NCBI RefSeq assembly: GCF_000504205.1
Contig: NZ_AZAJ01000001.1
Span: 434,001-498,000 of the forward strand
Length of the DNA: 64,000 nucleotides
Direction: 5' to 3'
Source: Methanolobus tindarius DSM 2278
GTDB taxonomy: Archaea; Halobacteriota; Methanosarcinia; Methanosarcinales; Methanosarcinaceae
Part shown: positions 1 to 64,000 of the stretch, in pieces
Layout: each line of letters opens with the position of its first letter
How positions within the stretch are numbered: the first letter of the stretch is position 1
The notes under the pieces: generated by a model
The model's input: the letters and a program-made list of their open reading frames with translations, nothing else
The model's database searches: none
Told to the model about the DNA's origin: nothing
Made by a program: the position numbers and the translations under genes

Positions 1-921
1 AGCAGTCACAAGATCCTGTACTGCAAGCCCGGTGGAATCAAATATTGTAATATTATCGTCAGACAGGCGACCTTTTTTAACACCTGCGACAATTTCTCCA
101 AGTTCTGCATGGATGTCTGATTCTGAGATTACTCCCTGCGACAGTGGCACATTCACCTCTCCGGAATGTGATGCCTGTACGATATCATCTACAATTATCC
201 TTGCCTTTTTCATGATAGAGGACTCCAGTTCCTGTTTACCCACAGCATCAGCACCGATGGCATTAATATGTGTGCCTTCATGTATCCATTCAGCTTTTAC
301 AACCGGCTCTCTTACAGGTGTTGTTGTAACAAGGACATCGCAGTCACATACATCCTTAATACTCTGCTTTCGCTTAAAGTCGCAGCTGACTACTTTTTTC
401 ATATCCTTTTCAAAGGAATCACAATGACCAGTATTTCTGCATGTAATCTTAACTTCCTCGATATCCATTACTTCTGACAATGCAAGCAATTGAGTTCGTG
501 CCTGACCTCCTGTGCCAACCATTCCAACCACATGGGAATCTTTACGTGCAAGATACTTTGCAGCAACTCCGCCTGCAGCACCTGTCCTCATGTCAGTTAC
601 ATGCGTTCCATCCATTATAGCAAGAGGAGCACCGGTTTCTGTGGAATTGAGGACTATGACGGCCATCACAGTTGGAAGTCCTTTTTCACGGTTATCAGGG
701 TGCACATTGACTATTTTTACACCTGCAATATCCTTTTCTTCCATAAACGATGGCATGGTACGCAGGTCTCCATTGTGATTTTCAAAATAGAGATAGGACT
801 TTGGAGGCATCTGTACCTTTTTAAGTCCATGTTCCCTGAAACCATTTTCCACAGCAGACAGGGTAAGAGGCATATCTATTACATTTTTAACATCAGACTG
901 ATCAAGCCACAGAACATCCAT
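1..921 (-). CDS. ala: Alanine dehydrogenase / ornithine cyclodeaminase family protein (3' end outside window)
   Basis: Reading the minus strand from the ATG at 921 gives 307 codons without a stop, running off the left edge, so the C-terminus is missing. The product begins MDVLWLDQSDVKNVI and matches the ornithine cyclodeaminase/mu-crystallin fold. It has the substrate-side segment with QMPPKSYLYF and LRTMPSF, the VTDMRTGAAGGVAAKYLA helix, and the Rossmann motif VGMVGTGGQARTQ. Archaeal members of this family are NAD-dependent alanine dehydrogenases (Archaeoglobus type) that interconvert alanine and pyruvate plus ammonia. Ornithine cyclodeaminase is the alternative and the fragment does not settle it. 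It is transcribed away from the unknown gene at 1044, with an AT-rich divergent region between them. Confidence 0.85.
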   Translation of the reverse strand, partial: MDVLWLDQSDVKNVIDMPLTLSAVENGFREHGLKKVQMPPKSYLYFENHNGDLRTMPSFMEEKDIAGVKIVNVHPDNREKGLPTVMAVIVLNSTETGAPLAIMDGTHVTDMRTGAAGGVAAKYLARKDSHVVGMVGTGGQARTQLLALSEVMDIEEVKITCRNTGHCDSFEKDMKKVVSCDFKRKQSIKDVCDCDVLVTTTPVREPVVKAEWIHEGTHINAIGADAVGKQELESSIMKKARIIVDDIVQASHSGEVNVPLSQGVISESDIHAELGEIVAGVKKGRLSDDNITIFDSTGLAVQDLVTA

Positions 922-1043
922 TTCTACAACACTCCTTCTATCCAAAATATATGAAATATGTTGGTACGATAGAATAAAATACTGTTCATCCTAATTTTAG
1001 TGAATATATATTATATATTATAAGAAATGTAATATAATACGTG

Positions 1044-1952
1044 ATGGAAAAGAATCCAAATGACATTTCAAGGAAAGACATTTCAGAACTTGTGAGTAAA
1101 GGAGAAAAACTACTGGAACTGCTGGAAGAAATGCCTGCGAATAACGAGCATGAATACCAGAAAAACCGGAATATTTTCACTTCTGAATATGTAAAATGGT
1201 ACGCAAAATGTCTTCCACTCATTCGGAGTATGGTACCTGACAAAGCTACCAGATTTGAAAGCCTGTATCACACTAACAAACGTACGGGAATGAACGAATA
1301 CACATACACTGTACAGGATTATATTCATGGCATCTATTTTAAGGACAGGCCAAAAAGCTATACCGATTCAATTATCACTAAAAGGTTGAAAGAACAGATG
1401 TCTATTTTGGAGACATCTGTGGCAAGAAGCAGCGATTTTACATTTGAAATGGAAAGTTTTGTCAAAATAAACCCTATAAATAGAGTGGATTCCTCTTCTA
1501 TTGTAAAACGAAATAAGTTAATAGACATCGATTTTTTCGATGAGCATTACAATTCCATACGCACGGAAATAAATAGCTGTTTTAAACAGGGTTTTTACAT
1601 GGCAAGTCTTGAACTATCAAAAAGACTCATAAACAGCCTCCTTGTAGATCTTATAAGAAGCAATTTTCCCCTTGCCGGAGAAGGACACAGATCCCTTTAT
1701 TATGATTATCTGAAAGAGGACTTCAGGGATACAAATGAATTGATAAAAGCACTTTCTGATAAAAAACAGGATTTCAATATAAACCCTGAAGCTATTGACT
1801 ATTTGATAGAACTTGTCGCTCCGATGGAACCAAAGAAAAAACCCGAATCTCATAGTTTCGGAGCTAGCCCTAAAAGAGAAAATATTCAGGCTCTTAAAAT
1901 TGAGGAAACTATGGAACTTATAATCGAAATTATTGATTTTATCAAGAAATAA
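1044..1952 (+). CDS. Unknown protein, possible C-terminal HEPN-like helical region
   Basis: I do not recognise a full-length family for this roughly 302-residue soluble, charged protein. GTG at 1041 is immediately followed by ATG at 1044, which I take as the start. A long TATA-like run (about 1001-1020) lies only about 25-40 bases upstream and no Shine-Dalgarno is evident, so the mRNA may be leaderless. The segment around residues 180-215 (CFKQGFYMASLELSKRLINS) resembles the helix pair of HEPN/DUF4145-type proteins, which bind nucleotides or RNA. This is a weak resemblance. The tail is lysine-rich. It ends 27 bases before a histidine kinase gene on the same strand, so the two may be co-transcribed. 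Confidence 0.6.
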   Translation: MEKNPNDISRKDISELVSKGEKLLELLEEMPANNEHEYQKNRNIFTSEYVKWYAKCLPLIRSMVPDKATRFESLYHTNKRTGMNEYTYTVQDYIHGIYFKDRPKSYTDSIITKRLKEQMSILETSVARSSDFTFEMESFVKINPINRVDSSSIVKRNKLIDIDFFDEHYNSIRTEINSCFKQGFYMASLELSKRLINSLLVDLIRSNFPLAGEGHRSLYYDYLKEDFRDTNELIKALSDKKQDFNINPEAIDYLIELVAPMEPKKKPESHSFGASPKRENIQALKIEETMELIIEIIDFIKK

Positions 1953-1979
1953 TTCATCCATTTTATTCCAGGAATAGTT

Positions 1980-3932
1980 ATGACAGAGGATAACTTATCG
2001 TTAATGGAACTTGAAAATGAGAATCTCGAACTTAAAAAGCGAATTAAAGAGCTGGAACTCTCTTTTGATTCTTTTAAAAAAGACAAAGAAGATGAATTAA
2101 TCAGGAAAAATGTGCTTCTTGAAGGCTTGCTTAACTCTGTACCTGAGTATGTATACCTGAAAGATGAAAACGGGAAATATATTCTTTGTAATTCAGGAGC
2201 TGCAAAATTCTTTGGAAAAACCATTGAAGAGATTATTGGAAAAACAGATTATGATATTGCCAGTAAGAAAGAAGCTGACGTATTCAGGGAAAATGATGAA
2301 AAAGTAATCAATAGCAGGAAACAAAACAGAAATGAAGAATGGATAGCTTTTACTGATGGAACAAAAAAACTCTTTGAAACTTACAAAGCCCCTTTGTATA
2401 CAGATAAAGGTGACTTTATAGGCATCATGGGAATCAGCAGGGACATTACCCTGCAAAGAAAAGAAGATGATGAACTTACCAGAGCGCATGAACAGCTTCT
2501 TTCAGTAATGGAAGCGTTTGACGACCCTGCATATGTTGCTGACCCTGTTTCATACGAACTTCTTTTTGCCAACAGGGCAATCAAAAATCAAATGGGAAAA
2601 GATATAGTAGGTAAAAAATGCTATAATATACTCCAGAACTCCGATTCTCCATGCTCTTTTTGCACAAACACCCTGATATTTGGCGAGAATATTGGAAAAA
2701 CCCACATATGGGAAACACAAAATATTAAAACCAAACGCTGGTACCGTTGTATTGATAAAGCAATTGAATGGCCCGACGGACGTATGGTACGATTTGAAGT
2801 TGCTGTTGACATACATAAAGAAAAGATTGCACAAGAAGCACTTCAGGAAAGTGAGGAAAAGTACAGAACATACATCAATACTTCACCAAATCCTATTTTT
2901 GTTCTTGACTTTAAAGGAAACTTTATAGATGTGAATCCGGCAGCCTGTGAAGTAACAGGCTATTCCGGAGAAGAATTGCTTAACATGAACTATTATAATA
3001 TGTTCTCTGAAGAGCAAAGAATTCAACGTGAAAATAATTTCAAAAATCTTCAACTTAAAGGAAAGATGTCAGGTGAATACCCATACGTGAATAAGAATGG
3101 AGTTGAGTTTTACCTTTCAATAGAAGTTGTAAAAATACCTGATAATCGATTTCTTGCAATGTGCACTGATGTAACAGAAAGGAAAAAAACAGAAGAAGAA
3201 ATACTTCAGGCAAAGATTAATGCGGAAGCTTCAAACAGGACTAAGACCGAGTTCCTTGCCAATATGAGTCATGAGTTGCGTACGCCGCTAAATTCTGTGA
3301 TTGGATTTGCAGACATGATGAGAAGTCAGGTGGCAGGAGATATTAACGAAAAGCAGGCAGGATATCTGTCAAACATTTCCCAGAGTGGAAAACACCTGCT
3401 TAACATCATAAACGAGATTCTGGATATTTCAAAGATAGAATCCGGGAAAATGAAACTATATAAAGAAGATGTATTGCTTGTAGAAACCTATGCAGAAATC
3501 ATCGCCACGCTTCAGCATATTGCAAGCAGAAAAGAAATAAAACTTGATGTTTCACCCTGGCCTGAAAATGAATACGCATATGCTGACAGGGCAAAACTAA
3601 AACAGATACTCTATAACCTTGTAGGCAATGCTATCAAATTCACCAATGAAGGAGGGTCGGTGATAATAGGAACAAGAAATGATGGGAAATTTATCCACAT
3701 ATCTGTTTCAGACACTGGAATTGGAATTGCACCTGATGGGTTAGAGAGATTGTTCAAACCATTTACACAGCTTGAATCCTTTGAATCTAGAACCTATGAA
3801 GGAACAGGACTTGGCCTTGCACTTTCAAAAGAACTTGTAGAGCTACACGGCGGAAAGATTACTGCTGAAAGTGAACCTGGCAAAGGAAGCACTTTTATTT
3901 TTACATTGCCATCTGCAAAAACAGCGGATTAA
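1980..3932 (+). CDS. Soluble PAS-domain sensor histidine kinase
   Basis: This 650-residue kinase has no membrane segment. An N-terminal coiled coil (about 5-40) is followed by three PAS domains (about 45-160, 165-285, 290-405), a HisKA dimerisation domain with H-box NMSHELRTPLNSVIGF (phospho-acceptor His about 431), and a HATPase_c domain with N-box around 545 (LVGNAIKF) and glycine box GTGLGLAL around 608. It should autophosphorylate in response to a cytoplasmic ligand or redox cue. The second PAS contains CYNILQNSDSPCSFC, a cysteine pattern echoed in other kinases of this window. No receiver is attached. It is probably co-transcribed with the unknown protein ending at 1952. Confidence 0.9.
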   Translation: MTEDNLSLMELENENLELKKRIKELELSFDSFKKDKEDELIRKNVLLEGLLNSVPEYVYLKDENGKYILCNSGAAKFFGKTIEEIIGKTDYDIASKKEADVFRENDEKVINSRKQNRNEEWIAFTDGTKKLFETYKAPLYTDKGDFIGIMGISRDITLQRKEDDELTRAHEQLLSVMEAFDDPAYVADPVSYELLFANRAIKNQMGKDIVGKKCYNILQNSDSPCSFCTNTLIFGENIGKTHIWETQNIKTKRWYRCIDKAIEWPDGRMVRFEVAVDIHKEKIAQEALQESEEKYRTYINTSPNPIFVLDFKGNFIDVNPAACEVTGYSGEELLNMNYYNMFSEEQRIQRENNFKNLQLKGKMSGEYPYVNKNGVEFYLSIEVVKIPDNRFLAMCTDVTERKKTEEEILQAKINAEASNRTKTEFLANMSHELRTPLNSVIGFADMMRSQVAGDINEKQAGYLSNISQSGKHLLNIINEILDISKIESGKMKLYKEDVLLVETYAEIIATLQHIASRKEIKLDVSPWPENEYAYADRAKLKQILYNLVGNAIKFTNEGGSVIIGTRNDGKFIHISVSDTGIGIAPDGLERLFKPFTQLESFESRTYEGTGLGLALSKELVELHGGKITAESEPGKGSTFIFTLPSAKTAD

Positions 3933-4055
3933 TCATAAATATTTATAAACTTTTTTAAGCTCTTTGAAGCTTACATTAAGTTCAAACTGATTCGAAGTTT
4001 AAGTAAATGTTTTATCTGTTTAGATTCATTAGACTTATGGGGGCGTGAGGAGTCT

Positions 4056-4532
4056 ATGAAAAATAACAACACATTTGTAGGTATATTAGTACTGTTAACA
4101 ATCATACTGGTTACTATTGCCACTTTTACACTGGGATGTGCCGAACCACCGGAAATCCCTGACAATGAGTCAGTTCTTACTGAAGAAAACAGCAGTGAGT
4201 ACATTTACGGGGATGCAACCGTAGAAAACATACAGATATTGATACTTGAATCATTTCCTGTCCAGGTGCATGTGACTGCAACAGGATACCTGCCTGATGG
4301 ATGCACATCCATAAATGAGAAAACAGTCTCATATGATGAAGAAACAAAGAGTTTTACAGTTGAAATAACAACCATAAGACCGGCAGATGAAATGTGCACT
4401 GAAGCACTTGTTCCATTTGAAGAAACAATTGCTCTTGAGGTGTACGGTCTGGAAAAGGGTACCTATACAGTGGATGTAAATGGAATTACCGATGAATTCG
4501 AACTTCAGATGGATAATATTCCACAGGAATGA
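4056..4532 (+). CDS. Predicted small secreted lipoprotein
   Basis: The 158-residue product has a hydrophobic signal (residues 7-27) ending in a lipobox-like TLGC/AEPP, so Cys28 may be lipid-anchored outside the membrane. The mature part contains a single compact domain with LPDGCTSINE, TTIRPADEMCTEALVPFEE and a closing GTYTVDVNG strand. This pattern recurs in small secreted bacterial and archaeal proteins of unknown function. The two cysteines (in DGC and EMC) could form a disulfide. The start is supported by GAGGAG just upstream (about 4046-4051), and a TATA-like AATATTTATAAAC lies near 3942-3955. It converges with the hybrid kinase gene ending at 4543. Confidence 0.7.
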   Translation: MKNNNTFVGILVLLTIILVTIATFTLGCAEPPEIPDNESVLTEENSSEYIYGDATVENIQILILESFPVQVHVTATGYLPDGCTSINEKTVSYDEETKSFTVEITTIRPADEMCTEALVPFEETIALEVYGLEKGTYTVDVNGITDEFELQMDNIPQE

Positions 4533-4550
4533 GTACTTCAGCTCATTCCT
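4525..4550. terminator. Bidirectional hairpin between convergent genes
   Basis: A perfect 9-bp stem (AGGAATGAG at 4525-4533, CTCATTCCT at 4542-4550) with an 8-base loop is followed by TTTTC on the plus strand. It overlaps the stop region of the lipoprotein gene and ends within the last codons of the convergent hybrid kinase. Placement suggests a shared transcription end. Function is inferred. Confidence 0.5.
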
Positions 4551-7500
4551 TTTCTGCCTTTGATGAAAGATTTTCCACATTCCTGATGCAAGAAAGAAGA
4601 TCCTGCTTTTTGAATATTCCTTTCTGCATTATAAAAGACACATTCTTATCAAGTTCGTCTTTCTCATGAACATCAAGATCCTTTGCAGTACAGACTATTA
4701 TAGGAATATCAATGGTACTTGGATGCTTCTTTAATTCTTTGATAACATCAAAACCATCTATTACCGGCATCATGAGATCAAGTATAATAACATCAGGAGA
4801 GGATTTAAGCGCCTTTTCAATACCTTCTTTGCCGCTTGAAGCCACAATCACGTTGTAGCCTTCCGTTGAAAGCATGGAATCCATGAGTTCCAGCACAGAA
4901 GGTTCATCGTCTATGGCAAGTACATTCACCTTTTCAAATGACTTAAGTGTCTTTAGTCTGTCAAGTGATGAAAGAAGTCCTTCCCTGTCAATTGGTTTTA
5001 CGAAATAATCAAAGGCTCCCCATATCACACCCAGATCCCTTTCATCCACTATGGAAACAATAACGACTGGAATATCCTCGGTTCCTTTTTCTTTTTTAAG
5101 ATTCCTGAGAACATCCCATCCATCCATTTCAGGCATCATTATATCAAGGGTGATTGCGAAAGGATGAAGTTCCTTTGCAAGTTCAAGAGCCTCTTTTCCA
5201 TTATCTGCAAAACTGACATTGTAACCTGCATCCCTTAATGTAAAAGAAAGAATTTCCTGAGATTTTTTATCATCTTCAACCACAAGAATGAGTGGACGAT
5301 AGTTATCTTCATTTTCAATACTTTTGATTCCAGATGTTATTGGACAGACTGCCCCACTTACCTCATACTCTTCAGTAGTTTCACCATTGGATTCAGAGAC
5401 ACAGACAGGAGAACTTGCATCAAAATCAATCGGTATCTCAAAGATGAAAGAAGAACCAGAACCTATCTCACTCTCAACCCATATATTTCCATGATGCTGT
5501 TCTATGAAATTTTTAACAAGGACAAGACCAAGTCCCGTACCCTCATAAACCCTGCAGCTTGATGAATCTATCTGGGTGAATGCCTTGAAGAGTTTTTCCT
5601 GATTCTCTTTTGATATACCTATTCCATTATCCTTTATTTCGACACGTACACAATCACCCTGCAAAGTTACGTAGATAAAAACAGAGCCTTCGTTGTCTGT
5701 AAACTTGATAGCATTACTCAAAAGATTATAGATAATCTGTTTGAATTTTCCTTTGTCTGCATTTATTGTAATTGCATCAGGAACCATGTTGATTTCAAGA
5801 TTGATATCCTTTTTATGAGCCAGTGGAGAAATAATTGATTTAATCTCATCCAGTGAATCACCTATTTCGAATTTTTCCGGATGAAGTGTCATCTTTCCGG
5901 CTTCAATCTTGGAAAGATCAAGAATATCATTGATAAGACTGAGCAAATGCCTTCCACTCTTGGATATATTGCCAACATAGCGTTGTTGTTTATTATTAAG
6001 AGAACCAAACGTTTCTTCTGCCAATATATCTGCAAATCCAATAACTGAATTTAGAGGAGTACGCAGCTCATGGCTCATATTAGCAAGGAACTCGCTCTTG
6101 GTACGGCTTGCTTCTTCAGCTGTTTTTTTTGCAGCCAGCAGGGCTGCTTCAGCTTCTTTCCTTTCAGATATATCCACTAGAACACCGGCAATATGAAGTG
6201 GCTCTCCTTCCTCAGAATACTCAACGACCTTACCTTTGTTGGAGACCCATCTATATTTGCCATCCTTTCCACGTATGCGATATTCACATTCAGCCACATC
6301 GGTTGTTTTATTAATAATATTTTCAATTGCTGATGCTGCACATCCCAGATCAGCAGAATGAATTTGCTGTTTCATCCAGTCAAAACTACTACCTATCTCT
6401 TCCTCATCAAATCCAATTATGTCTGCATATCTTTTGTTAAAAATAAGATAATCTTCCTTAAGGTTTACATCCCATGAACCCTCATTGCTGCCTTCAAGAA
6501 CTCTTTTAAGGTGCTGTTCACTTTCCCGGAGAGACTTTTCCATATATCTCCTTTTAAGCACCATTGCCATGAGTGTTGAGTACATATTCAGGGTATCAAA
6601 ATCATCATCATGCCACTGCCGTGTTCCTTCAACTTCATCCAGACCTACAAATCCTATAAGTTTGCCTTCTGTGAATACCGGGAGAACAAGAACTGATTTT
6701 ATGTCCTGCATCTCAAGTATTTCTTTTTCAGCAGAAGCTTCGGGAGGTAATGATGAAATATCATTTATGTTTATCATTTCATCATTCTTCAGCCTGGACA
6801 TCCACCATGGGAACATATCAGCGGGTAAATCCTGTAATTCATCTTTCTGGGCTTCTATACCTTCTGAACACCATTCATGAGTATTGCTCATTGTTCCATC
6901 ATTTTCATTGAAAACAAAAAGGTAGACACGATTTGCTCCGCAAAGAGTTCCAATTTCCATCAAAGATATGTCTATTGCCACATCAACATCCCCGGGATAT
7001 GTGAACATTGAAGAAACAGTAAGCATTGTCTTTTCAATGGAATGTTTTCTTTTCAGTAGCTCTTCAGCTTCATTCTTGGAAACGATTTCATTTTGAAGCT
7101 TGGAATTCAGGTTATTAACATAGAACACACTTGCAGTTGCAATTATAAGCAAAAACAGTACACCTGCCAGGAAATATTTCATTCTATCAAGTGTTGCCAT
7201 AAGGTCTATTTGACCCTGATAAGGGCCTTCATTTATTTCCCTCAGGCACTGAAGTACTGAACTGTAATCCTGTGGCACTGTCCAGCCGGCAACATCACCG
7301 ATCTTGCTGTCAGGCGAGATGGAAGAAGGCATGCTGAGTAATGAAACAGAAACTCTTTCTGAAATCGATTTTGACGTATGGGGACATTTTGCAATTACCC
7401 ATCCAGGATACAGTCTTGTGCTTACTAAAAAAGGATAATCATCATAATTCTGCGGGTGAACAACTTTGAGCTCATCAAAATCAATTTTATCTTCCATGTA

Positions 7501-8154
7501 CATTCTTTCAAGAATACCGGAAGGAACTATCCCTACATCATAATCCCCATTTAATACTGAATAAACTATTTCCTCCGGGTTATTATTAAAGTCTAAAGAT
7601 GCAAAATCATTTTCCGGAAAAATACGATGTTCTGTAAATTCCCTTTTTGCAAGCCACCATCCTTCTTTGGAAGGAGTTTCTACCACAAGAAAAGAAAGCC
7701 CTGTGGTGTCAGGCAAATTTTCAATATCTTCCCGATCATTCTCAGTAATAATTACACTACCCAGAAAAGATGTTAAGTCCTGTACCACATAATCCGGTGG
7801 CAGATATGCAACGGTTTCCATAGTTGCAATATTACTAATTCCATTAGAATACTCAAGAGTAACATATGTTGCCGGATCAACAATTACAAAATCAATTTCA
7901 TCAGATGAAATTCCTTCCTGCATGGAATCAAAATCCATAGGAACCACATTGAATGTGAACTCCGGCATTTCAGATGACAGGTATGCATCAGTGCCATTAA
8001 GTCTTGCAAAAGGCTTGACATGTAACTCGTCTGACAGCACAGCAATAGTGATTGTATCTTCTTCAGCTAAAACTCCCGGACTAATAGTAGTCAAAAGTAT
8101 GATAGATAAGAAAATGGAAAATGAAATCAGTTTTTTCAACTTTTTCAAGTTCAT
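4543..8154 (-). CDS. Hybrid histidine kinase with PhnD-like extracytoplasmic sensor and two receiver domains
   Basis: About 1203 residues. The order is: signal/TM1 (5-28); an extracytoplasmic region (about 30-290) resembling phosphonate/ABC solute-binding (PhnD-like) domains; TM2 (about 333-355); GAF (about 375-540); PAS (about 560-680); HisKA with NMSHELRTPLNSVIGF (His about 695); HATPase_c with GTGLGLVLV; and two receivers (phospho-acceptor Asp about 1004 in LDIMMPEMDG and about 1126 in LDLMMPVIDG). The ATG at 8154 is chosen because GGGAGG lies 9 bases upstream. A GTG at 8160 would overlap the upstream stop codon but sits too close to that site. It is the last gene of a likely three-gene operon with the kinase and lone receiver upstream. 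Ligand is unknown. Confidence 0.88.
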   Translation of the reverse strand: MNLKKLKKLISFSIFLSIILLTTISPGVLAEEDTITIAVLSDELHVKPFARLNGTDAYLSSEMPEFTFNVVPMDFDSMQEGISSDEIDFVIVDPATYVTLEYSNGISNIATMETVAYLPPDYVVQDLTSFLGSVIITENDREDIENLPDTTGLSFLVVETPSKEGWWLAKREFTEHRIFPENDFASLDFNNNPEEIVYSVLNGDYDVGIVPSGILERMYMEDKIDFDELKVVHPQNYDDYPFLVSTRLYPGWVIAKCPHTSKSISERVSVSLLSMPSSISPDSKIGDVAGWTVPQDYSSVLQCLREINEGPYQGQIDLMATLDRMKYFLAGVLFLLIIATASVFYVNNLNSKLQNEIVSKNEAEELLKRKHSIEKTMLTVSSMFTYPGDVDVAIDISLMEIGTLCGANRVYLFVFNENDGTMSNTHEWCSEGIEAQKDELQDLPADMFPWWMSRLKNDEMININDISSLPPEASAEKEILEMQDIKSVLVLPVFTEGKLIGFVGLDEVEGTRQWHDDDFDTLNMYSTLMAMVLKRRYMEKSLRESEQHLKRVLEGSNEGSWDVNLKEDYLIFNKRYADIIGFDEEEIGSSFDWMKQQIHSADLGCAASAIENIINKTTDVAECEYRIRGKDGKYRWVSNKGKVVEYSEEGEPLHIAGVLVDISERKEAEAALLAAKKTAEEASRTKSEFLANMSHELRTPLNSVIGFADILAEETFGSLNNKQQRYVGNISKSGRHLLSLINDILDLSKIEAGKMTLHPEKFEIGDSLDEIKSIISPLAHKKDINLEINMVPDAITINADKGKFKQIIYNLLSNAIKFTDNEGSVFIYVTLQGDCVRVEIKDNGIGISKENQEKLFKAFTQIDSSSCRVYEGTGLGLVLVKNFIEQHHGNIWVESEIGSGSSFIFEIPIDFDASSPVCVSESNGETTEEYEVSGAVCPITSGIKSIENEDNYRPLILVVEDDKKSQEILSFTLRDAGYNVSFADNGKEALELAKELHPFAITLDIMMPEMDGWDVLRNLKKEKGTEDIPVVIVSIVDERDLGVIWGAFDYFVKPIDREGLLSSLDRLKTLKSFEKVNVLAIDDEPSVLELMDSMLSTEGYNVIVASSGKEGIEKALKSSPDVIILDLMMPVIDGFDVIKELKKHPSTIDIPIIVCTAKDLDVHEKDELDKNVSFIMQKGIFKKQDLLSCIRNVENLSSKAEKE

Positions 8155-8156
8155 CT

Positions 8157-11100
8157 TCACATTCCTCCCTTACAAGAACCAGAAGAGTTAGCTTCACCGG
8201 ATGGCTTTTCAAGTTTTCCAAGAATACCAAGAAGATCCTCTTTTGAGAATGCACCCTTTTGAAGTATGGTAAAAGCATTGTTGTTAAGATAGTCCGCTTC
8301 ATCAGATTCTATATCCTTAGCAGTGCACACGATCAATGGTATATTTATTGTCCTTGAATCAGATTTTAATGTTGATATCACATCAAAACCGTTTACATCA
8401 GGCATCATCAAATCAACTATCAGGACATCTGGATGAGTTTCAAATGCCTTGTTGATACCTTCCTGACCACCACCGGCAGTAATCACATCATATCCGAATG
8501 AACGTATCATCTCGGAAAGCATTTCAACCACCATTGGATCATCATCGATAACCAGAGCCTTAAACGATGTTTTTCCGGACTTTGTAACAAGATCAGAAAG
8601 AAGTCCCAGCAAGCGGTCAGAATCGACAGGTTTTGTCAGGTGATCCACAATACCAACAATCATGCCGATATCCTTTTCACCAAGTGATGAAAGAACCACC
8701 ACTGGAATTGAAGACGTGCAATCGTCTTTTTTCAGGTTTTCCAGTATTTCGGTACCATCCATACCAGGGAGATTCAGATCAAGAGTGATGGCAAAAGGAT
8801 GTACTTCTTTTGCAATTTCAAGTGCTTCTGCACCATCTTCTGCCAGAATTAACCTGAAACCTGCATCATTTAGCATAAAACTCAGAAGTTCTCTGGAATT
8901 CGGATCATCTTCCACCACAAGGATAAGTGGTTCCGAGCCATCTGAATTTTCCGGTTCAAGAATTACCAGATCATCTGCCGAACTTATTGTTGACGTTTGG
9001 ACGATATCTTCTGAGTTCTCATCTGTAATCAATCTGGCATTTAGATCTTTTTCTTTGAGATTCAGAGGTACTTCAATATAGAATGTCGAACCTTTGCCCT
9101 GCTCACTTTCAACATCAATTGTACCACCATGAAGTTTAAGAAGGTTCTTTACAAGAGCAAGGCCAAGACCTGTACCCTCAAACTTCCGTGTACTTGCCGA
9201 GTCAAGTTGTACAAATGGATGGAAGAGTTTTTCCTGGTCATCACTGGATATACCAATACCGTTATCTTTGACACTCAGCAAAAGTATCTGGTCTTTCATT
9301 GAAATATCTACATGAACTTTACCATTATCAGGAGTAAATTTTATTGCATTGCCAATTATATTGTACATTATTTGTTTCAGTTTGCTCCTGTCGGCGTTTA
9401 TGAAAATACTCCTGGGTCTCATGTTGAATTCAAGATTAATATTTTTCTTTGATGAGAGTGGTTTCATCATTAGATGGATATCAGATACCAGATCAGAAAA
9501 ATCAAATATTTCATAGAAAAGTTCCATCTTTCCTGCTTCTATTTTTGAAATATCCAGAATATCATTAATCAGATTCAACAGGTGTTTTCCACTATGGGAT
9601 ATGTTTGCCATAAACCTGCCTTGCTTGTCATTAAGTTCTCCAAAACTTCCGTCAAGCAACAGATCAGAGAAGCCTATGACTGAATTCAGGGGAGTGCGCA
9701 GCTCATGGCTCATGGTTGCGAGAAATTCGCTCTTAGTCCTGTTTGCAGCCTCTGCGTTAATCTTTGCATCAATCAGCTCATTTTCAGTTTTCTTTATGTC
9801 GGTAATATCTATGAAACTTTCAATGAAGAGTTCACGGCCAGATAGATTAACAATTTCCACAGATTTCAGAATAGGGACTTTTGTACCATCTGAACGTATA
9901 ATCACACGTTCTGATGTGTCAATGGACTGACCAAGATCAGTAATCGGACAACTACCAATTTGACTGGGACAAATGAATTTATGACACAGACTGCCTATCA
10001 GGTCTTCTTTTTTATGCTGAACTATTTCCAGAGCAGTGATGTTAACATCTACTATCTCATGAGTATTGGCATCGATGACAACTACTCCACAATTTATATT
10101 GTCTATAATAAGACTCATCCTTTCCTGATTTTCATGTTCCAGTCTTTCTATTTCTTTTCTTTCGGTAATATCACGAATGATAAGCTGGACTATCAAGTCT
10201 TTTTTATCCACAAGAGTAGCACTTACTTCAGCATCTATCTGTTCTCCATTTGCTTTTTTTATCTGAATCTCAGCTTTACTGAAGTTATATTTTATTGAAT
10301 CCCTTATAATTGTATGTAGCAATTCCAGCTGGTCATTATTTACCAGATCATTTAATTCTATGCCAACAATGGCATGATCTGTTACACATGCAAAAGTGCA
10401 CGCTTTTTCATTAAGATCCTGAATCATTCCATCTTTCACGATAAAAATTGCATCATTGGAATGTTCAAAGAGTAACCTGAACCTGCGTTCTTTATCGCGA
10501 AGAAGATCTTCGGATTTCTTGCTCTCAGTAATGTCCCTGAAACTAAGAATTCGGCCAATGACTTTGTCTTTTCCAAATAAGGGGAATGTAGAAACTTCAA
10601 AATAAGTATCATTGGTGAATTGTACAATAACAACATTCGTTACTGCAGTCATGTGATATTTTTGCAGCATGGAAAACAGATGATCATAATTGACAATTCT
10701 GTCTTTAAGATGATTAAATAGCTTAAGGCCATCTTTCTCAGCAAGTGTGTGTTCCGGAATATCCCATAGTTCAATAAACTTAGATTTGAAATGAGTCATT
10801 TTGTAGTTTTCATCTATGACAATGACACCTTCAGAAACAGATTCTATAATTGAAGAAAGAAGACTTTCTCTTGCATTGAGAGTTTCAGCCAGATTATCTA
10901 TGCTTGAAGCAAGTGATGATATTTCATCATTTCCCGGAATATCTGTACTTTCATAAGATGACAGATCAGTCTCTGCTGAATCTACATTGTTCTTTAGGAT
11001 GATTAAACGGGAAAGGATGCCATTTTCCAGAAACACAGTTCCCGCTGTTCCATAAAGAATACCTGCAAAAATGATTGCATAAAGAAGATAAGCAAATGTG

Positions 11101-11918
11101 GCCTTAGCCTTCTGGTGTATTATACGCGGACTGGATATTTCAAGAAGAAGGGCGGGTTCCCCATAAATGTCATTAATCACAGTATATCCAAGAACAGTAT
11201 TCTCGCTAATTGGTTCAATGTGAATCTTTTCAGGAGTAGTTGTTGACAAATCTATTTTATTAAGAGTACTTTCATCTAAACTGGAACCTTGCAGGACTTT
11301 ATAGTTCAATGGAGTATTGTGTACATCTGTAAAGAAGTCGGCCATTTCAGGAGTAAAATAATATCCGGTTATAAGCGTACCCATAGAACTGGAATTACTT
11401 AATGAATCCTTGATAGGACGTGATGAAAAAATAAGAGGACCTTCAGGCAATATTATAATACCAGAGGGGGCATAGTTGTTAGATTCTGATGGTAATAAGG
11501 GATTTTCCCCCGAAAGTATTGAAAGCAATTCTGAGGAAAATTCGGTTTCTGTTTCCTGATAAGAATCATATGTTTTTTTGAAAAGAATATTGTTGGAATT
11601 ATCAAGAAAGACTATCACATTAAGATGCATTGCTTTCATGTCTTCATTTTCCAGATTAGACTCGACATAAGTAGAATCATTTGTTGACATGAATTCACTT
11701 GTAGCCACACTAGAAGCCATTCCCTGAGTCAGCATTTCAAGGTTAAAACTTGCCTGTTCAAAAAACTCTGTAGCTTTATCCATGTTATCCGTAACAGTCT
11801 GACGTTCAAGATCGTCAAAACTATGGAAAATAATCGAACCTGCACTGATATACAAAGTAAGAATCAGGAAAAATAGAGTCAAACTGAAAATTATCAATGT
11901 CTTAGAGCGTAATTTCAT
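8157..11918 (-). CDS. Hybrid histidine kinase with extracytoplasmic sensor, three PAS domains and two receivers
   Basis: 1253 residues. TM1 (about 7-30) and TM2 (about 275-300) flank an extracytoplasmic segment of CHASE4-like character. A HAMP-like linker (about 305-355) follows, then three PAS domains (about 360-475, 485-600, 610-720), HisKA (MSHELRTPLNSVIGF, His about 738), HATPase_c (GTGLGLALV) and two receivers with LDLNLPGMDG and VDLMMPDVNG. The third PAS carries LCHKFICPSQIGSCPI, a cysteine cluster matching one in the kinase at 45530-47122. GAGGT lies 6 bases before the ATG. Its stop overlaps the spacer before the next kinase, so translation of the pair may be coupled. It should sense an external cue and relay phosphate through its receivers. 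Confidence 0.88.
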   Translation of the reverse strand: MKLRSKTLIIFSLTLFFLILTLYISAGSIIFHSFDDLERQTVTDNMDKATEFFEQASFNLEMLTQGMASSVATSEFMSTNDSTYVESNLENEDMKAMHLNVIVFLDNSNNILFKKTYDSYQETETEFSSELLSILSGENPLLPSESNNYAPSGIIILPEGPLIFSSRPIKDSLSNSSSMGTLITGYYFTPEMADFFTDVHNTPLNYKVLQGSSLDESTLNKIDLSTTTPEKIHIEPISENTVLGYTVINDIYGEPALLLEISSPRIIHQKAKATFAYLLYAIIFAGILYGTAGTVFLENGILSRLIILKNNVDSAETDLSSYESTDIPGNDEISSLASSIDNLAETLNARESLLSSIIESVSEGVIVIDENYKMTHFKSKFIELWDIPEHTLAEKDGLKLFNHLKDRIVNYDHLFSMLQKYHMTAVTNVVIVQFTNDTYFEVSTFPLFGKDKVIGRILSFRDITESKKSEDLLRDKERRFRLLFEHSNDAIFIVKDGMIQDLNEKACTFACVTDHAIVGIELNDLVNNDQLELLHTIIRDSIKYNFSKAEIQIKKANGEQIDAEVSATLVDKKDLIVQLIIRDITERKEIERLEHENQERMSLIIDNINCGVVVIDANTHEIVDVNITALEIVQHKKEDLIGSLCHKFICPSQIGSCPITDLGQSIDTSERVIIRSDGTKVPILKSVEIVNLSGRELFIESFIDITDIKKTENELIDAKINAEAANRTKSEFLATMSHELRTPLNSVIGFSDLLLDGSFGELNDKQGRFMANISHSGKHLLNLINDILDISKIEAGKMELFYEIFDFSDLVSDIHLMMKPLSSKKNINLEFNMRPRSIFINADRSKLKQIMYNIIGNAIKFTPDNGKVHVDISMKDQILLLSVKDNGIGISSDDQEKLFHPFVQLDSASTRKFEGTGLGLALVKNLLKLHGGTIDVESEQGKGSTFYIEVPLNLKEKDLNARLITDENSEDIVQTSTISSADDLVILEPENSDGSEPLILVVEDDPNSRELLSFMLNDAGFRLILAEDGAEALEIAKEVHPFAITLDLNLPGMDGTEILENLKKDDCTSSIPVVVLSSLGEKDIGMIVGIVDHLTKPVDSDRLLGLLSDLVTKSGKTSFKALVIDDDPMVVEMLSEMIRSFGYDVITAGGGQEGINKAFETHPDVLIVDLMMPDVNGFDVISTLKSDSRTINIPLIVCTAKDIESDEADYLNNNAFTILQKGAFSKEDLLGILGKLEKPSGEANSSGSCKGGM

Positions 11919-11953
11919 GGCTCAACCTCAAGAACTATTACGCAAAAAGAGGA

Positions 11954-12325
11954 TCAGTTTGAAGTTTCAAGGTGATATTGGATCTTTTCCTTAAAACTGT
12001 GGATATCTATTGGTTTGGAAATGTAATCGATGCATCCGGCAGCAATAAAACGCTCATCGTCACCGCGCATGGAATGTGCAGTCAAAGCTATTACCGGAAT
12101 ATCTTTTGTAGCTTCATCTTCCTTTAATCGTGAAAGAACTTCAAGTCCGTCCATTTTAGGCAACTGAATGTCCAGAAGGATCAGGTCAAACTCTTTCTCT
12201 TTTACCTTTTCCAGGGCTATGAACCCATCCTCTGCAGGAGTTACTTCATATCCATAGGACTCCAGCAGATCCACAGTGAGTTCCATGTTTACAGGATTGT
12301 CCTCAATTACAAGTATGTTGCACAT
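11954..12325 (-). CDS. Single-domain response regulator (CheY/DivK-like receiver)
   Basis: The 123-residue protein is one receiver domain: acidic pocket EDN near residue 8, phospho-acceptor Asp in LILLDIQLPKMDG, conserved Thr in ALTAHSM and Lys in ISKPID. No output domain is fused, so it probably acts as a phosphate shuttle or protein-protein switch. GAGGG lies 6 bases upstream of the ATG. It is the first gene of the cluster with two hybrid kinases (gap of 35 bases to the next), and may carry phosphate between their receivers and another partner. The partner is not identifiable here. Confidence 0.92.
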   Translation of the reverse strand: MCNILVIEDNPVNMELTVDLLESYGYEVTPAEDGFIALEKVKEKEFDLILLDIQLPKMDGLEVLSRLKEDEATKDIPVIALTAHSMRGDDERFIAAGCIDYISKPIDIHSFKEKIQYHLETSN

Positions 12326-12648
12326 TTTTTCCCTCGAAATATTAGCTCCCGCTTTGCTTTTAATCTTAAAACATCAGCAATATTCAGGGAGAATATTGAA
12401 ATGTATTTAGGATCTGATACGGGTGATAAATATAATAAATGGATGATAATATTATGTAGTTGGTTACTCTATAAAAGCATATCGCACACCAATATTCACA
12501 ATTAACATTTTCCAAATGTTGAACTATTTCTTACAAAAAATAACAGAACTGGATGGTGAGAAAATTAATCAGCAATGACGGAGTTTTACATAAGAACCAT
12601 ACAAGAGCTAATTCATATCCAGGTTAAAGATCAATTGAGGCATACTGA
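12326..12648. other. Intergenic region with promoters and CAATATTC half-sites
   Basis: This 323-base gap separates divergent genes. It contains an inverted repeat CAATATTC-N5-GAATATTG (12378-12398), a third CAATATTC at 12490-12497, and TATA-like boxes near 12427-12438 and 12468-12477. No open frame in it looks coding. Confidence 0.5.
12378..12398. promoter_or_regulatory. Inverted repeat upstream of the receiver/kinase operon
   Basis: Eight-base arms CAATATTC and GAATATTG are separated by AGGGA. The site lies 53-73 bases upstream of the receiver gene start and is a candidate operator. A lone third half-site lies at 12490-12497. Confidence 0.4.
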
Positions 12649-13860
12649 ATGAAAGATAAAATTACGGACATACACCAGTCACCTTTCAGGATGGTGCTTG
12701 CAATAACCGGAGGAGGAACTGAAGCTATCGGAGAACTTCTACGCCATGGCAGAGGTTCGGACACTCTTCTTGAAGCCATTGTGCCTTACAGTAAGGAATC
12801 TTTACATGAACTGATAGGGAAAAAACCGGATAGTTATGTTTCTGCTGAAACCGCAAAGGATATGGCAATGTCAGCATATCGCCGTGCATTGCTGCTGGAT
12901 TCCAGAACTGAAAAAGCAGAACCATTGAACCTGATAGGAATTGGCGTCACATGTAAACTTGCAAAGCAGGGAGATGAGCGTGAAGGCAGGCAACATGAAG
13001 TATATTTTGCAAGTCAGTCATACCACAAAACTACTGTATCAGGTGTTTCTTTTGAAAAGAAAGGAAGCAGGGAAGAACAGGAAAGTATTACAGCAAATTT
13101 CATCTTAAACAGAATAGCATCCCTGTGTAAACCGGAAAAATATGCAAAAGACGCCAACCTGGAAGATAATACGAAAGATAGAACACTTATTATCGATAAA
13201 GAAACTGAAGCCGATGGTGAGACCTCAAAGCTGCTTCTAAATACACTGGAAAGTATTAATTCCGGGAAGAATTCACCACAAAAAGTAAATCTGGGAAAAA
13301 ATTCCAACAAGCCATGCATTATTATGTCAGGTTCTTTTAACCCATGCCACAAGAACCATATTGAAATGGCAATGATAGCTTCTGAAAAATATGGCATGCC
13401 TGTGGATTTTGAAATATCCCTTGCCAATGTTGACAAGCCACCTATTGACTACATATCCCTGAAGGAAAGAGTGGATTCTGTCAGGGTTTGTATACAGGAT
13501 ATGGGAAAGGGGTCGGCAGGAAATATATATCTGAGTAACTCTCCACTTTTTGCTGATAAGGCTATTCTGTTCCCGGATTCTGTTTTTATAATAGGGACTG
13601 ACACCCTGAACAGGCTCTTTAATGTCAATTATTACAGAGAAGGTGAAGACATGCAGAGTCTTATCGATCATTTCAGGAAGTATAATATAAGGTTCCTGGT
13701 TTTCAGGAGAAAGGATGCGCAAATCTGCATTGAGATTGATATCCCGGATATCTGCGATATAGTCTCCTATGATTGCTACAATGATGACGGTACATCATCA
13801 ACAAAGATACGAAATGAAAGAAATGCAGTTTCAAATAATTCTACAGGCATCGTATATTGA
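12649..13860 (+). CDS. CinA-C-like domain fused to NMN adenylyltransferase-like nucleotidyltransferase
   Basis: 403 residues with two enzyme-like halves. Residues about 10-165 resemble the CinA C-terminal (nicotinamide-nucleotide amidase) fold: AITGGGTEAIGELLRHGRGS, then a conserved GIGVTCKLA segment. Residues about 222-395 form a nucleotidyltransferase core with the phosphate-binding motif SGSFNPCHKNH (His 234 and His 237) and the C-terminal SSTKIR motif typical of NMN/nicotinate adenylyltransferases and cytidylyltransferases. A low-complexity linker (about 170-220) joins them. A role in pyridine-nucleotide salvage is reasonable but the substrate is not proven. The 3' end overlaps the convergent gene at 13831 by 30 bases. 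Confidence 0.75.
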   Translation: MKDKITDIHQSPFRMVLAITGGGTEAIGELLRHGRGSDTLLEAIVPYSKESLHELIGKKPDSYVSAETAKDMAMSAYRRALLLDSRTEKAEPLNLIGIGVTCKLAKQGDEREGRQHEVYFASQSYHKTTVSGVSFEKKGSREEQESITANFILNRIASLCKPEKYAKDANLEDNTKDRTLIIDKETEADGETSKLLLNTLESINSGKNSPQKVNLGKNSNKPCIIMSGSFNPCHKNHIEMAMIASEKYGMPVDFEISLANVDKPPIDYISLKERVDSVRVCIQDMGKGSAGNIYLSNSPLFADKAILFPDSVFIIGTDTLNRLFNVNYYREGEDMQSLIDHFRKYNIRFLVFRRKDAQICIEIDIPDICDIVSYDCYNDDGTSSTKIRNERNAVSNNSTGIVY

Positions 13861-14268
13861 AGGGCACCCTCTCATGTCATTCGTTTTTATAATATCTGCA
13901 TTCACTGCTTTTGCAAGTTTATGAACAATGGCCTTTGATTTTGCTACACATTCAGCGTCCATATCATTCCAGTTACCGGATGATATGTTGTCAAGTGTCT
14001 TCTTCAGCATTAAAATTTCATCTTTTGATACGCATTCATTACTGTCTACACAGTAGTCATTTTCTTTACTCAGGTTCTTTAAATTACAGAGTATGGCATC
14101 CAGCCTGGAGCTTGTGAGCTCTTCATTAAACCTGTGCTCAGACGGATTTACATTTTCTCTCTGATAATGAACTTCCGCCAGGAACAGGAACCTGTCACAT
14201 TCGTAGAACCAGTCTCTAACGTCATATAATAAATTCATACCCACACTGTGTAATGTATTGACATCCAT
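13831..14268 (-). CDS. Unknown small helical protein
   Basis: The 145-residue product is not recognised. It is predicted helical and acidic, has seven cysteines and no signal or membrane segment. The ATG at 14268 is immediately preceded by TATA-like TTTATATT, so the start or promoter assignment is uncertain. It converges with the CinA/NMNAT-like gene and overlaps it by 30 bases. Coherent codon use over the full frame and convergent placement support a real gene. Confidence 0.5.
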   Translation of the reverse strand: MDVNTLHSVGMNLLYDVRDWFYECDRFLFLAEVHYQRENVNPSEHRFNEELTSSRLDAILCNLKNLSKENDYCVDSNECVSKDEILMLKKTLDNISSGNWNDMDAECVAKSKAIVHKLAKAVNADIIKTNDMRGCPSIYDACRII

Positions 14269-14395
14269 AATATAAAAGAGTATGGAAGTAACAATGTTAC
14301 TTATTTAATGACATGTTAGCAACATATAAACAGAAAAATATAATTCCTGAAAACTATCTCTAAAGTATATAAGAACATTAGCTAAATTCTGATAA

Positions 14396-14704
14396 TTAAA
14401 GGTCTTCACTATTTATCAGGAAATATGAGCACCAGAGTTTCTCATCCCTGTAACTGAGCATACTTATTCTTTCCCTTGTCATTATATCAAATAATTTTTC
14501 TATACCCGGCGGATAGGATCCCATTGGATTAAGGGGCACAAGAGGTTCACCGTCAACCATTTCCACATAATACAGATCAGAACTAAAATTCCGTATAAAA
14601 CTAATGTCATAAGCAATAAAAACAGCAATTATGTCCTGCATTAAAACAGGAGGAGTAAAATGTTCCAGATCCCTTTCTGTCAGCTCTGTGAGAGTGTTGT
14701 CCAT
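14396..14704 (-). CDS. Unknown small protein
   Basis: 102 residues, acidic, no membrane segment. The middle reads as a short beta-rich unit (DLYYVEMVDGEPLVPLNP) followed by PPGIEKLFDIMTRERISML. I do not recognise the family. It is flanked by AT-rich gaps on both sides, so it is probably a single-gene unit. No strong ribosome-binding site is visible before the ATG. Confidence 0.45.
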   Translation of the reverse strand: MDNTLTELTERDLEHFTPPVLMQDIIAVFIAYDISFIRNFSSDLYYVEMVDGEPLVPLNPMGSYPPGIEKLFDIMTRERISMLSYRDEKLWCSYFLINSEDL

Positions 14705-15069
14705 GAATATGAATAAACCATATGCAATAAAAGTAATTTGTTACGGCTAATGCAAATATACATAGCTCTGTTGGAATAGTCTGAAAGTTACAACGTGAAT
14801 AATACAATCAAAAACCGAATTATTGTAACTATACGTTTTGTTGTATATTTCAAATTTGAAATATCAAATAGCACGCACTTAAATAAACCATAAGAAAAAA
14901 ACATAAAATGATTACACATGATTAGTCCTAATTTGTAAGCCATACATAAGTATGAACAGTCACACATTTCAAGAATAAGAGTATGAATATGTAATCATAA
15001 ACTCAAAGTTCAACTAACATCAGTTGAATTGGCAATAATACAAAAACATACCAGTATGAAAAAAGAAAA
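14705..15069. other. Intergenic region with a perfect 20-bp palindrome
   Basis: 365 AT-rich bases without a convincing gene. The notable element is a perfect palindrome at 14845-14864. Smaller CATAC/GTATG dyads occur near 14942-14955 and 15049-15060. Confidence 0.5.
14845..14864. repeat. Perfect 20-bp palindrome
   Basis: The sequence ATATTTCAAATTTGAAATAT is exactly self-complementary. It lies about 140 bases upstream of the unknown gene starting at 14704 (minus strand). It could be a dimeric regulator site. Chance symmetry in AT-rich DNA is the alternative. Confidence 0.4.
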
Positions 15070-15597
15070 TCAGTAGGTGTTGCGGTTGCGACCCTGTTCT
15101 ATAGACATTTTCAGGACTTCTGGTTCCCGGGACCCCAGCATAAGGCGCTTCCCATTTCTAAATTCAATCATCAGACCCTTGTTACCACTTATATTGTAGG
15201 CTTTGCCGTTTCGACCATACCTTATACCCCACCCACCATAATCCCTGAGTGGTCTATATCTCACAGCTTCAGCGGACAGTATATCGCTGAAAGGAAAATG
15301 CCTGAATGAAAGATGGAATGGGAAAAACTTCACGTAAAGACCGCTGTTGCGCACAACAACCACAAGACGGATGGACAGCATGAAAATAGGGAAAATAACT
15401 CCCATACCAATAAGGATTGCTATCATTCCTTCATCAGATGCAGGATTGCTGCCAAAAGGGCGGCCATACACAAGCTGTTCTATAGCGCCGTACCATGTCA
15501 TCCCTGTGGTCACAAGTAATAATGCCAGTAACCATATTTGCCTGAATTTCTGTACTTCCCTGAATATGACAGAGTCTGCAGAACCATCGTAAGTCAT
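15070..15597 (-). CDS. Membrane protein with two N-terminal TM helices and PH-like domain
   Basis: About 175 residues from the ATG at 15597 (two TTG codons precede it). Two hydrophobic helices (about 22-45 and 60-85) are followed by a cytoplasmic beta-rich region with the charged GLYVKFFPFHLSFRHFPF segment and GGWGIRYGRNGKAYNISG, ending in IEFRNGKRLMLGSREPE. This layout resembles small bacterial-PH-like (DUF6141-type) membrane proteins, whose function is unknown. It is divergent from cutA with about 65 bases between the starts. Confidence 0.65.
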   Translation of the reverse strand: MTYDGSADSVIFREVQKFRQIWLLALLLVTTGMTWYGAIEQLVYGRPFGSNPASDEGMIAILIGMGVIFPIFMLSIRLVVVVRNSGLYVKFFPFHLSFRHFPFSDILSAEAVRYRPLRDYGGWGIRYGRNGKAYNISGNKGLMIEFRNGKRLMLGSREPEVLKMSIEQGRNRNTY

Positions 15598-15662
15598 CAA
15601 CAAAAATAAGAAACTGAAAATATATAATCATTGTTAATATTCTGACCCGTGAGGAGAGCAAA

Positions 15663-15968
15663 ATGTATTCTATCATCTACACCACAACTTCAAGCAAAGA
15701 GGAAGCAAAAAATATTGCCAGGGAACTTGTGGAAAACAAACTTGCGGCCTGTGTCAATATACACGCCATTGATTCTGTTTATGCATGGGAAGACAACGTT
15801 GAAGAGGATATGGAGTTTGCACTCTCAATAAAGACTTTAACTTCAAAAACACAGGATATAACCAATCATATCAGAAAGCTGCATAGCTATGAACTTCCTG
15901 CAATCATCTCATGGAAAATAAACGGGGAAGCTGAATACCTGAGATGGATATCCGAGAGCGTTGTGTAA
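15663..15968 (+). CDS. cutA: CutA1 divalent-cation tolerance protein
   Basis: The 101-residue product matches the trimeric CutA1 family across its full length: TTTSSKEEAKNIARELVENKLAACVNI at the N-terminus, then the YAWEDNVEED strand, IKTLTSK, and the C-terminal LHSYELPAII...EYLRWI. GAGGAG lies 7 bases before the ATG. CutA proteins are very stable trimers linked genetically to copper and other divalent-ion tolerance. The biochemical role in archaea is not settled. Confidence 0.95.
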   Translation: MYSIIYTTTSSKEEAKNIARELVENKLAACVNIHAIDSVYAWEDNVEEDMEFALSIKTLTSKTQDITNHIRKLHSYELPAIISWKINGEAEYLRWISESVV

Positions 15969-16064
15969 GACGATTAAAGAAAAAAATGGAAAATATGAAA
16001 AACAAAATACATGAAAATGAATCAATGCAGAGAAACTGCATCAATTCAAAAAACTAAGTTCTTT

Positions 16065-17156
16065 TTATTCCGTTTTCTGCTGGATGATAGTCCTTACAGG
16101 GAATGGAATCTCAATACCTTCTTTTTCAAATTCAGCATTGATTTTAGTGTTGACTTCGTTTATTACAGTAAATTTTTCTCCGGGATGAGTTACCCACATT
16201 ATCATGGCAAAGTCAAGGCTGAAATCGCCGTGATTATCGAACCTGACATAAGGTGCAGGATCATCCAGCACAAAATTGACATCTTTTGCAATGCCAGTCA
16301 GAATTTCCCTGACTTTCTCTACATCAGAACCATAAGCAACACCTATTGTCACTTTGACCATCATTGTCTCTTCAGGAGAAGTGTAATTTGTTATTTTGCT
16401 GTTGGCAATTATGTTGTTAGGGATTACAATCATGTTGTTATAGAGGTTCTTGATTCTGGTACTGCGTATACCTATTTCCTGTACTATGCCTATCTCACCG
16501 TCATCAATTTCTATCCTGTCCCCGGGCTTGAATGGCTGGTCAAAGTAAATCGAAAGACCACCGAAAAACTGGGAAATTGTATCCTGTGCTGCAAAAGCAA
16601 CTGCCAGACCCACAATACCTGCTGATGCAAAAAGTGGAAGAATGTCCGCATCCCACACACCTTTCAATATTGCAAGGACTCCGAAGAAGACAATTAGCAC
16701 ATCAAGTATATTCTTGAATAGGGGAAGAAGCTCATCATCCATCCGGGTGTCTGTTTTTCTGACAAGATGAGAGAATACATACTTGAAGAGTATTTTATCT
16801 ATTTTTAGCAGGGCAAAAATCCATAAAATACCCAGGACTGTTAGCAGAAGACCCATAATAATTTCTATGGCGGCATTTCCAGGGAGCACAATTTCTGCAG
16901 CTATGAAAGCTCCCACAAATGCAACTGTATAGAATATCGGTTTTTTAAGAGCATCAACAATTAGGTCGTCACAATCATAACTAGTCTTTGCAGCGTAATG
17001 AAGGAAGACCTTTTCAAATAAAAGATCTGCAATAAAAGCCAGTATTACAGATGCAACTATTACAATTGTTGCAGCCGCAATATCCGAACCAAAAATACCG
17101 GATTGTGACTGCACGAATTGATTAATGTAAACAGGGATTGTGTTGTTCAGAAACAT
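16065..17156 (-). CDS. mscS: MscS-family small-conductance mechanosensitive channel
   Basis: 363 residues. Four to five hydrophobic helices (about 20-190) lead into the MscS core with the pore-helix motif FASAGIVGLAVAFAAQDTISQ and the beta domain IYFDQPFKPGDRIEIDDGEIGIVQEIGIRSTRI. The C-terminal part (about 260-355) matches the cytoplasmic vestibule. The channel should open under membrane tension and release solutes on hypo-osmotic shock. A TATA-like box on the minus strand at about 17173-17182 lies about 20 bases from the ATG, so the mRNA may be leaderless. Confidence 0.93.
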   Translation of the reverse strand: MFLNNTIPVYINQFVQSQSGIFGSDIAAATIVIVASVILAFIADLLFEKVFLHYAAKTSYDCDDLIVDALKKPIFYTVAFVGAFIAAEIVLPGNAAIEIIMGLLLTVLGILWIFALLKIDKILFKYVFSHLVRKTDTRMDDELLPLFKNILDVLIVFFGVLAILKGVWDADILPLFASAGIVGLAVAFAAQDTISQFFGGLSIYFDQPFKPGDRIEIDDGEIGIVQEIGIRSTRIKNLYNNMIVIPNNIIANSKITNYTSPEETMMVKVTIGVAYGSDVEKVREILTGIAKDVNFVLDDPAPYVRFDNHGDFSLDFAMIMWVTHPGEKFTVINEVNTKINAEFEKEGIEIPFPVRTIIQQKTE

Positions 17157-17257
17157 GCTGCTTGGTTTGAATAAAATATATATAAACTTTTTTAAACATA
17201 CAACAGGTTTAGAGAGTGGAATACCAGCAAGAAGGATAATATAGGGAACTGCAAATA

Positions 17258-17962
17258 ATGCGGATAATGAAAGAACGCAATTCTGATGTCGCAGTCACGT
17301 GGATAGAGAAAGGGCTTAGTGAGAAGGACCCTGAAAAGAAACTACATTATTTTGGTCTGGCACTTGAGCTTGATCCGAAAAACCCGGTGGCACTCAACAA
17401 CAAGGGCATGCTACTGTATAAGAAAGGGAAATTTCACGAAGCTATTGAGTGTTATGATAAAATACTCAAACAGTACAACATGTCCAGGTATCTTCCTGCT
17501 CTTTATAACAAAGCCCTGGCATTAAAGAAAATGGAACGTTTTGAGGCTGCACTTACTTTTATGAACAGGGCACTGAAACAGCAGCCAGACAATGATAAGA
17601 TTAAACTGCATGTCGAAAACCTTACACTAATTGTTGAAGGAAAAGAAGAAATAAAACCACGTAAAGAAACTCAGATTTCAATAGAGAAACTTGCTGTTAA
17701 CCAGGTTTACGTCCAATGGGAACCTCCTGCAGTAAGTACACTGCTTGCATATGAAATGAAATGCAGCCAGAAGGATATAAAATACTACAAAGGATTCGGG
17801 GAAGATCTTGTAAAGGAAAAGATTATTCAGGACAAACTCAACAGAAGAGCATATTGCTGTGGAACATGCCGATACCATAAAAATGAACTCTGCCAGCACA
17901 AGGACACTAAAGCAATGTCGATTTCTCTAAATGCCATATGCAGGAACTTCAGGCCAGAATAA
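17258..17962 (+). CDS. TPR-repeat protein with C-terminal cysteine cluster
   Basis: 234 residues. Tetratricopeptide repeats fill about 15-125 (ALELDPKNPVALNNKGMLLYKKGKFHEAIECYDKIL and the next unit ALYNKALALKKMERFEAALTFMNRAL). A C-terminal module of unknown type contains RRAYCCGTCRYHKNELCQH and AICRNF, with five cysteines and histidines that could bind zinc or an iron-sulfur centre. It is probably a protein-interaction scaffold with a metal-binding tail. ATG at 17267 is an alternative start. Confidence 0.75.
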   Translation: MRIMKERNSDVAVTWIEKGLSEKDPEKKLHYFGLALELDPKNPVALNNKGMLLYKKGKFHEAIECYDKILKQYNMSRYLPALYNKALALKKMERFEAALTFMNRALKQQPDNDKIKLHVENLTLIVEGKEEIKPRKETQISIEKLAVNQVYVQWEPPAVSTLLAYEMKCSQKDIKYYKGFGEDLVKEKIIQDKLNRRAYCCGTCRYHKNELCQHKDTKAMSISLNAICRNFRPE

Positions 17963-18012
17963 GAATGGATAAAAAATAGAAAATTAAAAGCAAAAATAAA
18001 TTGAAAAGGGTA

Positions 18013-19122
18013 TCATAGGACACCCAGATCTGTCAGACGCTCAGGAAGATACCTGTCCGTCACAAAATCCAGACCTTTTCCTGCAAAGGCCTGCTGTTCG
18101 GCTTTTTTGTTAATTTCAAGCTGGAGACTTATCTGCTCTTTCCAGTAATCGCTGGCAAACCTTGGATCTGTAAGCTCACTTCTCAGGGCTGCAACGTCCT
18201 TGTCTGTAAGCTTATCAGTGGACAGTTCATATTCCACAATATCAGAAGGTTGAACACCAACAAACTGAGCACCCGGTGTTGCCATATGCTCTGAAAGATG
18301 AGCACTTTTAATAGCACCATAAGCCACCGATGCAAAGATACGATATGACCATGGGTCACCATCAGTAAAGACTACTACAGGAATATTCATCTCCTCATTC
18401 ATCCTCTTGATGATACGACGCGTGGAACGTGCAGGTTGCCCTTTCAGGTGCACAAGAATGGCATCATTTCTTTCATCAAAACCATTCTCAATAAGCCTGG
18501 CATACATACCACCAGTCTCAACGGCAATGATGAATTTTGCATCCGTATCAAGGAATTCGATATTTTCAACGTTGAACGGAATCTGATAACCACTTTCACC
18601 TATGTCTTCCTGACAATGAATCACACGGTCTCCACGCTTCGTTTCTTCACGCAGACGGATAGGACCGAACATTGTTGCACCGTCTTCCTCAGGACGCATG
18701 TGGAAATATTCCCTCTGAAGACCGGAAATAATCTCAAGATCCTCGATGAGCCTGTCACTTTCAGGCTGTTCACGGAATTTTGCTATATCCCAGTTCTCTG
18801 AGATATAATACAACTCTCTTAAAGTAGACCCTCTATTCTGCCCCAGGTGGTTTTTCACCAGGAAATCTATAACATGGCTGGTTTTCAATAACTGGAAAGC
18901 ACCTTTTACAGTCTTTGCGCTTCTTTCGGTTTCCCTGTCACCATAAACCCATACATCACTATCTTCACTGTATTCTATGTTGGCTTTTGTACGACTGGGA
19001 AGAGATACACTCGGAACTACCTCATCAGTAAATTGATCATACAGTTCACCTGCAAGACCGAGTAAACGGCCTCTTGCAATCTCATCATGTTCTTTTTTCT
19101 GCGTAGAAAGATTATCTGCCAT
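18013..19122 (-). CDS. top6A: DNA topoisomerase VI subunit A
   Basis: The 369-residue Spo11-related cutting subunit. The catalytic tyrosine lies in [11 protein letters not shown] (Tyr 105/106). The Toprim domain includes ETGGMYARL and the metal-binding [23 protein letters not shown]. Together with Top6B it forms a type IIB topoisomerase that makes ATP-dependent double-strand breaks with two-base overhangs and relaxes or decatenates DNA. The gene begins 4 bases after the top6B stop codon, so the two subunits are translated from one mRNA. Confidence 0.97.
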
Positions 19123-19126
19123 TTAT

Positions 19127-20989
19127 TTACCCCCTGATAGCTTTTGCACCGGTAACAACTTCTTCATCAAGACCCTCCACTATCAAAGTGGGTAATTTTG
19201 CTATCTCAGCTTCACTGAGTGTTGCTACAGAGTAACTGAGGACTTTAGACGCACCTGGTGAAACACTTAGCTTCCATATATAATCAAAATCACTACCCAT
19301 GCTTATCACCTTGGGCTGCGGCACTGCATTTTCGATTTCAAAAGGCACCATATCATGTACATTGAAATTTTGTTTTTTACTGGTGTAATTCTTAGCCCTG
19401 ATAGAGATCTTTGCACCACCATTACCATCAGGTTCTACTATCCTGTCTACCAGAAGATTGCCCATGACCTTTGCAACCACAGGATTTATGTCAGGAACAT
19501 CGCGTTCAAGAGTTTCAGCAAGTTTGCTGGCCATTTTTGGCAGCACCTTTGTGATAATAACCTCTTTTTCACGCCTCTTTTTGAGATCATTACGTTTGTT
19601 AAGATACCTGTTCATCTTTCTGGCTACTTCTTTAATGGCAAGCTCTATCTCATCCCTTATTTCAGGAATTTCTGCCACAGCATCCTTGGATTCGGAAGTG
19701 AAAGGAACATTGGTTGATGCTACGTGAACTAAAATAACCACAGGACCTGTTGGAAGTCCTCCGCCTGGCTGGCTCAGACCATACTGCTTCCACTTAACAG
19801 ACTCAATCGCATGAGTGATAACACATCCACCTTGCTGATACAGGAGCGGAACCCTGTTGGCAAAACGCATGATATCCACACGGTCGTCTTTTTGGAGTTC
19901 ACCACCAAAGGCGATACCAACTTCAACAATAAAAGGATTACCTGAGAATACAGATGCGGTTCTGGTGGTTGTGGCTATGAAATCAACACTGAACTCCTTC
20001 TCAAGTCCTTTGTAGATAAGTTCCTCACCAATAGGAGAAAGACAATCTGTAGGTGGAGCCATTATCTTTACCCTGGAGAATGCATCCAGCAATTTACGGG
20101 ACTGGTCCCTTGTCATCTCATGCGGATCAAGTTCCGGGTCAAGTCCGGAGGCCTTGCATATTTCTTCTGCGGCAAGATGACCAATCTTTGAGAATGAGTA
20201 ACGCAGGAAGGGGGAAAGCTTCTGTCTTTCAGTATACCTCAGCATTTTCATCAGAGTACCAAGCTCAATACCATGCGGATGAGGCAGTATCTCTTTTGCA
20301 GGAACCGGAAGTTTGTCCGTGGCCCTTTCAAAAGTTTCCTGGTTTCCATCCGGTTCAATCAGGGTAATTCTTGCATGAGGATTCACGATTGCAGTGGCTT
20401 TCAGATACTCATAGATGGACTGGCGTCTTCCCTTTACATAGGAAGCTTCCATTTCCATTTCAATGCGAGTACCATGTGGCCTGTCCCAGTCTACCACATC
20501 ATCCCTGATAATCTCAGGATCGTTGGTACTGGTGTTTATCATTAACTCGTAATAGTGTGCAGGTTTTCCATGACCTATTTTAGACGTAATCTTTGTATGG
20601 TGACCTGATGTCAGTTGTGAATAAAGCACCGATGCCGATATACCTATACCCTGCTGTCCACGACTTTGTTTTAGAGCGTGGAACCTTGAGCCGTAGAGGA
20701 GTTTTGCAAAGACCTTTGGAATCTGCTCCTTGATGATACCAGGCCCGTTGTCTTCCACGATGATTACCACGTTGTCTTTGCCCGAGCGTTCTATATGAAG
20801 GAAAATGTCAGGAAGTATTTCTGATTCCTCACATGCATCAAGGGAGTTATCCACTGCTTCCTTGACCGTTGTTATTAGACTGCGCGGGGCTGAATCAAAA
20901 CCCAGAATTTGCCTGTTCTTTTCAAAGAACTCTGCAACGCTTATTGATTTCTGGTTTTTGGCAAGTTCTTCTGCAATTGGATTATCCAT
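19127..20989 (-). CDS. top6B: DNA topoisomerase VI subunit B
   Basis: 620 residues, ATPase subunit of topoisomerase VI. The GHKL ATP-binding fold shows the N-box [22 protein letters not shown] and [13 protein letters not shown]. The transducer follows with [31 protein letters not shown]-terminal extension of about 100 residues ([19 protein letters not shown]) is an immunoglobulin-like domain as in Methanosarcina Top6B. It is the first gene of the top6B-top6A pair. A minus-strand TATA-like TTTTTATATATTC lies near 21052-21064. Confidence 0.97.
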
Positions 20990-21052
20990 AAAAGTATCTT
21001 CCTCGTCCGTTATTGGTCACTATCCCTTGTGACCAGAAAACAATAACCACGA

Positions 21053-21064
21053 ATATATAAAAAT
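21053..21064 (-). promoter_or_regulatory. TATA-like promoter element of top6BA
   Basis: On the minus strand the sequence reads TTTTTATATATT, about 65-75 bases upstream of the top6B start, which would give a leader of about 40 bases. It is the only clear TATA box between top6B and the divergent side. Confidence 0.5.
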
Positions 21065-21164
21065 GTTTTTTCAGGATCATGGATACGTCTTTTCCATGAT
21101 CCCAGGTTTTGAGCAAATTATGCTACTTACAGTGATTGCATATAAATTAAAAGTGAAGTGAAAT

Positions 21165-21398
21165 CTATTTCAGCTCTGCACCCACAATTGTCTGGGTTGC
21201 GGTTACTGATTCTGTTTCACGTATAAGATCGACTATGCTGTTAAGATTGCCAAGGTCATCAACCTCAATAATCACAACAAAGTCATATTCTCCAAAAACG
21301 TGATAGATGTCCTTTATACCTTCTATTCTGTTGAGTTCGTTAAAAGCTGTCCTTTCACTACCTGGCAGCACATTAACCATAGTTACGCCTATTACCAT
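21165..21398 (-). CDS. Stand-alone Lrp/AsnC ligand-binding (RAM) domain protein
   Basis: About 78 residues from the ATG at 21398. An upstream in-frame codon at 21446 would add 16 unconvincing residues. The sequence MVIGVTMVNVLPGSERTAFN...VFGEYDFVVIIEVDDLGNLN...VTATQTIVG is the dimeric alpha/beta-barrel effector domain of Lrp/AsnC regulators without the DNA-binding helix-turn-helix. Such proteins assemble into ring-like oligomers, bind amino acids, and may modulate full-length Lrp proteins such as the one at 55708-56202. Confidence 0.85.
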   Translation of the reverse strand: MVIGVTMVNVLPGSERTAFNELNRIEGIKDIYHVFGEYDFVVIIEVDDLGNLNSIVDLIRETESVTATQTIVGAELK

Positions 21399-21524
21399 TT
21401 TATCACTTAGACAGAAGTAGGATACAAAGTATTTAGAAGTTTTCAATAATTCATTTGAGCCTCAGAAAAGCAGAAAATATCTAATAAATATAATCGACAT
21501 CAAGAGCCATGTTTCAAAAATCAC

Positions 21525-21541
21525 CTCATCATAATGATGAG
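21525..21541. promoter_or_regulatory. Palindrome upstream of the small-RNA candidate promoter
   Basis: CTCATCAT-A-ATGATGAG is a perfect 17-base dyad, ending about 10 bases before the TATA-like TTTATATA. This position suits an operator or activator site. Confidence 0.45.
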
Positions 21542-21554
21542 TATGAGAATAATC

Positions 21555-21562
21555 TTTATATA
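21555..21562 (+). promoter_or_regulatory. TATA box upstream of structured RNA candidate
   Basis: TTTATATA within AATAATCTTTATATACTAAG is a good archaeal TATA box. A start about 22-26 bases downstream would fall at about 21583-21588, exactly where the inverted-repeat structure begins. Confidence 0.5.
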
Positions 21563-21586
21563 CTAAGAATATCATACTAGGAATTG

Positions 21587-21650
21587 ATGAGCGGGTTATC
21601 CTCTTTTTGACAATAACCCCCACTCCCCAACCCGCTCATACTCCACTCCA
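21587..21650 (+). ncRNA. Candidate small regulatory RNA with competing stems
   Basis: An 11-bp perfect outer stem (ATGAGCGGGTT at 21587-21597 with AACCCGCTCAT at 21629-21639) competes with a 7-bp stem (GGGTTAT at 21593-21599 with ATAACCC at 21613-21619). The two share bases 21593-21597. The intervening strand is unusually C-rich (21617-21633), able to pair with G-rich Shine-Dalgarno-like sequences. A TATA box sits 25-30 bases upstream and CTTTTCT follows at about 21651-21657, where the transcript may end. No sensible open frame exists. Transcription is not shown; this is a prediction. Confidence 0.45.
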
Positions 21651-22206
21651 CTTTTCTGATACATAATATTAAAAATCAATCAGCTTGGGCTTTGTTTTTA
21701 AATATCCTCCAACCATTAGGGAAAAATCAATAATTATGACCGGATTTGTATGAACAAGCATACATATGAATACTGCTGATTTATAAAAATAACAGAGTAC
21801 TTTTTTCTTTAATGTTGCACAATTCATACAGAATAATACAACAATCCAAACAAAAGTAAATGATGATATTTCATCCATGCAGCAAATTTCATTTGAAAAC
21901 AGACATTACAAATCAATCGTTTATCTTATGGGGAATAATACATCTAGAGCTTTAGAATATGAAGCCTGTAAAATACAAATCAATAAACGACACCATCCAA
22001 CTTTACATAAAATAGTATTCAATTATAAATACAGAAATGATAAGATATAATTTAAAGTTGATTATTACATACGAATAATATAAAACATACATTAGAGAAT
22101 ATACCATAAAATATATTCAATTGATAGCAAATCCGCAGCCACGTGATAATCAACAGAAATATCAAAGATACAATCAGTCAATCAATCACGATTAAACCCA
22201 AAAAAC
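21651..22206. other. AT-rich intergenic region, no gene seen
   Basis: About 550 bases downstream of rfcL and of the RNA candidate. Open frames here are short and have no family resemblance. The only pattern noted is a TGTATGA-N4-GCATACA dyad at 21747-21764. Confidence 0.5.
21747..21764. promoter_or_regulatory. TGTATGA...GCATACA dyad (copy 1)
   Basis: TGTATGA-ACAA-GCATACA, one of four similar dyads in non-coding DNA of this window (others at 25699-25717, 33032-33051, 51157-51174). This copy is not next to a gene start. Confidence 0.35.
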
Positions 22207-23715
22207 TCAGAAATCAAATAATGTTTTTTGTGGTTTTGCTGCGACTTCCTTTTTGGCCGGTGCTGTTACTTCATCCTTCTTAGAGGAGTCATTCCCAAAA
22301 GCAGAATCTAATGAAGTATTATTAGAAGCTGGCAACTTATCAAAACTAAGTTGAGAAGGATCTTTCTTTGGTGCAGATTTTTGAACAAAAAATTCAGGTT
22401 CATCTGTGGGAATGAAAGCCTGACGCTTATACTGTGCATCATCATACAATGCCTGAAGCTTTTTTGTGACCTTCTTTGCCCCCAGCAGATGGAGCATTTC
22501 ATCCATATCCAGCCCAAGAACAGCCACAACATCAGCAGCATATTCATCTTCCAGAATAAGACGTGAATACATACCTGCCACCTCAAGACGTGAATAACGC
22601 ATTGATTCATTGCAATGAGAACCAATTTTAACAGCAATATTGTTCCTCATATTGCGCCTGGAACGCATTTGTCCCATCTTACGCCACAAAGATGGTGGCT
22701 GATATTTTACAAAACCTCCACGCACCCTGGTTTTAGAAACCACAGTCCCACCAGTCATAAGCATGCCTGCATAACGCCACATGCGATAGTTCTGGCGCCT
22801 GCGTACGCGTCCGAGGAAACGATCCGAGCGGGAAAGATAGGAATACACGGCAATAATATCAGGAGTGAGAGATTCCTCACCTTTGCCGGTGTATTGGTAT
22901 GGAAGATTTTCATCAACCCAGTGAATAAGATCCTCAGGAGTTTCATCGAGGTTATATGTTGCCTCCAGTGCGGAGGAAACATCCTTGCCTTTGAATATCC
23001 TTCCAACCACTTTGAATATGGACTCTTTGTTATCACGTTCAGACGTGGAAATATCCTCAATATTGATCTCGGTACGCCCCATTGCAATGGCCTGGAGATC
23101 ATTGACAGCACTTCTGAAATCACCATCCGCAGATTCAGCTATTTTCTCAATAACACCCACACCGCACATGATACCTTCCTGCGATGCAATTTTCTTTAAT
23201 GCCGGAACCATAGAACGGGATTGTACAGATCCAAATTTAAGTTCAAGACATAAAGAACGTACAGTAGATGAAAGACCGTAAACATCATTGGCTATCAGGA
23301 TAATAGGCTGACTGGCTTTCTTTATAACATCAACTATTGCACGTGCCCCGCCGCGGTCACTGTTACCGTGCAGATTATCAGCTTCATCAAGAATTATGAG
23401 TCTCTTATCAGACGTACCTGTAAGTGTTTTCATCGTAGATGCAGAACCTGCAACCTTTTCAATAACACCTGCAGTTCTCTGGTCACTGGCATTAAGCTCA
23501 ATGACTTCCCAGTTCATATCCCTGGCAAGAGCATGTGCAGACGAGGTTTTACCAATACCGGCCTGACCGTGCAATATTACTGCTCTTTTTTCAGGAGTGC
23601 CATATTCCCACTGCTCTCCCCAGTTCCTGAGATCATCTATCACTTTCTTGTGGCCAACTACATCGCCCAGTGAGACTGGCCTGTACTTCTCTGCCCATTC
23701 CATCTGCACAGTCAT
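22207..23715 (-). CDS. rfcL: Replication factor C large subunit (clamp loader)
   Basis: About 502 residues from the ATG at 23715; a TTG at 23727 is less likely. The AAA+ core shows [20 protein letters not shown], Walker [17 protein letters not shown], and Walker [14 protein letters not shown]. The C-terminal region is lysine-rich and ends PQKTLFDF, a PCNA-interacting (PIP) motif placed at the very C-terminus. With RfcS it loads the PCNA sliding clamp on DNA. It is divergent from mtxX, with about 87 bases between the two starts. Confidence 0.96.
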
Positions 23716-23802
23716 GTTATTACCCAATATTCAGGAAAAGTAATTAATGTTTGCACCACTTTGTTGTTCTGATTGATATTATTGATGGTAGAGGTATCAT
23801 CC

Positions 23803-24657
23803 ATGGGATCGAAAAGTACAGAAAATCTCCTGGGCCTTATAGAAAAAAGGGCATTAAAGAATCGGGCAAGAGTTGCCATAGGAGTACGCAACCCAAATCC
23901 CAAAATGCTGAAGAGTGCCAGGGATGCACACGTTGCAGGGTACGCACATGTGATGCTGGTGGGCAACAAAAAAGAAATCGAAGAGATAGGAACCGATCTT
24001 GAGATAGTTGGAACAAACGATCCAGAAAGAACCATCGGAGACCTGCTTAAATCCAGATATGTGGATGCTGCAGTTAGAGGTACGGCAGGAGCATCGCAAA
24101 CATTATCACACCTCAAAAAGATACTGAATCAGGAAAACCTTCACAGAATCGCATTGTTACAGACAAATGAAGGAACACCTTTTTTCATAGCGCCTGTAGG
24201 AATAGATGAAGGAAATGAACTGGCTGACAAAATTGATTTTATCAAACTTGGCGTGGAGTACATAAGAAGATTCAACATTGAGCCAGTCGTAGGAATCCTT
24301 TCCGGCGGGAGACTTGGAGATCTTGGACGTAACAGCCGTGTTGACCAGACGCTTGCTGAAGGAGACTTCATTGTAAATAGAATAAGAGAACAGGGAATAG
24401 AGGCAAAGCATTATACTATTCTAATTGAAGATGCAATTAAGGAGGCAAACTTCATACTGGCCCCTGACGGGATTTCAGGAAACCTGATATTCAGAACTCT
24501 TGTATTTCTGGGCGGAGGATACGGGTTTGGAGCACCGGTACTAATGGATGATTATGTATTTGTTGACACATCCAGAGTAGGCGGTCACTACACTAAGGCA
24601 ATAATGCTTGCCAGTGCACTGGTTGATAAAGAAGATACGAATACTAATGACCAGTGA
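23803..24657 (+). CDS. mtxX: MtxX family protein (methanogenesis marker protein 4)
   Basis: About 284 residues. I place the start at ATG 23803 (MGSKSTENLLGLIEKRA), because GAGGT lies 7 bases upstream; the open frame extends further 5' without support. The sequence matches the MtxX/marker 4 family, related to phosphate acetyl/butyryl transferases: RVAIGVRNPNPKMLKSA, GTAGASQTLSHLK, VVGILSGGRLGDLGR and FLGGGYGFGAPVLMDDYVFVDTSR. The family is almost restricted to methanogens and its reaction is unproven. It was once annotated as a methyltransferase. Confidence 0.93.
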   Translation: MGSKSTENLLGLIEKRALKNRARVAIGVRNPNPKMLKSARDAHVAGYAHVMLVGNKKEIEEIGTDLEIVGTNDPERTIGDLLKSRYVDAAVRGTAGASQTLSHLKKILNQENLHRIALLQTNEGTPFFIAPVGIDEGNELADKIDFIKLGVEYIRRFNIEPVVGILSGGRLGDLGRNSRVDQTLAEGDFIVNRIREQGIEAKHYTILIEDAIKEANFILAPDGISGNLIFRTLVFLGGGYGFGAPVLMDDYVFVDTSRVGGHYTKAIMLASALVDKEDTNTNDQ

Positions 24658-24771
24658 CAACAATAATTTATACAGGATGCATACAATCTAATTTATTAAA
24701 TACTTATTAAATTCATTTTATTCCATAGCAATAGTATTGCAACAATTAATAGTGCATAGGGAATGAGAGAT

Positions 24772-25536
24772 ATGGAAGCTGTACTGATAAAAGGAAAAAC
24801 AATTGCTTCTGCATGGTCTCAGCTGATCCGCGAGATCTATGAGAAGGGAGAGGAACATAAGCCGGACTATAAGACAATGACAAAGAGAGTTCATGCCACC
24901 ATATGTATTGAAGACGTGAACAATAATCAGGTTAGTCCTGCTGTACCCTTTGGAGAGAATCTTATAGCTAAATACAAGGAAGAACTTACAGAAGAATACG
25001 CAGACTGGTACAGTTCTCTTGAAGACGATGATAAGAGAAAATTTGACTACTGCTATGCCAAACAGTTATTCAGATACGGACAGGCAGCATATGACAGTGT
25101 AAATGCAAATGTAAGCAACCTGCGCCCAGGATCAAGGAGACATGTGGGCGTACTCTGGGAAAATGAAACACATATTCCTAAATTTGAAGACCAGCCCTGC
25201 TGGATTGCCTACAAGCTGGAACTATTGAATGACACGCAGGTGAGAATATACCTGCTTTACAGATCATGGGACGCTTTCGGAGGATTCCCGGCAAACATCC
25301 CGGCTATTGTCGAAGGATTTAAAAAAGTGTTCAAAGAACATGAACTTGACATCGAAATCGAATCACTTATTGCAACAGGATGGGATACACACATCTACGA
25401 CACTGACTTACAGGCAGTGGAAAAAATATTCAAAACAAATGAATTATGCCCATTATGTAAGTGCATAACTCCAAAACATTCATTCATCCAAACCACTAAA
25501 GGTAAGGCTTGCCCGGAATGTAAGAAATCCATGTAA
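24772..25536 (+). CDS. thyA: Thymidylate synthase, methanogen type, with C-terminal zinc ribbon
   Basis: About 254 residues from ATG 24772 (AGGGAATGAGAG precedes it; ATG 24763 sits too close to that site). The ThyA-like core has the catalytic Cys in FEDQPCWIAYKLEL (about residue 143), and SWDAFGGFPANIPAI for the nucleotide site. It should methylate dUMP, in methanogens probably with a tetrahydromethanopterin-type C1 donor. The tail LCPLCKCI...KACPECKK has two CxxC pairs and looks like a zinc ribbon appended after the enzyme domain. Confidence 0.9.
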   Translation: MEAVLIKGKTIASAWSQLIREIYEKGEEHKPDYKTMTKRVHATICIEDVNNNQVSPAVPFGENLIAKYKEELTEEYADWYSSLEDDDKRKFDYCYAKQLFRYGQAAYDSVNANVSNLRPGSRRHVGVLWENETHIPKFEDQPCWIAYKLELLNDTQVRIYLLYRSWDAFGGFPANIPAIVEGFKKVFKEHELDIEIESLIATGWDTHIYDTDLQAVEKIFKTNELCPLCKCITPKHSFIQTTKGKACPECKKSM

Positions 25537-25698
25537 TCTTACATTCATATTCTTTTTTAATGATCAAACATCCATCCTGATATCTCAATAACATGTTCAT
25601 TGCTTTAGTGTAACGTCTTTTGATCTCGTATTTATATAACAATCATACACAATAAGCAACAATCATAATTTTTAAAATATATATTAGTTAATTATATA

Positions 25699-25717
25699 TG
25701 TATGAAATATGCATACA
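25699..25717. promoter_or_regulatory. TGTATGA...GCATACA dyad just after a TATA box (copy 2)
   Basis: TGTATGA-AATAT-GCATACA overlaps the end of a TATATAT run (25693-25699) and lies 44-62 bases upstream of the ribbon-helix-helix gene at 25761. Bound protein here would block initiation. Autoregulation by that protein is an untested idea. Confidence 0.4.
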
Positions 25718-25760
25718 TTAATGTGATTCCACTAATCCGAGTTTCAGGGAGAGACATATC

Positions 25761-27596
25761 ATGAAAAGACTTACTATCAGCATGTCCGATGAGCTTTTTG
25801 ACAAACTGGACGTAATTGAAAACAAAAGCCTGTTCATCAGAAAGCTTATAGAAAGAGAACTTGACGCAGTGGATAATTTCTCTTCTGAAGAAGTTATTCC
25901 CTGGAGCGAAGGATTCAGTATTCTCAAAAAAGATGTTAATACAATATTCAGCCGACTTGAACAAATGGAAAACAAACTTGCAGGAATAAGCCCTGCACAA
26001 GAGAATGAACCTTTGATTCAGGAATCTTTAAACCCTCTTTTACAGGAAACTTCTGAACAAATACATGAACCACAGGATAATCTTGCACAGAATATTATCA
26101 GTCATGAAATTCCGGAACCTGTTGAACAAGTACTCGCTGAGGACATCGGCACTCAGAACATAAATGAAAATATTGGTGAAAATCATCCGGATATACCTGC
26201 CCCGGTTATGAATGGTACCGATATCAACATGGAAGATATGCGTGAAAATACCGGCAATGAACTTGAGATGGAGAGTTTCAAAACTGAAGATATGGGAATG
26301 ATTGAAACAGAAATCCCTGAACCAGCAGTAGCAACAAATATCCAGGAAACTGCCAACAATGCACCATCGATTGAAACCACTGAGCAGAACTTCAATCCGA
26401 TGGAAAATATCAGCGTAGAGGAACAGATAACTCCGAAAGAAAGTACAGTTTTAGTTGAAAATACGGAAGAAACATTTAACCCATCTATACCTGAAATGAA
26501 GAGGGAAAGTTCAGTAGATGCTGAAATTCCACACGAGCATAAACTCTCAGAACTGGTTGCAGAAAAAATACATAAGGAAACAGAAGTTGAAAACACTTCT
26601 TTAAAAGAAGCTGAAAAAAATCCTTTATTCATGCCCCCTGAAGGAGAAATGCAACAAACAGAGTTCCAGATGCCAGAATTGAAGCCACCGGAGCAAGAAA
26701 TGACACAACAGGAATTCCAGATGCCTGAATTGAAACCACTGGAGCAAGAAATGACACAACAGGAATTCCAGATGCCTGAATTGAAACCACCGGAGCAAGA
26801 AATAGCACAATCAGAGTTCCAGATGCCAGAATTGAAGCTGCCGGAGCAAGAAACGACACAACAGGAATTCCAGATGCCAGAATTGAAACCGCCGGAGCAA
26901 GAAGCAGAACAACCGGAGTTCCAGATGCCAGAATTGAAACCGCCGGGGCAAGAAGCAGAACAACCGGAGTTCCAGATGCCAGAGTTTAAGCCACCGGAAC
27001 AAGAAGCAGAACAACCGGAGTTCCAGATGCCAGAATTGAAACCGCCGGGGCAAGAGGCAGAACAACAGGAATTCCAGATGCCAGAATTGAAACCACCGGA
27101 GCAAGAAGCAGAACAACCGGAGTTCCAGATGCCAGAGTTTAAGCCACCGGAACAGGAGCTGGGACAAACGGCATTTGCGATGCCGGAGCTAGAAACATCA
27201 GGATCACCAGCAATGCCAGATACAAATGAAGCTGAGTTGGTTATGCCGGAAATGAAAGCACCTGAAATGCCGCCTATTGCCGGAGAATCGATGCCACCAT
27301 TTAATACAGGAACAGAAGCTGCACCTGAAATACAAACTGAAACAGCTCAGATGCAAGCATCAAAAGTTTCACCTGATGTAAATCAGAGTGCAGGGACTAA
27401 GCCGGACAAACTGGAAACCAATATTCTAATGTATATGCCACGCGGAGCTAAAGTTAAAAAAGAGATCATAAAGAGTCTGGTATCACGCCAGTTCAGTCAG
27501 GAAGACATTGACAGGAAGATACAGGAACTGGTTGCAAGAGAAATACTCATACTTAAGCAGGAAAATGGTGTTGAACAGCTTCACAGACTAAAGTAA
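25761..27596 (+). CDS. Ribbon-helix-helix protein with ten 17-residue repeats and a C-terminal wHTH-like domain
   Basis: 611 residues; no named family recognised. Residues 1-38 (MKRLTISMSDELFDKLDVIE...FIRKLIERELDAV) match a CopG/Arc-type ribbon-helix-helix DNA-binding fold. A short coiled coil follows (about 52-75), then a very acidic linker. Ten near-perfect repeats of the type EFQMPELKPPEQEAEQP occupy about residues 301-470. A compact C-terminal domain (about 550-611, MPRGAKVKKEIIKSLVSRQFSQEDIDRKIQELVAREIL) looks like a winged helix. GGGAG lies about 8 bases before the ATG. The layout suggests a DNA-tethered scaffold with an extended repeat spacer; function is unknown. Confidence 0.75.
   Translation: MKRLTISMSDELFDKLDVIENKSLFIRKLIERELDAVDNFSSEEVIPWSEGFSILKKDVNTIFSRLEQMENKLAGISPAQENEPLIQESLNPLLQETSEQIHEPQDNLAQNIISHEIPEPVEQVLAEDIGTQNINENIGENHPDIPAPVMNGTDINMEDMRENTGNELEMESFKTEDMGMIETEIPEPAVATNIQETANNAPSIETTEQNFNPMENISVEEQITPKESTVLVENTEETFNPSIPEMKRESSVDAEIPHEHKLSELVAEKIHKETEVENTSLKEAEKNPLFMPPEGEMQQTEFQMPELKPPEQEMTQQEFQMPELKPLEQEMTQQEFQMPELKPPEQEIAQSEFQMPELKLPEQETTQQEFQMPELKPPEQEAEQPEFQMPELKPPGQEAEQPEFQMPEFKPPEQEAEQPEFQMPELKPPGQEAEQQEFQMPELKPPEQEAEQPEFQMPEFKPPEQELGQTAFAMPELETSGSPAMPDTNEAELVMPEMKAPEMPPIAGESMPPFNTGTEAAPEIQTETAQMQASKVSPDVNQSAGTKPDKLETNILMYMPRGAKVKKEIIKSLVSRQFSQEDIDRKIQELVAREILILKQENGVEQLHRLK
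26661..27170 (+). repeat. Ten tandem 51-bp coding repeats
   Basis: Ten in-frame 51-bp units run without gaps inside the gene at 25761-27596. Each encodes EFQMPE(L/F)K(P/L)(P/L)(E/G)QE plus four variable residues. Several units are nearly identical at the DNA level (for example around 26922-27020 and 27024-27120), which points to recent duplication and possible copy-number variation. An eleventh, degenerate unit (AFAMPELETSG) follows. Confidence 0.95.
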
Positions 27597-27628
27597 AACC
27601 AGTAGTGATATCGGACTGGATGTTAACA

Positions 27629-27805
27629 TCAGATTAGGCCGGATCTTTCAGAAGACATTTCTGAAAAGATAATTCCTGATGAGCATTGTTTGCAAACATT
27701 ACGGGAAGTGTCAAAGCAACTACTGCAAACAAGCCTGCCGCATAGACTACATGTGTTCAGACCGGATACAGAACCACATATAGCACAAATACCCACTCTT
27801 TCCAT
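27629..27805 (-). CDS. Small zinc-finger protein
   Basis: About 58 residues from the ATG at 27805; an in-frame start at 27841 would add 12 residues. CAICGSVSGLNTCSLCGRLV is followed by CSSCFDTSRNVCKQC. The eight cysteines form four CxxC-like pairs, consistent with two zinc sites in a treble-clef or B-box-like fold. It probably acts as a nucleic-acid or protein-binding adaptor. Function unknown. It converges with the repeat protein gene. Confidence 0.6.
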   Translation of the reverse strand: MERVGICAICGSVSGLNTCSLCGRLVCSSCFDTSRNVCKQCSSGIIFSEMSSERSGLI

Positions 27806-27922
27806 TAAGGAATAGTCTTGTAATTTTAAATAAAAATCCATCGGTCAAGCATAAAAAAGAAAGAAAGAGCATATCTGTTAGGATCTACCCTGACACATTA
27901 TAATATAAAAATAAAAATGGCA

Positions 27923-29584
27923 CTATTCGATAATAGCACCCTTGTTCGCGGAACTTACAAATTTTCTGTACCTTGCAAGGTAACCGGTAACCTTCTTTTC
28001 CAACGGGACAAAAGTTTTCCTGCGCTCTGCAAGCTCTTCTTCAGATACCTTCAGGTCAAGTTTTCTTGCAGGAATGTCTATCTCGATTATATCGCCTTCT
28101 TTTACAAGACCAATGGGACCGCCTTCCTGTGCTTCAGGAGAGATGTGACCGATACATGGACCCCGGGTTCCACCGGAGAAACGACCATCTGTAACAAGAG
28201 CAACTTTATCGATAAGACCCATTCCGGCAATAGCTGATGTTGGAGATAGCATCTCACGCATTCCAGGACCACCTTTTGGACCTTCATAGCGTATAACAAC
28301 AACATCACCGGCAACAATCTTCTTGGCAAGGATTGCAGCCATTGCATCTTCCTCACTGTCAAATACCCTTGCAGGACCGCTGTGTTTCAGCATCTTAGGA
28401 TCGACTGCTGCTTGTTTTACAACTGAACCATCCGGAGCAAGACTTCCTTTAAGTACTGCAATTCCACCTTCTTCATGTATAGGAGATTCCATCGTACCCA
28501 TAATTCTTGCATTGAGTTTCGGATTTACAATGATAAGCTCTGATAGGTTATCCCCAACAGTCTTACCATTAACTGTTTTTTCATCAAGGTTAAGACTGGA
28601 CTGGAGCCTGGACATGATTGCCTGGACACCGCCTGCCCTTTCAAAGTCAAGCATGTAATTTTCTCCGCCAGGTTTGAGAGAGATAAGATGAGGAGTGCTT
28701 TTACTGAGCCTGTCAAATACATCAAGGCTAAGCTCAAGTCCAAAGGCATGGGCAATTGCAGGAAGGTGAAGTGTAGTATTAGTACTGCCACCGATTGCCA
28801 TATCTACCATTATGGCATTTTCAAATGACTTCATGGTGACAACGCTACGAGGATTAAGACCTTCATTGACCATTGAAACAATCCTTTCACCTGATTCTTT
28901 TGCAAGCCTTATTTTCTTAGCATCTGCTGCATGGGCAGTTCCACACCCTGGAAGACTCATACCAAGTGCCTCTGTCATACATGCCATGGTGTTTGCAGTG
29001 TACATTCCGGCACATGAACCGGCACCACTGCATGAACAGTCTTCGAGGAGCTTCAACTTTTCATCGGATACTTTTTCGGACTGGCATTCTCCAACTCCTT
29101 CAAATACAGATATGAGATCCCTTGGCTCATCATCAACATAACCCGGAATCATTGGACCGCCTGTAACCACAATTGCAGGAATGTCAAGGCTTCCTGCTGC
29201 CATAAGGTGACCGGGAGTAATCTTGTCACATGCTGTTATCATAACCATTCCATCAAGCTGGTGACCCTGAAGGACAAGCTCTATGGAATCTTCGATTGCC
29301 TCACGGCTTGGAAGGGAATATTTCATTCCTTCGTGACCCATGGCAATTCCATCACAAATACCTATAGTATGGAATTCAAATGGGACACCACCGGCACTTC
29401 TGATACCTGCCTTTACGGCCTCTGCAACTTTGTCAAGATGAATATGACCGGGGATGAGTTCATTCCTGGAGTTTACAACTGCAATGAACGGCTTTTTCAT
29501 TTCAGAATCTGTTACACCGGTTGCCTTCAAAAGAGAACGGTGAGGCGCGCGTTCGAGTCCTTTCTTTGTCTTGTCACTTCTCAT
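27923..29584 (-). CDS. ilvD: Dihydroxy-acid dehydratase
   Basis: 553 residues, full length. Converts 2,3-dihydroxy-isovalerate (or -methylvalerate) into the 2-keto acids of valine and isoleucine synthesis. Iron-sulfur ligands lie in [15 protein letters not shown] and [21 protein letters not shown]. The C-terminal [19 protein letters not shown] is typical. A minus-strand TATA-like TTATATATTCC at about 29648-29658 would give a leader of about 40 bases. No other branched-chain gene is adjacent. Confidence 0.97.
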
Positions 29585-30293
29585 TGGAAAACCTCGTTTG
29601 ATGCATTCACAGCATGCTTACAACTAATATAGGTAATGGAAAAAGGAATATATAAGAAGTGTGTGCCGCCAAAACATTGGAAATGTGAATATTCAAATAC
29701 AACAACAAATGCTAACCGCTTTTAATACGCATAATACTAAAGCATAATATACCCTATCATGAAGATATTTATGACATATTGTGTGCATACAAATATGAAT
29801 AAGCTTACAGATTTTCATATAAATCATACATATTGTATTCTTTAATAGCGGACATAATATTACATGTATGCAGCATCAGTAATGAAGAATTCAGTAAGTG
29901 TATCGTTAATAGACTCAAAATAGAATTGCCACCGTACTAAGCAGATTTGTCAATAATTTCATTTTGCAATTATAATCCTGACATCCTCAATTTGAACAGC
30001 AATTCAACAACAAAAGACATAGTTGAAAACTGTTTTGTTTAATCCACTATATACTGACCGTCTGATTAAATATGCTTAAAGACCTATAGGACATCATATT
30101 GGAAATTGATGGGAAATATACACAACCATGGAAAAACAGCAACCGTAAGCACACCAATAAAACAAATATATTAGAGAATAGATACTTGCATATATACAAA
30201 GTAATAGATACATTATATCCAATATAATGCAATAAAGATAATATTTTGTACACATATTAATCTGATTTTTTAGTAAAAAACAAGAAGAGAAGC
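29585..30293. other. Long AT-rich intergenic region
   Basis: About 700 bases between divergent ilvD and the radical SAM gene. Apart from the ilvD TATA element near 29650, I see no gene, tRNA or strong dyad. Small open frames here are AT-driven and hydrophobic. Confidence 0.5.
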
Positions 30294-31970
30294 ATGAGAG
30301 CAGTAATAATTGACGGATATGTGGACGAGCCGGCATGTTTCGGAGTTCCACCTTACATTTCCCCATACATCAGATACATAGCAGGTGCCTTAAGAGAAAA
30401 CGGATTTCAGGAAGAAAATATAGCATATTTTACAATTGATAATCTGCGCAAAGATATCACCGAGGCACCCAGACTCATAAATCGGGCAGACATAGTTGTA
30501 GTTCTTGCCGGTATGACAGTTCCAGGCAAATACCTGCGTTCAACACCTATCAATTTAGGCGAGATAGAAAGCATATTCAGTGCCACCAATGGAACTAAAA
30601 TACTGGGAGGACCCATCAGGCTTGGTTTCTCGCTGGAAGGTGGAAAGAAAGCTGAATGTGATATTATAACTAACACAGATGTGTGTATTTCAAGCAAGGA
30701 CATAGAGGCTTTTGTCTTTGATACAACAGGAGACAGTGCACAGTCTCCGGAAGATTTTGAACATCGATTCAGAACCGTTGAAGAGATAGGAAGATGGAGT
30801 ACAAAAGGCAGTTTTATTATCAAAAAACATCCGGATTATCCTAATGTGATGTGTGAAATTGAAACATACAGAGGTTGTGGACGTAAGCAGCACTGTTCAT
30901 TCTGCACGGAACCATCATACGGAAGCTCGGATTACCGGCCAATTAAGGATGTCGTATCAGAAGTTTCAGAACTCTATAAACACGGTGCAAGGTTTTTCAG
31001 AATAGGAAGACAGCCTGACATTCTAAGCTATCATGCAAAGGACAAAGGAGGAGAAATACCTGAACCTGATCCACAGGCCATACATTCCCTGTACAAAGGA
31101 ATCAGAAACGTTGCGCCCGATCTGAAAGTACTCCACATGGATAATGCCAATCCAGGAACAATTGCAGCTTATCCAGAACTAACCAGGGAGATTTTTAAAA
31201 CCATCGTAAAATATCATACACCGGGAGATGTGGCGGCACTTGGAATGGAAAGCGCGGATCCTGAAGTAGTAAGAGCTAATGGTCTTAAAGCAATGCCTGA
31301 GGAAATATATGAAGCTATCAAAATCATTAATGATGCAGGAAGAAGCAGAGGAGTTAACGGAATGCCTGAACTCCTCCCAGGAATCAATATTGTTCACGGA
31401 CTTATGGGAGAATCAAAAAAGACATTTGAACTAAACTACGAATTCCTCAAGAAAGTTCTTGACGAAGATCTTCTCCTTCGAAGAATAAATATACGCCAGG
31501 TGATGGCATTTCCAGGCACCCGCATGTATGGGAATGACGAACTTGTAAGAAAGCACAAGCAGATATTCCTGAAATATAAGGAAAAGATCCGAAAAGAAAT
31601 CGATATGCCAATGCTCAAAAAAATAATTCCTGCAGGTACTGTACTCAAGAACCTGATGTGTGAATTAAATAGCGAAAGAATTTGTTTTGGCAGGCAGATG
31701 GGATCATACCCCTTGCTTGTAGGAATTCCCGCAAATCAGGAACTTGGAAAGTTCATAGATGTTACAGTAACAAGACATGGCCACCGATCCATTACAGGAA
31801 TACCATATCCACTGAACATCAACACTGCTTCAATGTCACTTTTACAGGAACTGCCAGGAATAGGTAAGAAACAAGCCAATCTTATCAATAGGGAAATGCC
31901 TTTTAAAAACGCAGAAGATTTTGTTGATAGGACAGGAAAAGAAGAATTACTTCCATACATCGGCTTCTAA
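30294..31970 (+). CDS. Radical SAM protein with C-terminal helix-hairpin-helix domain
   Basis: 558 residues. An N-terminal cobalamin-binding-like/Rossmann region (about 1-185) precedes the radical SAM core, whose cluster motif is [19 protein letters not shown], spaced C-x5-C-x2-C instead of the usual C-x3-C-x2-C. The core continues with [13 protein letters not shown] and LHMDNANPG. The last 60 residues ([25 protein letters not shown]) form a helix-hairpin-helix motif that usually binds DNA or RNA. The architecture matches the archaeal COG1031-like family. The substrate is unknown; nucleic-acid modification is a reasonable guess. Confidence 0.88.
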
Positions 31971-31974
31971 AAGC

Positions 31975-33003
31975 CTATTTCAGGAAGTTCTTGATAAAAT
32001 CAGTATCCTTCAAAATCTTGAAACTAACAAAACCACCTACGCAAATATTCATATAGAAAGTGAAAGCCCTCCAGGCAATTACTGCAATTCCAAGTAATGA
32101 TGACGGAATGAAAAGAGAAAAAGCAGTTGTTCCTGCAAACTCAGCAACTCCGCTTGCACCCGGAGTTGCAGGTATGACAAGTAAGACCATAACTATAATC
32201 TGTGATGCAAAGACTATGAGCGGATCAGGGTGCTGGTTAAGACCAAGCAATATCACATAAAGCATGGAGAAATCTACAAACCAGAAGACTATTGTGTATA
32301 AGACTCCAAAAGAAAGCCCACGCCTGCCATCAGTTAGCAATATTGAAATGCTGTCATGAAAATGCTCAAGCTCAGAGTCAACTCTTTTTATGATTTTTTC
32401 TAATGCAGCATCTGTTTTCCTTCCCAAAAACGGAGCCATCCTCTTTACAACAAAATAAACTACATTTTTAGTTGGATCTGGTTTCCATATAGCATACAAG
32501 GTAAGAAACAGTATGAAAGTAAGACCTAATTCTGCAAAGATAAACATGGCATCAAAAACAGAATCATTGAGAACACCGCGTATGACATATATGGAAACTG
32601 GTGCTAAAGCGAGGATAAGTATGCCATCAAGTATTCTCTCCCCAAGAACAACAGCTGTGGCTCTTCCTAGTGGAATCTTTTCTTCATGAAGGAGGTGGAT
32701 TCTTAAAGGCTCACCACCTAAAGAAGAAGGCGTGATAGATGCTGCCAGAGTACCTGATGTTACTATTTCACAAGCTTTAGTATAGCCAACATCAAAACCA
32801 AGTGCTTTACAAAGTGAACGTGTACGCATACCCCATACTACATAGCTAAGAGCATGTACGCATGCAGCAGCTAAGATATAAACAGGTTTTATCTGCATAA
32901 GGGCAGACAAAGTATTTGAATCAAAAGTAAATGCAACAACGATCAAACCCGATACAAGACTTATTAGTAAAGATATGAGAATCCATTTCTCAATTTTATT
33001 CAT
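31975..33003 (-). CDS. Flippase-like membrane protein (AglD/UPF0104, LPG-synthase TM family)
   Basis: 342 residues with about eight transmembrane helices and the family motif TPSSLGGEPLRIHLL (about 95-112) and IPATPGASGVAEFAG near the C-terminus. Relatives include the TM domain of MprF/lysylphosphatidylglycerol synthase and haloarchaeal AglD. They act in lipid-linked sugar or polar-lipid transfer across the membrane. Next upstream on the same strand is a sugar nucleotidyltransferase, which supports a role in glycosylation or cell-surface assembly. The stop is only a few bases from the convergent radical SAM gene. Confidence 0.85.
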   Translation of the reverse strand: MNKIEKWILISLLISLVSGLIVVAFTFDSNTLSALMQIKPVYILAAACVHALSYVVWGMRTRSLCKALGFDVGYTKACEIVTSGTLAASITPSSLGGEPLRIHLLHEEKIPLGRATAVVLGERILDGILILALAPVSIYVIRGVLNDSVFDAMFIFAELGLTFILFLTLYAIWKPDPTKNVVYFVVKRMAPFLGRKTDAALEKIIKRVDSELEHFHDSISILLTDGRRGLSFGVLYTIVFWFVDFSMLYVILLGLNQHPDPLIVFASQIIVMVLLVIPATPGASGVAEFAGTTAFSLFIPSSLLGIAVIAWRAFTFYMNICVGGFVSFKILKDTDFIKNFLK

Positions 33004-33031
33004 GACCCCAACCCTGCATAAATGTGTGATG

Positions 33032-33051
33032 TGTATGAATCAATGCATACA
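33032..33051. promoter_or_regulatory. TGTATGA...GCATACA dyad (copy 3)
   Basis: TGTATGA-ATCAAT-GCATACA, extended by one complementary base on each side (33031-33052), lies 28-48 bases upstream of the flippase-like gene. It is the most symmetrical copy of the motif. Confidence 0.4.
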
Positions 33052-33084
33052 CAATCAATACTATATAATCACAATCAACGAAAT

Positions 33085-34236
33085 TCATTCACCAAGCATA
33101 TCTTCTTTTACACTTGTCCCTGTGGAGATAGATCTTTTTGGCCAGATCCTCACGTTAGAGTGAACTGTAACATCATTTTCGATATTGACTTCCGGACCAA
33201 TAACAGTTCCATTTTCAAGACTACAGTTGTCACCTACAACAGTACCATTATCAATAATAGAACCGGAAACATTTGAATTATGCCCTATTGACACGTTATT
33301 GAACATATAAGAAGATAATATTCGAGTATCATTGTTGATGGTACAATTGGAACCTATTGCCGTATATGGTCCGATAAGAACGTTATCACCTATAGTCGTA
33401 TTTTCACCAATAACTATAGGACCCACAATCGCAGAATTGGACCCGACAGTCACGTTATGACCAAGAGAAACAGGACCTTTTATACGGGCATCCAGTGTTT
33501 TAAAATGACCTTCAATTGTAGTACCGGGGAGTGACTCCAACATCCAGCGTTGTGCCTGCCTGTAAGCCTGTGGGCTTCCAACATCAGTCCATCTGCCCCT
33601 GGCAAGAATACCGTTTATCTTCCGTTTTTTCTCAAGTATATCCGGGAAAAGATCCTTCGCAAAATCATATTGTTTGCCTTCTGGAATCCAGTCAAATATT
33701 TCCGGATCACATACATAAATACCTGTACTTGCAAGATTACTGAATATTTCACCGGGTCCTGGTTTTTCAAGGAAACGTCTGATCCTGTTATTCACATCCA
33801 TATCTGCGATACCGAATTCACGAGGATCATCGATGGATAAAAGCCCGATTGTTACAAGTGCATCCGTCATTTCATGGAACCTGTACATCTCCCTTAAATT
33901 CAGGTTGAGTACATGATCGCCTCCAAGAACTATAAACGGACTGTCACGAAGATATTCCTCTGCATTCTTAACGCCTCCGGCAGTCCCAAGTTTTTCATCT
34001 TCATAAACATAATCGATATGGACTCCGAATATTCTCCCATCACCTAACTGCTCCTCGATTTTTTCAGCCATATACCCGAGGGTTATTACAATATCGTTGA
34101 AACCTTCTTTTGAAAGGTGTTCTATTAAATGTACAACAGACGGTTTGTTAAGAATAGGAATACTTGGTTTTGGACGGGCAAAAGTTAAGGGACGAAGCCT
34201 TGTCCCCTCTCCACCACACATAATACAGGCTTTCAT
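33085..34236 (-). CDS. Sugar-1-phosphate nucleotidyltransferase (GDP-mannose/dTDP-glucose pyrophosphorylase-like)
   Basis: 383 residues. The N-terminal nucleotidyltransferase domain (1-235) has the signature KACIMCGGEGTRLRPLTFARPKPSIPI, followed by LGGDHVLN with the metal-binding Asp. The C-terminal third (about 255-370) is a left-handed beta-helix of hexapeptide repeats (GHNVTVGSNSAIVGPIVIGE). It activates a sugar phosphate as an NDP-sugar for glycan synthesis. Sequence alone does not distinguish mannose from glucose. Probably acts with the downstream flippase-like gene (82-base gap). Confidence 0.9.
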   Translation of the reverse strand: MKACIMCGGEGTRLRPLTFARPKPSIPILNKPSVVHLIEHLSKEGFNDIVITLGYMAEKIEEQLGDGRIFGVHIDYVYEDEKLGTAGGVKNAEEYLRDSPFIVLGGDHVLNLNLREMYRFHEMTDALVTIGLLSIDDPREFGIADMDVNNRIRRFLEKPGPGEIFSNLASTGIYVCDPEIFDWIPEGKQYDFAKDLFPDILEKKRKINGILARGRWTDVGSPQAYRQAQRWMLESLPGTTIEGHFKTLDARIKGPVSLGHNVTVGSNSAIVGPIVIGENTTIGDNVLIGPYTAIGSNCTINNDTRILSSYMFNNVSIGHNSNVSGSIIDNGTVVGDNCSLENGTVIGPEVNIENDVTVHSNVRIWPKRSISTGTSVKEDMLGE

Positions 34237-34311
34237 ATTTTAGTATGAGGGTATTTTTTACATATATGTTTAGCGGATTATTAAACTAAAAAATATAGAA
34301 TCCGAAAGCAA

Positions 34312-34692
34312 TTAAAGGACTGTTACGTCACTACTGCTATCTACAACAACTTCAATCTCACCTTCATACTCTGAAACTGTTCCGGATATCAGTACCCTGT
34401 CATTTACTTCAACCATCGAGTTAACATCATTGGAACCGCTGCCTGATGGTACAAACACTTTAACTGAACCTGAACCATAATCCACATCCATTAGCAAATG
34501 GTCACCTGAATAAGTGAAGCGTTTTGTGAGAATATCACCTTCAAGCCTTACTTTATCCCCTGGAACAGAAGATGAACTAAAAGAAATAGAATCATCTGAA
34601 GGACTCCCGGAATAAAAATAAGTATATGCAATGGCCAGAGAGAAAAGGGCCATGCATAAAAGAATAACTACAATTTTTTCTTCTTTTTCCAT
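34312..34692 (-). CDS. Membrane-anchored OB-fold-like protein
   Basis: About 126 residues from ATG 34692, with CAGGT upstream; a TTG lies at 34698. One N-terminal membrane helix (about 6-26) is followed by a serine-rich linker and a beta-barrel of OB-fold type (GDKVRLEGDILTKRFTYSG, VFVPSGSG, RVLISGTVSEYEGEIEVVV). Similar modules bind nucleic acid or stabilise membrane complexes. The start lies about 12 bases from the end of the FKBP gene, so they form an operon. Confidence 0.65.
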   Translation of the reverse strand: MEKEEKIVVILLCMALFSLAIAYTYFYSGSPSDDSISFSSSSVPGDKVRLEGDILTKRFTYSGDHLLMDVDYGSGSVKVFVPSGSGSNDVNSMVEVNDRVLISGTVSEYEGEIEVVVDSSSDVTVL

Positions 34693-34704
34693 AATCAAAC
34701 CTGA

Positions 34705-35259
34705 TCAGGCATCTTCAGACCCTTCTATTGAAACCAGTTCGATATCAAAGATAAGAGTCTTACCAGCAAGATGATGATTAAAATCAACTGTCACGTTTGT
34801 TTCGTTGACATTCAGAATAACTCCCGGATAACCCTGGGCATATATAGTTTCACCAACAACAGGAGTCATATTTACTGCTTCAAAGTCTTCAACTTTGTAT
34901 GATATAATACGTTCATCCTGCACTTCCCCGTAAGCTTCTTCAGGTGGAATTGTAACAGTTTTCTCTTCACCTACTTTCATACCAATTACAGCAGCATCAA
35001 AACCATCGATCATCTGACCCGCACCTGCAACAAAAGAAAGAGGTTTGTATTCCCTGAGAGAATTGTAAATTCCATTTTCTTGGGCAATATCTGCTTTTGA
35101 AGTATCAAAAACAGTTCCATCCTCAAGCATGCCGGTGTAATTTACAGAAATATTGTCACCTATTTGTACTACCCTGGAGTTAGCAGGGTTGTCAGAATCT
35201 GTACAACCACTTGTTAGCAGCATACCTGTTAAAAGTAAAAGAAGGAATATTTTTTTCAC
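34705..35259 (-). CDS. FKBP-type peptidyl-prolyl isomerase lipoprotein
   Basis: 184 residues. The signal MKKIFLLLLLTGMLLTSGC is a lipobox with Cys19 as the likely lipid anchor. The FKBP domain follows (GDNISVNYTGMLEDGTVFDTS ... FVAGAGQMIDGFDAAVIGMKVGEEKTVTIPPEEAYGE), with an insert-in-flap region (about 105-165) as in SlyD-like/long archaeal FKBPs. It should catalyse proline isomerisation and fold proteins outside the cell. The next gene is a membrane-anchored OB-fold protein in the same operon. Confidence 0.93.
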   Translation of the reverse strand: MKKIFLLLLLTGMLLTSGCTDSDNPANSRVVQIGDNISVNYTGMLEDGTVFDTSKADIAQENGIYNSLREYKPLSFVAGAGQMIDGFDAAVIGMKVGEEKTVTIPPEEAYGEVQDERIISYKVEDFEAVNMTPVVGETIYAQGYPGVILNVNETNVTVDFNHHLAGKTLIFDIELVSIEGSEDA

Positions 35260-35447
35260 ACAATCACCAATTAAGTTAATTAATACTTTTCATAACACTG
35301 GAAGCAGACTCATAACCCACAACAAGAATTATTGATACAAACATACATGAGTAGGGTTTTGCTATATAAGGTTACTGAAAATCTTTTAATTTAAACTATT
35401 TTGCTGTTAGTAAATGTATTTACGAATGTAAATTGTCAAGAAAAGAT

Positions 35448-35459
35448 TAATATATAAAG
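35448..35459 (+). promoter_or_regulatory. TATA-like promoter of the archaellin gene
   Basis: TAATATATAAAG preceded by the purine-rich AAAAGAT (BRE-like), about 70-80 bases upstream of the archaellin start, giving a leader of about 45 bases. Confidence 0.5.
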
Positions 35460-35527
35460 TAATACTATAATTATTGTGCAATTGTTACGAGTAATACAAC
35501 TCATAAACCAATTATTCGGTGAAGCTG

Positions 35528-36355
35528 ATGCGACAACTACCCATATTTAAAAAGTTTATTTCATACACAAATGCCCAAATAGGAATTGGAACTCTTATTA
35601 TATTTATTGCAATGGTTCTTGTTGCAGCAGTTGCCGCAGCAGTACTGATAACAACTTCAGGAGTTTTACAACAGGAAGCCCAATATACAGGAAGGGAAGC
35701 TACCAAAGAAGTTTCATCTAACCTTATGATACAGAAGGTTGAGGGGTTCCGGTCAAAGAACAGCAGTACGGATATGGCAAATTCGATCGATCTCCTCAAA
35801 ATAACACTTGGATTAAGGGCTGCAAGCGAACCTGTTGATCTTTCTGCCCTTGTTATAAGTATTACAGACGGGTACCAGACAAATAATGTAATTTATGCGG
35901 GCAACAGGAATAGCCTCGCACCACGCGCAGATTTTGATGGAAATATGTCAGGCTTCAGCACAGATAAGGATGTAAACCTTTACAAACTTGTAACAGAGAA
36001 CACAACCATAGGAAACACTGAAATAAATGTAACCTATACAAATGCAAAATACTATTTTACAGTTGACACAATCAGAGATGAAGATGACTCTTTTTCACAA
36101 TCTTCACCCGTAATTACAACAGGAGATTTTGTAGTAATCTATGTAGCAACAGTATCCCCAACATCAGTCAACACAGGATACACAACACTCTATGAGATGA
36201 ATGTTGCATCTTCATTGCAATCCTCAGGACTTAACCTGATTCCTCGCGCCTCAATAAATCTGGCAATGACACCAGAAGCAGGTGCTTCAACAAATGCAGA
36301 CTTTATTCTCCCTACGACATTTGGAAGCTATGAAGCAGTGCAGCTTTACCCATAA
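35528..36355 (+). CDS. flaB: Archaellin (archaeal flagellin)
   Basis: About 275 residues from the ATG at 35528 (GGTGA five bases upstream; a GTG at 35519 is less likely). The class III signal peptide and N-terminal helix are clear: AQIGIGTLIIFIAMVLVAAV and LITTSGVLQQEAQ. The cleavage site reads YTNA/QIGIGT; the usual Lys/Arg at position -2 is replaced by Asn. The C-terminal domain is beta-rich with several NxS/T glycosylation sequons. It is the structural subunit of the archaellum filament. No flaC-J genes are in the window, so the motor genes lie elsewhere or are absent. Confidence 0.92.
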   Translation: MRQLPIFKKFISYTNAQIGIGTLIIFIAMVLVAAVAAAVLITTSGVLQQEAQYTGREATKEVSSNLMIQKVEGFRSKNSSTDMANSIDLLKITLGLRAASEPVDLSALVISITDGYQTNNVIYAGNRNSLAPRADFDGNMSGFSTDKDVNLYKLVTENTTIGNTEINVTYTNAKYYFTVDTIRDEDDSFSQSSPVITTGDFVVIYVATVSPTSVNTGYTTLYEMNVASSLQSSGLNLIPRASINLAMTPEAGASTNADFILPTTFGSYEAVQLYP

Positions 36356-36396
36356 GAAAAATATAGATCTTGTTGAACGGCATCTGTAAAAAAGTG

Positions 36397-36471
36397 TGGT
36401 GGACTGGTCGGGAATTGAACCCGAGGCCTCTACCATGCCAAGGTAGCGATCTTCCCCTGATCTACCAGCCC
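36397..36471 (-). tRNA. tRNA-Ala (GGC)
   Basis: The minus strand folds as a tRNA. Acceptor GGGCTGG/CCAGTCC includes the G3-U70 pair that identifies tRNA-Ala. The anticodon stem is CTACC/GGTAG around loop TTGGCAT (anticodon GGC). The T arm is TCGGG-TTCAATT-CCCGA, the discriminator is A, and CCA is encoded at 36397-36399. Confidence 0.95.
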
Positions 36472-36657
36472 GGAATATCATGCCTTAGAACACATTATGT
36501 ATCATAAAGCTAACGCCATAAAATTACAACGAATAGGTTCTGTCTAAAAAATTTCTTTTGATTTTTCGATTCCGAGCGAAACGTTAAAGTATTTGGATGC
36601 GTATTTGGAGTGTCGCGTGATGAAGGCGACACACAAAACGCATAACACAGGCAAATT

Positions 36658-36734
36658 GGGCCCGTAGCTTAGCTAGGTGGAGCGCACGGCTGATAACCGT
36701 GAGGCCCTGAGTTCGAATCTCAGCGGGCCCACCA
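36658..36734 (+). tRNA. tRNA-Ile (GAT)
   Basis: Acceptor GGGCCCG/CGGGCCC, D arm with GCTTAGCTAGGTGGAGC, anticodon stem CACGG/CCGTG with loop CTGATAA (anticodon GAT), T arm CTGAG-TTCGAAT-CTCAG, discriminator A, and an encoded CCA at the 3' end. Confidence 0.95.
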
Positions 36735-37156
36735 ATCAAACCTGTACTCTTTTTGTTAATAATTATTTTCAAGGAAGTTATATGTTAATTAATTTTCAAT
36801 CCAATAAATTTAATCTTGTCTGAGCATTTTCTGATTTATACCCGGATTTATGCCTAAAATCGTCCATTAGCTCTTTTGCTATTTCTTTTTATGACTATCA
36901 GAAATATTCATACCCTGATTATCTTATGGACGAAAATATATCATCAAAAATAGATGTTAAAGACTTACTATTTTAATATAAAAAATATTAATATATAATA
37001 ACTACTTATAATAGTGGTTAGTGTAAACAATATTTCAGGGTACAGGCAGGACTAAAACGCACTATACCAAATTCCAAAAACAGAAATACCTGTGTAAAAG
37101 CCCTGAATGAACGAATCCGAACAAAACGAAACAATTCATATAATCGGTGATTTACA
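36735..37156. other. Intergenic region upstream of wHTH regulator
   Basis: 422 AT-rich bases; TATA-like stretches occur near 36975-37010. No gene or strong dyad was found. Confidence 0.45.
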
Positions 37157-37531
37157 ATGAGAGAGAAAAAACCAACTGGCATGAGTGAAAAGGAGTATGA
37201 GATCGTAGAACTGCTCAGGAAATTAGATATAAACAGACCTGTAGCCCTGACTCTTGCCTGCCTCTCCAGTGGAGAAGAAATAACCTCCCGTGAAATAGAA
37301 AAGAATTCCAGCCTCAGACAACCTGAAGTCAGTATTGCAATGAGATACCTTAAAGACAACAATTGGGTGGACATTCGGGAAGAAAAGAAAACAGAAGGAA
37401 AAGGCAGACCTGTTAAATTATACAGACTTGTCACACCACTGGAAGATATTGTGCAGAGCATTGAGCAGAGAGTGCTTCTTGAAAGCAGATACGTACTCAA
37501 TAATATTGAAAAGCTGAAAAGGCTTGCATAA
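37157..37531 (+). CDS. Winged-helix transcriptional regulator (COG4738-like; possible EarA homologue)
   Basis: 124 residues, basic. The winged helix-turn-helix fills the core: RPVALTLACLSSGEEITSREIE, then SSLRQPEVSIAMRYLKDNNW as recognition region and the wing EEKKTEGKGRPVKLYRL. A helix at the C-terminus probably dimerises. Small euryarchaeal regulators of this type include EarA, the activator of archaellum genes in Methanococcus. An archaellin gene lies 0.8 kb upstream, but the identity is inference. A hairpin terminator follows the gene. Confidence 0.75.
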   Translation: MREKKPTGMSEKEYEIVELLRKLDINRPVALTLACLSSGEEITSREIEKNSSLRQPEVSIAMRYLKDNNWVDIREEKKTEGKGRPVKLYRLVTPLEDIVQSIEQRVLLESRYVLNNIEKLKRLA

Positions 37532-37556
37532 TCATTTGACTTAGCCAATTAAACTA

Positions 37557-37579
37557 TTTTGCTGCTTCATGCAGCAAAA
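37557..37579 (+). terminator. Hairpin terminator after the wHTH regulator
   Basis: Perfect 9-bp stem TTTTGCTGC/GCAGCAAAA with loop TTCAT, followed by CTATTTTTTAC. It lies 26 bases after the stop codon. Confidence 0.6.
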
Positions 37580-37650
37580 ACTATTTTTTACAGATAGAGC
37601 ATATCATCAAATACTAATTTGCTTCTATCGAAGATTTTAAGTTAATAAGG

Positions 37651-37674
37651 TAGTGTATCATCGCTATTACACTA
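37651..37674. promoter_or_regulatory. Operator-like dyad upstream of the aconitase-family gene
   Basis: TAGTGTA-N10-TACACTA is a perfect 7+7 inverted repeat with half-site centres 17 bases apart, ending 30 bases before the TTG start. It is a candidate amino-acid-pathway regulator site. Confidence 0.45.
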
Positions 37675-37703
37675 ATCTGCAATTATATAATGGAGTTAAT
37701 CTT

Positions 37704-38945
37704 TTGAGCACTATAAGTGAGAAAATTTTTAGCCGTGCATCCGGCAAGAATGCGAAAGCAAACGATTTTGTTATCGCAGACGTGGATTTTGCCATGGCAC
37801 ATGACGGTACAAGTGTCCTTGCAGTTAAATCATTCAAGGAAATGGAAGAAGAAAAGGTCTGGAACCCTGATAAGATAATTATTCCCTTTGACCATTTGAC
37901 ACCTGCAAACACAGATACCACTGCTGCACTCCACCACGAGATCCGCGAATGGATAAAAGAGCAGAAAATAAGTAATTTCTATGATGTAGGAGAAGGAATC
38001 TGTCACCAGTTACTCCCTGAGAACGGATTTGCCCTCCCTGGAAAACTTGTAGTAGGTGCAGATTCACACTCATGTACCTACGGCGCATTCGGAGCCTTTG
38101 GAACCGGTGTAGGTGCCACAGACATGTCAGAGATATTTGCATCAGGAAAACTCTGGTTCAAGGTTCCTGAAAGCTTAAAAATAACAGCTGAGGGCAATTT
38201 TAAAAGCGGAGTCTATGCAAAGGATCTTATCCTGAAAATAATAGGCACACTGGGTGTTGCAGGTGCTACTTACAAAGCTGCTGAATTCTACGGAACTGCA
38301 ATTGATTCAATGTCCATGTCAGGACGTATGACACTCAGCAATATGGCCATAGAGATGGGCGGTAAAGCCGGAATTATACCACCGGACAAAACGACATTTG
38401 ACTTCCTTGAAGGAATAGCATCTGAAGAATATGAGCCTGTTTATGCTAGTGAAGATGCTGTATACTCGGATGAATACACCTTCAATGCAAATGAACTTGA
38501 ACCTCAAATTGCATTACCACACCAGGTTGACAACGTCAATGACATAGGTGACATAAAGCCGACAAAACTTGACCAGGCATTCATAGGTACCTGTACCAAC
38601 GGCAGGCTGGAAGATCTTGAAGTTGCCGCATCCATCCTTAAAGGAGAAAAGGTAGCCATACGTACACTCATTGTACCCGCGTCCCGCAATGTGCTGATAG
38701 AAGCTGTCAGAAAGGGTATTATTGAGACCCTGCTGGAAGCAGGAGCTGTGATTGGTTCTCCAGGATGCGGGCCTTGTCTTGGAGGACACATGGGAGTTAT
38801 CGGCAAAGGTGAAACCTGCATATCTACAGCCAACAGGAACTTTAAGGGAAGAATGGGTACTGGCGGATTTATTTATCTGGCATCCCCTGCAACTGCTGCT
38901 GCGTCTGCCCTTACCGGTGAGATTACTGATCCGCGCGAAATCTGA
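37704..38945 (+). CDS. Aconitase-family large subunit (3-isopropylmalate dehydratase / homoaconitase)
   Basis: About 413 residues. The start is a TTG at 37704, chosen because GGAG sits 8 bases upstream and the product then begins [17 protein letters not shown], as in the family. The 4Fe-4S ligands are in GTCTNGR and [12 protein letters not shown]. Other motifs include [25 protein letters not shown]. Methanogens have two paralogues: LeuC (leucine/isoleucine synthesis) and HacA (coenzyme B 2-oxosuberate synthesis). The MAHDGTS segment leans toward HacA, not decisively. The small subunit is not adjacent. Confidence 0.9.
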
Positions 38946-38983
38946 TATCTTATTAACACATATATAACAGTGGAGTTAGCAAA

Positions 38984-39187
38984 ATGGAACTTGACAAGCC
39001 AAAACTTGAGCACCTAATGGAACATTGGATAGAACATAATGACAGCCACAGCAAGAGTTTCAATGAATGGGCGGGAAAAATTGAAGCTGCAGGATATGCA
39101 GATATAGCCGAAGATGTCAGAAGTGCTGCAAAGAAAATGGACGAATGCTCTGTTTTGCTTGAAACTGCCAGACAGAAGCTTGAATGA
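38984..39187 (+). CDS. Small helical protein of unknown function
   Basis: 67 residues, all predicted helix, acidic: LEHLMEHWIEHNDSHSKSF and DVRSAAKKMDECSVLLE. A clear GGAG lies 8-9 bases before the ATG, and spacing to both neighbours is short, so it is translated as part of the same unit as the aconitase-family gene and the following cohesin-domain gene. Similar helical units occur in small archaeal proteins of unknown role. Confidence 0.65.
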   Translation: MELDKPKLEHLMEHWIEHNDSHSKSFNEWAGKIEAAGYADIAEDVRSAAKKMDECSVLLETARQKLE

Positions 39188-39200
39188 GCAGGATGTGTTA

Positions 39201-39980
39201 ATGACAGGTAAAACGCTCAATCTCTTTGGGATTATTCTGGTAGCATGTGTAATCTGCCTCTGCGGAGTTGTAAGCGCTGCTACCAGTGTCAGTGTACTTC
39301 CATCAGTGGAGACTGTAGCCCCCGGAGAAGAGTTTACACTTGATGTATATATCAAGCCTGATACACTGGTTGCAGGTGTCCAGTTTGATCTGAACTATGA
39401 CTGTTCACTCGTATCCATAGGGAGTATTGAAGAAGGAGATTTCCTTTCAAGCACGGACTCACCAGTGATGTTCAACCCCGGAAACATTGACAATGATGAG
39501 GGAGTTACCACTGAAATTTATGGTACCCTTATTATGGGCGATGGTACATCGGATGAAGGCACTTTCTGTACCATAAAACTGAAAGCATCCGAAGAGACGG
39601 GAACCTGTCAAATCAGAATCGAAAATATCATTTTAGGGGACAACCAAGGTGATGAGATAGATGCGGTCACCTATGATGCACTCATAAGTATCAGTGAAGA
39701 AGAAATTTCTGACAGAGATAACGACAACGAAGAAGGTACTGAGTTAAACATAATTGACAGAGAGGATGACAATGTAGATTCCCCTGTAGGTGAGGGAACT
39801 GTTCAGACTGCTGAAGAAAAAACAACACTTCAGAGTATTCAGGACACAGCAGAAAGCACTGAAACTCAGCAGACTTCTGCACCTGAAGCTGAGAGCAGTA
39901 CATCAAACATCAGTATACTTACAGTTGCAGCAATTACATTTCTGGCCCTGGCATATGTCCTTGACAGAAAAAGAAAATAA
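39201..39980 (+). CDS. Cohesin-domain surface protein with C-terminal membrane anchor
   Basis: About 259 residues from ATG 39201; the open frame runs upstream over the preceding gene, but that stretch is a shadow. A signal peptide (about 5-25) precedes one cohesin-like beta-sandwich (about 30-160: VAPGEEFTLDVYIKPDTLVAGVQFDLNYD). A disordered acidic/Thr-Ser linker (about 165-230) leads to a C-terminal TM helix and basic tail DRKRK. It is probably displayed on the cell surface. Archaeal cohesins are not tied to cellulosomes and the partner is unknown. Confidence 0.8.
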   Translation: MTGKTLNLFGIILVACVICLCGVVSAATSVSVLPSVETVAPGEEFTLDVYIKPDTLVAGVQFDLNYDCSLVSIGSIEEGDFLSSTDSPVMFNPGNIDNDEGVTTEIYGTLIMGDGTSDEGTFCTIKLKASEETGTCQIRIENIILGDNQGDEIDAVTYDALISISEEEISDRDNDNEEGTELNIIDREDDNVDSPVGEGTVQTAEEKTTLQSIQDTAESTETQQTSAPEAESSTSNISILTVAAITFLALAYVLDRKRK

Positions 39981-39991
39981 AAAATGAGTTT

Positions 39992-40007
39992 AAGGGATGA
40001 CTCCCTT
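39992..40007 (+). terminator. Short hairpin after cohesin-domain gene
   Basis: AAGGGA-TGAC-TCCCTT followed by TTCTTTAAGATTTTTT, 12 bases past the stop codon. Confidence 0.5.
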
Positions 40008-40054
40008 TTCTTTAAGATTTTTTAACCTGATTGTATTGAGTAACAACTCAGCGT

Positions 40055-41299
40055 TTATCTTCCAAGTTCAGCATGGGCTTTTGCAAGATGACCTGCGGCC
40101 TGTGCACCTACAAGTGATATCTCACCGGCAAGCACAGCAGAAGCAATTATCTCTGCAAGCTTTTTAGCATTAGACCCGGGAGGCGTACCTGAGCCATTCA
40201 CACCAAGAATTCTCAGGCATTCATGCTGAGGTCCCAGATTAGTGCCGCCTCCCACAGTGCCGATGGCCATTGCAGGAAGGGTTACTGAACAGTAGACATC
40301 ACCATATTTTGTCAGTTCCATGGTTGTTATAGTACTACTGCCTTCTACCACATGAGCAGGATCCTGACCGCATGCAATGTACATTGCAGCTATGATGTTA
40401 GCAGCATGAGCATTATATCCAAGGGAACCTGCGCGTGCTGAACCAAGCAGGTTCTTGCGGTAATTTACCTCTACCATAGTCTCAGGTTTGCATTTCAGAC
40501 GCTTTTCCACAAGTTCGGCAGGTATTGTCACATCGGCAACGACAGTTTTTCCCCTCCCAAGAATATTGTTTATTGCCGCAGGCTTCTTGTCAACACACAT
40601 ATTGCCCGAAAGGGAAATAGGAATTGCACCAAACTCATCCTTGATTAAATTAAGAACCGCATCTGTTGCAATGGTAACCATATTCATGCCCATGGCATCT
40701 TTTGTGTCATAGGAAAAACGGACATATACCGAATTGCCGGTCACAAATGGTTTTACATCAACTAACTCACCAAAGCGGGTTGTCTCAGATGCCTTTGCTT
40801 TCATACGGGACAGGACATCAGGATCCTGCAACCAGTCTGAAAACTCTTTTGCCTTGATAACATTTTCAAGTCTGAAAACCGGAGCACGAGTCATTACATC
40901 CTGAAATACCCGGACATTTGAACCACCGGACTTTGTAATAACTGAGCAACCCCTGTTCACACTGGCAATAAGTGCCCCTTCTGTGGTTGCCAGAGGAAGA
41001 CGGAATTCATCACTGGCGAACTCACCATTTACTTTAAGTGGACCCGCAACACCCAGAGGCACCTGAATTACACCTATCATGTTTTCTACATTTTTCTTAG
41101 TTGCACTCTCGACATCAATTGAAAAATTCTGTATATGATCAAAATCAAATCCTGATAATTCCTCAAGAGAAAACCTTCTGATCATAACAGCCGTTTCCTT
41201 GTCAGTAAGAGAGTCAAGTTTATGATAAGAAATCTCGCCGGAAATTACCCCTTCAAGCAACTCTTTTTTTTCCCTGTTCAAATCCATTCTTGATGTCAT
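40055..41299 (-). CDS. hmgA: 3-hydroxy-3-methylglutaryl-CoA reductase
   Basis: 414 residues, class I enzyme making mevalonate for archaeal isoprenoid lipids from HMG-CoA with NADPH. Visible motifs: ENMIGVIQVPLGVAGPL (CoA site), TTEGALIASVNRGCSVI with catalytic Glu, DAMGMNMVT, and GTVGGGTNLGPQ (nucleotide site). The C-terminal catalytic His lies in AAGHLAKAHAE. A minus-strand TATA-like TTTATAAAAAA (about 41351-41361) would give a leader of 25-30 bases. Confidence 0.97.
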   Translation of the reverse strand: MTSRMDLNREKKELLEGVISGEISYHKLDSLTDKETAVMIRRFSLEELSGFDFDHIQNFSIDVESATKKNVENMIGVIQVPLGVAGPLKVNGEFASDEFRLPLATTEGALIASVNRGCSVITKSGGSNVRVFQDVMTRAPVFRLENVIKAKEFSDWLQDPDVLSRMKAKASETTRFGELVDVKPFVTGNSVYVRFSYDTKDAMGMNMVTIATDAVLNLIKDEFGAIPISLSGNMCVDKKPAAINNILGRGKTVVADVTIPAELVEKRLKCKPETMVEVNYRKNLLGSARAGSLGYNAHAANIIAAMYIACGQDPAHVVEGSSTITTMELTKYGDVYCSVTLPAMAIGTVGGGTNLGPQHECLRILGVNGSGTPPGSNAKKLAEIIASAVLAGEISLVGAQAAGHLAKAHAELGR

Positions 41300-41609
41300 A
41301 TATAAGCTCCAATAAACTCCAGTGAATTAAACAAACAGCATCCCATAACGTTTTTTATAAATGTGAACTTGGCATCAATAATACAAATAGTTCACGCCCA
41401 ATTGTTTCCTGCCTTAGATAAGGAGATGATTTACCAGGAATTAAAATTAAATACGTGATTTTTTATATTAGGATAACATAATAAACAATATTCTAAAATG
41501 TACGGATGATAATCAATAAGTTCTATCTTTAAAGGACTTAATCATTAAGAGAAATTGTTTGGGATATGACTATTAAATATTGATCAGAGAGATATAAAAG
41601 AGTGGTAAT
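41300..41609. other. Divergent promoter region hmgA / KaiC-like gene
   Basis: 310 AT-rich bases holding the hmgA TATA element (near 41355) and AT-rich TATA-like stretches before the KaiC-like gene. No coding frame seen. Confidence 0.45.
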
Positions 41610-42338
41610 ATGACAGATGCCGATCCATCAGAAAGAGTGAGTTCCGGTATTACCGGACTGGATGAAATGTTACGCGGAGGATTCTTTAAAGGAACTGCAA
41701 ATGTCGTATCAGGTGATTCTGGTACAGGTAAAACGATATTTGGAACACAGTTCATTGTAGAGGGAGCAAAGAATGGTGAAAAGGTAATGTGCATCATCAC
41801 CTCTGAAGAATCTAAATCTATTGTAAAAGAAATGAAAACATCATTTGGATGGAATCTTGAAGAATATGTTGAACAAGGACTTTTGACCTTTGTAGACATC
41901 ACTGACCCAAGTCTTCGTCTCCAGAAGAGTGTTGAAATTGCACCATCTGAGCTAATCAAAAGCTTCAAGAAACTTATTGAAAGCAAGATTGAAGATATTC
42001 AGCCAACTCGTATCTTCATAGATTCAGTTGAAGCACTTTTCCTTGCAATCGAATCAAATTATAAGTTAAGAACCCTTATTGATGACGTGTTCAGCATATT
42101 CCGCAAGCACAATGTTACTTCTGTAATTACAGTCGGAGCAATGTTCGGGCTTGATGAAATGGTAGAATACGGTGCTGATTCTGTTGTAAAACTGGGACGT
42201 ATCATGGCAGGAAACAACCTTCAACGTTCAATCTATGTTATGAAGATGAGAGGATCCGGCACAATTAACGAGGTCCGTGTACTCAGCATCTCAGACAGTG
42301 GCATGGCAGTTCTGGCCCAGTCCCCATATCTGGAATAA
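41610..42338 (+). CDS. Single-domain KaiC/RAD55-like RecA-superfamily ATPase
   Basis: 242 residues with one RecA-type domain. Walker A is SGDSGTGKTIFGTQF and Walker B is RIFIDSVEALFLA. SSGITGLDEMLRGGFFKGT is the KaiC-family entry motif. The C-terminal IYVMKMRGSGTINEVRVLSISDSGM is also typical. Archaeal small KaiC-like proteins include FlaH of the archaellum motor and signalling ATPases next to kinases. This one is a lone gene followed by a clear hairpin, so its pathway is open. Confidence 0.88.
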   Translation: MTDADPSERVSSGITGLDEMLRGGFFKGTANVVSGDSGTGKTIFGTQFIVEGAKNGEKVMCIITSEESKSIVKEMKTSFGWNLEEYVEQGLLTFVDITDPSLRLQKSVEIAPSELIKSFKKLIESKIEDIQPTRIFIDSVEALFLAIESNYKLRTLIDDVFSIFRKHNVTSVITVGAMFGLDEMVEYGADSVVKLGRIMAGNNLQRSIYVMKMRGSGTINEVRVLSISDSGMAVLAQSPYLE

Positions 42339-42361
42339 GTGGCATTTGTATTCTGCCACTT
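42337..42361 (+). terminator. Hairpin terminator after KaiC-like gene
   Basis: AAGTGGCA-N9-TGCCACTT, perfect 8-bp stem overlapping the stop codon, followed by TTATCTGTTTTTTAC. Confidence 0.65.
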
Positions 42362-42477
42362 TTATCTGTTTTTTACTGTTTCTAATTTATCTTCGCATTT
42401 ATCCAATAATCTATAAAATACGATCTCAGAAAATGATTTTAATTTAAAATTGAAGTAAAAATAGGCAATATACACAA

Positions 42478-43182
42478 TTAAATGATATACCAGTCGTTAT
42501 CATTTACATTGGTGTTTTCTTCTTCTTCCTCTGAGATTTTTGTTTCGGAAACAGCTCGGAATAACTCTTTTCCCACATATGATGCAATGGCATCAGAAAA
42601 GTCCTGAAGGTAGCTTGCCTGGTTAAGACTTCCGTAAATGAATTTCTTACCTGGCTGAACATGTGAGTTAATTGTTTCCTCTTCAGGAACAATTGTTACT
42701 TCAACACCGGACATCTCAACTGCAAGTTCCATTGCTTTTCTGAAATCACCGATACAATAAGCAATGCGGTACCTGTAATTGTCCCGGGTCTTCTCAAGAT
42801 ACTCTGCCAGTCTCTGGCTTTCCATTTTGATAAAATCCCTTTTTATTTTGGCAACATTACATTTTCCGAGCATGAACTGGTAATCCATGAAAGGGTATTC
42901 AGTATCAAGTTCACGCGGGGTTATGCCGCATGTACCAAAAACCACAACATGGACTTGTTCCGGCTTCAGCATTTCGAATATGACTTTATCGAATATCTTG
43001 TGAGAAGGACTTTCATGATATGGTTTCTTTTTTGCGCAGGGAACAAAGATACAAAACTCCCTGACCGGTGCTTTGTACTCAGTCAGTATCCACTCATTTG
43101 CGCGTATCATGTCAGGATGATAGATAATTTCATCAGTGTCCAGCGGCAGACTGGACCGTTCATCTTCTGGTATTATTGTCAA
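42478..43182 (-). CDS. Stand-alone archaeosine synthase (ArcS) core-domain protein, DUF5591-type
   Basis: 234 residues from a TTG at 43182 (no ATG is available near the N-terminus). It contains the ArcS signature PC-x3-KPY-x2-S-x2-H exactly: PCAKKKPYHESPSH at residues 48-61. ArcS turns preQ0 at tRNA position 15 into archaeosine. Canonical ArcS has extra TGT-like and PUA domains, which are absent here. The TATATATATA tract at 43204-43213 lies 22-30 bases from the start, suggesting a leaderless mRNA. The TGT/PUA part is probably encoded elsewhere, or the protein has a related role. Confidence 0.8.
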   Translation of the reverse strand: MTIIPEDERSSLPLDTDEIIYHPDMIRANEWILTEYKAPVREFCIFVPCAKKKPYHESPSHKIFDKVIFEMLKPEQVHVVVFGTCGITPRELDTEYPFMDYQFMLGKCNVAKIKRDFIKMESQRLAEYLEKTRDNYRYRIAYCIGDFRKAMELAVEMSGVEVTIVPEEETINSHVQPGKKFIYGSLNQASYLQDFSDAIASYVGKELFRAVSETKISEEEEENTNVNDNDWYII

Positions 43183-43202
43183 GCACAGGAGAATCTGGCA
43201 AA

Positions 43203-43214
43203 CTATATATATAA
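43203..43214. promoter_or_regulatory. Symmetrical TATA element between ArcS-core and TrmB-like genes
   Basis: CTATATATATAATT reads as a TATA box in both directions and can serve both divergent genes. It would give a near-leaderless message for the minus gene and about a 65-base leader for the plus gene. Confidence 0.45.
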
Positions 43215-43245
43215 TTGACGCAATCTCTATTCGGTTTTGTGCAAA

Positions 43246-43261
43246 CTGTACAACAGTACAG
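43246..43261. promoter_or_regulatory. Dyad in the leader of the TrmB-like regulator gene
   Basis: CTGTAC-AACA-GTACAG is a perfect 6+6 inverted repeat lying 44-59 bases before the regulator start. It is a candidate autoregulatory operator. Confidence 0.4.
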
Positions 43262-43304
43262 GCACAGTTTTTAGGATACTTATTACAAATTTATGAGGAA
43301 AAAC

Positions 43305-43676
43305 ATGGCAAGTTCTATACCTGAAATGCTGAGAGCGGAATGTAAATGCGAAGATATGGCAAAGTGTGTTCTCGGTTTGAAAGAGCTTGACATCAGTACC
43401 TACAAAGCTCTTCTTGAAAACGGACCAATGACCGCAGAAAAACTCGGGGAACTTCTTGGTCGTGAGCGTAGCACAGCATATCGTTCATTGCAAAACCTGA
43501 TATCAGCAGGTCTTGTTTACAGGGAAACTAAATCCATATCTATTGGTGGATATTATTATGAATATGTGGGCATCGAACCGGTTGTTGTAAAAGAAATGAT
43601 CCGCAAGAATATAGACCAGTGGTACGAGAAAATGAATGACCTTATTGAGAACTTTGATAAGGAACTGCTTTCCTGA
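43305..43676 (+). CDS. TrmB-type winged-helix regulator
   Basis: About 123 residues from ATG 43305 (GAGG 6 bases upstream; ATG 43293 overlaps that site). The HTH reads LKELDISTYKALLENGPMTAEKLGELLGRERSTAYRSLQNLISAGLVYRE, the TrmB/helix-turn-helix pattern, with a wing and a dimerising C-terminal helix. An N-terminal CKCEDMAKC motif could bind metal. There is no sugar-binding domain, unlike full-length TrmB. It is divergent from the ArcS-core gene and may control it or itself. Confidence 0.8.
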   Translation: MASSIPEMLRAECKCEDMAKCVLGLKELDISTYKALLENGPMTAEKLGELLGRERSTAYRSLQNLISAGLVYRETKSISIGGYYYEYVGIEPVVVKEMIRKNIDQWYEKMNDLIENFDKELLS

Positions 43677-43793
43677 TACACACATGGAATTTTTTTAATT
43701 ATCGCAGTTAGTAGCTATATTTGCGTTTATATTTCCAAGTTATTTTTAGAGTTAATAATTATATAATATTAATGCATATGTAACTGTTACACA

Positions 43794-43820
43794 TTGTGTT
43801 CAATACAGCACAGAACACAA
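43794..43820. promoter_or_regulatory. Inverted repeat in front of PAS kinase gene
   Basis: TTGTGTTC-N11-GAACACAA (8+8) near the predicted transcription start; a smaller palindrome GTAACTGTTAC sits just upstream (43780-43790). A TATATAATATT TATA-like box lies at 43760-43770. Confidence 0.4.
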
Positions 43821-43854
43821 AATAGCAAACAACTATCTCTTGCAGAGTGGGATC

Positions 43855-45561
43855 ATGAGAGATGCAGACAAGAACAAAGAGCAGTTAATTAAGGAACTGC
43901 AAGAACTCAGAATTAAATATGAGGACACTTTTAGTAAGCATGAGCCTTCATGCGGCACCATAAATGAGAGTATAAAAAATGATCTCATTGAAACTGAAGA
44001 GAATTACAAGCAATTACTTTCATCGATATCAAGCATAATCTGGAAAGCAGATATAGATAAAGATGAATTTAAAAACTTATATATTTCTCCGGTTGCTGAC
44101 ACAATTTTTGGACTTGAACCCGATACGATTAACAACAATTGGGAAATATTTCTTTCTTTTATCCATCCGGATGATGCTGATACCTTACATGAAAAAATAC
44201 TAAATGGCATCAAAAAAGGTTCCCTTAAAATCAATTTTGAATTTAGGGCAAAGCGAAAAGATGGGACAAATCTATGGTTCTATTGTACCTGTACCATCAT
44301 TAAAAAGAATGATGTAGCCCAGGTTTTTGGAAATACTGTTGATATTACCGAACGTAAAAGAATAGAGCAGGAATTAAAGAATAAGAGCAATGAGCTCAGC
44401 CAGATAGTGAACAGCTTCCCCGTACCGATGTTTGTTATTAATAAAGATCATGAAGTTACATACTGGAATAAAGCATGCGAAAAAGCAACTGCCATATCAG
44501 CCAAAAGAATGATTGGAACAAAAGATCCGTGGCTGGCATTCTATCCAAAGAAAAGACCGGTCATGGCTGATATGATAGTTGACAGGAATATGGAAAGTAT
44601 CATTGATTTATATGAAGAAAAGAGTCTTAAAGACTCATTCATAGAAGGAGGATACGAAGCTGTAGACTTCTTCCCGCTTTTAAACAAATGGCTCTATTTC
44701 ACTGCTGCTCCACTGAAGGACATGGACAGGAACATAATAGGAGCCATTGAGACTTTACAGGATAAAACTATTGAAAAGCAAGCAGAGGATGCTCTTATAT
44801 CTGCCAAGATGCTTGCAGAAAATGCCTCACGTACAAAAAGTGAGTTCCTTTCCAACGTAAGCCATGAATTAAGGACACCACTGAGTCTTATTTTAGGATA
44901 TTCTGACCTGTTACTTGAAGAGAATGAATTGATGGACGAGCAACAGGCAAAGTTTGCCGGAATAATCAAATCAGGTGGATCAAGACTTCTTGACATGATC
45001 AACTCCTTGATATACATTTCAGAAATTGAAGATGGAAAAATGGAACTTGAGATAAGTGACTTCTCCCTGCCGGAAATGGTTTACGACATACAGAAAGTTG
45101 CAAGATCCATTGCAATCAAGAAAAACGTAAAACTTGATTTTACACTGGATCCTGCTGTCAGAACAATATACGCGGATAAATCCAAACTAAAGATAATATT
45201 CCATCACCTGATTACAAATGCCATAAAATTCACACCAGAACAGGGAAGAATATGGGTGGATATAAGGCATGAAAACGGAAGTGCACTTCTTATTGACGTA
45301 AAAGATAACGGAATTGGAATTTCTGAAGATGACAAGGCAAAACTCTTTGATACTTTTGTCCAGCTTGATGGTTCTCCGACCCGCAGATACGGAGGAAGCG
45401 GACTGGGCCTTGCCCTTGTGAAGAAACTGGTGGAGATCCATAAAGGAAGCATCTGGATTGAGAGTGAACCCGGAAAGGGAAGCACTTTCCATCTGGTAAT
45501 TCCTGCGCAGAATGAGATAATAAAGAGAACTAATGTGTTACTACATCCAACGGTAGTCTAA
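43855..45561 (+). CDS. Soluble PAS-domain sensor histidine kinase
   Basis: About 568 residues from ATG 43855 (a TTG at 43840 extends the frame). A coiled-coil start (5-45) precedes two PAS domains (about 50-170 of PAS_3 type and 180-305), then HisKA with NVSHELRTPLSLILGYSDL (His about 337) and HATPase_c with GGSGLGLALVKKLVEIHKG. No TM segment or receiver is present. The 3' end overlaps the convergent kinase gene by 32 bases, an unusual tail-to-tail kinase pair. Confidence 0.9.
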   Translation: MRDADKNKEQLIKELQELRIKYEDTFSKHEPSCGTINESIKNDLIETEENYKQLLSSISSIIWKADIDKDEFKNLYISPVADTIFGLEPDTINNNWEIFLSFIHPDDADTLHEKILNGIKKGSLKINFEFRAKRKDGTNLWFYCTCTIIKKNDVAQVFGNTVDITERKRIEQELKNKSNELSQIVNSFPVPMFVINKDHEVTYWNKACEKATAISAKRMIGTKDPWLAFYPKKRPVMADMIVDRNMESIIDLYEEKSLKDSFIEGGYEAVDFFPLLNKWLYFTAAPLKDMDRNIIGAIETLQDKTIEKQAEDALISAKMLAENASRTKSEFLSNVSHELRTPLSLILGYSDLLLEENELMDEQQAKFAGIIKSGGSRLLDMINSLIYISEIEDGKMELEISDFSLPEMVYDIQKVARSIAIKKNVKLDFTLDPAVRTIYADKSKLKIIFHHLITNAIKFTPEQGRIWVDIRHENGSALLIDVKDNGIGISEDDKAKLFDTFVQLDGSPTRRYGGSGLGLALVKKLVEIHKGSIWIESEPGKGSTFHLVIPAQNEIIKRTNVLLHPTVV

Positions 45562-47122
45562 AAGAAAATACACTACCTTTTCCAGGTTCACTTTCCACAG
45601 AAACATCACCGCCGTGCATATCAACAAATCTTTTTACAAGTGAAAGTCCAAGCCCAGTTCCATCATATTTTCTTGATATCGTAGAGTCAATCTGCTGGAA
45701 AGGCATGAAAAGTTTCTTCAGATCATCCGGTGCAATACCTATCCCGTCATCTATTACCGAGAACTCAGCCATGTCTCCTTTAAGGCATGCTTTCAACATA
45801 ACATGGCCGCCATCAGGAGTAAACTTAATGGCGTTACTTGCAAGATTGAATAGTATTTGCTTAAAACGAACCCTGTCGGCTGTAAGAGATAGTGTCTTTG
45901 GCTCAATGGAAATGCTGATTTCAATATTCTTTTTTCTTGCAAATGGGGAAACTATGTTAAAGACATTGCCAAATTTCTCTTCCACAGAGAATGTCTCATA
46001 ATGTATTTCCATTTTTCCGGATTCTACTTTTGAAATGTCAAGAATATCATTGATAAGCTTTAAAAGATGTTTACCGCTATGGGATATATGACCAAGGGAC
46101 CGCTTCTGCTGGTCGTTCAGATCACCGTATGATTCATCAAGCAGAAGATCGGAGTAACCGATGACAGCGTTAAGAGGCGTACGCAGTTCATGGCTCATGG
46201 TTGCAAGGAATTCACTCTTTGTCCTGTTGGCCTCTTCAGCCATAATCTTAGAATTAATTATAGCCTCTTCAGCAGATTTACGTTCGGAAATATCCTGGAA
46301 GTTTTCAAGGATAAACTGGTTCCCTTCGATGAAAATTCTTTTTGAGTTTTTAAGGATCGGAGTTTTGGTACCATTTTTGCATTTTATAGCAGTATCCATT
46401 CCCTGGAAACCTTCAAGACCATCTACCCATATGGGACATTTTTTGGACAAAGAACCTTTGGGACAGACTATATCACATAGTTGCCCTATTAATTCCTCTC
46501 TTTTGTATCCTGTTATTTCGCAGGTACGCTGGTTCACATCCTCGATAATATAATCCTTTCCTATAATGAGAGTTCCGCCAGGCATGTTTTCATATAATAC
46601 TTTGAAGCGTTCTTCTATTTCCTTAAGGGTTTTCTCTGTATTTTTACTCTCGCTGATATCGTCAAGATAAAGAATTACTTTACTTCCCGTTTCAAGGGGA
46701 ACATAAACTGTTGACACAAAAAAATCTCTTCTGGTAATAGTTTCATCAGGCAGAAGAATATCCATATTACCTTCAACATGACGATGGTCTTTACCAGTCT
46801 CTAAAGTATCGATAACAATATTTCGGATAGAGCAACGTGAACATTCGGGAGTATTTCCACATCCATTGCCACGAACAGAGTTCACACATGAAAAAATGTC
46901 ACCACCCTGCATACCCAATACTGATGAAGGATCGCGGCCTATTAATGCAGCGCCTGCCTTGTTAATTTTTTCAATACGATAATTATCACCTATGACCAGC
47001 ATCAAATTAGGTGCATACTCAAAAGCAGCATCTGTTATCTTTTTAAGATCCAAATCATCAGGATTTTCATCTGATTTTCCTGGTTTACAATCCTCAGGAA
47101 CATTAACATTTTCCAGAACCAT
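45530..47122 (-). CDS. PAS-domain sensor histidine kinase with cysteine-rich PAS domains
   Basis: 530 residues, soluble. Two PAS domains (about 28-155 and 165-285) precede HisKA (MSHELRTPLNAVIGYSDLL, His about 311) and HATPase_c (GTGLGLSLVKRFVDMHGG). The first PAS has CVNSVRGNGCGNTPECSRC and the second LCDIVCPKGSLSKKCPIW, seven to eight cysteines in all. These clusters may bind an iron-sulfur or haem cofactor or respond to thiol redox. It is convergent with the kinase at 43855. Confidence 0.9.
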   Translation of the reverse strand: MVLENVNVPEDCKPGKSDENPDDLDLKKITDAAFEYAPNLMLVIGDNYRIEKINKAGAALIGRDPSSVLGMQGGDIFSCVNSVRGNGCGNTPECSRCSIRNIVIDTLETGKDHRHVEGNMDILLPDETITRRDFFVSTVYVPLETGSKVILYLDDISESKNTEKTLKEIEERFKVLYENMPGGTLIIGKDYIIEDVNQRTCEITGYKREELIGQLCDIVCPKGSLSKKCPIWVDGLEGFQGMDTAIKCKNGTKTPILKNSKRIFIEGNQFILENFQDISERKSAEEAIINSKIMAEEANRTKSEFLATMSHELRTPLNAVIGYSDLLLDESYGDLNDQQKRSLGHISHSGKHLLKLINDILDISKVESGKMEIHYETFSVEEKFGNVFNIVSPFARKKNIEISISIEPKTLSLTADRVRFKQILFNLASNAIKFTPDGGHVMLKACLKGDMAEFSVIDDGIGIAPDDLKKLFMPFQQIDSTISRKYDGTGLGLSLVKRFVDMHGGDVSVESEPGKGSVFSFRLPLDVVTH

Positions 47123-47686
47123 AATTTATCCCTGTTCAGAGTTATTCCAGATGAATAAAAGCCACCTTATACATTCTCCCAGATTATGCTTATCTTTTCT
47201 GTAAGACCGTATATTCAAGCAGTTATATATGGCACTTAAGAGAGAAGTTTTTCTCAATACCTGAATAACAATAATTTTTATTTATTTCCTTCCAACCAAC
47301 TAATTAGCAAAGACCAACAACAGTTATAGTCCATAATCAATAGTTACTAATGCATACTGCATATATTAATTAGTGTATAAAAGTATACTGGCATTATATG
47401 CAGCAAACTTTCTAATGTCACGTAACTACAGTAACAGGTATGTCGGACATGCAAACATTGCAAACATAATGTTTTTTTGACATGTGCTTTAGAAATTATT
47501 TTATAAAAACGTTGCTATTTTAGGCCGATTGTTGGATCGGAAAAGAACAGAAATTCTTGATTTGCAGAATAGTTCAAAAAAGAAAAACGAAGATAAATAA
47601 ATCAATTAATTGTATTCATTATTATATTAATTGTATAACAACCTCTGGTTTACAACTTTTATGAATTGAAATATCAATAATACAAG
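47123..47686. other. Intergenic region with hairpin-forming segment
   Basis: 564 AT-rich bases. Around 47440-47545 lie several short dyads: ATGTCGGACAT, AACATT...AATGTT followed by a T7 run, and CCGAT-TGTTGG-ATCGG. A TATA-like TGTATAAAAG is near 47374-47383. No protein-coding gene is visible. Confidence 0.45.
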
Positions 47687-48436
47687 TCAGATACTGATCT
47701 TCCTGAACAGATAGGAACCCACTACAACCATAAGAACAGTGAATCCTGAAAGAACCCCAAAACTTACAGCAGGATCAATCTGGGAGGTTCCAAGAAGACC
47801 ATACCTTATACCTTCTACACCATATGTAAGAGGATCCAGTAGTGTAAGTGACTTTACCCATTCCGGCAGGCTGTCTATTGGGAATAAGGCACCTGACAGG
47901 CCAAATATAGGGAAGATAACAAAGTTCATGATAAGCTGGAATCCATGCATATCCTCCATTCTTGAGGCAATTGCAATTCCAAAAGCTGTAAAAGCAAGAC
48001 CAATTAATGTCATGAAAATTATTGCCACAATAAATCCGGGAATATTACTGATTTCCAGTCCCATGAAAAGTGAGAGTACAAGAATAATAAGACCCTGAAT
48101 TACGGCTGTTGTAGCTCCTCCCACTGTCTGACCGAGCATTATTTCAAATCTTGACACAGGTGCCACAAGAGTTTCTTTAAGGAAACCGAACTGCTTGTCC
48201 CATATTATTTGTATGCCTGCAAAGACAGATGTGAAAAGAACACTCATGGAAATTATACCCGGCATGATAAAGCCAATGTAGCCCTGCTCCATTCCAGGCA
48301 TGACAACAACAGAATTCAGACCGAATCCAAGTACAAGGAAGAGGAATAGCGGCATACCAAGACTGCCAATTAGTCTGCTTTTTGAACGAATATAACGTTT
48401 TACGCTCCTGAGCCATATAGTATAAACGATATCCAT
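47687..48436 (-). CDS. ABC-2 type multidrug/antibiotic transporter permease
   Basis: 249 residues with six predicted TM helices. The conserved ABC-2 region includes GYIGFIMPGIISMSVLFTSVF and IFPIFGLSGALFPIDSLPEWVK. DrrB-like permeases pair with the DrrA-like ATPase encoded immediately upstream (gap of 1 base), forming an exporter of a hydrophobic compound. Third gene of the TetR-ATPase-permease operon. Confidence 0.93.
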   Translation of the reverse strand: MDIVYTIWLRSVKRYIRSKSRLIGSLGMPLFLFLVLGFGLNSVVVMPGMEQGYIGFIMPGIISMSVLFTSVFAGIQIIWDKQFGFLKETLVAPVSRFEIMLGQTVGGATTAVIQGLIILVLSLFMGLEISNIPGFIVAIIFMTLIGLAFTAFGIAIASRMEDMHGFQLIMNFVIFPIFGLSGALFPIDSLPEWVKSLTLLDPLTYGVEGIRYGLLGTSQIDPAVSFGVLSGFTVLMVVVGSYLFRKISI

Positions 48437-48437
48437 T

Positions 48438-49424
48438 TTATCTCCTCCCTGCCTTTCGCATCATTCGCATTTGATCTTTAGAACTTGCTTCCTCTTCCCT
48501 GATGGTTCTGCCTGTAAAATGCAGGAAAACATCTTCAAGGGTTGGTTTGTGAATAGAAAGGGATTTGATTTCAATATCATTTGCAGATGCAATATTTACG
48601 ATATTTGCAACATGTTTTTCAGCATTCTGTATTCCGATGGTTATTGATGAATCATGAAGTTCAATACTTTTAATCTCAGGCATGGATTTTATTGCTGAAT
48701 AGAGAGCATCCCTTTCAGGTGATACGAGAGTTATCACATCACCACCAATATCATTTTTGAGATTTTCAGAGGTATCCATAGCTATTATCCTGCCTTTGTC
48801 AATTATGGCTATACGATGACAGAGCTTGTCAGCTTCCTCCATGTAATGAGTTGTAAGGATTATGGTGATACCTTTTTCTTTGTTCAGTCTGTCAATGTAG
48901 TCCCATAGGTGGTTTCTTGTCTGTGGGTCAAGGCCAAGGGTTGGCTCATCAAGGAAAAGAACCTGTGGTTCGTGCATCAGACCACGTGCTATCTCTAAAC
49001 GTCGCCTCATCCCTCCTGAGTATGTTTTCACAAGATTGTCTTTTTTATCGAAAAGTTCCACAAGCTTCAGGAGTTCAGTTATTTTCTTTTGCCTCGCTCT
49101 TTTAGGAATCCTGTATAGCCTTCCATGAAAATCCATATTTTCATAAGCAGTAAGCTCCTCATCAAGGCTCTGATCCTGAAAAACGATTCCTATGGATTTC
49201 CGGACATTGTCCTGATCCTTCAATATGTCAAAACCATTCACTGATGCTTTCCCTGAACTTGGAGGAAGCATTGTTGAAAGCATGGACATTGTTGTGGTTT
49301 TCCCGGCTCCGTTAGGACCGAGCAGACCAAATACTTCACCTTTTTTTATGCTGAAAGACAGGTCATCTACGGCAGTGAAATCAGCAAATTTCCGTACCAG
49401 GTTCTCAACTTTAATTGCATACAT
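48438..49424 (-). CDS. ABC transporter ATP-binding protein (DrrA-like)
   Basis: 328 residues. Walker A LGPNGAGKTTTMSML, signature LVKTYSGGMRRRLEIARGL, Walker B QVLFLDEPTLGLD, and the H-loop in LTTHYMEEAD. The C-terminal ~90 residues match the DrrA-type regulatory domain. It powers the ABC-2 permease downstream. The gene starts 3 bases after the TetR regulator's stop. Confidence 0.95.
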   Translation of the reverse strand: MYAIKVENLVRKFADFTAVDDLSFSIKKGEVFGLLGPNGAGKTTTMSMLSTMLPPSSGKASVNGFDILKDQDNVRKSIGIVFQDQSLDEELTAYENMDFHGRLYRIPKRARQKKITELLKLVELFDKKDNLVKTYSGGMRRRLEIARGLMHEPQVLFLDEPTLGLDPQTRNHLWDYIDRLNKEKGITIILTTHYMEEADKLCHRIAIIDKGRIIAMDTSENLKNDIGGDVITLVSPERDALYSAIKSMPEIKSIELHDSSITIGIQNAEKHVANIVNIASANDIEIKSLSIHKPTLEDVFLHFTGRTIREEEASSKDQMRMMRKAGRR

Positions 49425-49427
49425 TTT

Positions 49428-50039
49428 TCATACACCAATGCCTTCAAATATGATATCGATTTTTGAGGAAATATCTCCTGAAAATGAATAGTCGGTTTCT
49501 GAGTGTAACCAGGTCATGAGACTGTGGAAGTAGACCGCATAGATAGTTTCTGATGCCAGCTTTGGATCAATATTGGATTTAATGGCACCTTTGTCAATGC
49601 CTTCTCGTATGAAGTCTCCAAGCATATTGATGAACTGTTCATGTTTCTTATTTCTGACAGATTCATCCGCTGGTTTTTTCCCGGAGGAAATTATCATTTT
49701 TCTATGCTCAAAGGCTAATAACCTTAGGAGTTCCCTGTCTTTTTCATAATATTCAGCCACAAGAACAAGAAATTCCCTGATTTTTTCCCTTGATGAAATG
49801 TCACGAAGCATTTGCTCTTTCATGATACTAACTATGAATTCTTCCCTTTGTTCTTTGAAATAAAAGAGAAGTGATTCTTTTGTAGGGAAATAATTGAAAA
49901 AAGTACCTTTGGCAATACCTGCTTCTTTAGTAATTTCATCAACCGTTGTGCACTCAAATCCTTTTTCCTTAAACAGTCGACTGGATATTTCAAATATCCT
50001 GTTACGGGTTTCTTTTTTCTTTTTCTCTCGCAGGGACAT
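49428..50039 (-). CDS. TetR/AcrR-family regulator of the ABC exporter operon
   Basis: 203 residues. The N-terminal HTH is TRNRIFEISSRLFKEKGFECTTVDEITKEAGIAKGTFFNYFPTKESLL; the C-terminal helical domain (about 70-200) would bind the inducer. It heads the operon TetR-ATPase-permease and very likely represses it through the tandem palindromes 26-55 bases upstream of its own start. An inducing compound, probably the exporter's substrate, is unknown. Confidence 0.93.
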   Translation of the reverse strand: MSLREKKKKETRNRIFEISSRLFKEKGFECTTVDEITKEAGIAKGTFFNYFPTKESLLFYFKEQREEFIVSIMKEQMLRDISSREKIREFLVLVAEYYEKDRELLRLLAFEHRKMIISSGKKPADESVRNKKHEQFINMLGDFIREGIDKGAIKSNIDPKLASETIYAVYFHSLMTWLHSETDYSFSGDISSKIDIIFEGIGV

Positions 50040-50064
50040 GGAACCTCATCAATCACTACTAAAC

Positions 50065-50094
50065 ATGACTGGAGTCATAAATGACTGCAGTCAT
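50065..50094. promoter_or_regulatory. Tandem TetR operator
   Basis: Two 14-bp palindromes: ATGACTGGAGTCAT (50065-50078, one central pair mismatched) and ATGACTGCAGTCAT (50081-50094, perfect), centres 16 bases apart. They lie between the TetR gene (start 50039) and the divergent carboxymuconolactone decarboxylase-like gene (start 50164), and so could control both. Confidence 0.8.
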
Positions 50095-50163
50095 ATTTAA
50101 ACATTGTCAATACCAGAAACTAGATAAAATACCTGTTTGAGACTAGAATCCGGAGTAAATAAC

Positions 50164-50463
50164 ATGGATGAACACCCATTAAAAATAATACAGGACAAAG
50201 ACACCGATTTATTCAACATAATTGAATCAACTATTGAAAATGCACTTTCGGAAGGCAGCATGCCATTGAAATACAAATTTCTTATTGCCATGGCACTTGA
50301 TGCTGACCATGGAGCCGTAGACGGAGTAAAAGTGCTTGCAATCCAGGCAATGGAAGCGGGTGCAACAAAAGAAGAGGTTATGGAAGCAGTGCGCATTGCG
50401 AACTACATTGGTGGCATTGGAAGTGTTTACACCGCAGCCAATGCCCTGAGAGACATATTATAG
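50164..50463 (+). CDS. Carboxymuconolactone decarboxylase/AhpD-like protein lacking catalytic cysteines
   Basis: 99 residues from ATG 50164 (GGAG 8 bases upstream). The fold motif MPLKYKFLIAMALDADHGAVDGVKVLAIQAMEAGATKEEVMEAVRIANYIGG is that of the CMD/AhpD family. The position of the AhpD CxxC redox pair reads DHGAVDG, so peroxidase/disulfide chemistry through that pair is not possible. It shares the TetR operator region with the exporter operon and may be co-regulated with it. Confidence 0.85.
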   Translation: MDEHPLKIIQDKDTDLFNIIESTIENALSEGSMPLKYKFLIAMALDADHGAVDGVKVLAIQAMEAGATKEEVMEAVRIANYIGGIGSVYTAANALRDIL

Positions 50464-50572
50464 ATAAAAGTTATCAGTAAAGGAGTAAAATATATTACTT
50501 CCTGCTATGCGATAGCAGAACATAATCTTTTCATTTTTTACATCCAGCATACGCATTTCAATCATTTTGATT

Positions 50573-51064
50573 CTACATCACCGGATTCAGAATCATTATC
50601 TCATAATTGAGGTAAGCTGCGAAAGACACCCAGATGATATAAGGAGCCAGCAATACACCTGCAGGTCTTGAAATCCTGTAGAACTGTATAATATTAACAA
50701 CTATCAGGATCCAGAGTAATGTGATTCCTACAAGTCCCAATCGTGGAGACTGTAATCCAAAGAACAGGTAAGACCATATAAAATTAAAGAACAACTGGAC
50801 GATAAATATTGACATGGCGGTTTTTACCTGTGAAACAGACCATCCTTTTTGCCAGACAATATAGAATGCGATTCCCATTAAAAGGTAAAGAAGAGTCCAC
50901 ACGATTGAAAAACTCCAGTTTGGAGGAACAAGTGCAGGTTTTTCCAGATATGCATACCATGTTGGAATTGAACTTACTGTAATAAATCCACCGAGTATTC
51001 CGGGTATCTGGCAGACGATTATTGAGATAATTAATTGTTTCCAATTAACATTTGAAGCTTTCAT
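50573..51064 (-). CDS. tspO: TspO/MBR-family tryptophan-rich membrane protein
   Basis: 163 residues with five TM helices and the family signatures WYAYLEKPALVPPNWSF, VWTLLYLLMGIAFYIVW and NFIWSYLFFGLQSPRLGL. TspO proteins bind tetrapyrroles and sterol-like lipids and are linked to stress responses. Here the substrate could be a corrinoid or haem intermediate. A TGTATGA dyad lies about 95 bases upstream of the gene. Confidence 0.93.
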   Translation of the reverse strand: MKASNVNWKQLIISIIVCQIPGILGGFITVSSIPTWYAYLEKPALVPPNWSFSIVWTLLYLLMGIAFYIVWQKGWSVSQVKTAMSIFIVQLFFNFIWSYLFFGLQSPRLGLVGITLLWILIVVNIIQFYRISRPAGVLLAPYIIWVSFAAYLNYEIMILNPVM

Positions 51065-51156
51065 TTTTAAATTACTCCCACATACATATCATATTAAATA
51101 GAACTTAAACTTAAGCATGAAACATCATAATCTTAATACAGCCAATTTGCCATAAA

Positions 51157-51174
51157 TGTATGATATTTCATACA
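51157..51174. promoter_or_regulatory. TGTATGA...TCATACA dyad (copy 4)
   Basis: TGTATGA-TATT-TCATACA, perfect 7+7, located 93-110 bases upstream of tspO and just downstream of the BrkB-like gene end. Confidence 0.4.
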
Positions 51175-51200
51175 ATCATGATATGTAGTCACACATCTGA

Positions 51201-52055
51201 TTACAAACTCGTATTCTGCACCTTTGAATCATAATCAGCATACACTCCTGTGAATACTATCATAAAAGTTACGATGATAGAAGACATATATATCCACAGA
51301 AGTACCACAAGTATTGATCCAATTGTCCCGTAAACGGTTGTGATATTGCTGTAGGAAAGATAGATACCAATCACATATTTTCCCAGTGTCAGTAAAAGTA
51401 CTGTTAAAAATGAACCGGTAAATACATACTTGAGATTCACCCTGGCATCGGGAAGTACCCTGAAGAGATACATGAAAAGAACAATAAGTGTTATGAAATT
51501 TATACCAAAACTTGCATACTGAACAGTACCCACTGATATTGAAAATGCTGTCTGTAAAGCATCGGATATCACAAAGAAGATCATTTCAAAAAGAGTGCTC
51601 ACGGATACAAGCATCCCAAATGCAAGGGCTGCAATCAGAGCGGATAGTCTTGTATGGAAAAAGTTATGCAACCAGTGTTTGTTTGAAGGAGCGAGATTCC
51701 ACATTTTGTTTATCAGTTTCTTTATCTGGAAGAAGATGTTGCCTGCACTCCAGAGGTAGATCAGAAAACTGAACACAATCCCAAAGTTACTGGGAGTACT
51801 CACAGAAAGCTGTGTAAAAAGAGAATTTAAAGTTTCTATTGCAACATCATCTGCAAATACTGATGCATCCGTTAAGATAGCTGCTTTCAACAATTGTTGT
51901 TTCAGGAAGATGCTTCCCATAAATAATGTGAAAAGAAGCAAAGATGGAAGACCGATAAGTGCGTGGAAGGAAAGTGATGCGCTATTTGTTATCCCATCCT
52001 CTATGGTCCATTTATCCAGCGTTGTTTTCATAATCTCTTGAAATTGAGAAAGCAT
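51201..52055 (-). CDS. YihY/BrkB-family membrane protein
   Basis: 284 residues with about six TM helices and the BrkB signature ASLSFHALIGLPSLLLFTL at the N-terminus, WSAGNIFFQIKKLINKMWN, and YGTIGSILVVLLWIYMSS. The family is often called ribonuclease BN in old annotation, which is not supported; its function is probably membrane transport. It is divergent from the AI-2E family gene at 52145. Confidence 0.9.
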   Translation of the reverse strand: MLSQFQEIMKTTLDKWTIEDGITNSASLSFHALIGLPSLLLFTLFMGSIFLKQQLLKAAILTDASVFADDVAIETLNSLFTQLSVSTPSNFGIVFSFLIYLWSAGNIFFQIKKLINKMWNLAPSNKHWLHNFFHTRLSALIAALAFGMLVSVSTLFEMIFFVISDALQTAFSISVGTVQYASFGINFITLIVLFMYLFRVLPDARVNLKYVFTGSFLTVLLLTLGKYVIGIYLSYSNITTVYGTIGSILVVLLWIYMSSIIVTFMIVFTGVYADYDSKVQNTSL

Positions 52056-52144
52056 TTATAAGAATATTTATGTTATAGAATATATTAGTTATCAGAAGAA
52101 ATAAAAGAATACATAGATAATAGCCTTAAATATCATAAAAAAGA

Positions 52145-53197
52145 ATGGAAGAAGTAATGAATAATTCCAGTAAAATGGCACAGGCATTACTGATACTTGC
52201 AATACTTGCAGCAGTCCTTTTGTATGCACTGTATCCTTACATAAACGCATTTTTCGGTGCATTTATTCTATATGTTGTCTTCAAACCTTTGTACACTTAC
52301 CTTATTACAAAACAGAAGATCAACAAAAGAGTGGCTGCTTTTACAATAATACTTCTTACTATTGTCCTTATACTGATACCTCTGTATTTCCTTATGACTA
52401 TAATTATAATCCAGATACAGAGTGTTATATTTGATACGGATACTTTACTGGCACAATTGGCAAATATCAATACCTACGTAGAACAATTTAGTTCAGCCAC
52501 TCTGCCAATCGGGATCAATTTACAGGAAAAGCTCACAGAGATTGTGACAGCTGCAGCAAACTATTTCAGCATTTTACTTGTTAATGCTGTCCAGAGTATC
52601 GGACAGAGAATTATAGAATTTGTAATCATGTATTTCCTGCTCTATTATCTGCTGGTTGGCATAAATTCAACTTGTTCTGCCAAACTTACAAATGCAATAC
52701 CATTCAGCAGGGAAAATACAGAACTGCTACAAAAGGAATTTACAAATATTGTCAATGCAACACTCATAAGTTCAGGAATAATTGCTGTAGTCCAGGGTGG
52801 GTTGCTTACAATCACATTCCTTCTGTTTGGAGTTTCCGGAGCATTCCTCTGGGGATTTATAGCTATGATCCTTTCATTCCTACCTGTTGTAGGAGCACCG
52901 ATAATCTGGATCCCTGCCGTTATAGTTCAGATAATTCAGCAGGACTATCTTGCAGCCGTAGGAATACTTATCGGCGGCGTTATTATTAGTTCTATTGACA
53001 ATTTCCTCAGACCAGCCATACAGGACAAAGTTGGAAAAATCCACCCACTTGAATCACTCATCGGAGTTATTATAGGCCTGAACCTGTTTGGACTTCTGGG
53101 AATTATCATAGGGCCTTTACTGATCTCTTATGTTGTCCTTATGGCAAAGATGTTCAACGAAGAGTATCTGTCTGAAAATAAAACAGATACAGATTAA
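52145..53197 (+). CDS. AI-2E family (PerM) membrane transporter
   Basis: 350 residues with about seven to eight TM helices and the family pattern GVSGAFLWGFIAMILSFLPVVGAPIIWIPA and IGLNLFGLLGIIIGPLL. Members include AI-2 exporters and sodium/proton antiporters; the substrate here cannot be told. A second ATG at 52157 is an alternative start. A hairpin at the stop codon may end transcription. Confidence 0.9.
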   Translation: MEEVMNNSSKMAQALLILAILAAVLLYALYPYINAFFGAFILYVVFKPLYTYLITKQKINKRVAAFTIILLTIVLILIPLYFLMTIIIIQIQSVIFDTDTLLAQLANINTYVEQFSSATLPIGINLQEKLTEIVTAAANYFSILLVNAVQSIGQRIIEFVIMYFLLYYLLVGINSTCSAKLTNAIPFSRENTELLQKEFTNIVNATLISSGIIAVVQGGLLTITFLLFGVSGAFLWGFIAMILSFLPVVGAPIIWIPAVIVQIIQQDYLAAVGILIGGVIISSIDNFLRPAIQDKVGKIHPLESLIGVIIGLNLFGLLGIIIGPLLISYVVLMAKMFNEEYLSENKTDTD

Positions 53198-53203
53198 CTG
53201 TAT
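53187..53203 (+). terminator. Hairpin at the end of the AI-2E family gene
   Basis: ATACAG-ATTAA-CTGTAT followed by TTTTC, overlapping the stop codon at 53195-53197. Confidence 0.4.
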
Positions 53204-53241
53204 TTTCAGAGAAAGTTATTAGTTCACAAGCGATGGTGGGC

Positions 53242-53251
53242 AATTTATATA
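53242..53251 (+). promoter_or_regulatory. TATA box of the corrinoid protein gene
   Basis: ATTTATATATACATG includes a strong TTTATATATA. The start codon at 53290 is about 40-48 bases downstream, giving a leader of about 15-20 bases. Confidence 0.55.
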
Positions 53252-53289
53252 TACATGTTTTACGGAATACAATTGCTGAGTTCCTTGTA

Positions 53290-54045
53290 ATGACATATGG
53301 AAAATTCAAGCACAATAGTGAATTTCGAAGTGATCCTGTGCTACCTACAAAAGAATATCTTGATCGAGCAATTGAAACTGTATTAAGTCTCAATGATAAA
53401 GAAGCATGCAAAATTGCATATGAAGCACTGAAACTTGGAATTGATACTCAATATCTTTTAGAGCATGGTTTTCATGCTGCTCTCTCTTTAATGAAGGATA
53501 TGTTCGATGAAGGTAAAGTTTATCTCCCACATATGATTGCGGCTGCCGACGCTGTGCAAGCTGCAACTAAGATTTTGATTCCAAACCCCGGCGAGAACAT
53601 TCTCAAAAATTCAAAAGGTATTGTGCTTCTTGGCACCATAGAGGGAGACATCCATTCTATAGGAAAGGACATCGTTGCAACATCCCTTCAGCTAAACGGC
53701 TATGAAGTTATCGATCTTGGAGTGGATGTGCCAGTGGACACCTTTGTTGAAATGGCAATAAAATTCAACCCGGATGTGGTAGCAACATCTGCCCTTATGG
53801 CAATCACCATGACAAACCAGATGACACTGGAAGAGAGTCTCAGGGAAGCAGGCATCAGGGATAAATTGAAAACGATGGTTGGAGGAACACCTGTCACCCT
53901 GGAATGGGCCAGAGAAATAGGTGCTGACATATATGGTGACAATGCATCCGATGCACTCAGAAAAGTAAATTCCATCATGTGGCCTGAAAATAAACAACAA
54001 TTAATCGTAGATAAAAAAAATAGTTCTGAAAATATCTGTTACTGA
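53290..54045 (+). CDS. Methyltransferase corrinoid (cobalamin-binding) protein, MtbC/MttC/MtaC-like
   Basis: About 251 residues. I place the start at ATG 53290, because an upstream in-frame GTG falls before the TATA box. A helical cap domain (about 20-105, DKEACKIAYEALKLGIDTQYLLEHGF...KVYLPHMI) precedes the B12-binding Rossmann domain with GDIHSIGKDIVATSLQLNGYEVIDLG; His 122 of DxHxxG is the lower cobalt ligand. Such proteins carry methyl groups from methylamines, methanol or methylthiols to coenzyme M. No cognate methyltransferase is adjacent, which is unusual. Confidence 0.9.
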   Translation: MTYGKFKHNSEFRSDPVLPTKEYLDRAIETVLSLNDKEACKIAYEALKLGIDTQYLLEHGFHAALSLMKDMFDEGKVYLPHMIAAADAVQAATKILIPNPGENILKNSKGIVLLGTIEGDIHSIGKDIVATSLQLNGYEVIDLGVDVPVDTFVEMAIKFNPDVVATSALMAITMTNQMTLEESLREAGIRDKLKTMVGGTPVTLEWAREIGADIYGDNASDALRKVNSIMWPENKQQLIVDKKNSSENICY

Positions 54046-54496
54046 TGATAATATATTCTGATACAGTCTGTTTTTTGAGTTATCAGAAGTTGTAGAAAAC
54101 AGGAAATTACAAGCCGAAGAATCAGAACGCAGGCAAAAAGAAAGCTTTTTGGGAGAGATGATGTTAGGGAATGCAGAGGGAATCTGCCTGCGTTCTGTTA
54201 TTTTAGACGTTTTTTCGTTTTTCTTCAGCGATTTTCCGATGAACACATCGTACCACCTATGGTCAGCAAAGCCCTGGTCAATGAGGTTTTGTGACCGCAC
54301 ACCATAGTATCAAATACTGATATATAAATATATCTACATTGTAGTATATTATGAGACTCATCATTATGAGATTTTAAATTTTGGGAGAAATTGATCAGTA
54401 TAATTATTTGCATAGAAGATAAAAAGAAGAAGTAAAAAATAGAAAAATAAAGGAAAAATGAAGTTCCCAATCCAGTATAATTTATAAAGATTAAAA
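54046..54496. other. Intergenic region with long inverted repeat
   Basis: About 450 bases between convergent genes. It holds the 13-bp inverted repeat described separately (54123-54197) and a CGATG-AACA-CATCG hairpin near 54237-54250. Minus-strand open frames here are not convincing genes. Confidence 0.45.
54123..54197. repeat. 13-bp inverted repeat with internal competing hairpin
   Basis: CAGAACGCAGGCA (54123-54135) pairs perfectly with TGCCTGCGTTCTG (54185-54197). Inside lie a small AAAAG/CTTTT hairpin (54136-54149) and GCAGA-GGGAA-TCTGC (54173-54187), which competes with the outer stem. It starts 78 bases after the corrinoid gene. It may be a 3'-UTR structure or a small RNA; strand is unknown. 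Confidence 0.5.
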
Positions 54497-55672
54497 TTAA
54501 AGCCCATTAACAAACGCTTCAATCCTCACCAAAGCTTCTTCAATTTCTTCTCTGGAAGTTGCGTATGAGCACCTCAAAAAACCTGTGCCGGCTTCACCGA
54601 ATACATTACCAGGGATTGTAACGACTTTTTGCTCGTTCATGAGACGTTCTGCAAACTCCTCGGAGCTAAGGCCTGTGTCCCGGACGCTTGGAAACACGTA
54701 AAATGCACCTTTTGGTTCAAAGCATTTGAGTCCGATTTTGTTAAGGCCACTAACAATCAGATGTCGGCGACGGTCGTAATCACGGACCATTTTTTCCATT
54801 TCGTGCTTGCCGTTTTTGAGGGCTTCGATTGCACCAATTTGTGCGGTTATTGGAGCACATAGCATTGAATACTGGTGTATCAGCATCATAGCACTGATAA
54901 TCTTGGGGGATGCCATTGCATATGCCAACCTGAAACCGGTCATTGCGTAAGCCTTGGAGAAACCGTTCAACAGGATTGTCCTGTCACGCATTCCTTCAAG
55001 AGATGAAAAACATGTGTGTCCACCATTATAGGTCAGACAATCATAGACCTCATCTGAGATTACCATGATATCGTGTTCACACACAACATCTGCAATAGCC
55101 TCAAGGTCAGCTTTGCCCATGGTTGCACCGGTAGGGTTATTCGGATAATTAATGAGAACTGCTTTTGTCTTTGGAGTGATTGCTGCTTCAAGTTCCTCGG
55201 CAGTGAGTTTAAAATTATTTTCAAGCTTTGTGGAAATAATTACAGGAACTCCTCCTGCAAACATTATCGAAGGAACGTATGCAACATATGAAGGCTGCAC
55301 AACGATAATCTCATCACCCGGATTGGTAATTGCTCGAATAGCCACATCAAGGGCTTCGCTTACACCGGAAGTAACAAGAATCTCTGAATTTGGATTGTAA
55401 TTAACTCCATACTTTGAAGCATAATGATCTGCCAGCTCTTCACGAAGCTCAACAAGACCATAATTTGAAGTATATGAGGTTTCACCACATTCAAGTGAGT
55501 GAATGCACGCTTCCCTTATGTGCCAGGGAGTCACATAATCCGGCTCACCTACACCAAGGGAGATAACATCTTCCAGACCTGACGCAAGATCAAAGTAGCG
55601 ACGAATGCCTGATGGAGGCACCTTGTTCATAACATCAGCTACAAATTTAGAAGGGGTGCATGCTTTTCTCAT
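54497..55672 (-). CDS. Class I/II PLP-dependent aminotransferase
   Basis: 391 residues, full-length fold-type I aminotransferase. GVGEPDYVTPWHIREA is at the N-terminus, NYPNNPTGA follows, the PLP lysine is in GFSKAYAMTGFRLAYA, and the C-terminal Arg in FLRCSYATSREEIEEAL. It is most like archaeal aspartate/aromatic aminotransferases. Substrate is not fixed. An Lrp regulator lies directly upstream on the same strand (35-base gap), which suggests amino-acid-responsive control. Confidence 0.92.
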   Translation of the reverse strand: MRKACTPSKFVADVMNKVPPSGIRRYFDLASGLEDVISLGVGEPDYVTPWHIREACIHSLECGETSYTSNYGLVELREELADHYASKYGVNYNPNSEILVTSGVSEALDVAIRAITNPGDEIIVVQPSYVAYVPSIMFAGGVPVIISTKLENNFKLTAEELEAAITPKTKAVLINYPNNPTGATMGKADLEAIADVVCEHDIMVISDEVYDCLTYNGGHTCFSSLEGMRDRTILLNGFSKAYAMTGFRLAYAMASPKIISAMMLIHQYSMLCAPITAQIGAIEALKNGKHEMEKMVRDYDRRRHLIVSGLNKIGLKCFEPKGAFYVFPSVRDTGLSSEEFAERLMNEQKVVTIPGNVFGEAGTGFLRCSYATSREEIEEALVRIEAFVNGL

Positions 55673-55707
55673 ATATTATACATCCTGTAATGTGACTCAA
55701 TAATAAA

Positions 55708-56202
55708 TTATGGAGTCACCGGTAAACGTGAAACATGGTCCTGCTCATGAAGGATTACACCATCCTCTTTGTATGTTTTCAGGACAAAGTGAGTTGTTGT
55801 ATGCTGTACCTGTTCAAGAGTTGAAATCTTCTCGGCAACGAAAAAAGCAACTTCTTTCATTGTCTTTCCAGATACTGTAAGTGAAAGATCGTATTGCCCG
55901 GATAGAAGTCTCACTGAACGGACTTCAGGGAACTTATACAGACGTTCAACAAGAGGCTGGTAACCTATTGACCTTTCAAGGCTGACCTTAAGCTCGATAA
56001 TCGCATAGACATACTCATCACCGGCAAGATCCCAGTCAATTACAGTCTTATACTTGCGGATGATTCCGCTTTCTTCAAGCTCTTTTACAATCCTGTCAAC
56101 TTTGTCTATAGTAAGTCCTGTGAGGGTCGCAATTTCTTCATGACTTATTCTTGCATCCTCTTCCAGACATTCCAGAACATGACGTGTATTATTATCCATC
56201 AT
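55708..56202 (-). CDS. Lrp/AsnC-family transcriptional regulator
   Basis: 164 residues. The N-terminal HTH reads VLECLEEDARISHEEIATLTGLTIDKVDRIVKELEESGIIRKYK; the C-terminal ligand-binding barrel (about 65-150) ends in TTHFVLKTYKEDG. It probably controls the aminotransferase gene downstream. Its C-terminus is extended by about 10 residues beyond the usual fold. Confidence 0.93.
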   Translation of the reverse strand: MMDNNTRHVLECLEEDARISHEEIATLTGLTIDKVDRIVKELEESGIIRKYKTVIDWDLAGDEYVYAIIELKVSLERSIGYQPLVERLYKFPEVRSVRLLSGQYDLSLTVSGKTMKEVAFFVAEKISTLEQVQHTTTHFVLKTYKEDGVILHEQDHVSRLPVTP

Positions 56203-56259
56203 TTATTAGCAACCCCATAACACCAGACAATCAAATTAAAAAGAAAAAAGAATGCCCGA

Positions 56260-56634
56260 TTACTCGAGCAATACCGCGTTCACAACTCCATCCTGACCAG
56301 GACGGCTTGTGATCTTTGCATTACCAAGAGGAGTCTTGATAACTGAGCCCTTTGTAAGGATGTTACGCCTGACGTAGTGCTCGTTTGCAGTATTTCCGGT
56401 GACGGTTTCGATGGTAGTCTTCTGGGTCTTACCCTGGGCATCTGTTACATTTGCAACATTGCACTGGAGAAGCCTTACCTTTCTGTTTCCGCCTCTTGTA
56501 GAAACATTCTTTCTTTTTGTTTCATTGATGTGAGTGTCAGCAGATTCGCGACCAAGCTCGAACTTTCTTTTGCTGCGAGCAGACTTGATTTTAGCACCTG
56601 TGTAGGTTCTTCTAGATCTACCTTGCCATTTCAT
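56260..56634 (-). CDS. rps8e: 30S ribosomal protein S8e
   Basis: 124 residues with the start [20 protein letters not shown], then [18 protein letters not shown] and [20 protein letters not shown], matching archaeal S8e over its whole length. It is a component of the small ribosomal subunit. Confidence 0.97.
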
Positions 56635-56866
56635 GATATATCCTCTTATGATTGTTATATAATTATGAATTGAATTAACCTTGTAACTCGGATTAAATCT
56701 GGTATGATTTATGGACGTTCCTTTAATAATAAGATGCTATATGAACTTTACGAGTGATGAAATACATATACTCCCTGTACAGAAAAGCAAAAATGAGAAG
56801 AAGAATCAGCTTTTCCATAACCTCACATAGACAATTCATAAATAAGTCCAGCGCTTATATTAATGT

Positions 56867-57787
56867 ATGCTTCGCGTAACATTTCTTGGAACGGGAGGAT
56901 CACTTCCAACCCCGGAACGCAATCCATCGGCCATCATTATTAATCGTGAAGGCGAGCTTATGCTTTTTGATTGCGGAGAAGGGACACAACAACAGATGAT
57001 GCGGGCCAAAACGGGGATGAAAGCACTGTCATCCATATTCATAACACATTTTCATGCCGACCACATACTTGGAATTCCCGGCCTTATACAGACAATGTCT
57101 TTCCACGGAAGAACAGAACCACTGAAGATATACGGCCCTCACTGGGTTCATGAATTTGCAAGGATACTCAGTTCCCTTGGATACTACAAACTGAAATTTG
57201 AGATAGATGCTATTGACCTGTCACCGGGAGATGTAGTAAAAAGAGACGATTACTCCATTGTAGCACTCAAAACCGAACACAGTATACCAAGCCTTGGATA
57301 TGCACTGGTTGAAAACATGCGACCCGGCAGATTTGACCGCCAGAAAGCTATTGAACTTGGAGTATCGCCCGGACCGCTTTTCTCAAAACTCCATAAAGGA
57401 GAAGCAGTAGAAGTAGATGGAAAAACAATAAATTCTGAAGATGTAGTTGGGGAGATGAGACCCGGCAGGAAAATAGTCTATACAGGAGACACACGTCCCT
57501 GCAAGGCAATACTTGAAGCGAGTAAAGATGCAGACCTTCTTATTCATGATTCAACACTTGCCAGCGACCAGCAACAGTGGGCTATCGAGTCTATGCACTC
57601 TACATCAGAAGAAGCAGCAAAACTTGCAAAAGAAGCTGATGTCCTGAAACTTGTACTTACCCACATAAGTTCCAGGTATTCAGATAATCCGACACAGTTG
57701 CTTGAAGAAGCTAAGAAGATATTTGATAATGTAATTGTTGCCAATGACCTGATGGAACTTGACGTACCCTTCCGGGACAAAAACTGA
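56867..57787 (+). CDS. rnz: Ribonuclease Z (tRNA 3' endonuclease)
   Basis: 306 residues, metallo-beta-lactamase fold: LGTGGSLPTPERNPSA, LFDCGEGTQQQMM, zinc motif THFHADHILGIPGL, VYTGDTRPC, IHDSTL and LTHISSRYS. It removes 3' trailers from tRNA precursors. The encoded CCA in the three tRNAs of this window leaves fewer 3' additions to make, though RNase Z may still be needed for CCA-less tRNAs. Confidence 0.97.
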   Translation: MLRVTFLGTGGSLPTPERNPSAIIINREGELMLFDCGEGTQQQMMRAKTGMKALSSIFITHFHADHILGIPGLIQTMSFHGRTEPLKIYGPHWVHEFARILSSLGYYKLKFEIDAIDLSPGDVVKRDDYSIVALKTEHSIPSLGYALVENMRPGRFDRQKAIELGVSPGPLFSKLHKGEAVEVDGKTINSEDVVGEMRPGRKIVYTGDTRPCKAILEASKDADLLIHDSTLASDQQQWAIESMHSTSEEAAKLAKEADVLKLVLTHISSRYSDNPTQLLEEAKKIFDNVIVANDLMELDVPFRDKN

Positions 57788-57833
57788 ACAGAGTAATCAG
57801 GAAAATAAAAGTAGAAAAGGGAACTGGATCTAT

Positions 57834-58106
57834 TTAAAGGAAGGTCCAGTCAAGTCTCTTATCATTTGCATCGTAAAGTGAAACTTCCATTGATATTTCC
57901 ATATCTTCAAGATCATATGGCAGGCGTTTTATACCAATATAAAGAGTGTCTCCCGGACCATAATCAAATCCTTCTGGTTTGACCTTGCCGAAATATGCAC
58001 GACCACCAGACTCTACCTCTTGAACAGTGACTCCTTTCCACATAAGAGTGTCAATTACATTTACAATGACACATTCGAAACGGTCAGATTCATTTACCTC
58101 AGACAT
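57834..58106 (-). CDS. Small protein of unknown function
   Basis: 90 residues, acidic, predicted beta-rich: DRFECVIVNVIDTLMWKGVT, ESGGRAYFGKVKPEGFDYGPGDTLYIGIKRL. I do not recognise it. It lies downstream of rnz on the other strand and about 60 bases upstream of the end of the AAA ATPase gene, so all three are close but not clearly in an operon. Confidence 0.5.
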   Translation of the reverse strand: MSEVNESDRFECVIVNVIDTLMWKGVTVQEVESGGRAYFGKVKPEGFDYGPGDTLYIGIKRLPYDLEDMEISMEVSLYDANDKRLDWTFL

Positions 58107-58166
58107 AGCTCTCCGATATATTTGTCAGCTTTTAAAAAGATAATCCTAGAAAAAGACACTTTCAGA

Positions 58167-59294
58167 TCAGATGTACATCCTGTCAGCATTTGTTGGTGCA
58201 GGAATGTTCTTGAGTTTTTTCACAGAAGCATAAAGGTCATCCTGAATAACATAGTCCCTGTCCTCAATAATAACATTATGAAGAGCAGTCTTCAACACCT
58301 TGCTTACAAGATCCCTTCCGGAAAGTCCTTCGGTCATTTTTGCAATGGCAGACAGATCAAGGTCCTTCACAGGTATGGGAAATGTCTTTACATTGGATTC
58401 CAGAATCGAAAGACGTTCCTTCTCATCTGGTAGTGTGAACTCAATCTCTTCCTCAAATCTGCTCCTAACGGCAGGATCAATAGTATCTGTGCGGTTGGTG
58501 GCACCTATGGTACAAACACCTTCTCGTTCAACAATACCGTCCATCTCAGTCAGCAAGGCATTGACTATCTCTGCAACATCACCACGCAGCTCCTGATGTC
58601 TGCGGTCAAGTGCAATGGCATCAAGCTCGTCTATGAAAATGATACATGGAGCCATTTCCTGAGCACGGTCGTACAACTGATGAATCTGCCTGGCACCTTC
58701 TCCTACAAATTCACCGATAAGTTCCGTTGCTTTTACAGGAAGAATAGGAACATGTGCCTTATTTGCAAGTGCCTTTGCAAGCATAGTTTTTCCGGTACCT
58801 GACGGACCGAAGAAAAGTACATTTCTTGGTGCCCATTTACCGAATTTCTCAGGTGCTTCCAGAAAACGTTCAATTAATTTGCACTTCTTGCGTGCATTTT
58901 GCTGCCCGATAACGTCATCAAAGGTGACATCACTTCTGAACTCAACAGCAGGAGTACTGCTAATTACGGTTTCATTCACAATTATATGTGTATTCTGACC
59001 GATGACAGAAGCAGGTGGTTCAACATCAGTCACCTTGTATGCAAAATCAGGAAACATCCTGCGGTCAAAGAGATAATCACCTTTGTGCGCGGTGTAACCC
59101 TTCCACTGTTCACGTGCATAGTGTTCGAAAACTCCCGGATCTGTAATTTCAGGATATTCATCGAGAAGACTTGTCATTGGATAACCGGCAGGCTCCAGGA
59201 TGAGAAAATCTGCTGTACTTTCCCCGGGTTCAGAACTTGATTCCCTGCTGGATTTGCTAGTGGTTTTCTGGGCAGTCCTTACTATATGTATCAT
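58167..59294 (-). CDS. AAA ATPase with single AAA module, AMA-like
   Basis: 375 residues. An N-terminal domain (about 1-115, including FAYKVTDVEPPASVIGQNTHIIV) of possible beta-clam/OB type precedes one AAA module: VIGQQNARKKCKL, Walker A FFGPSGTGKTMLAKALA, pore loop around GEFVGEGARQ, Walker B CIIFIDELDAIALD, and arginine fingers DPAVRSRFEEE. Size and layout fit the AMA group (AAA of methanogens and Archaeoglobus), proposed protein unfoldases/remodellers. The name is inference; the AAA assignment is firm. Confidence 0.85.
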   Translation of the reverse strand: MIHIVRTAQKTTSKSSRESSSEPGESTADFLILEPAGYPMTSLLDEYPEITDPGVFEHYAREQWKGYTAHKGDYLFDRRMFPDFAYKVTDVEPPASVIGQNTHIIVNETVISSTPAVEFRSDVTFDDVIGQQNARKKCKLIERFLEAPEKFGKWAPRNVLFFGPSGTGKTMLAKALANKAHVPILPVKATELIGEFVGEGARQIHQLYDRAQEMAPCIIFIDELDAIALDRRHQELRGDVAEIVNALLTEMDGIVEREGVCTIGATNRTDTIDPAVRSRFEEEIEFTLPDEKERLSILESNVKTFPIPVKDLDLSAIAKMTEGLSGRDLVSKVLKTALHNVIIEDRDYVIQDDLYASVKKLKNIPAPTNADRMYI

Positions 59295-59348
59295 CTCTTT
59301 TATTTTCTAATACTTATTGATTTAAGAAAGCTATTAAAGCTAACCCTT

Positions 59349-59377
59349 AAACCTCTTTTAAAGTTCAAAAGAGGTTT
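59349..59377. repeat. 11-bp inverted repeat in a divergent promoter region
   Basis: AAACCTCTTTT-AAAGTTC-AAAAGAGGTTT is a perfect 11+11 dyad between the AAA ATPase (start 59294) and kinase (start 59517) genes. It includes AAAAGAGGTTT, whose AGAGGT resembles a Shine-Dalgarno. Operator or RNA hairpin. Confidence 0.5.
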
Positions 59378-59516
59378 ATGGCCTAAAAGACCGGAGTTTC
59401 ATCACATACTGTAATCCTGAATTTAAAATATGCGGTTAAATAAAACTCTATAAAATATTAGAACTAAGAAGCAAACGAATGATAAATATAGTTAGAAATA
59501 CTATAATAATAGATTG

Positions 59517-61853
59517 ATGATGCATGAACGCACACTGAAAAACATGAAGATCACCAGTGTGGTAAACACTGTCCTTATTCTGATAATCAGCATATTCGGA
59601 TTAGTATTAGTTGTACCTTTTGTGCTTGCTAAGGATACGAATTCCCTGATTGTCAGTTTAGCTTTGATAACTTCCACTTTCACAATAATCATCTATGCAA
59701 GTAAGCAGATAGAAAAGAAGAATACAGAACTGGAAATGAAGATAAGCGAACTGGACAAAATGCATAAAGAACTTAATGAAAAGCATCACGGTTTGGAGTA
59801 TCTCGTCTCCCGCAACACCAGAATAGAGAACATGATATCTTCACTTATCTCAATGTTCATCAAACCGGGAAACATAGAAGGAACCCTGGATGAGATTTTA
59901 AAGAAAACAGCTTCATTCTGTAATGCCGAATATTGCTATCTTTTTTTATTCAAAGCAAATGGTGACCCATATATATCCCATAGCTGGAAAAGTGAAGGAA
60001 ATCCTGAGAAGAAAAGTGTTTTTGAATCAACACCTTACTCAAAATTCCCATGGACAGGAAAAAAGATTGTTCAAAAGCAGATGGTACACATTTCTAAAGA
60101 AGAACACCTTCTGGCTGCTGCTGACAAAGAAAGAAACATTGTCTTATCAGATGGCATCCAGTCATTGATGATAGTCCCGGTAGAATCTGAATCAGAATGT
60201 ATAGGATTTATCAGTATAGAAAGTATATCAAGCAAAAATGATTGCAACCTTGATAATATCCAGACATTGAAAGTTTTGTCTGAGATTATGAGCACAGCAC
60301 TTAATCACAGGTCATTCCTTAAAGACCTTGGACTTTTTAAAGACCTCATTAACAGGTCTAATGACTTCATTTTTATTATAGATATGGAAAAGAACCGTAT
60401 CCTTGATGCAAATGAAACTGCATGCAAAGAACTTGGATACTCCATTGATGAGCTGACCGTCATGGAAGAAAAGGATCTTAATTTGCTTTTTGAGGACACA
60501 TTCTGGAAAAATGACCTTCGAGATCTTGCAGGAGACAGATACCTGCAACCAGGCCAGACACTAACAAAAAAGGATGGAACAAAGATTCCAGCAGAGATGA
60601 ATATTACTTTTGTAACCCATGACCACCATAATTATGCCCTTGCTGTTGTGCGTGACATTGCAGCACGTCTGGATATGGAAAGCAGGCTTGCAAAGACAAA
60701 GCAGGTCATGGAACTTGCCATGGAAGGGGCGGATCTTGGAATGTGGGACTGGAACCTCAGGACAGACGAGGTTATGTATAATGAACGCTGGGCAGAAATG
60801 ATCGGTTACGATGTCAAAGATATTGAAAAAAACATAATGAGCTGGAAAAAACTCATTCATCCTGATGATCTGGAATTGGTAGATAATACTGTTAGTGAGC
60901 ATATAAACCGTGAGACACCTTTTTTTGAAGCGGAATTCCGTATGAAAAACAGCAAAGACAGGTGGCAGTGGATACTTGCCAGAGGTAAAATCACAGAATG
61001 GAATAATGAACAGCCATTCAGGTTTACCGGTACTACAATGGATCTTGATGAAAGAAAGAAAGTAGAGGAAGAACTACGACATTCCAATGAACTAAAAGAC
61101 CTGTTCACCGATATCATGCGCCATGACCTGCTAAATCCTGCAGGAAACATCAGAGGATTTTCAGAAGTACTCTACGAGATGGAAGATGACCCTAAAAAAG
61201 TGAAAATAATAGACAGAGTACAGAGTAATACTAACAGGCTCATTGACATGATAGAAACTGCTGCCAAGTTTGCAAAGCTTGAAGCAACAGAAGAGCTGGA
61301 ATTAAAAGGAATTGATATTATGGCAAGCATGAGGAATGTCATAGAACAATTCGAGCACCAGCTTCACGATAAGAATATGACACTTCACGTCAGGGCAGAC
61401 GGAAGTTACCCTGCAATGCTCAATCCTATTGTAGAGGAAATTTTTGCCAATTACATATCCAATGCTATTAAATACAGTCCTGAAAACTCAGAGATAAACA
61501 TTGATGTTGTTGACCTGAATTATGTGTGGATGGTAACTGTGGCAGATTCAGGAGAAGGAATATCAGATGATGCAAAACCACTCGTTTTTGACCGTTTTAA
61601 GAGAGTTAATAAGAGCGGAGTTAAAGGAACAGGACTTGGGCTTGCCATTGTTAAGAAGATAGCTGAGCTTCTTGGAGGAACAGTAGGTGTTGAAGACAAC
61701 CCGGAAGGAACTGGCAGCATGTTCTGGGTAAAGCTGAAAAAGTGCCATGAAATGCTGGAAGATGATACATCATCCGCCATAGGAATTGAAATTTCAACCG
61801 GAACTAATGTGAACCAGAATACAAAGACAGAAATACACCCGATGTTGCATTAG
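59517..61853 (+). CDS. Membrane-bound GAF/PAS sensor histidine kinase
   Basis: About 779 residues (TTG, ATG, ATG in a row at 59514, 59517, 59520; ATG 59517 or 59520 is likely). Two TM helices (about 14-35 and 42-62) with almost no external loop suggest membrane-internal or cytoplasmic sensing. A coiled coil (65-100), GAF (about 105-255), two PAS domains (about 265-390 and 395-515), then a divergent HisKA with H-box FTDIMRHDLLNPAGNI (His about 536) and HATPase_c with GTGLGLAIVKKIAELLGG follow. A TATA-like ATAAATATA (59482-59490) close upstream suggests a leaderless or short-leader mRNA. Confidence 0.9.
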   Translation: MMHERTLKNMKITSVVNTVLILIISIFGLVLVVPFVLAKDTNSLIVSLALITSTFTIIIYASKQIEKKNTELEMKISELDKMHKELNEKHHGLEYLVSRNTRIENMISSLISMFIKPGNIEGTLDEILKKTASFCNAEYCYLFLFKANGDPYISHSWKSEGNPEKKSVFESTPYSKFPWTGKKIVQKQMVHISKEEHLLAAADKERNIVLSDGIQSLMIVPVESESECIGFISIESISSKNDCNLDNIQTLKVLSEIMSTALNHRSFLKDLGLFKDLINRSNDFIFIIDMEKNRILDANETACKELGYSIDELTVMEEKDLNLLFEDTFWKNDLRDLAGDRYLQPGQTLTKKDGTKIPAEMNITFVTHDHHNYALAVVRDIAARLDMESRLAKTKQVMELAMEGADLGMWDWNLRTDEVMYNERWAEMIGYDVKDIEKNIMSWKKLIHPDDLELVDNTVSEHINRETPFFEAEFRMKNSKDRWQWILARGKITEWNNEQPFRFTGTTMDLDERKKVEEELRHSNELKDLFTDIMRHDLLNPAGNIRGFSEVLYEMEDDPKKVKIIDRVQSNTNRLIDMIETAAKFAKLEATEELELKGIDIMASMRNVIEQFEHQLHDKNMTLHVRADGSYPAMLNPIVEEIFANYISNAIKYSPENSEINIDVVDLNYVWMVTVADSGEGISDDAKPLVFDRFKRVNKSGVKGTGLGLAIVKKIAELLGGTVGVEDNPEGTGSMFWVKLKKCHEMLEDDTSSAIGIEISTGTNVNQNTKTEIHPMLH

Positions 61854-61912
61854 GTTTAAGGAATATAATTGACATCAGAAGCCCTTGATATCTAATATCG
61901 TGAGGAAATAAG

Positions 61913-62692
61913 ATGGAACTTGATGAACTAATCATAACAAGGGCTATAGTTGATGAATTTTCAAAGGTTTTTATTGATTACACAGATGTTGACGTTGCAC
62001 TTGTAGGTGGAGGACCTGCAAACCTTGTAGCTGCTAAGTATCTGGCAGAGGCGGGTCTTAAAACTGTGCTGTTTGAGAAAAAGCTCTCAATTGGCGGAGG
62101 AATGTGGGGAGGAGGAATGATGTTCCCACGTATAGTTGTGCAGGAAGATGCAAAACATATCCTTGACGACTTTGATATCAATTACCACGAGTACGAAGAA
62201 GGATACTATGTTGCAAGCTCAGTGGAATCTGTTGCAAAACTTATTTGTGGAGCCACGGAGGCAGGTGCGGAGATCTTCAACCTGATTGACGTAGAAGATG
62301 TCATGATCCGCGAAAATGATGCTGTGTGTGGACTTGTCATTAACTGGGGGACTGTTTCCATGACAGGACTGCATGTTGATCCTCTTGCCATCAAGGCAAA
62401 AGTTGTTATTGACGGAACCGGACATGATGCAGGAATATGCAATACGGTTCTTAGAAAAATACCTGGTGCTGAAATAGGCTCTGGCATTCCAGGAGAAAAA
62501 CCAATGTGGGCCGATGTTGGAGAACGTGCCCTCATGGATACTACCAAAGAAGTATATCCGGGATTAATTGCAGCAGGAATGGCCGCAAATGCAGTTGCAG
62601 GAGCACACAGAATGGGGCCGGTCTTTGGTGGAATGATGCTCTCCGGTAAAAGAGCTGCGGAAATTGCAATTGAAAAACTGAGAAATGAATAA
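61913..62692 (+). CDS. thi4: Thi4-family thiazole synthase / ribulose-1,5-bisphosphate synthetase, His-type
   Basis: 259 residues. The FAD/NAD-binding Rossmann motif is VALVGGGPANLVAAKYLAEAGL; IGGGMWGGGMMFPRIVV follows. At the position of the sulfur-donating Cys in yeast Thi4 the protein has MTGLHVDP (His 154), as in methanococcal enzymes that use free sulfide catalytically. The C-terminal AGAHRMGPVFGGMMLSGKRAAE is conserved. It makes the thiazole moiety of thiamine from NAD and glycine. GAGG lies 8 bases before ATG. Confidence 0.95.
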   Translation: MELDELIITRAIVDEFSKVFIDYTDVDVALVGGGPANLVAAKYLAEAGLKTVLFEKKLSIGGGMWGGGMMFPRIVVQEDAKHILDDFDINYHEYEEGYYVASSVESVAKLICGATEAGAEIFNLIDVEDVMIRENDAVCGLVINWGTVSMTGLHVDPLAIKAKVVIDGTGHDAGICNTVLRKIPGAEIGSGIPGEKPMWADVGERALMDTTKEVYPGLIAAGMAANAVAGAHRMGPVFGGMMLSGKRAAEIAIEKLRNE

Positions 62693-62815
62693 AAGAATAG
62701 ATGTTATTTATAAGTAAAAACGCCTGAGGACACTGTTTAACATGCTTCTAAAGGAAAAGGTTTATGTAAGAGACGGACATCTATAGGGTGCTTTCAAGTA
62801 AGGCACCTACTTCGA

Positions 62816-62890
62816 GCCGGGGTAGGGTAGCGGTTATCCTGTAGCCCTGTGGAGGCTACGATTCGAGTTCGATTCTCGATCCCGGCCCCA
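62816..62890 (+). tRNA. tRNA-His (GTG), no encoded G-1
   Basis: Acceptor GCCGGGG/TCCCGGC (last pair G-U), D arm GGGTAGCGGTTATCC, anticodon stem TAGCC/GGCTA around CTGTGGA (anticodon GTG), T arm TCGAG-TTCGATT-CTCGA, discriminator C73, CCA encoded. The base before G1 is A, so the G-1 that HisRS needs opposite C73 is not in the gene and must be added after transcription. Confidence 0.93.
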
Positions 62891-63259
62891 TTTTTTATAT
62901 TGATTTTATCTGTTTTTTATCAGGATTTTACCTTAACTAAATCTCATTTTACATTAATGATTACTATAAGTACCAAAACAGATGACTAAAAGAAGTTACG
63001 TTTTTCGAAATGCAACATAACGTTGCATTTACCACCACCTCACCATTAAGACTGTATAAGAATTAACCCCATCCCATTACAAGGGGTGGTACATCCTTGC
63101 AAATCCTATAACGGATTATTTTTGTCTATGCACTCCTACTATATAACAGTATAGATTTTATACACCAGTTATATGGTTTTTTGAATATATAACGTATAAA
63201 AAAATATGAAAGGATTGTTTTGTCAAAAATTAAGCCATAGTGACAAAAAGAAAAAAAGA
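62891..63259. other. Intergenic region with multi-hairpin segment
   Basis: 369 bases between tRNA-His and the 3' end of purF (convergent). The stretch 63008-63091 is structured (described separately); the remainder is AT-rich without genes. Confidence 0.5.
63008..63091 (+). ncRNA. Candidate structured RNA with anti-Shine-Dalgarno-like segment
   Basis: First hairpin: AAATGCAAC/GTTGCATTT (63008-63016 with 63022-63030). A second structure pairs CCCC (63067-63070) with GGGG (63083-63086), or alternatively TACCACC (63030-63036) with GGTGGTA (63085-63091). CACCACCTCACC lies between them and is complementary to GGTGAGGTGG-like ribosome-binding sites. No strong promoter was seen upstream on the plus strand, so a terminator of purF or tRNA-His transcripts is the alternative. 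Confidence 0.3.
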
Positions 63260-64000
63260 TTAAAACTCATTAAGTTTTAACTGTCTTCTCTGGCACATAT
63301 CTTCGCCAGGAATTTCTACAGGATAAGCACCTGTAAGGCAGCCAACGCATAAATGATCCCGCTCTATTCCTATTGATTCAACCAGACCATCTACACTGAG
63401 ATAACCAAGAGAATCCGCATTAATAACTGCTTCAACACCCTGGATAGTCTTGTGAGCTGCTATTAGCTCTTCTCTGGAAGCCATGTCTATTCCCAGATAA
63501 CATGGTGCAATTATTGGAGGACTTCCTATACGGGCATGCACTTCAGTAGCACCCGCATTGCGCACCATGTCAATGATACGGCGTGAGGTGGTTCCTCTTA
63601 CGATACTATCATCAATGAGAACTACTTTCTTGCCTTTGATATTCTGACCAATAGTATTCATTTTCAGGCGCACGGCAGTTTCACGCATTGCCTGGCCCGG
63701 AAGAATGAATGTGCGGCCGATGTAACGATTTTTCATAAGGCTTTCTTCGTAGTCTATCTTTGATTCTTTTGCATAGCCAATAGCAGAAGTTATACCCGAG
63801 TCAGGCACAGGAGATACCATATCTCCATCAACCGGGTGTTCACGGGCAAGTCTTTCACCTATTCTTTCACGAACCTTATAGACAAGCTGTCCGTCTATTA
63901 TAGAATCAGGACGTGCAAAATAAACATATTCAAAAACACAATGCGCACAATATTTCTCTTCAAAGAGCTGGTATGATTCAATTTCACCATCACGGAAAAT
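63260..64000 (-). CDS. purF: Amidophosphoribosyltransferase, C-terminal part (5' end outside window)
   Basis: 247 codons; the frame is open to the right edge, so the N-terminal glutaminase half is missing. It contains the Cys-containing stretch [20 protein letters not shown], the PRPP-binding site [17 protein letters not shown], and [14 protein letters not shown] near the C-terminus, whose cysteines are ligands of the Bacillus-type iron-sulfur cluster. It performs the first step of purine synthesis. The downstream AATGAG end is at 63260. Confidence 0.96.

Follow-up and report, generated by a model that had tools for sequence, protein, structure and literature searches.

The window analysed here, a 64,000-nt stretch of the Methanolobus tindarius DSM 2278 genome, carries what appears to be a stand-alone gene for a small non-coding RNA (21585–21656) that would be transcribed under the control of an upstream palindrome (Table 1). 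Comparison of its relatives shows a covarying clamp stem that closes a loop predicted to be single-stranded, in which a U-tract precedes one to six C-tracts (in the canonical form AACCCCCACUCCCC), together with a C-rich tail and a promoter of its own. We put the probability that this is a trans-acting small RNA of a clamp-and-loop family at roughly 85%, and it is probably a core regulatory RNA of the archaeal class in which it is found.

Table 1. Coordinates of the RNA gene, its parts and its neighbours (positions in the window unless stated otherwise)
Feature	Position	Strand	Remark
Window	434001–498000 of the genome		genome of 3,151,883 bp
Topoisomerase VI subunit B	19127–20989	minus	upstream of RNA
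AsnC-domain gene	21165–21446	minus	upstream of RNA
Palindromic upstream element CTCATCATAATGATGAG	21525–21541	.	probable operator
TATA box TTTATATA	21555–21562	+	34 nt 5′ of GAGCGGG
Predicted small RNA transcript	21585–21656	+	about 70 nt, both ends inferred
Clamp stem, 5′ arm	21587–21597	+	covarying pairs
Alternative 7-bp stem	21593–21599/21613–21619	+	exists here; no family covariation
Loop U-tract	21604–21608	+	possible Sm-like protein site, inferred
Loop C-motif AACCCCCACUCCCC	21615–21628	+	nearly invariant, also in matches found without using the motif
Clamp stem, 3′ arm	21629–21639	+	covarying pairs
Single-stranded tail ACUCCACUCCAC	21640–21651	+	C-rich and G-poor
Convergent clamp-loader gene, AAA and RFC-type lid domains	22207–23727	minus	downstream of RNA
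Sibling-subfamily loci, genome G026, contig C1	69759–69813, 351373–351427, 561345–561413, 2838637–2838690, 2877684–2877738	−, +, +, −, +	L323, L328, L331, L334, L335

The 17-base palindrome, the TATA box, the 11-bp and 7-bp stems and the C-rich strands at 21615–21628 and 21640–21651, which the first-pass annotation had described from the window alone, were all recovered at the positions given. For statistics on the family plan, TATA box, U-tract and tail we used 106 distinct stem-bearing members, and in about 75 of them the TATA box lies 32–36 nt before GAGCGGG with a sharp mode at 33–34; therefore transcription would start on the first bases of the stem, which agrees with the start proposed earlier for the structure. 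The 3′-end of the predicted RNA was placed by a T-run at 21652–21655. Upstream, the palindrome was matched at 12–14 of 14 positions in all 27 Methanolobus-type genomes, 60–66 nt 5′ of the stem, and shuffled controls reached at most 11/14 (n = 1080); for the window copy it is a probable operator, judged from this constancy. Near-copies of it in the same genome (G000:C1) lie at 2676163–2676179 (L005, L036), 239152 (L037), 395819 (L038) and 1316511 (L039), which suggests a small shared regulon. The near-copy at 2676163 has a GAGTATGA extension and stands just 5′ of a gene whose product, small and putatively exported, ends in IPEFPTIALPVAAIIGLAFFMQRRKEE, which we take to be a PEF-CTERM-like tail.

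The gene order topoisomerase VI subunit B, AsnC-domain gene, RNA and clamp loader is shared throughout the genus and by at least one other. Two repeated sequences were seen in passing in this genome: a 611-aa protein encoded at 25761–27596 (+) of the window has about a dozen MPELKPPEQEAEQPEFQ-type tandem repeats in its middle, and near-identical stretches (TGTGGAGTGGGGTCCAAACTAAACTTGCAGAGTCGGCTTG...) at 1401970 and 1408988 of G000:C1 (L220, L221), 7 kb apart, form a repeated element. That a structured RNA directly follows a promoter could also mean that it serves the gene behind it in cis, as a leader or riboswitch, but the closest gene downstream lies on the opposite strand in the window and in 51 of 65 members, and on the plus strand near the RNA there is no gene that would need 21585–21656 as its leader; we consider the chance of such a leader next to nil. 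The earlier statement that neighbouring genes do not explain the element hence stands, and the combination of an own promoter with no downstream gene in the same direction is that expected of an RNA acting in trans.

A plain DNA similarity search detected the segment in each of the 26 other genomes of the genus and in fragments elsewhere. Within these 26 genomes a 57-base core is nearly invariant and its flanks drift; in the alignment TGAGCGGGTTATCCTCTTTTTGACAATAACCCCCACTCCCCAACCCGCTCATACTCCACT is hardly altered, and the surroundings drift except for the TATA box and the palindrome. The two arms form a perfect 11-bp stem; the 64-kb window contains few inverted repeats of this kind (11 perfect bp, loop no longer than 60 nt), with 8 seeds in 5 distinct places. 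Moreover, the window RNA folds far better than its dinucleotide shuffles (z = −4.6, 0 of 200 shuffles). For the 13-pair clamp stem in 40 representatives, 84.6% of cells were paired, compared with 75.1% in shuffles and 30–44% in controls in which the stem was slid, and both sides had changed in 68 cells, compared with 24 ± 6 after shuffling. The covariation score of 0.306 (0.143 for shuffles) was reached by 0 of 500 shuffles, and is to be read with the caveat that kinship alone can beat shuffles and that the stems were partly picked by complementarity. Given how large the difference is, and how the slid controls behave, an artefact is very unlikely. Compensated versions of the stem include GAGCGGG/CCCGCUC, GGGCAGG/CCUGCCC and GCGCGGG/CCCGCGC, and GAACGAGCGAG/CUCGCUCGUUC in Methanosarcina. 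Homologues, which had been suggested as a check for uncompensated stem loss, thus show the 11-bp stem compensated instead. A broader alignment mixing all subfamilies (A2) was dropped because the stems were badly aligned.

The same test gave a different result for the 7-bp stem, with 61.4% pairing against 62.6% in shuffles and a covariation of 0.023 against 0.026. The first-pass annotation had called the two stems mutually exclusive and had raised a two-state RNA switch in which they alternate. The inner part of the long stem does clash with the 7-bp stem, but the latter can coexist with the outer 6 bp, and this combined fold of the window RNA (−15.2 kcal/mol) is less stable than the ground state (−16.4 kcal/mol) by only about 1.2 kcal/mol; the 7-bp stem would also be the first to form during transcription. 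An alternative stem that pairs at shuffle level and shows no covariation in the family nevertheless makes the switch very improbable, and that part of the earlier reading was abandoned.

The earlier statement that the structure holds no open frame was nearly right, as the only exception is a 7-codon leaderless frame, MSGLSSF (21587–21610), which begins at the first base of the stem. Its ATG on the first bases of the predicted RNA would suit a leaderless micro-ORF with a functional product, and a leaderless small ORF has lately been reported for sRNA154 of M. mazei. Much of the genus retains the frame, but the wider family does not conserve it as such: about a fifth of the members have no start codon at this triplet (for instance ACG in 10 of 106), frame length is erratic, from 3 to 77 codons, and it is the stem that compensates. 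We hold a functional peptide to be extremely improbable. A DNA-level element, either a former of G-quadruplexes or i-motifs or a protein-binding inverted repeat, would account for the opposite strand carrying several G-runs, of which Methanosarcina copies have as many as six. It would not account for a one-sided TATA box at fixed spacing or for a U-tract fixed in position and strand, and G-runs number only three in the window copy, so that we give this explanation an equally slim chance.

The 106 members share a constant plan, in which a TATA box is followed by a stem at the expected start, a U-tract, C-tracts, the 3′ arm and a C-rich, G-poor tail. Stem length in the family is 8–16 bp. Between 5′ arm and C-motif, 105 of the 106 members have a U-tract of four U or more, compared with 28 expected by shuffling, and the first 12 nt past the core stem contain 3–6% G and 23–27% C. 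Loops have one or two C-tracts, and up to six in some Methanosarcina copies. The pattern scan itself selects for the C-motif, so that every member it gave carries one; the matches found by DNA similarity and the orthologues anchored by synteny are free of this bias. Among the named genomes, the pattern scan placed members in Methanolobus, Methanomethylovorans, Methanohalophilus, Methanococcoides, Methanosalsum, Methanosarcina, Methanoperedens and ANME-2; pattern matches in high-GC bacteria were rejected as chance, being mostly without a proper stem.

Genomes were then searched with a covariance model (R1), which the window copy matches at 67.8 bits (E = 1.2e-13 in its own genome); this copy is among the seeds, so that paralogues and relatives carry the test. 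The model found the family in 129 of 130 genomes of the order (88/88 good ones) and in 194 of 200 genomes of the class (150/151 good ones); a second large family of the class is among the latter, with lower scores. The RNA is missing from six class genomes, which belong to one family (f7) and two genera (g9, g10) with 1.5–1.8 Mb genomes. A search of 393 genomes of the phylum doubled as a specificity control: all 94 genomes with matches were within the class, and outside the class none of about 300 genomes had one. Judged by these matches, the family is nearly universal in the class of Methanosarcina, Methanolobus, Methanoperedens and relatives. Plasmids gave no match to the RNA and viral contigs none to the loop motif, and a plasmid or viral origin was rejected on these grounds. 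The idea of an independent small RNA linked to its own promoter, put forward for the window copy, is borne out by covariation, TATA spacing, gene orientation, conserved synteny and presence throughout the class.

Copy number ranges from 1 to 20 and is highest in a genus (g16) that contains Methanoperedens contigs. In the M. tindarius genome itself, a second copy with two C-motifs lies at G000:C1:2748000–2748063 (minus), flanked by an MnhG-type antiporter gene on one side and a Sua5-type gene on the other, and a third, diverged copy (2836223–2836314, minus) has a GCGCGGGTGG stem and three C-tracts. Synteny is conserved for two paralogues. A pair of members about 0.7–1.5 kb apart was seen in Methanosarcina (L308 and L310, in the M. 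mazei-like G125 and the M. acetivorans-sized G197), one member of the pair having up to six evenly spaced C-tracts in its loop. Two neighbouring copies with unlike stems are present at L174, listed together with L028 (G003), and tandem copies also occur in further genomes (L059, L131, L139, L141, L181). Tandem copies suggest ongoing local duplication. Genome G026 has eight family loci, five of which form a sibling subfamily with its own covarying stem (AGGUGUGUG/CACACACCU) and the loop CUUUUUCUACCACCAACCCCCACUCCCAA, and most of these copies share a GCGACAAnnnTATATAnTGTAACGCCGTTAAC-type upstream box. The other three loci of G026 lie near 399.5, 2722.0 and 2751.0 kb.

We consider that the stem acts as a clamp that displays the loop, because the loop is constant and the stem need only pair. 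The RNA would then act in trans and show its loop to a partner common to the whole class. This partner may be a protein, or an RNP, that recognises the U-tract and the C-tracts, for which the RNA would be a scaffold or titrating sponge; we hold this reading at a little under even odds. The first-pass annotation had instead proposed that C-rich single strands mask G-rich ribosome-binding sites. As an antisense RNA in trans, the molecule would pair through loop and tail with such sites in specific mRNAs and block their translation; both segments are single-stranded and C-rich, M. mazei sRNAs reported to mask ribosome-binding sites, sRNA41 and sRNA154 among them, provide a prior, and the tails of two loci (L044 and L045) contain CACCTCCT, a perfect anti-Shine-Dalgarno sequence. 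In its general form, this proposal found no support against permuted motifs. The motif makes at least seven consecutive pairs in 5 of 700 initiation regions, compared with 2–12 for permutations, although true Shine-Dalgarno words are 6–9-fold enriched in the same 700 regions. Genome-wide, the complement of the motif shows no enrichment (89, compared with 73 for the reversed control). Exact 12-mer complements of the motif occur only in family loci, one being the third copy, and the near-perfect matches that we inspected were other family loci, intragenic, or outside recognisable leaders. The ACDS operon was rejected as an sRNA41-type target, since its sites are GGAGG-type and, judged by eye, not complementary to the loop motif CCACUCCCC. 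A few specific targets, or action via the tail, are possible, and we regard antisense action as a plausible but lesser candidate. The protein or RNP partner seems to us somewhat better than antisense pairing with G-rich mRNA sites, because the loop is invariant throughout the class, C-tracts number anywhere from 1 to 6, and permuted motifs pair just as well with initiation regions. More tentatively, the family may represent a class-defining archaeal RNP or protein-titrating RNA, in which 1–20 copies would bind a conserved RNA-binding protein through U-tract and 1–6 C-tracts, and separate promoters (with the palindrome, a GCGAC-type box or others) would feed different environmental signals to one effector.

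In the window and in 12 loci of other subfamilies, Rfam release 15 gave only tRNAs above the gathering threshold and no credible weak match. A text search of the literature, which did not extend to the key M. mazei papers, found no paper with the motif and Methanosarcina, and the CMfinder survey of 2010 does not mention methanogens. Because we found no Rfam match and, in the literature so covered, no description as one family, we call it a new family within a known kind of C-rich-loop small RNAs. Single members have probably been seen already as anonymous sRNAs in the M. mazei and M. psychrophilus transcriptomes, and a family definition would allow such scattered transcriptome matches to be grouped together. 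A function is known for few archaeal small RNAs, and descriptions of the best-studied ones come mainly from single genera. The present family spans a whole class, from Methanosarcina-type methanogens to the methane-oxidising Methanoperedens lineage, in several copies and with an almost unchanging loop, and in the genetically tractable Methanosarcina (four loci each in the M. acetivorans-like and M. mazei-like genomes) a deeply conserved archaeal riboregulator could be tested directly.

The closest comparison is with M. mazei sRNA41, sRNA154 and sRNA162, three characterised sRNAs that are reported to mask ribosome-binding sites. They are likewise intergenic and trans-acting, come from the same archaeal class and have single-stranded segments proposed to bind mRNAs, whereas the clamp-and-loop family has a single clamp and one C-motif loop, is multi-copy and extends throughout the class. 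sRNA154 is described with two stem-loops, and sRNA162, in the accounts consulted, as a 191-nt RNA with three stem-loops and a 39-nt linker, reported from Methanosarcina only; the window RNA has one stem and about 70 nt and is class-wide, and is not sRNA162. sRNA41, compared here by its description, could be a member of the family. In Methanolobus psychrophilus R15, nine sRNAs are reported that are conserved, induced by cold and preceded by a ‘cold box’, and cold induction of some sRNAs was confirmed by Northern blots (PMC5378194). Several highly conserved sRNAs with a common upstream box in one Methanolobus genome resemble the situation in G026, with eight loci and five with a box, and the sibling subfamily of G026 may be these cold-box sRNAs, although to equate them is a guess.

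Two bacterial systems show related features. The Listeria LhrC family, Staphylococcus RsaE and the alphaproteobacterial CCUCCUCCC ‘cuckoo’ RNAs are multi-copy and pair with Shine-Dalgarno sites through C-rich single strands. Like them, the clamp-and-loop RNAs are multi-copy small RNAs with conserved C-rich single strands, but their motif pairs with initiation regions no better than permuted motifs do. CsrB and RsmZ are protein-titrating RNAs with a GGA motif and many hairpins. The present RNAs are C-rich instead of GGA-bearing and have one loop instead of many hairpins, and their partner protein is a proposal; what they have in common with CsrB and RsmZ is variable copies of one short motif in single strands, seen here as repeated loop motifs, and several sibling RNAs per genome.

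Follow-up and report, generated by a model that had tools for sequence, protein, structure and literature searches.

The 64,000-nucleotide stretch of DNA analyzed here (the window) encodes a 611-amino-acid protein in which a probable N-terminal ribbon-helix-helix (RHH) domain of the CopG/NikR type is joined to a C-terminal winged helix by a coil and a long, acidic, repeat-bearing arm. We are inclined to regard it as the Methanolobus form of an RHH-coil-winged-helix protein that would be autoregulated, act at multiple sites, and carry a long multivalent arm with a protein-binding tip. Its architecture and orthology, the existence of a compact form, the turnover of the repeats, and the conserved, phased sites near the gene can be read directly from sequence comparisons. 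The open reading frame (ORF), the product of which begins MKRLTISMSDELFDKL, and its parts are as follows.

25761 to 27596, + strand: ORF encoding RHH domain, coil, acidic repeat arm, and winged helix, 611 amino acids, with orthologues found
25761 to 25874, + strand: RHH domain, residues 1 to 38
25902 to 25985, + strand: predicted long helix or coiled coil, residues 48 to 75
25989 to 27395, + strand: acidic, proline-rich linker (arm), residues 77 to 545, net charge −84
26657 to 27151, + strand: 51-bp (17-residue) tandem repeats, 9.7 copies (Tandem Repeats Finder)
27408 to 27593, + strand: C-terminal winged helix, residues 550 to 611

This layout bears out the sequence-only reading, which had proposed an RHH domain, an acidic coil, repeats, and a winged helix for the same ORF; its "acidic coiled region" corresponds to the predicted helix at residues 48 to 75, followed by the acidic linker (net charge of −84 over 469 residues). 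Comparison of the whole protein with Pfam and NCBIfam yielded no useful family, and no description of an RHH domain combined with a long arm and a winged helix was found in the open-access literature on Methanolobus, the Methanosarcinaceae, or archaeal RHH proteins. The parts are of known kinds; their combination appears to be new.

The proposed RHH N-terminus was supported through relatives of the protein: 8 of 22 family members matched Pfam RHH_1 (best E value, 3.6e-4), though the window protein alone fell under the cut-off (E = 0.22). Helices are predicted at residues 10 to 17 and 22 to 41 of this head. A Foldseek search with the head model returned a single match (E = 5.8), a nearly empty result of the kind expected for an intertwined dimer that was modeled as a monomer. 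The best match of the head among solved structures was NikR (E = 0.34, not significant by itself), to which it aligns at R3/T5/T7, with R3 and T5 present and S7 in place of T7; NikR reportedly contacts its half-site through R3, T5, and T7. The NikR model covers only residues 1 to 33 (E = 0.054; 13.5 bits versus a cut-off of 83).

The region upstream of the ORF contains two candidate TATA elements, both called from sequence only, and an operator-like element.

25672 to 25681, + strand: candidate TATA element TTAAAATATA
25692 to 25700, + strand: second candidate TATA element TTATATATG
25699 to 25728, + strand: operator-like element, TGTATGAAATATGCATACA plus a degenerate third half-site

The dyad at 25699 to 25717, which the sequence-only reading had singled out, is real and likely to be an operator, being conserved across Methanolobus. 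Its form GTATG-N7-CATAC occurs once in the window versus 0.03 occurrences expected, and a block around TATATATGTATGA-N-TATGCATACA is common to all 22 Methanolobus promoters examined. The strict element, GTATGA-N4/5-[TG]CATAC, is present in 19 of these, with one mismatch in the other three (L063, L069, and L101), and occupies the same place in all five loci examined from genera g2 and g14 (L083 and L087 to L090). It is absent from the promoters of 14 loci of g7, g10, g11, and g12; the heads of g11 and g12 have the same strand residues (KRLTIS), yet their promoters lack the strict GTATGA element, which counts against the RHH domain as the binder of these sites. When the 19-bp pattern was searched with zero or one mismatch, this promoter was the only location in six of seven Methanolobus genomes; the G044 promoter element is a version one base shorter. 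The distance from the TATA element to the transcription start site is 19 to 22 nt in M. psychrophilus (PMC5378194, in excerpt). Applied to the TATA candidates, this distance predicts a start that coincides with the dyad, falls within it, or follows it closely, so occupancy should repress transcription. Autoregulation mediated by the RHH domain is, in our judgment, highly probable.

The E. coli NikR operator is GTATGA-N16-TCATAC (PMC7055735, available part). The likeness to NikR thus comprises both the strand residues of the head and the half-site GTATGA/TCATAC, but the half-sites here are N4/N5 rather than N16 apart, the match ends at the head, and the arm and winged helix stand in place of the C-terminal nickel-binding domain of NikR. 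Another regulator, e.g., a true NikR, could be the owner of the sites.

Further copies of the element lie in other intergenic regions of the window.

21748 to 21763, + strand: second inverted repeat GTATGAACAAGCATAC, in the Lrp-RFCL intergenic region, 4 kb upstream
29585 to 30293, no strand assigned: ilvD-radical SAM (rSAM) intergenic region with half-sites
51158 to 51173, no strand assigned: perfect inverted repeat GTATGATATTTCATAC, upstream of a TspO/MBR gene

The shorter inverted repeat was found at 20 distinct places in seven Methanolobus genomes. Seven of these are the promoters of the gene itself; of the remaining 13 exact sites, 7 lie within 30 kb of the gene (approximately 2% of the genome). 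Three positions recur: the Lrp-RFCL intergenic region, the region upstream of TspO (about 25 kb away), and the ilvD-rSAM intergenic region, where there are three half-sites in the window genome and up to nine in other Methanolobus genomes. G058 and G064 have a single exact site each. The copy at 51158 to 51173 is matched by copies in G061 and G046. The inverted repeat is also conserved at G000:C1:732857 (L220) and G046:C1:2035423 (L221); in G000, it falls within a long interval that separates a cupin-like ORF from an ORF resembling a small multidrug transporter (names read from the sequence).

RHH dimers that bind side by side, as in Arc, MetJ, and CopG, need half-sites one helical turn apart. 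Half-sites (GTATG or CATAC) were counted against 100 dinucleotide shuffles. The counts exceeded the shuffle means in the promoters (79 versus 14.3; 22 regions), in the ilvD-rSAM regions (120 versus 39.3; 21 regions), and in the Lrp-RFCL regions (96 versus 32.5; 20 regions), the last count coming partly from a conserved RNA-like element; since the regions compared from different species are orthologues of one another, the site counts are not independent. Pairs 8 to 12 bp apart numbered 28 versus 0.17 in the promoters, 24 versus 0.53 in the ilvD-rSAM regions, and 12 versus 0.49 in the Lrp-RFCL regions. The promoters and ilvD-rSAM regions of 12 loci from g7, g10, g11, and g12 contained nine half-sites and no pair 8 to 12 bp apart. 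A 380-kb background from the same genome yielded four pairs, none of them convergent, versus five pairs, three of them convergent, in the 64-kb window. Half-sites cluster as densely as eight in 200 bp in L076 and nine in L101. A three-half-site pattern was dropped as a genome-wide statistic, since the reversed pattern is the same pattern and the control was therefore void.

Two other observations concern these noncoding regions. The densest half-site cluster of the window (five in 200 bp) is at 14941 to 15141, away from the gene; it includes one divergent-type pair and was scored as noncoding. At 21580 to 21670, in the Lrp-RFCL intergenic region, a strong hairpin (stem of approximately 11 bp; z = −4.71) lies behind a TATA-like box and is nearly identical in L066. 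It is probably an unannotated small RNA; an Rfam search of positions 19000 to 34000, which include the hairpin, returned no match.

The protein is conserved well beyond one strain. The C-terminal domain (tip) was matched in 59 of 111 family genomes and the head in 55 of 111 (E ≤ 0.01), mostly in one ORF. By genus, the tip was found in g1 (Methanolobus; 27 of 27 genomes), g2 (1 of 2), g3 (1 of 1), g7 (9 of 11), g10 (7 of 8), g11 (6 of 6), g12 (3 of 3), and g14 (5 of 7), and in no genome of g4, g5, g6, g8, g9, or g13 at the same threshold. Searching 237 genomes of the class with the tip profile added one further case, G185 (E = 9.2e-9), and when 392 genomes sampled evenly across the phylum were searched with the profile, nothing was detected outside the family. 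A1 matches in G075, G088, G160, and G172 (E = 0.002 to 0.008) were short and were not counted.

Gene order around the locus is also retained, i.e., RFCL, MtxX, (other genes), the gene itself, and IlvD follow one another across genera. The neighbors are RFCL, MtxX, usually the RING-like zinc protein, IlvD, and a radical SAM protein; a placeholder gene at 17900 to 19100 was left out because it contains stops.

23773 to 24657, + strand: MtxX-like gene, syntenic marker
24763 to 25536, + strand: thymidylate synthase-like gene, upstream neighbor
27629 to 27841, − strand: RING-like zinc protein, conserved downstream neighbor

In other genera, MtrA- and MtrH-type genes (mtxA and mtxH, by Pfam) lie between MtxX and the gene; in Methanolobus, the thymidylate synthase-like gene takes the place of mtxA-mtxH. 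Some methanogens are reported to transcribe mtxX, mtxA, and mtxH together as a single unit, and MtxX is described as a protein of unknown function (PMC3087415, in extract). The "MtxA" of PMC6855144 is, in the portion available, a different, generic enzyme. With a score of 81.6, the thymidylate synthase-like protein stays below the TIGR03283 cut-off of 174.55; it ends in a zinc-ribbon-like tail (CPLC...CPEC). The 70-amino-acid RING-like zinc protein adjoins IlvD even in genomes without the RHH protein.

The G185 orthologue, from another family of the same class, has 165 amino acids and consists of an RHH domain, a coil, and a winged helix, with no arm. Its gene starts 10 bp past MtxH, behind an mtrA/mtrH-type pair, and a search with this protein as the query gave separate matches to the family's heads and to its tips. 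The armless form suggests that the arm is a later elaboration; on these comparisons, the compact form would be ancestral, with the arm inserted or expanded later.

Two other archaeal RHH proteins were compared. CdrL of haloarchaea has an N-terminal RHH domain and a C-terminal double zinc ribbon and is encoded beside cdrS-ftsZ2, and chromatin immunoprecipitation (ChIP) showed a single reproducibly bound region (PMC7439475, in excerpt). Like CdrL as described there, the present protein is long and has an RHH domain at its N-terminus and a distinct domain at its C-terminus, but that C-terminal domain is a winged helix without cysteines rather than a double zinc ribbon. No ftsZ was found among the neighboring genes identified (RFCL, MtxX, thyA-like, RING-like, and IlvD). 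SegB is an RHH protein that is paired with SegA and has sites near its own gene, with the motif TCTAGA-S-TCTAGA (PMC12284271, available section); SegB and AspA are treated in PMC9178275 (likewise in part). An RHH protein with sites close to its gene is common to SegB, so far as described there, and the present case, but the motif here is GTATGA, and a SegA gene was not recognized among the immediate neighbors.

The arm has turned over rapidly. Tandem Repeats Finder reported a period of 51, 9.7 copies, 86% matches, and a score of 627 for 26657 to 27151. When units were picked by the core motif [MILVFA]P[ED][LFMVIK], 11 were found at exact 17-residue spacing, i.e., ten of the EFQMPE[L/F] type and one diverged, so the ten 51-bp repeats of the sequence-only reading were recovered together with an additional unit. 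Its proposal of recent duplication also held: the closest pair of units in the window is 98% identical in DNA (no fully identical pair is present), several other genomes contain identical 51-bp copies (e.g., seven pairs in L070), and unit similarity is 0.776 inside the window genome versus 0.61 to 0.73 between it and eight others. The identical copies and the higher likeness within a genome indicate that duplication is recent and continuing. Repeat number is far from invariant, ranging from 0 to 21 units across loci, and differs between two M. vulcani strains, PL 12/M (L063; 12 units) and B1d (L066; 7 units). Protein length ranges from 184 to 714 amino acids among 41 wide loci. The ORF of L073 is interrupted by a stretch of N within its repeats, and both halves were kept and marked but not treated as a full length; arm lengths exclude G003, G045, G049, G054, and G109, in which the two ends are on different contigs, as well as other family members without a wide locus.

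The core motif recurs well above chance, with 15 copies in the linker versus a shuffle mean of 1.04 and a maximum of 5 (300 shuffles), and it is far over shuffles in most Methanolobus. In L074 and L077, the units are only 31 to 34% identical in protein, and the core is still at 17-residue spacing; its conservation there follows by construction, since units were chosen by the core, but its number does not (8 and 15 copies versus shuffle means of 0.88 and 1.07). The core form [hydrophobic]-P-[E/D]-L recurs with a period of 17 and elsewhere of 18 or 31, a similar core having a period of 18 in L029 (g3) and a period of 31 in L082 (g11). Retention of the core in diverged units and the other periods in other genera favor a functional short motif. 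The excess of cores over shuffles is absent in L084 to L086, L091, L092, L098, and L100, so the motif is dispensable for the basic job of the family. In L095 (6264 to 8192), the arm of the orthologue bears an unrelated-looking repeat of the SLPDPLDSPLISDSVI type, apparently an independent expansion.

The tip is the best-conserved part of the protein. Its AlphaFold2 model (pLDDT, 83.8; 57 of 75 residues at ≥90) has the order H-H-H-E-E and agrees with the winged-helix-like domain proposed earlier. Foldseek matches were weak (best E = 0.026). After realignment, the first row was the P. abyssi Rpa2 winged helix (Z = 9.4; root mean square deviation, 3.1; 68 residues aligned); numerous DNA-binding regulators, as well as the tip of yeast Mcm5 (Z = 9.0), were tied with it to within 1. 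Searches by sequence pointed in the same direction, although neither the match to Rpa2 (E = 0.35) nor that to MCM5_C (E = 0.017; 10 of 41 members matched, the best with E = 0.0039) was significant. The winged helix of Rpa2 is likewise attached to an acidic linker and interacts with proteins (PMC11686378, in part). The tip shares its fold with Rpa2 and the MCM C-terminal winged helices but lacks an accompanying OB or AAA domain. It contains no cysteines and has no Pfam match. In winged helices, helix 3 is the usual recognition helix, and its charge relates to DNA binding. Here, helix 3 is net negative in 39 of 41 members (mean net charge, −2.5) and positive in none, so the basic recognition helix of MarR/BlaI-like winged helix-turn-helix domains was not found among these members. 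Conserved basic residues are instead at the start of helix 2, forming a patch with the loop between helices 1 and 2 in which K30 is invariant. The acidic helix 3 favors protein binding, and the tip probably binds a protein.

We propose that RHH dimers bind the GTATGA half-sites, with the spacing of about one helical turn making cooperative binding probable, and that protein bound at or just downstream of the TATA candidates would repress its own gene. The additional sites in nearby intergenic regions and at a few promoters elsewhere suggest that it may also mark or regulate nearby genes. Each dimer would hold out two long, acidic, presumably disordered arms, each bearing many copies of a putative short linear motif (hydrophobic-x-M-P-[E/D]-L-x-x-P) and ending in a winged helix more likely to bind protein than DNA; arm and tip together might recruit partners to the DNA-bound complex.

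A simpler reading is that of a plain RHH autorepressor, in which the work falls to the head, the arm serves as a tolerated spacer whose repeats grow and shrink by slippage, and conservation of the core reflects nothing more than the youth of the copies. The wide ranges of unit number (0 to 21) and protein length (184 to 714 amino acids), the existence of an armless compact form, and the greater likeness of repeats within than between genomes are as such a spacer would predict. It is nevertheless unlikely, given the core and 17-residue spacing kept by the diverged units of L074 and L077, the recurrence of the core with periods of 18 and 31 in other genera, and the conservation of the tip above all other parts. 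The bridge suggested by the sequence-only reading, in which the RHH domain and the winged helix both sit on DNA with the arm across the gap, draws on the many DNA-binding folds matching the tip at similar Z and on the basic patch with its invariant K30. These structural matches are tied between protein-binding and DNA-binding winged helices, and an acidic helix 3 in 39 of 41 members, positive in none, tells against a second DNA-binding end; we consider the bridge decidedly improbable.

By analogy with SegB-type segregation, the phased arrays might instead be a centromere-like cis-site at which the armed RHH protein tethers the region to a partner. The 7 of 13 nonpromoter exact sites within 30 kb of the gene and the dense clusters in L076 and L101 fit such an anchor, as does the ilvD-rSAM array of the window, which starts approximately 200 bp upstream of the ilvD start, off the core promoter. 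However, no ParA/SegA-type gene was recognized among the immediate neighbors, every site cluster is in a promoter-containing intergenic region, where regulation explains it equally well, and G058 and G064 have a single exact site, so we hold this reading to be quite unlikely. We give the same low weight to the bolder version, a novel type of archaeal chromosomal anchor or enhancer-like complex, with RHH domains on phased arrays around their own gene and arms of approximately 470 residues that bear many copies of a binding motif and a protein-binding winged helix; if true, it would turn one locus into a site of multivalent recruitment for factors of replication, segregation, or transcription. 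The gene lies directly downstream of MtxH in g2, g7, g10, g12, g14, and G185 (a 10-bp gap in the last), as a dedicated regulator of the mtxX-mtxA-mtxH methyltransferase genes might. Such a role is very improbable, since Methanolobus retains the protein without mtxA-mtxH at the locus, the Methanosarcina-like genus g13 has mtxXAH without the protein, and the best MtxH matches of Methanolobus (one per genome, in two pieces in G048) are 43 to 48% identical, versus 58 to 71% among the copies of other genera.

The preferred reading therefore remains that of an autoregulated, multi-site RHH protein with a multivalent arm and a protein-binding tip. We know of few archaeal regulators that pair two folded ends with a fast-evolving arm that keeps its motif. 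Here, a compact form and lineage-specific expansions of the arm are available for comparison, and the specificity of the predicted site allows it to be tested directly. Such work would show by what route a one-head regulator acquires a multivalent arm and whether an array of RHH proteins marks a methanogen locus.
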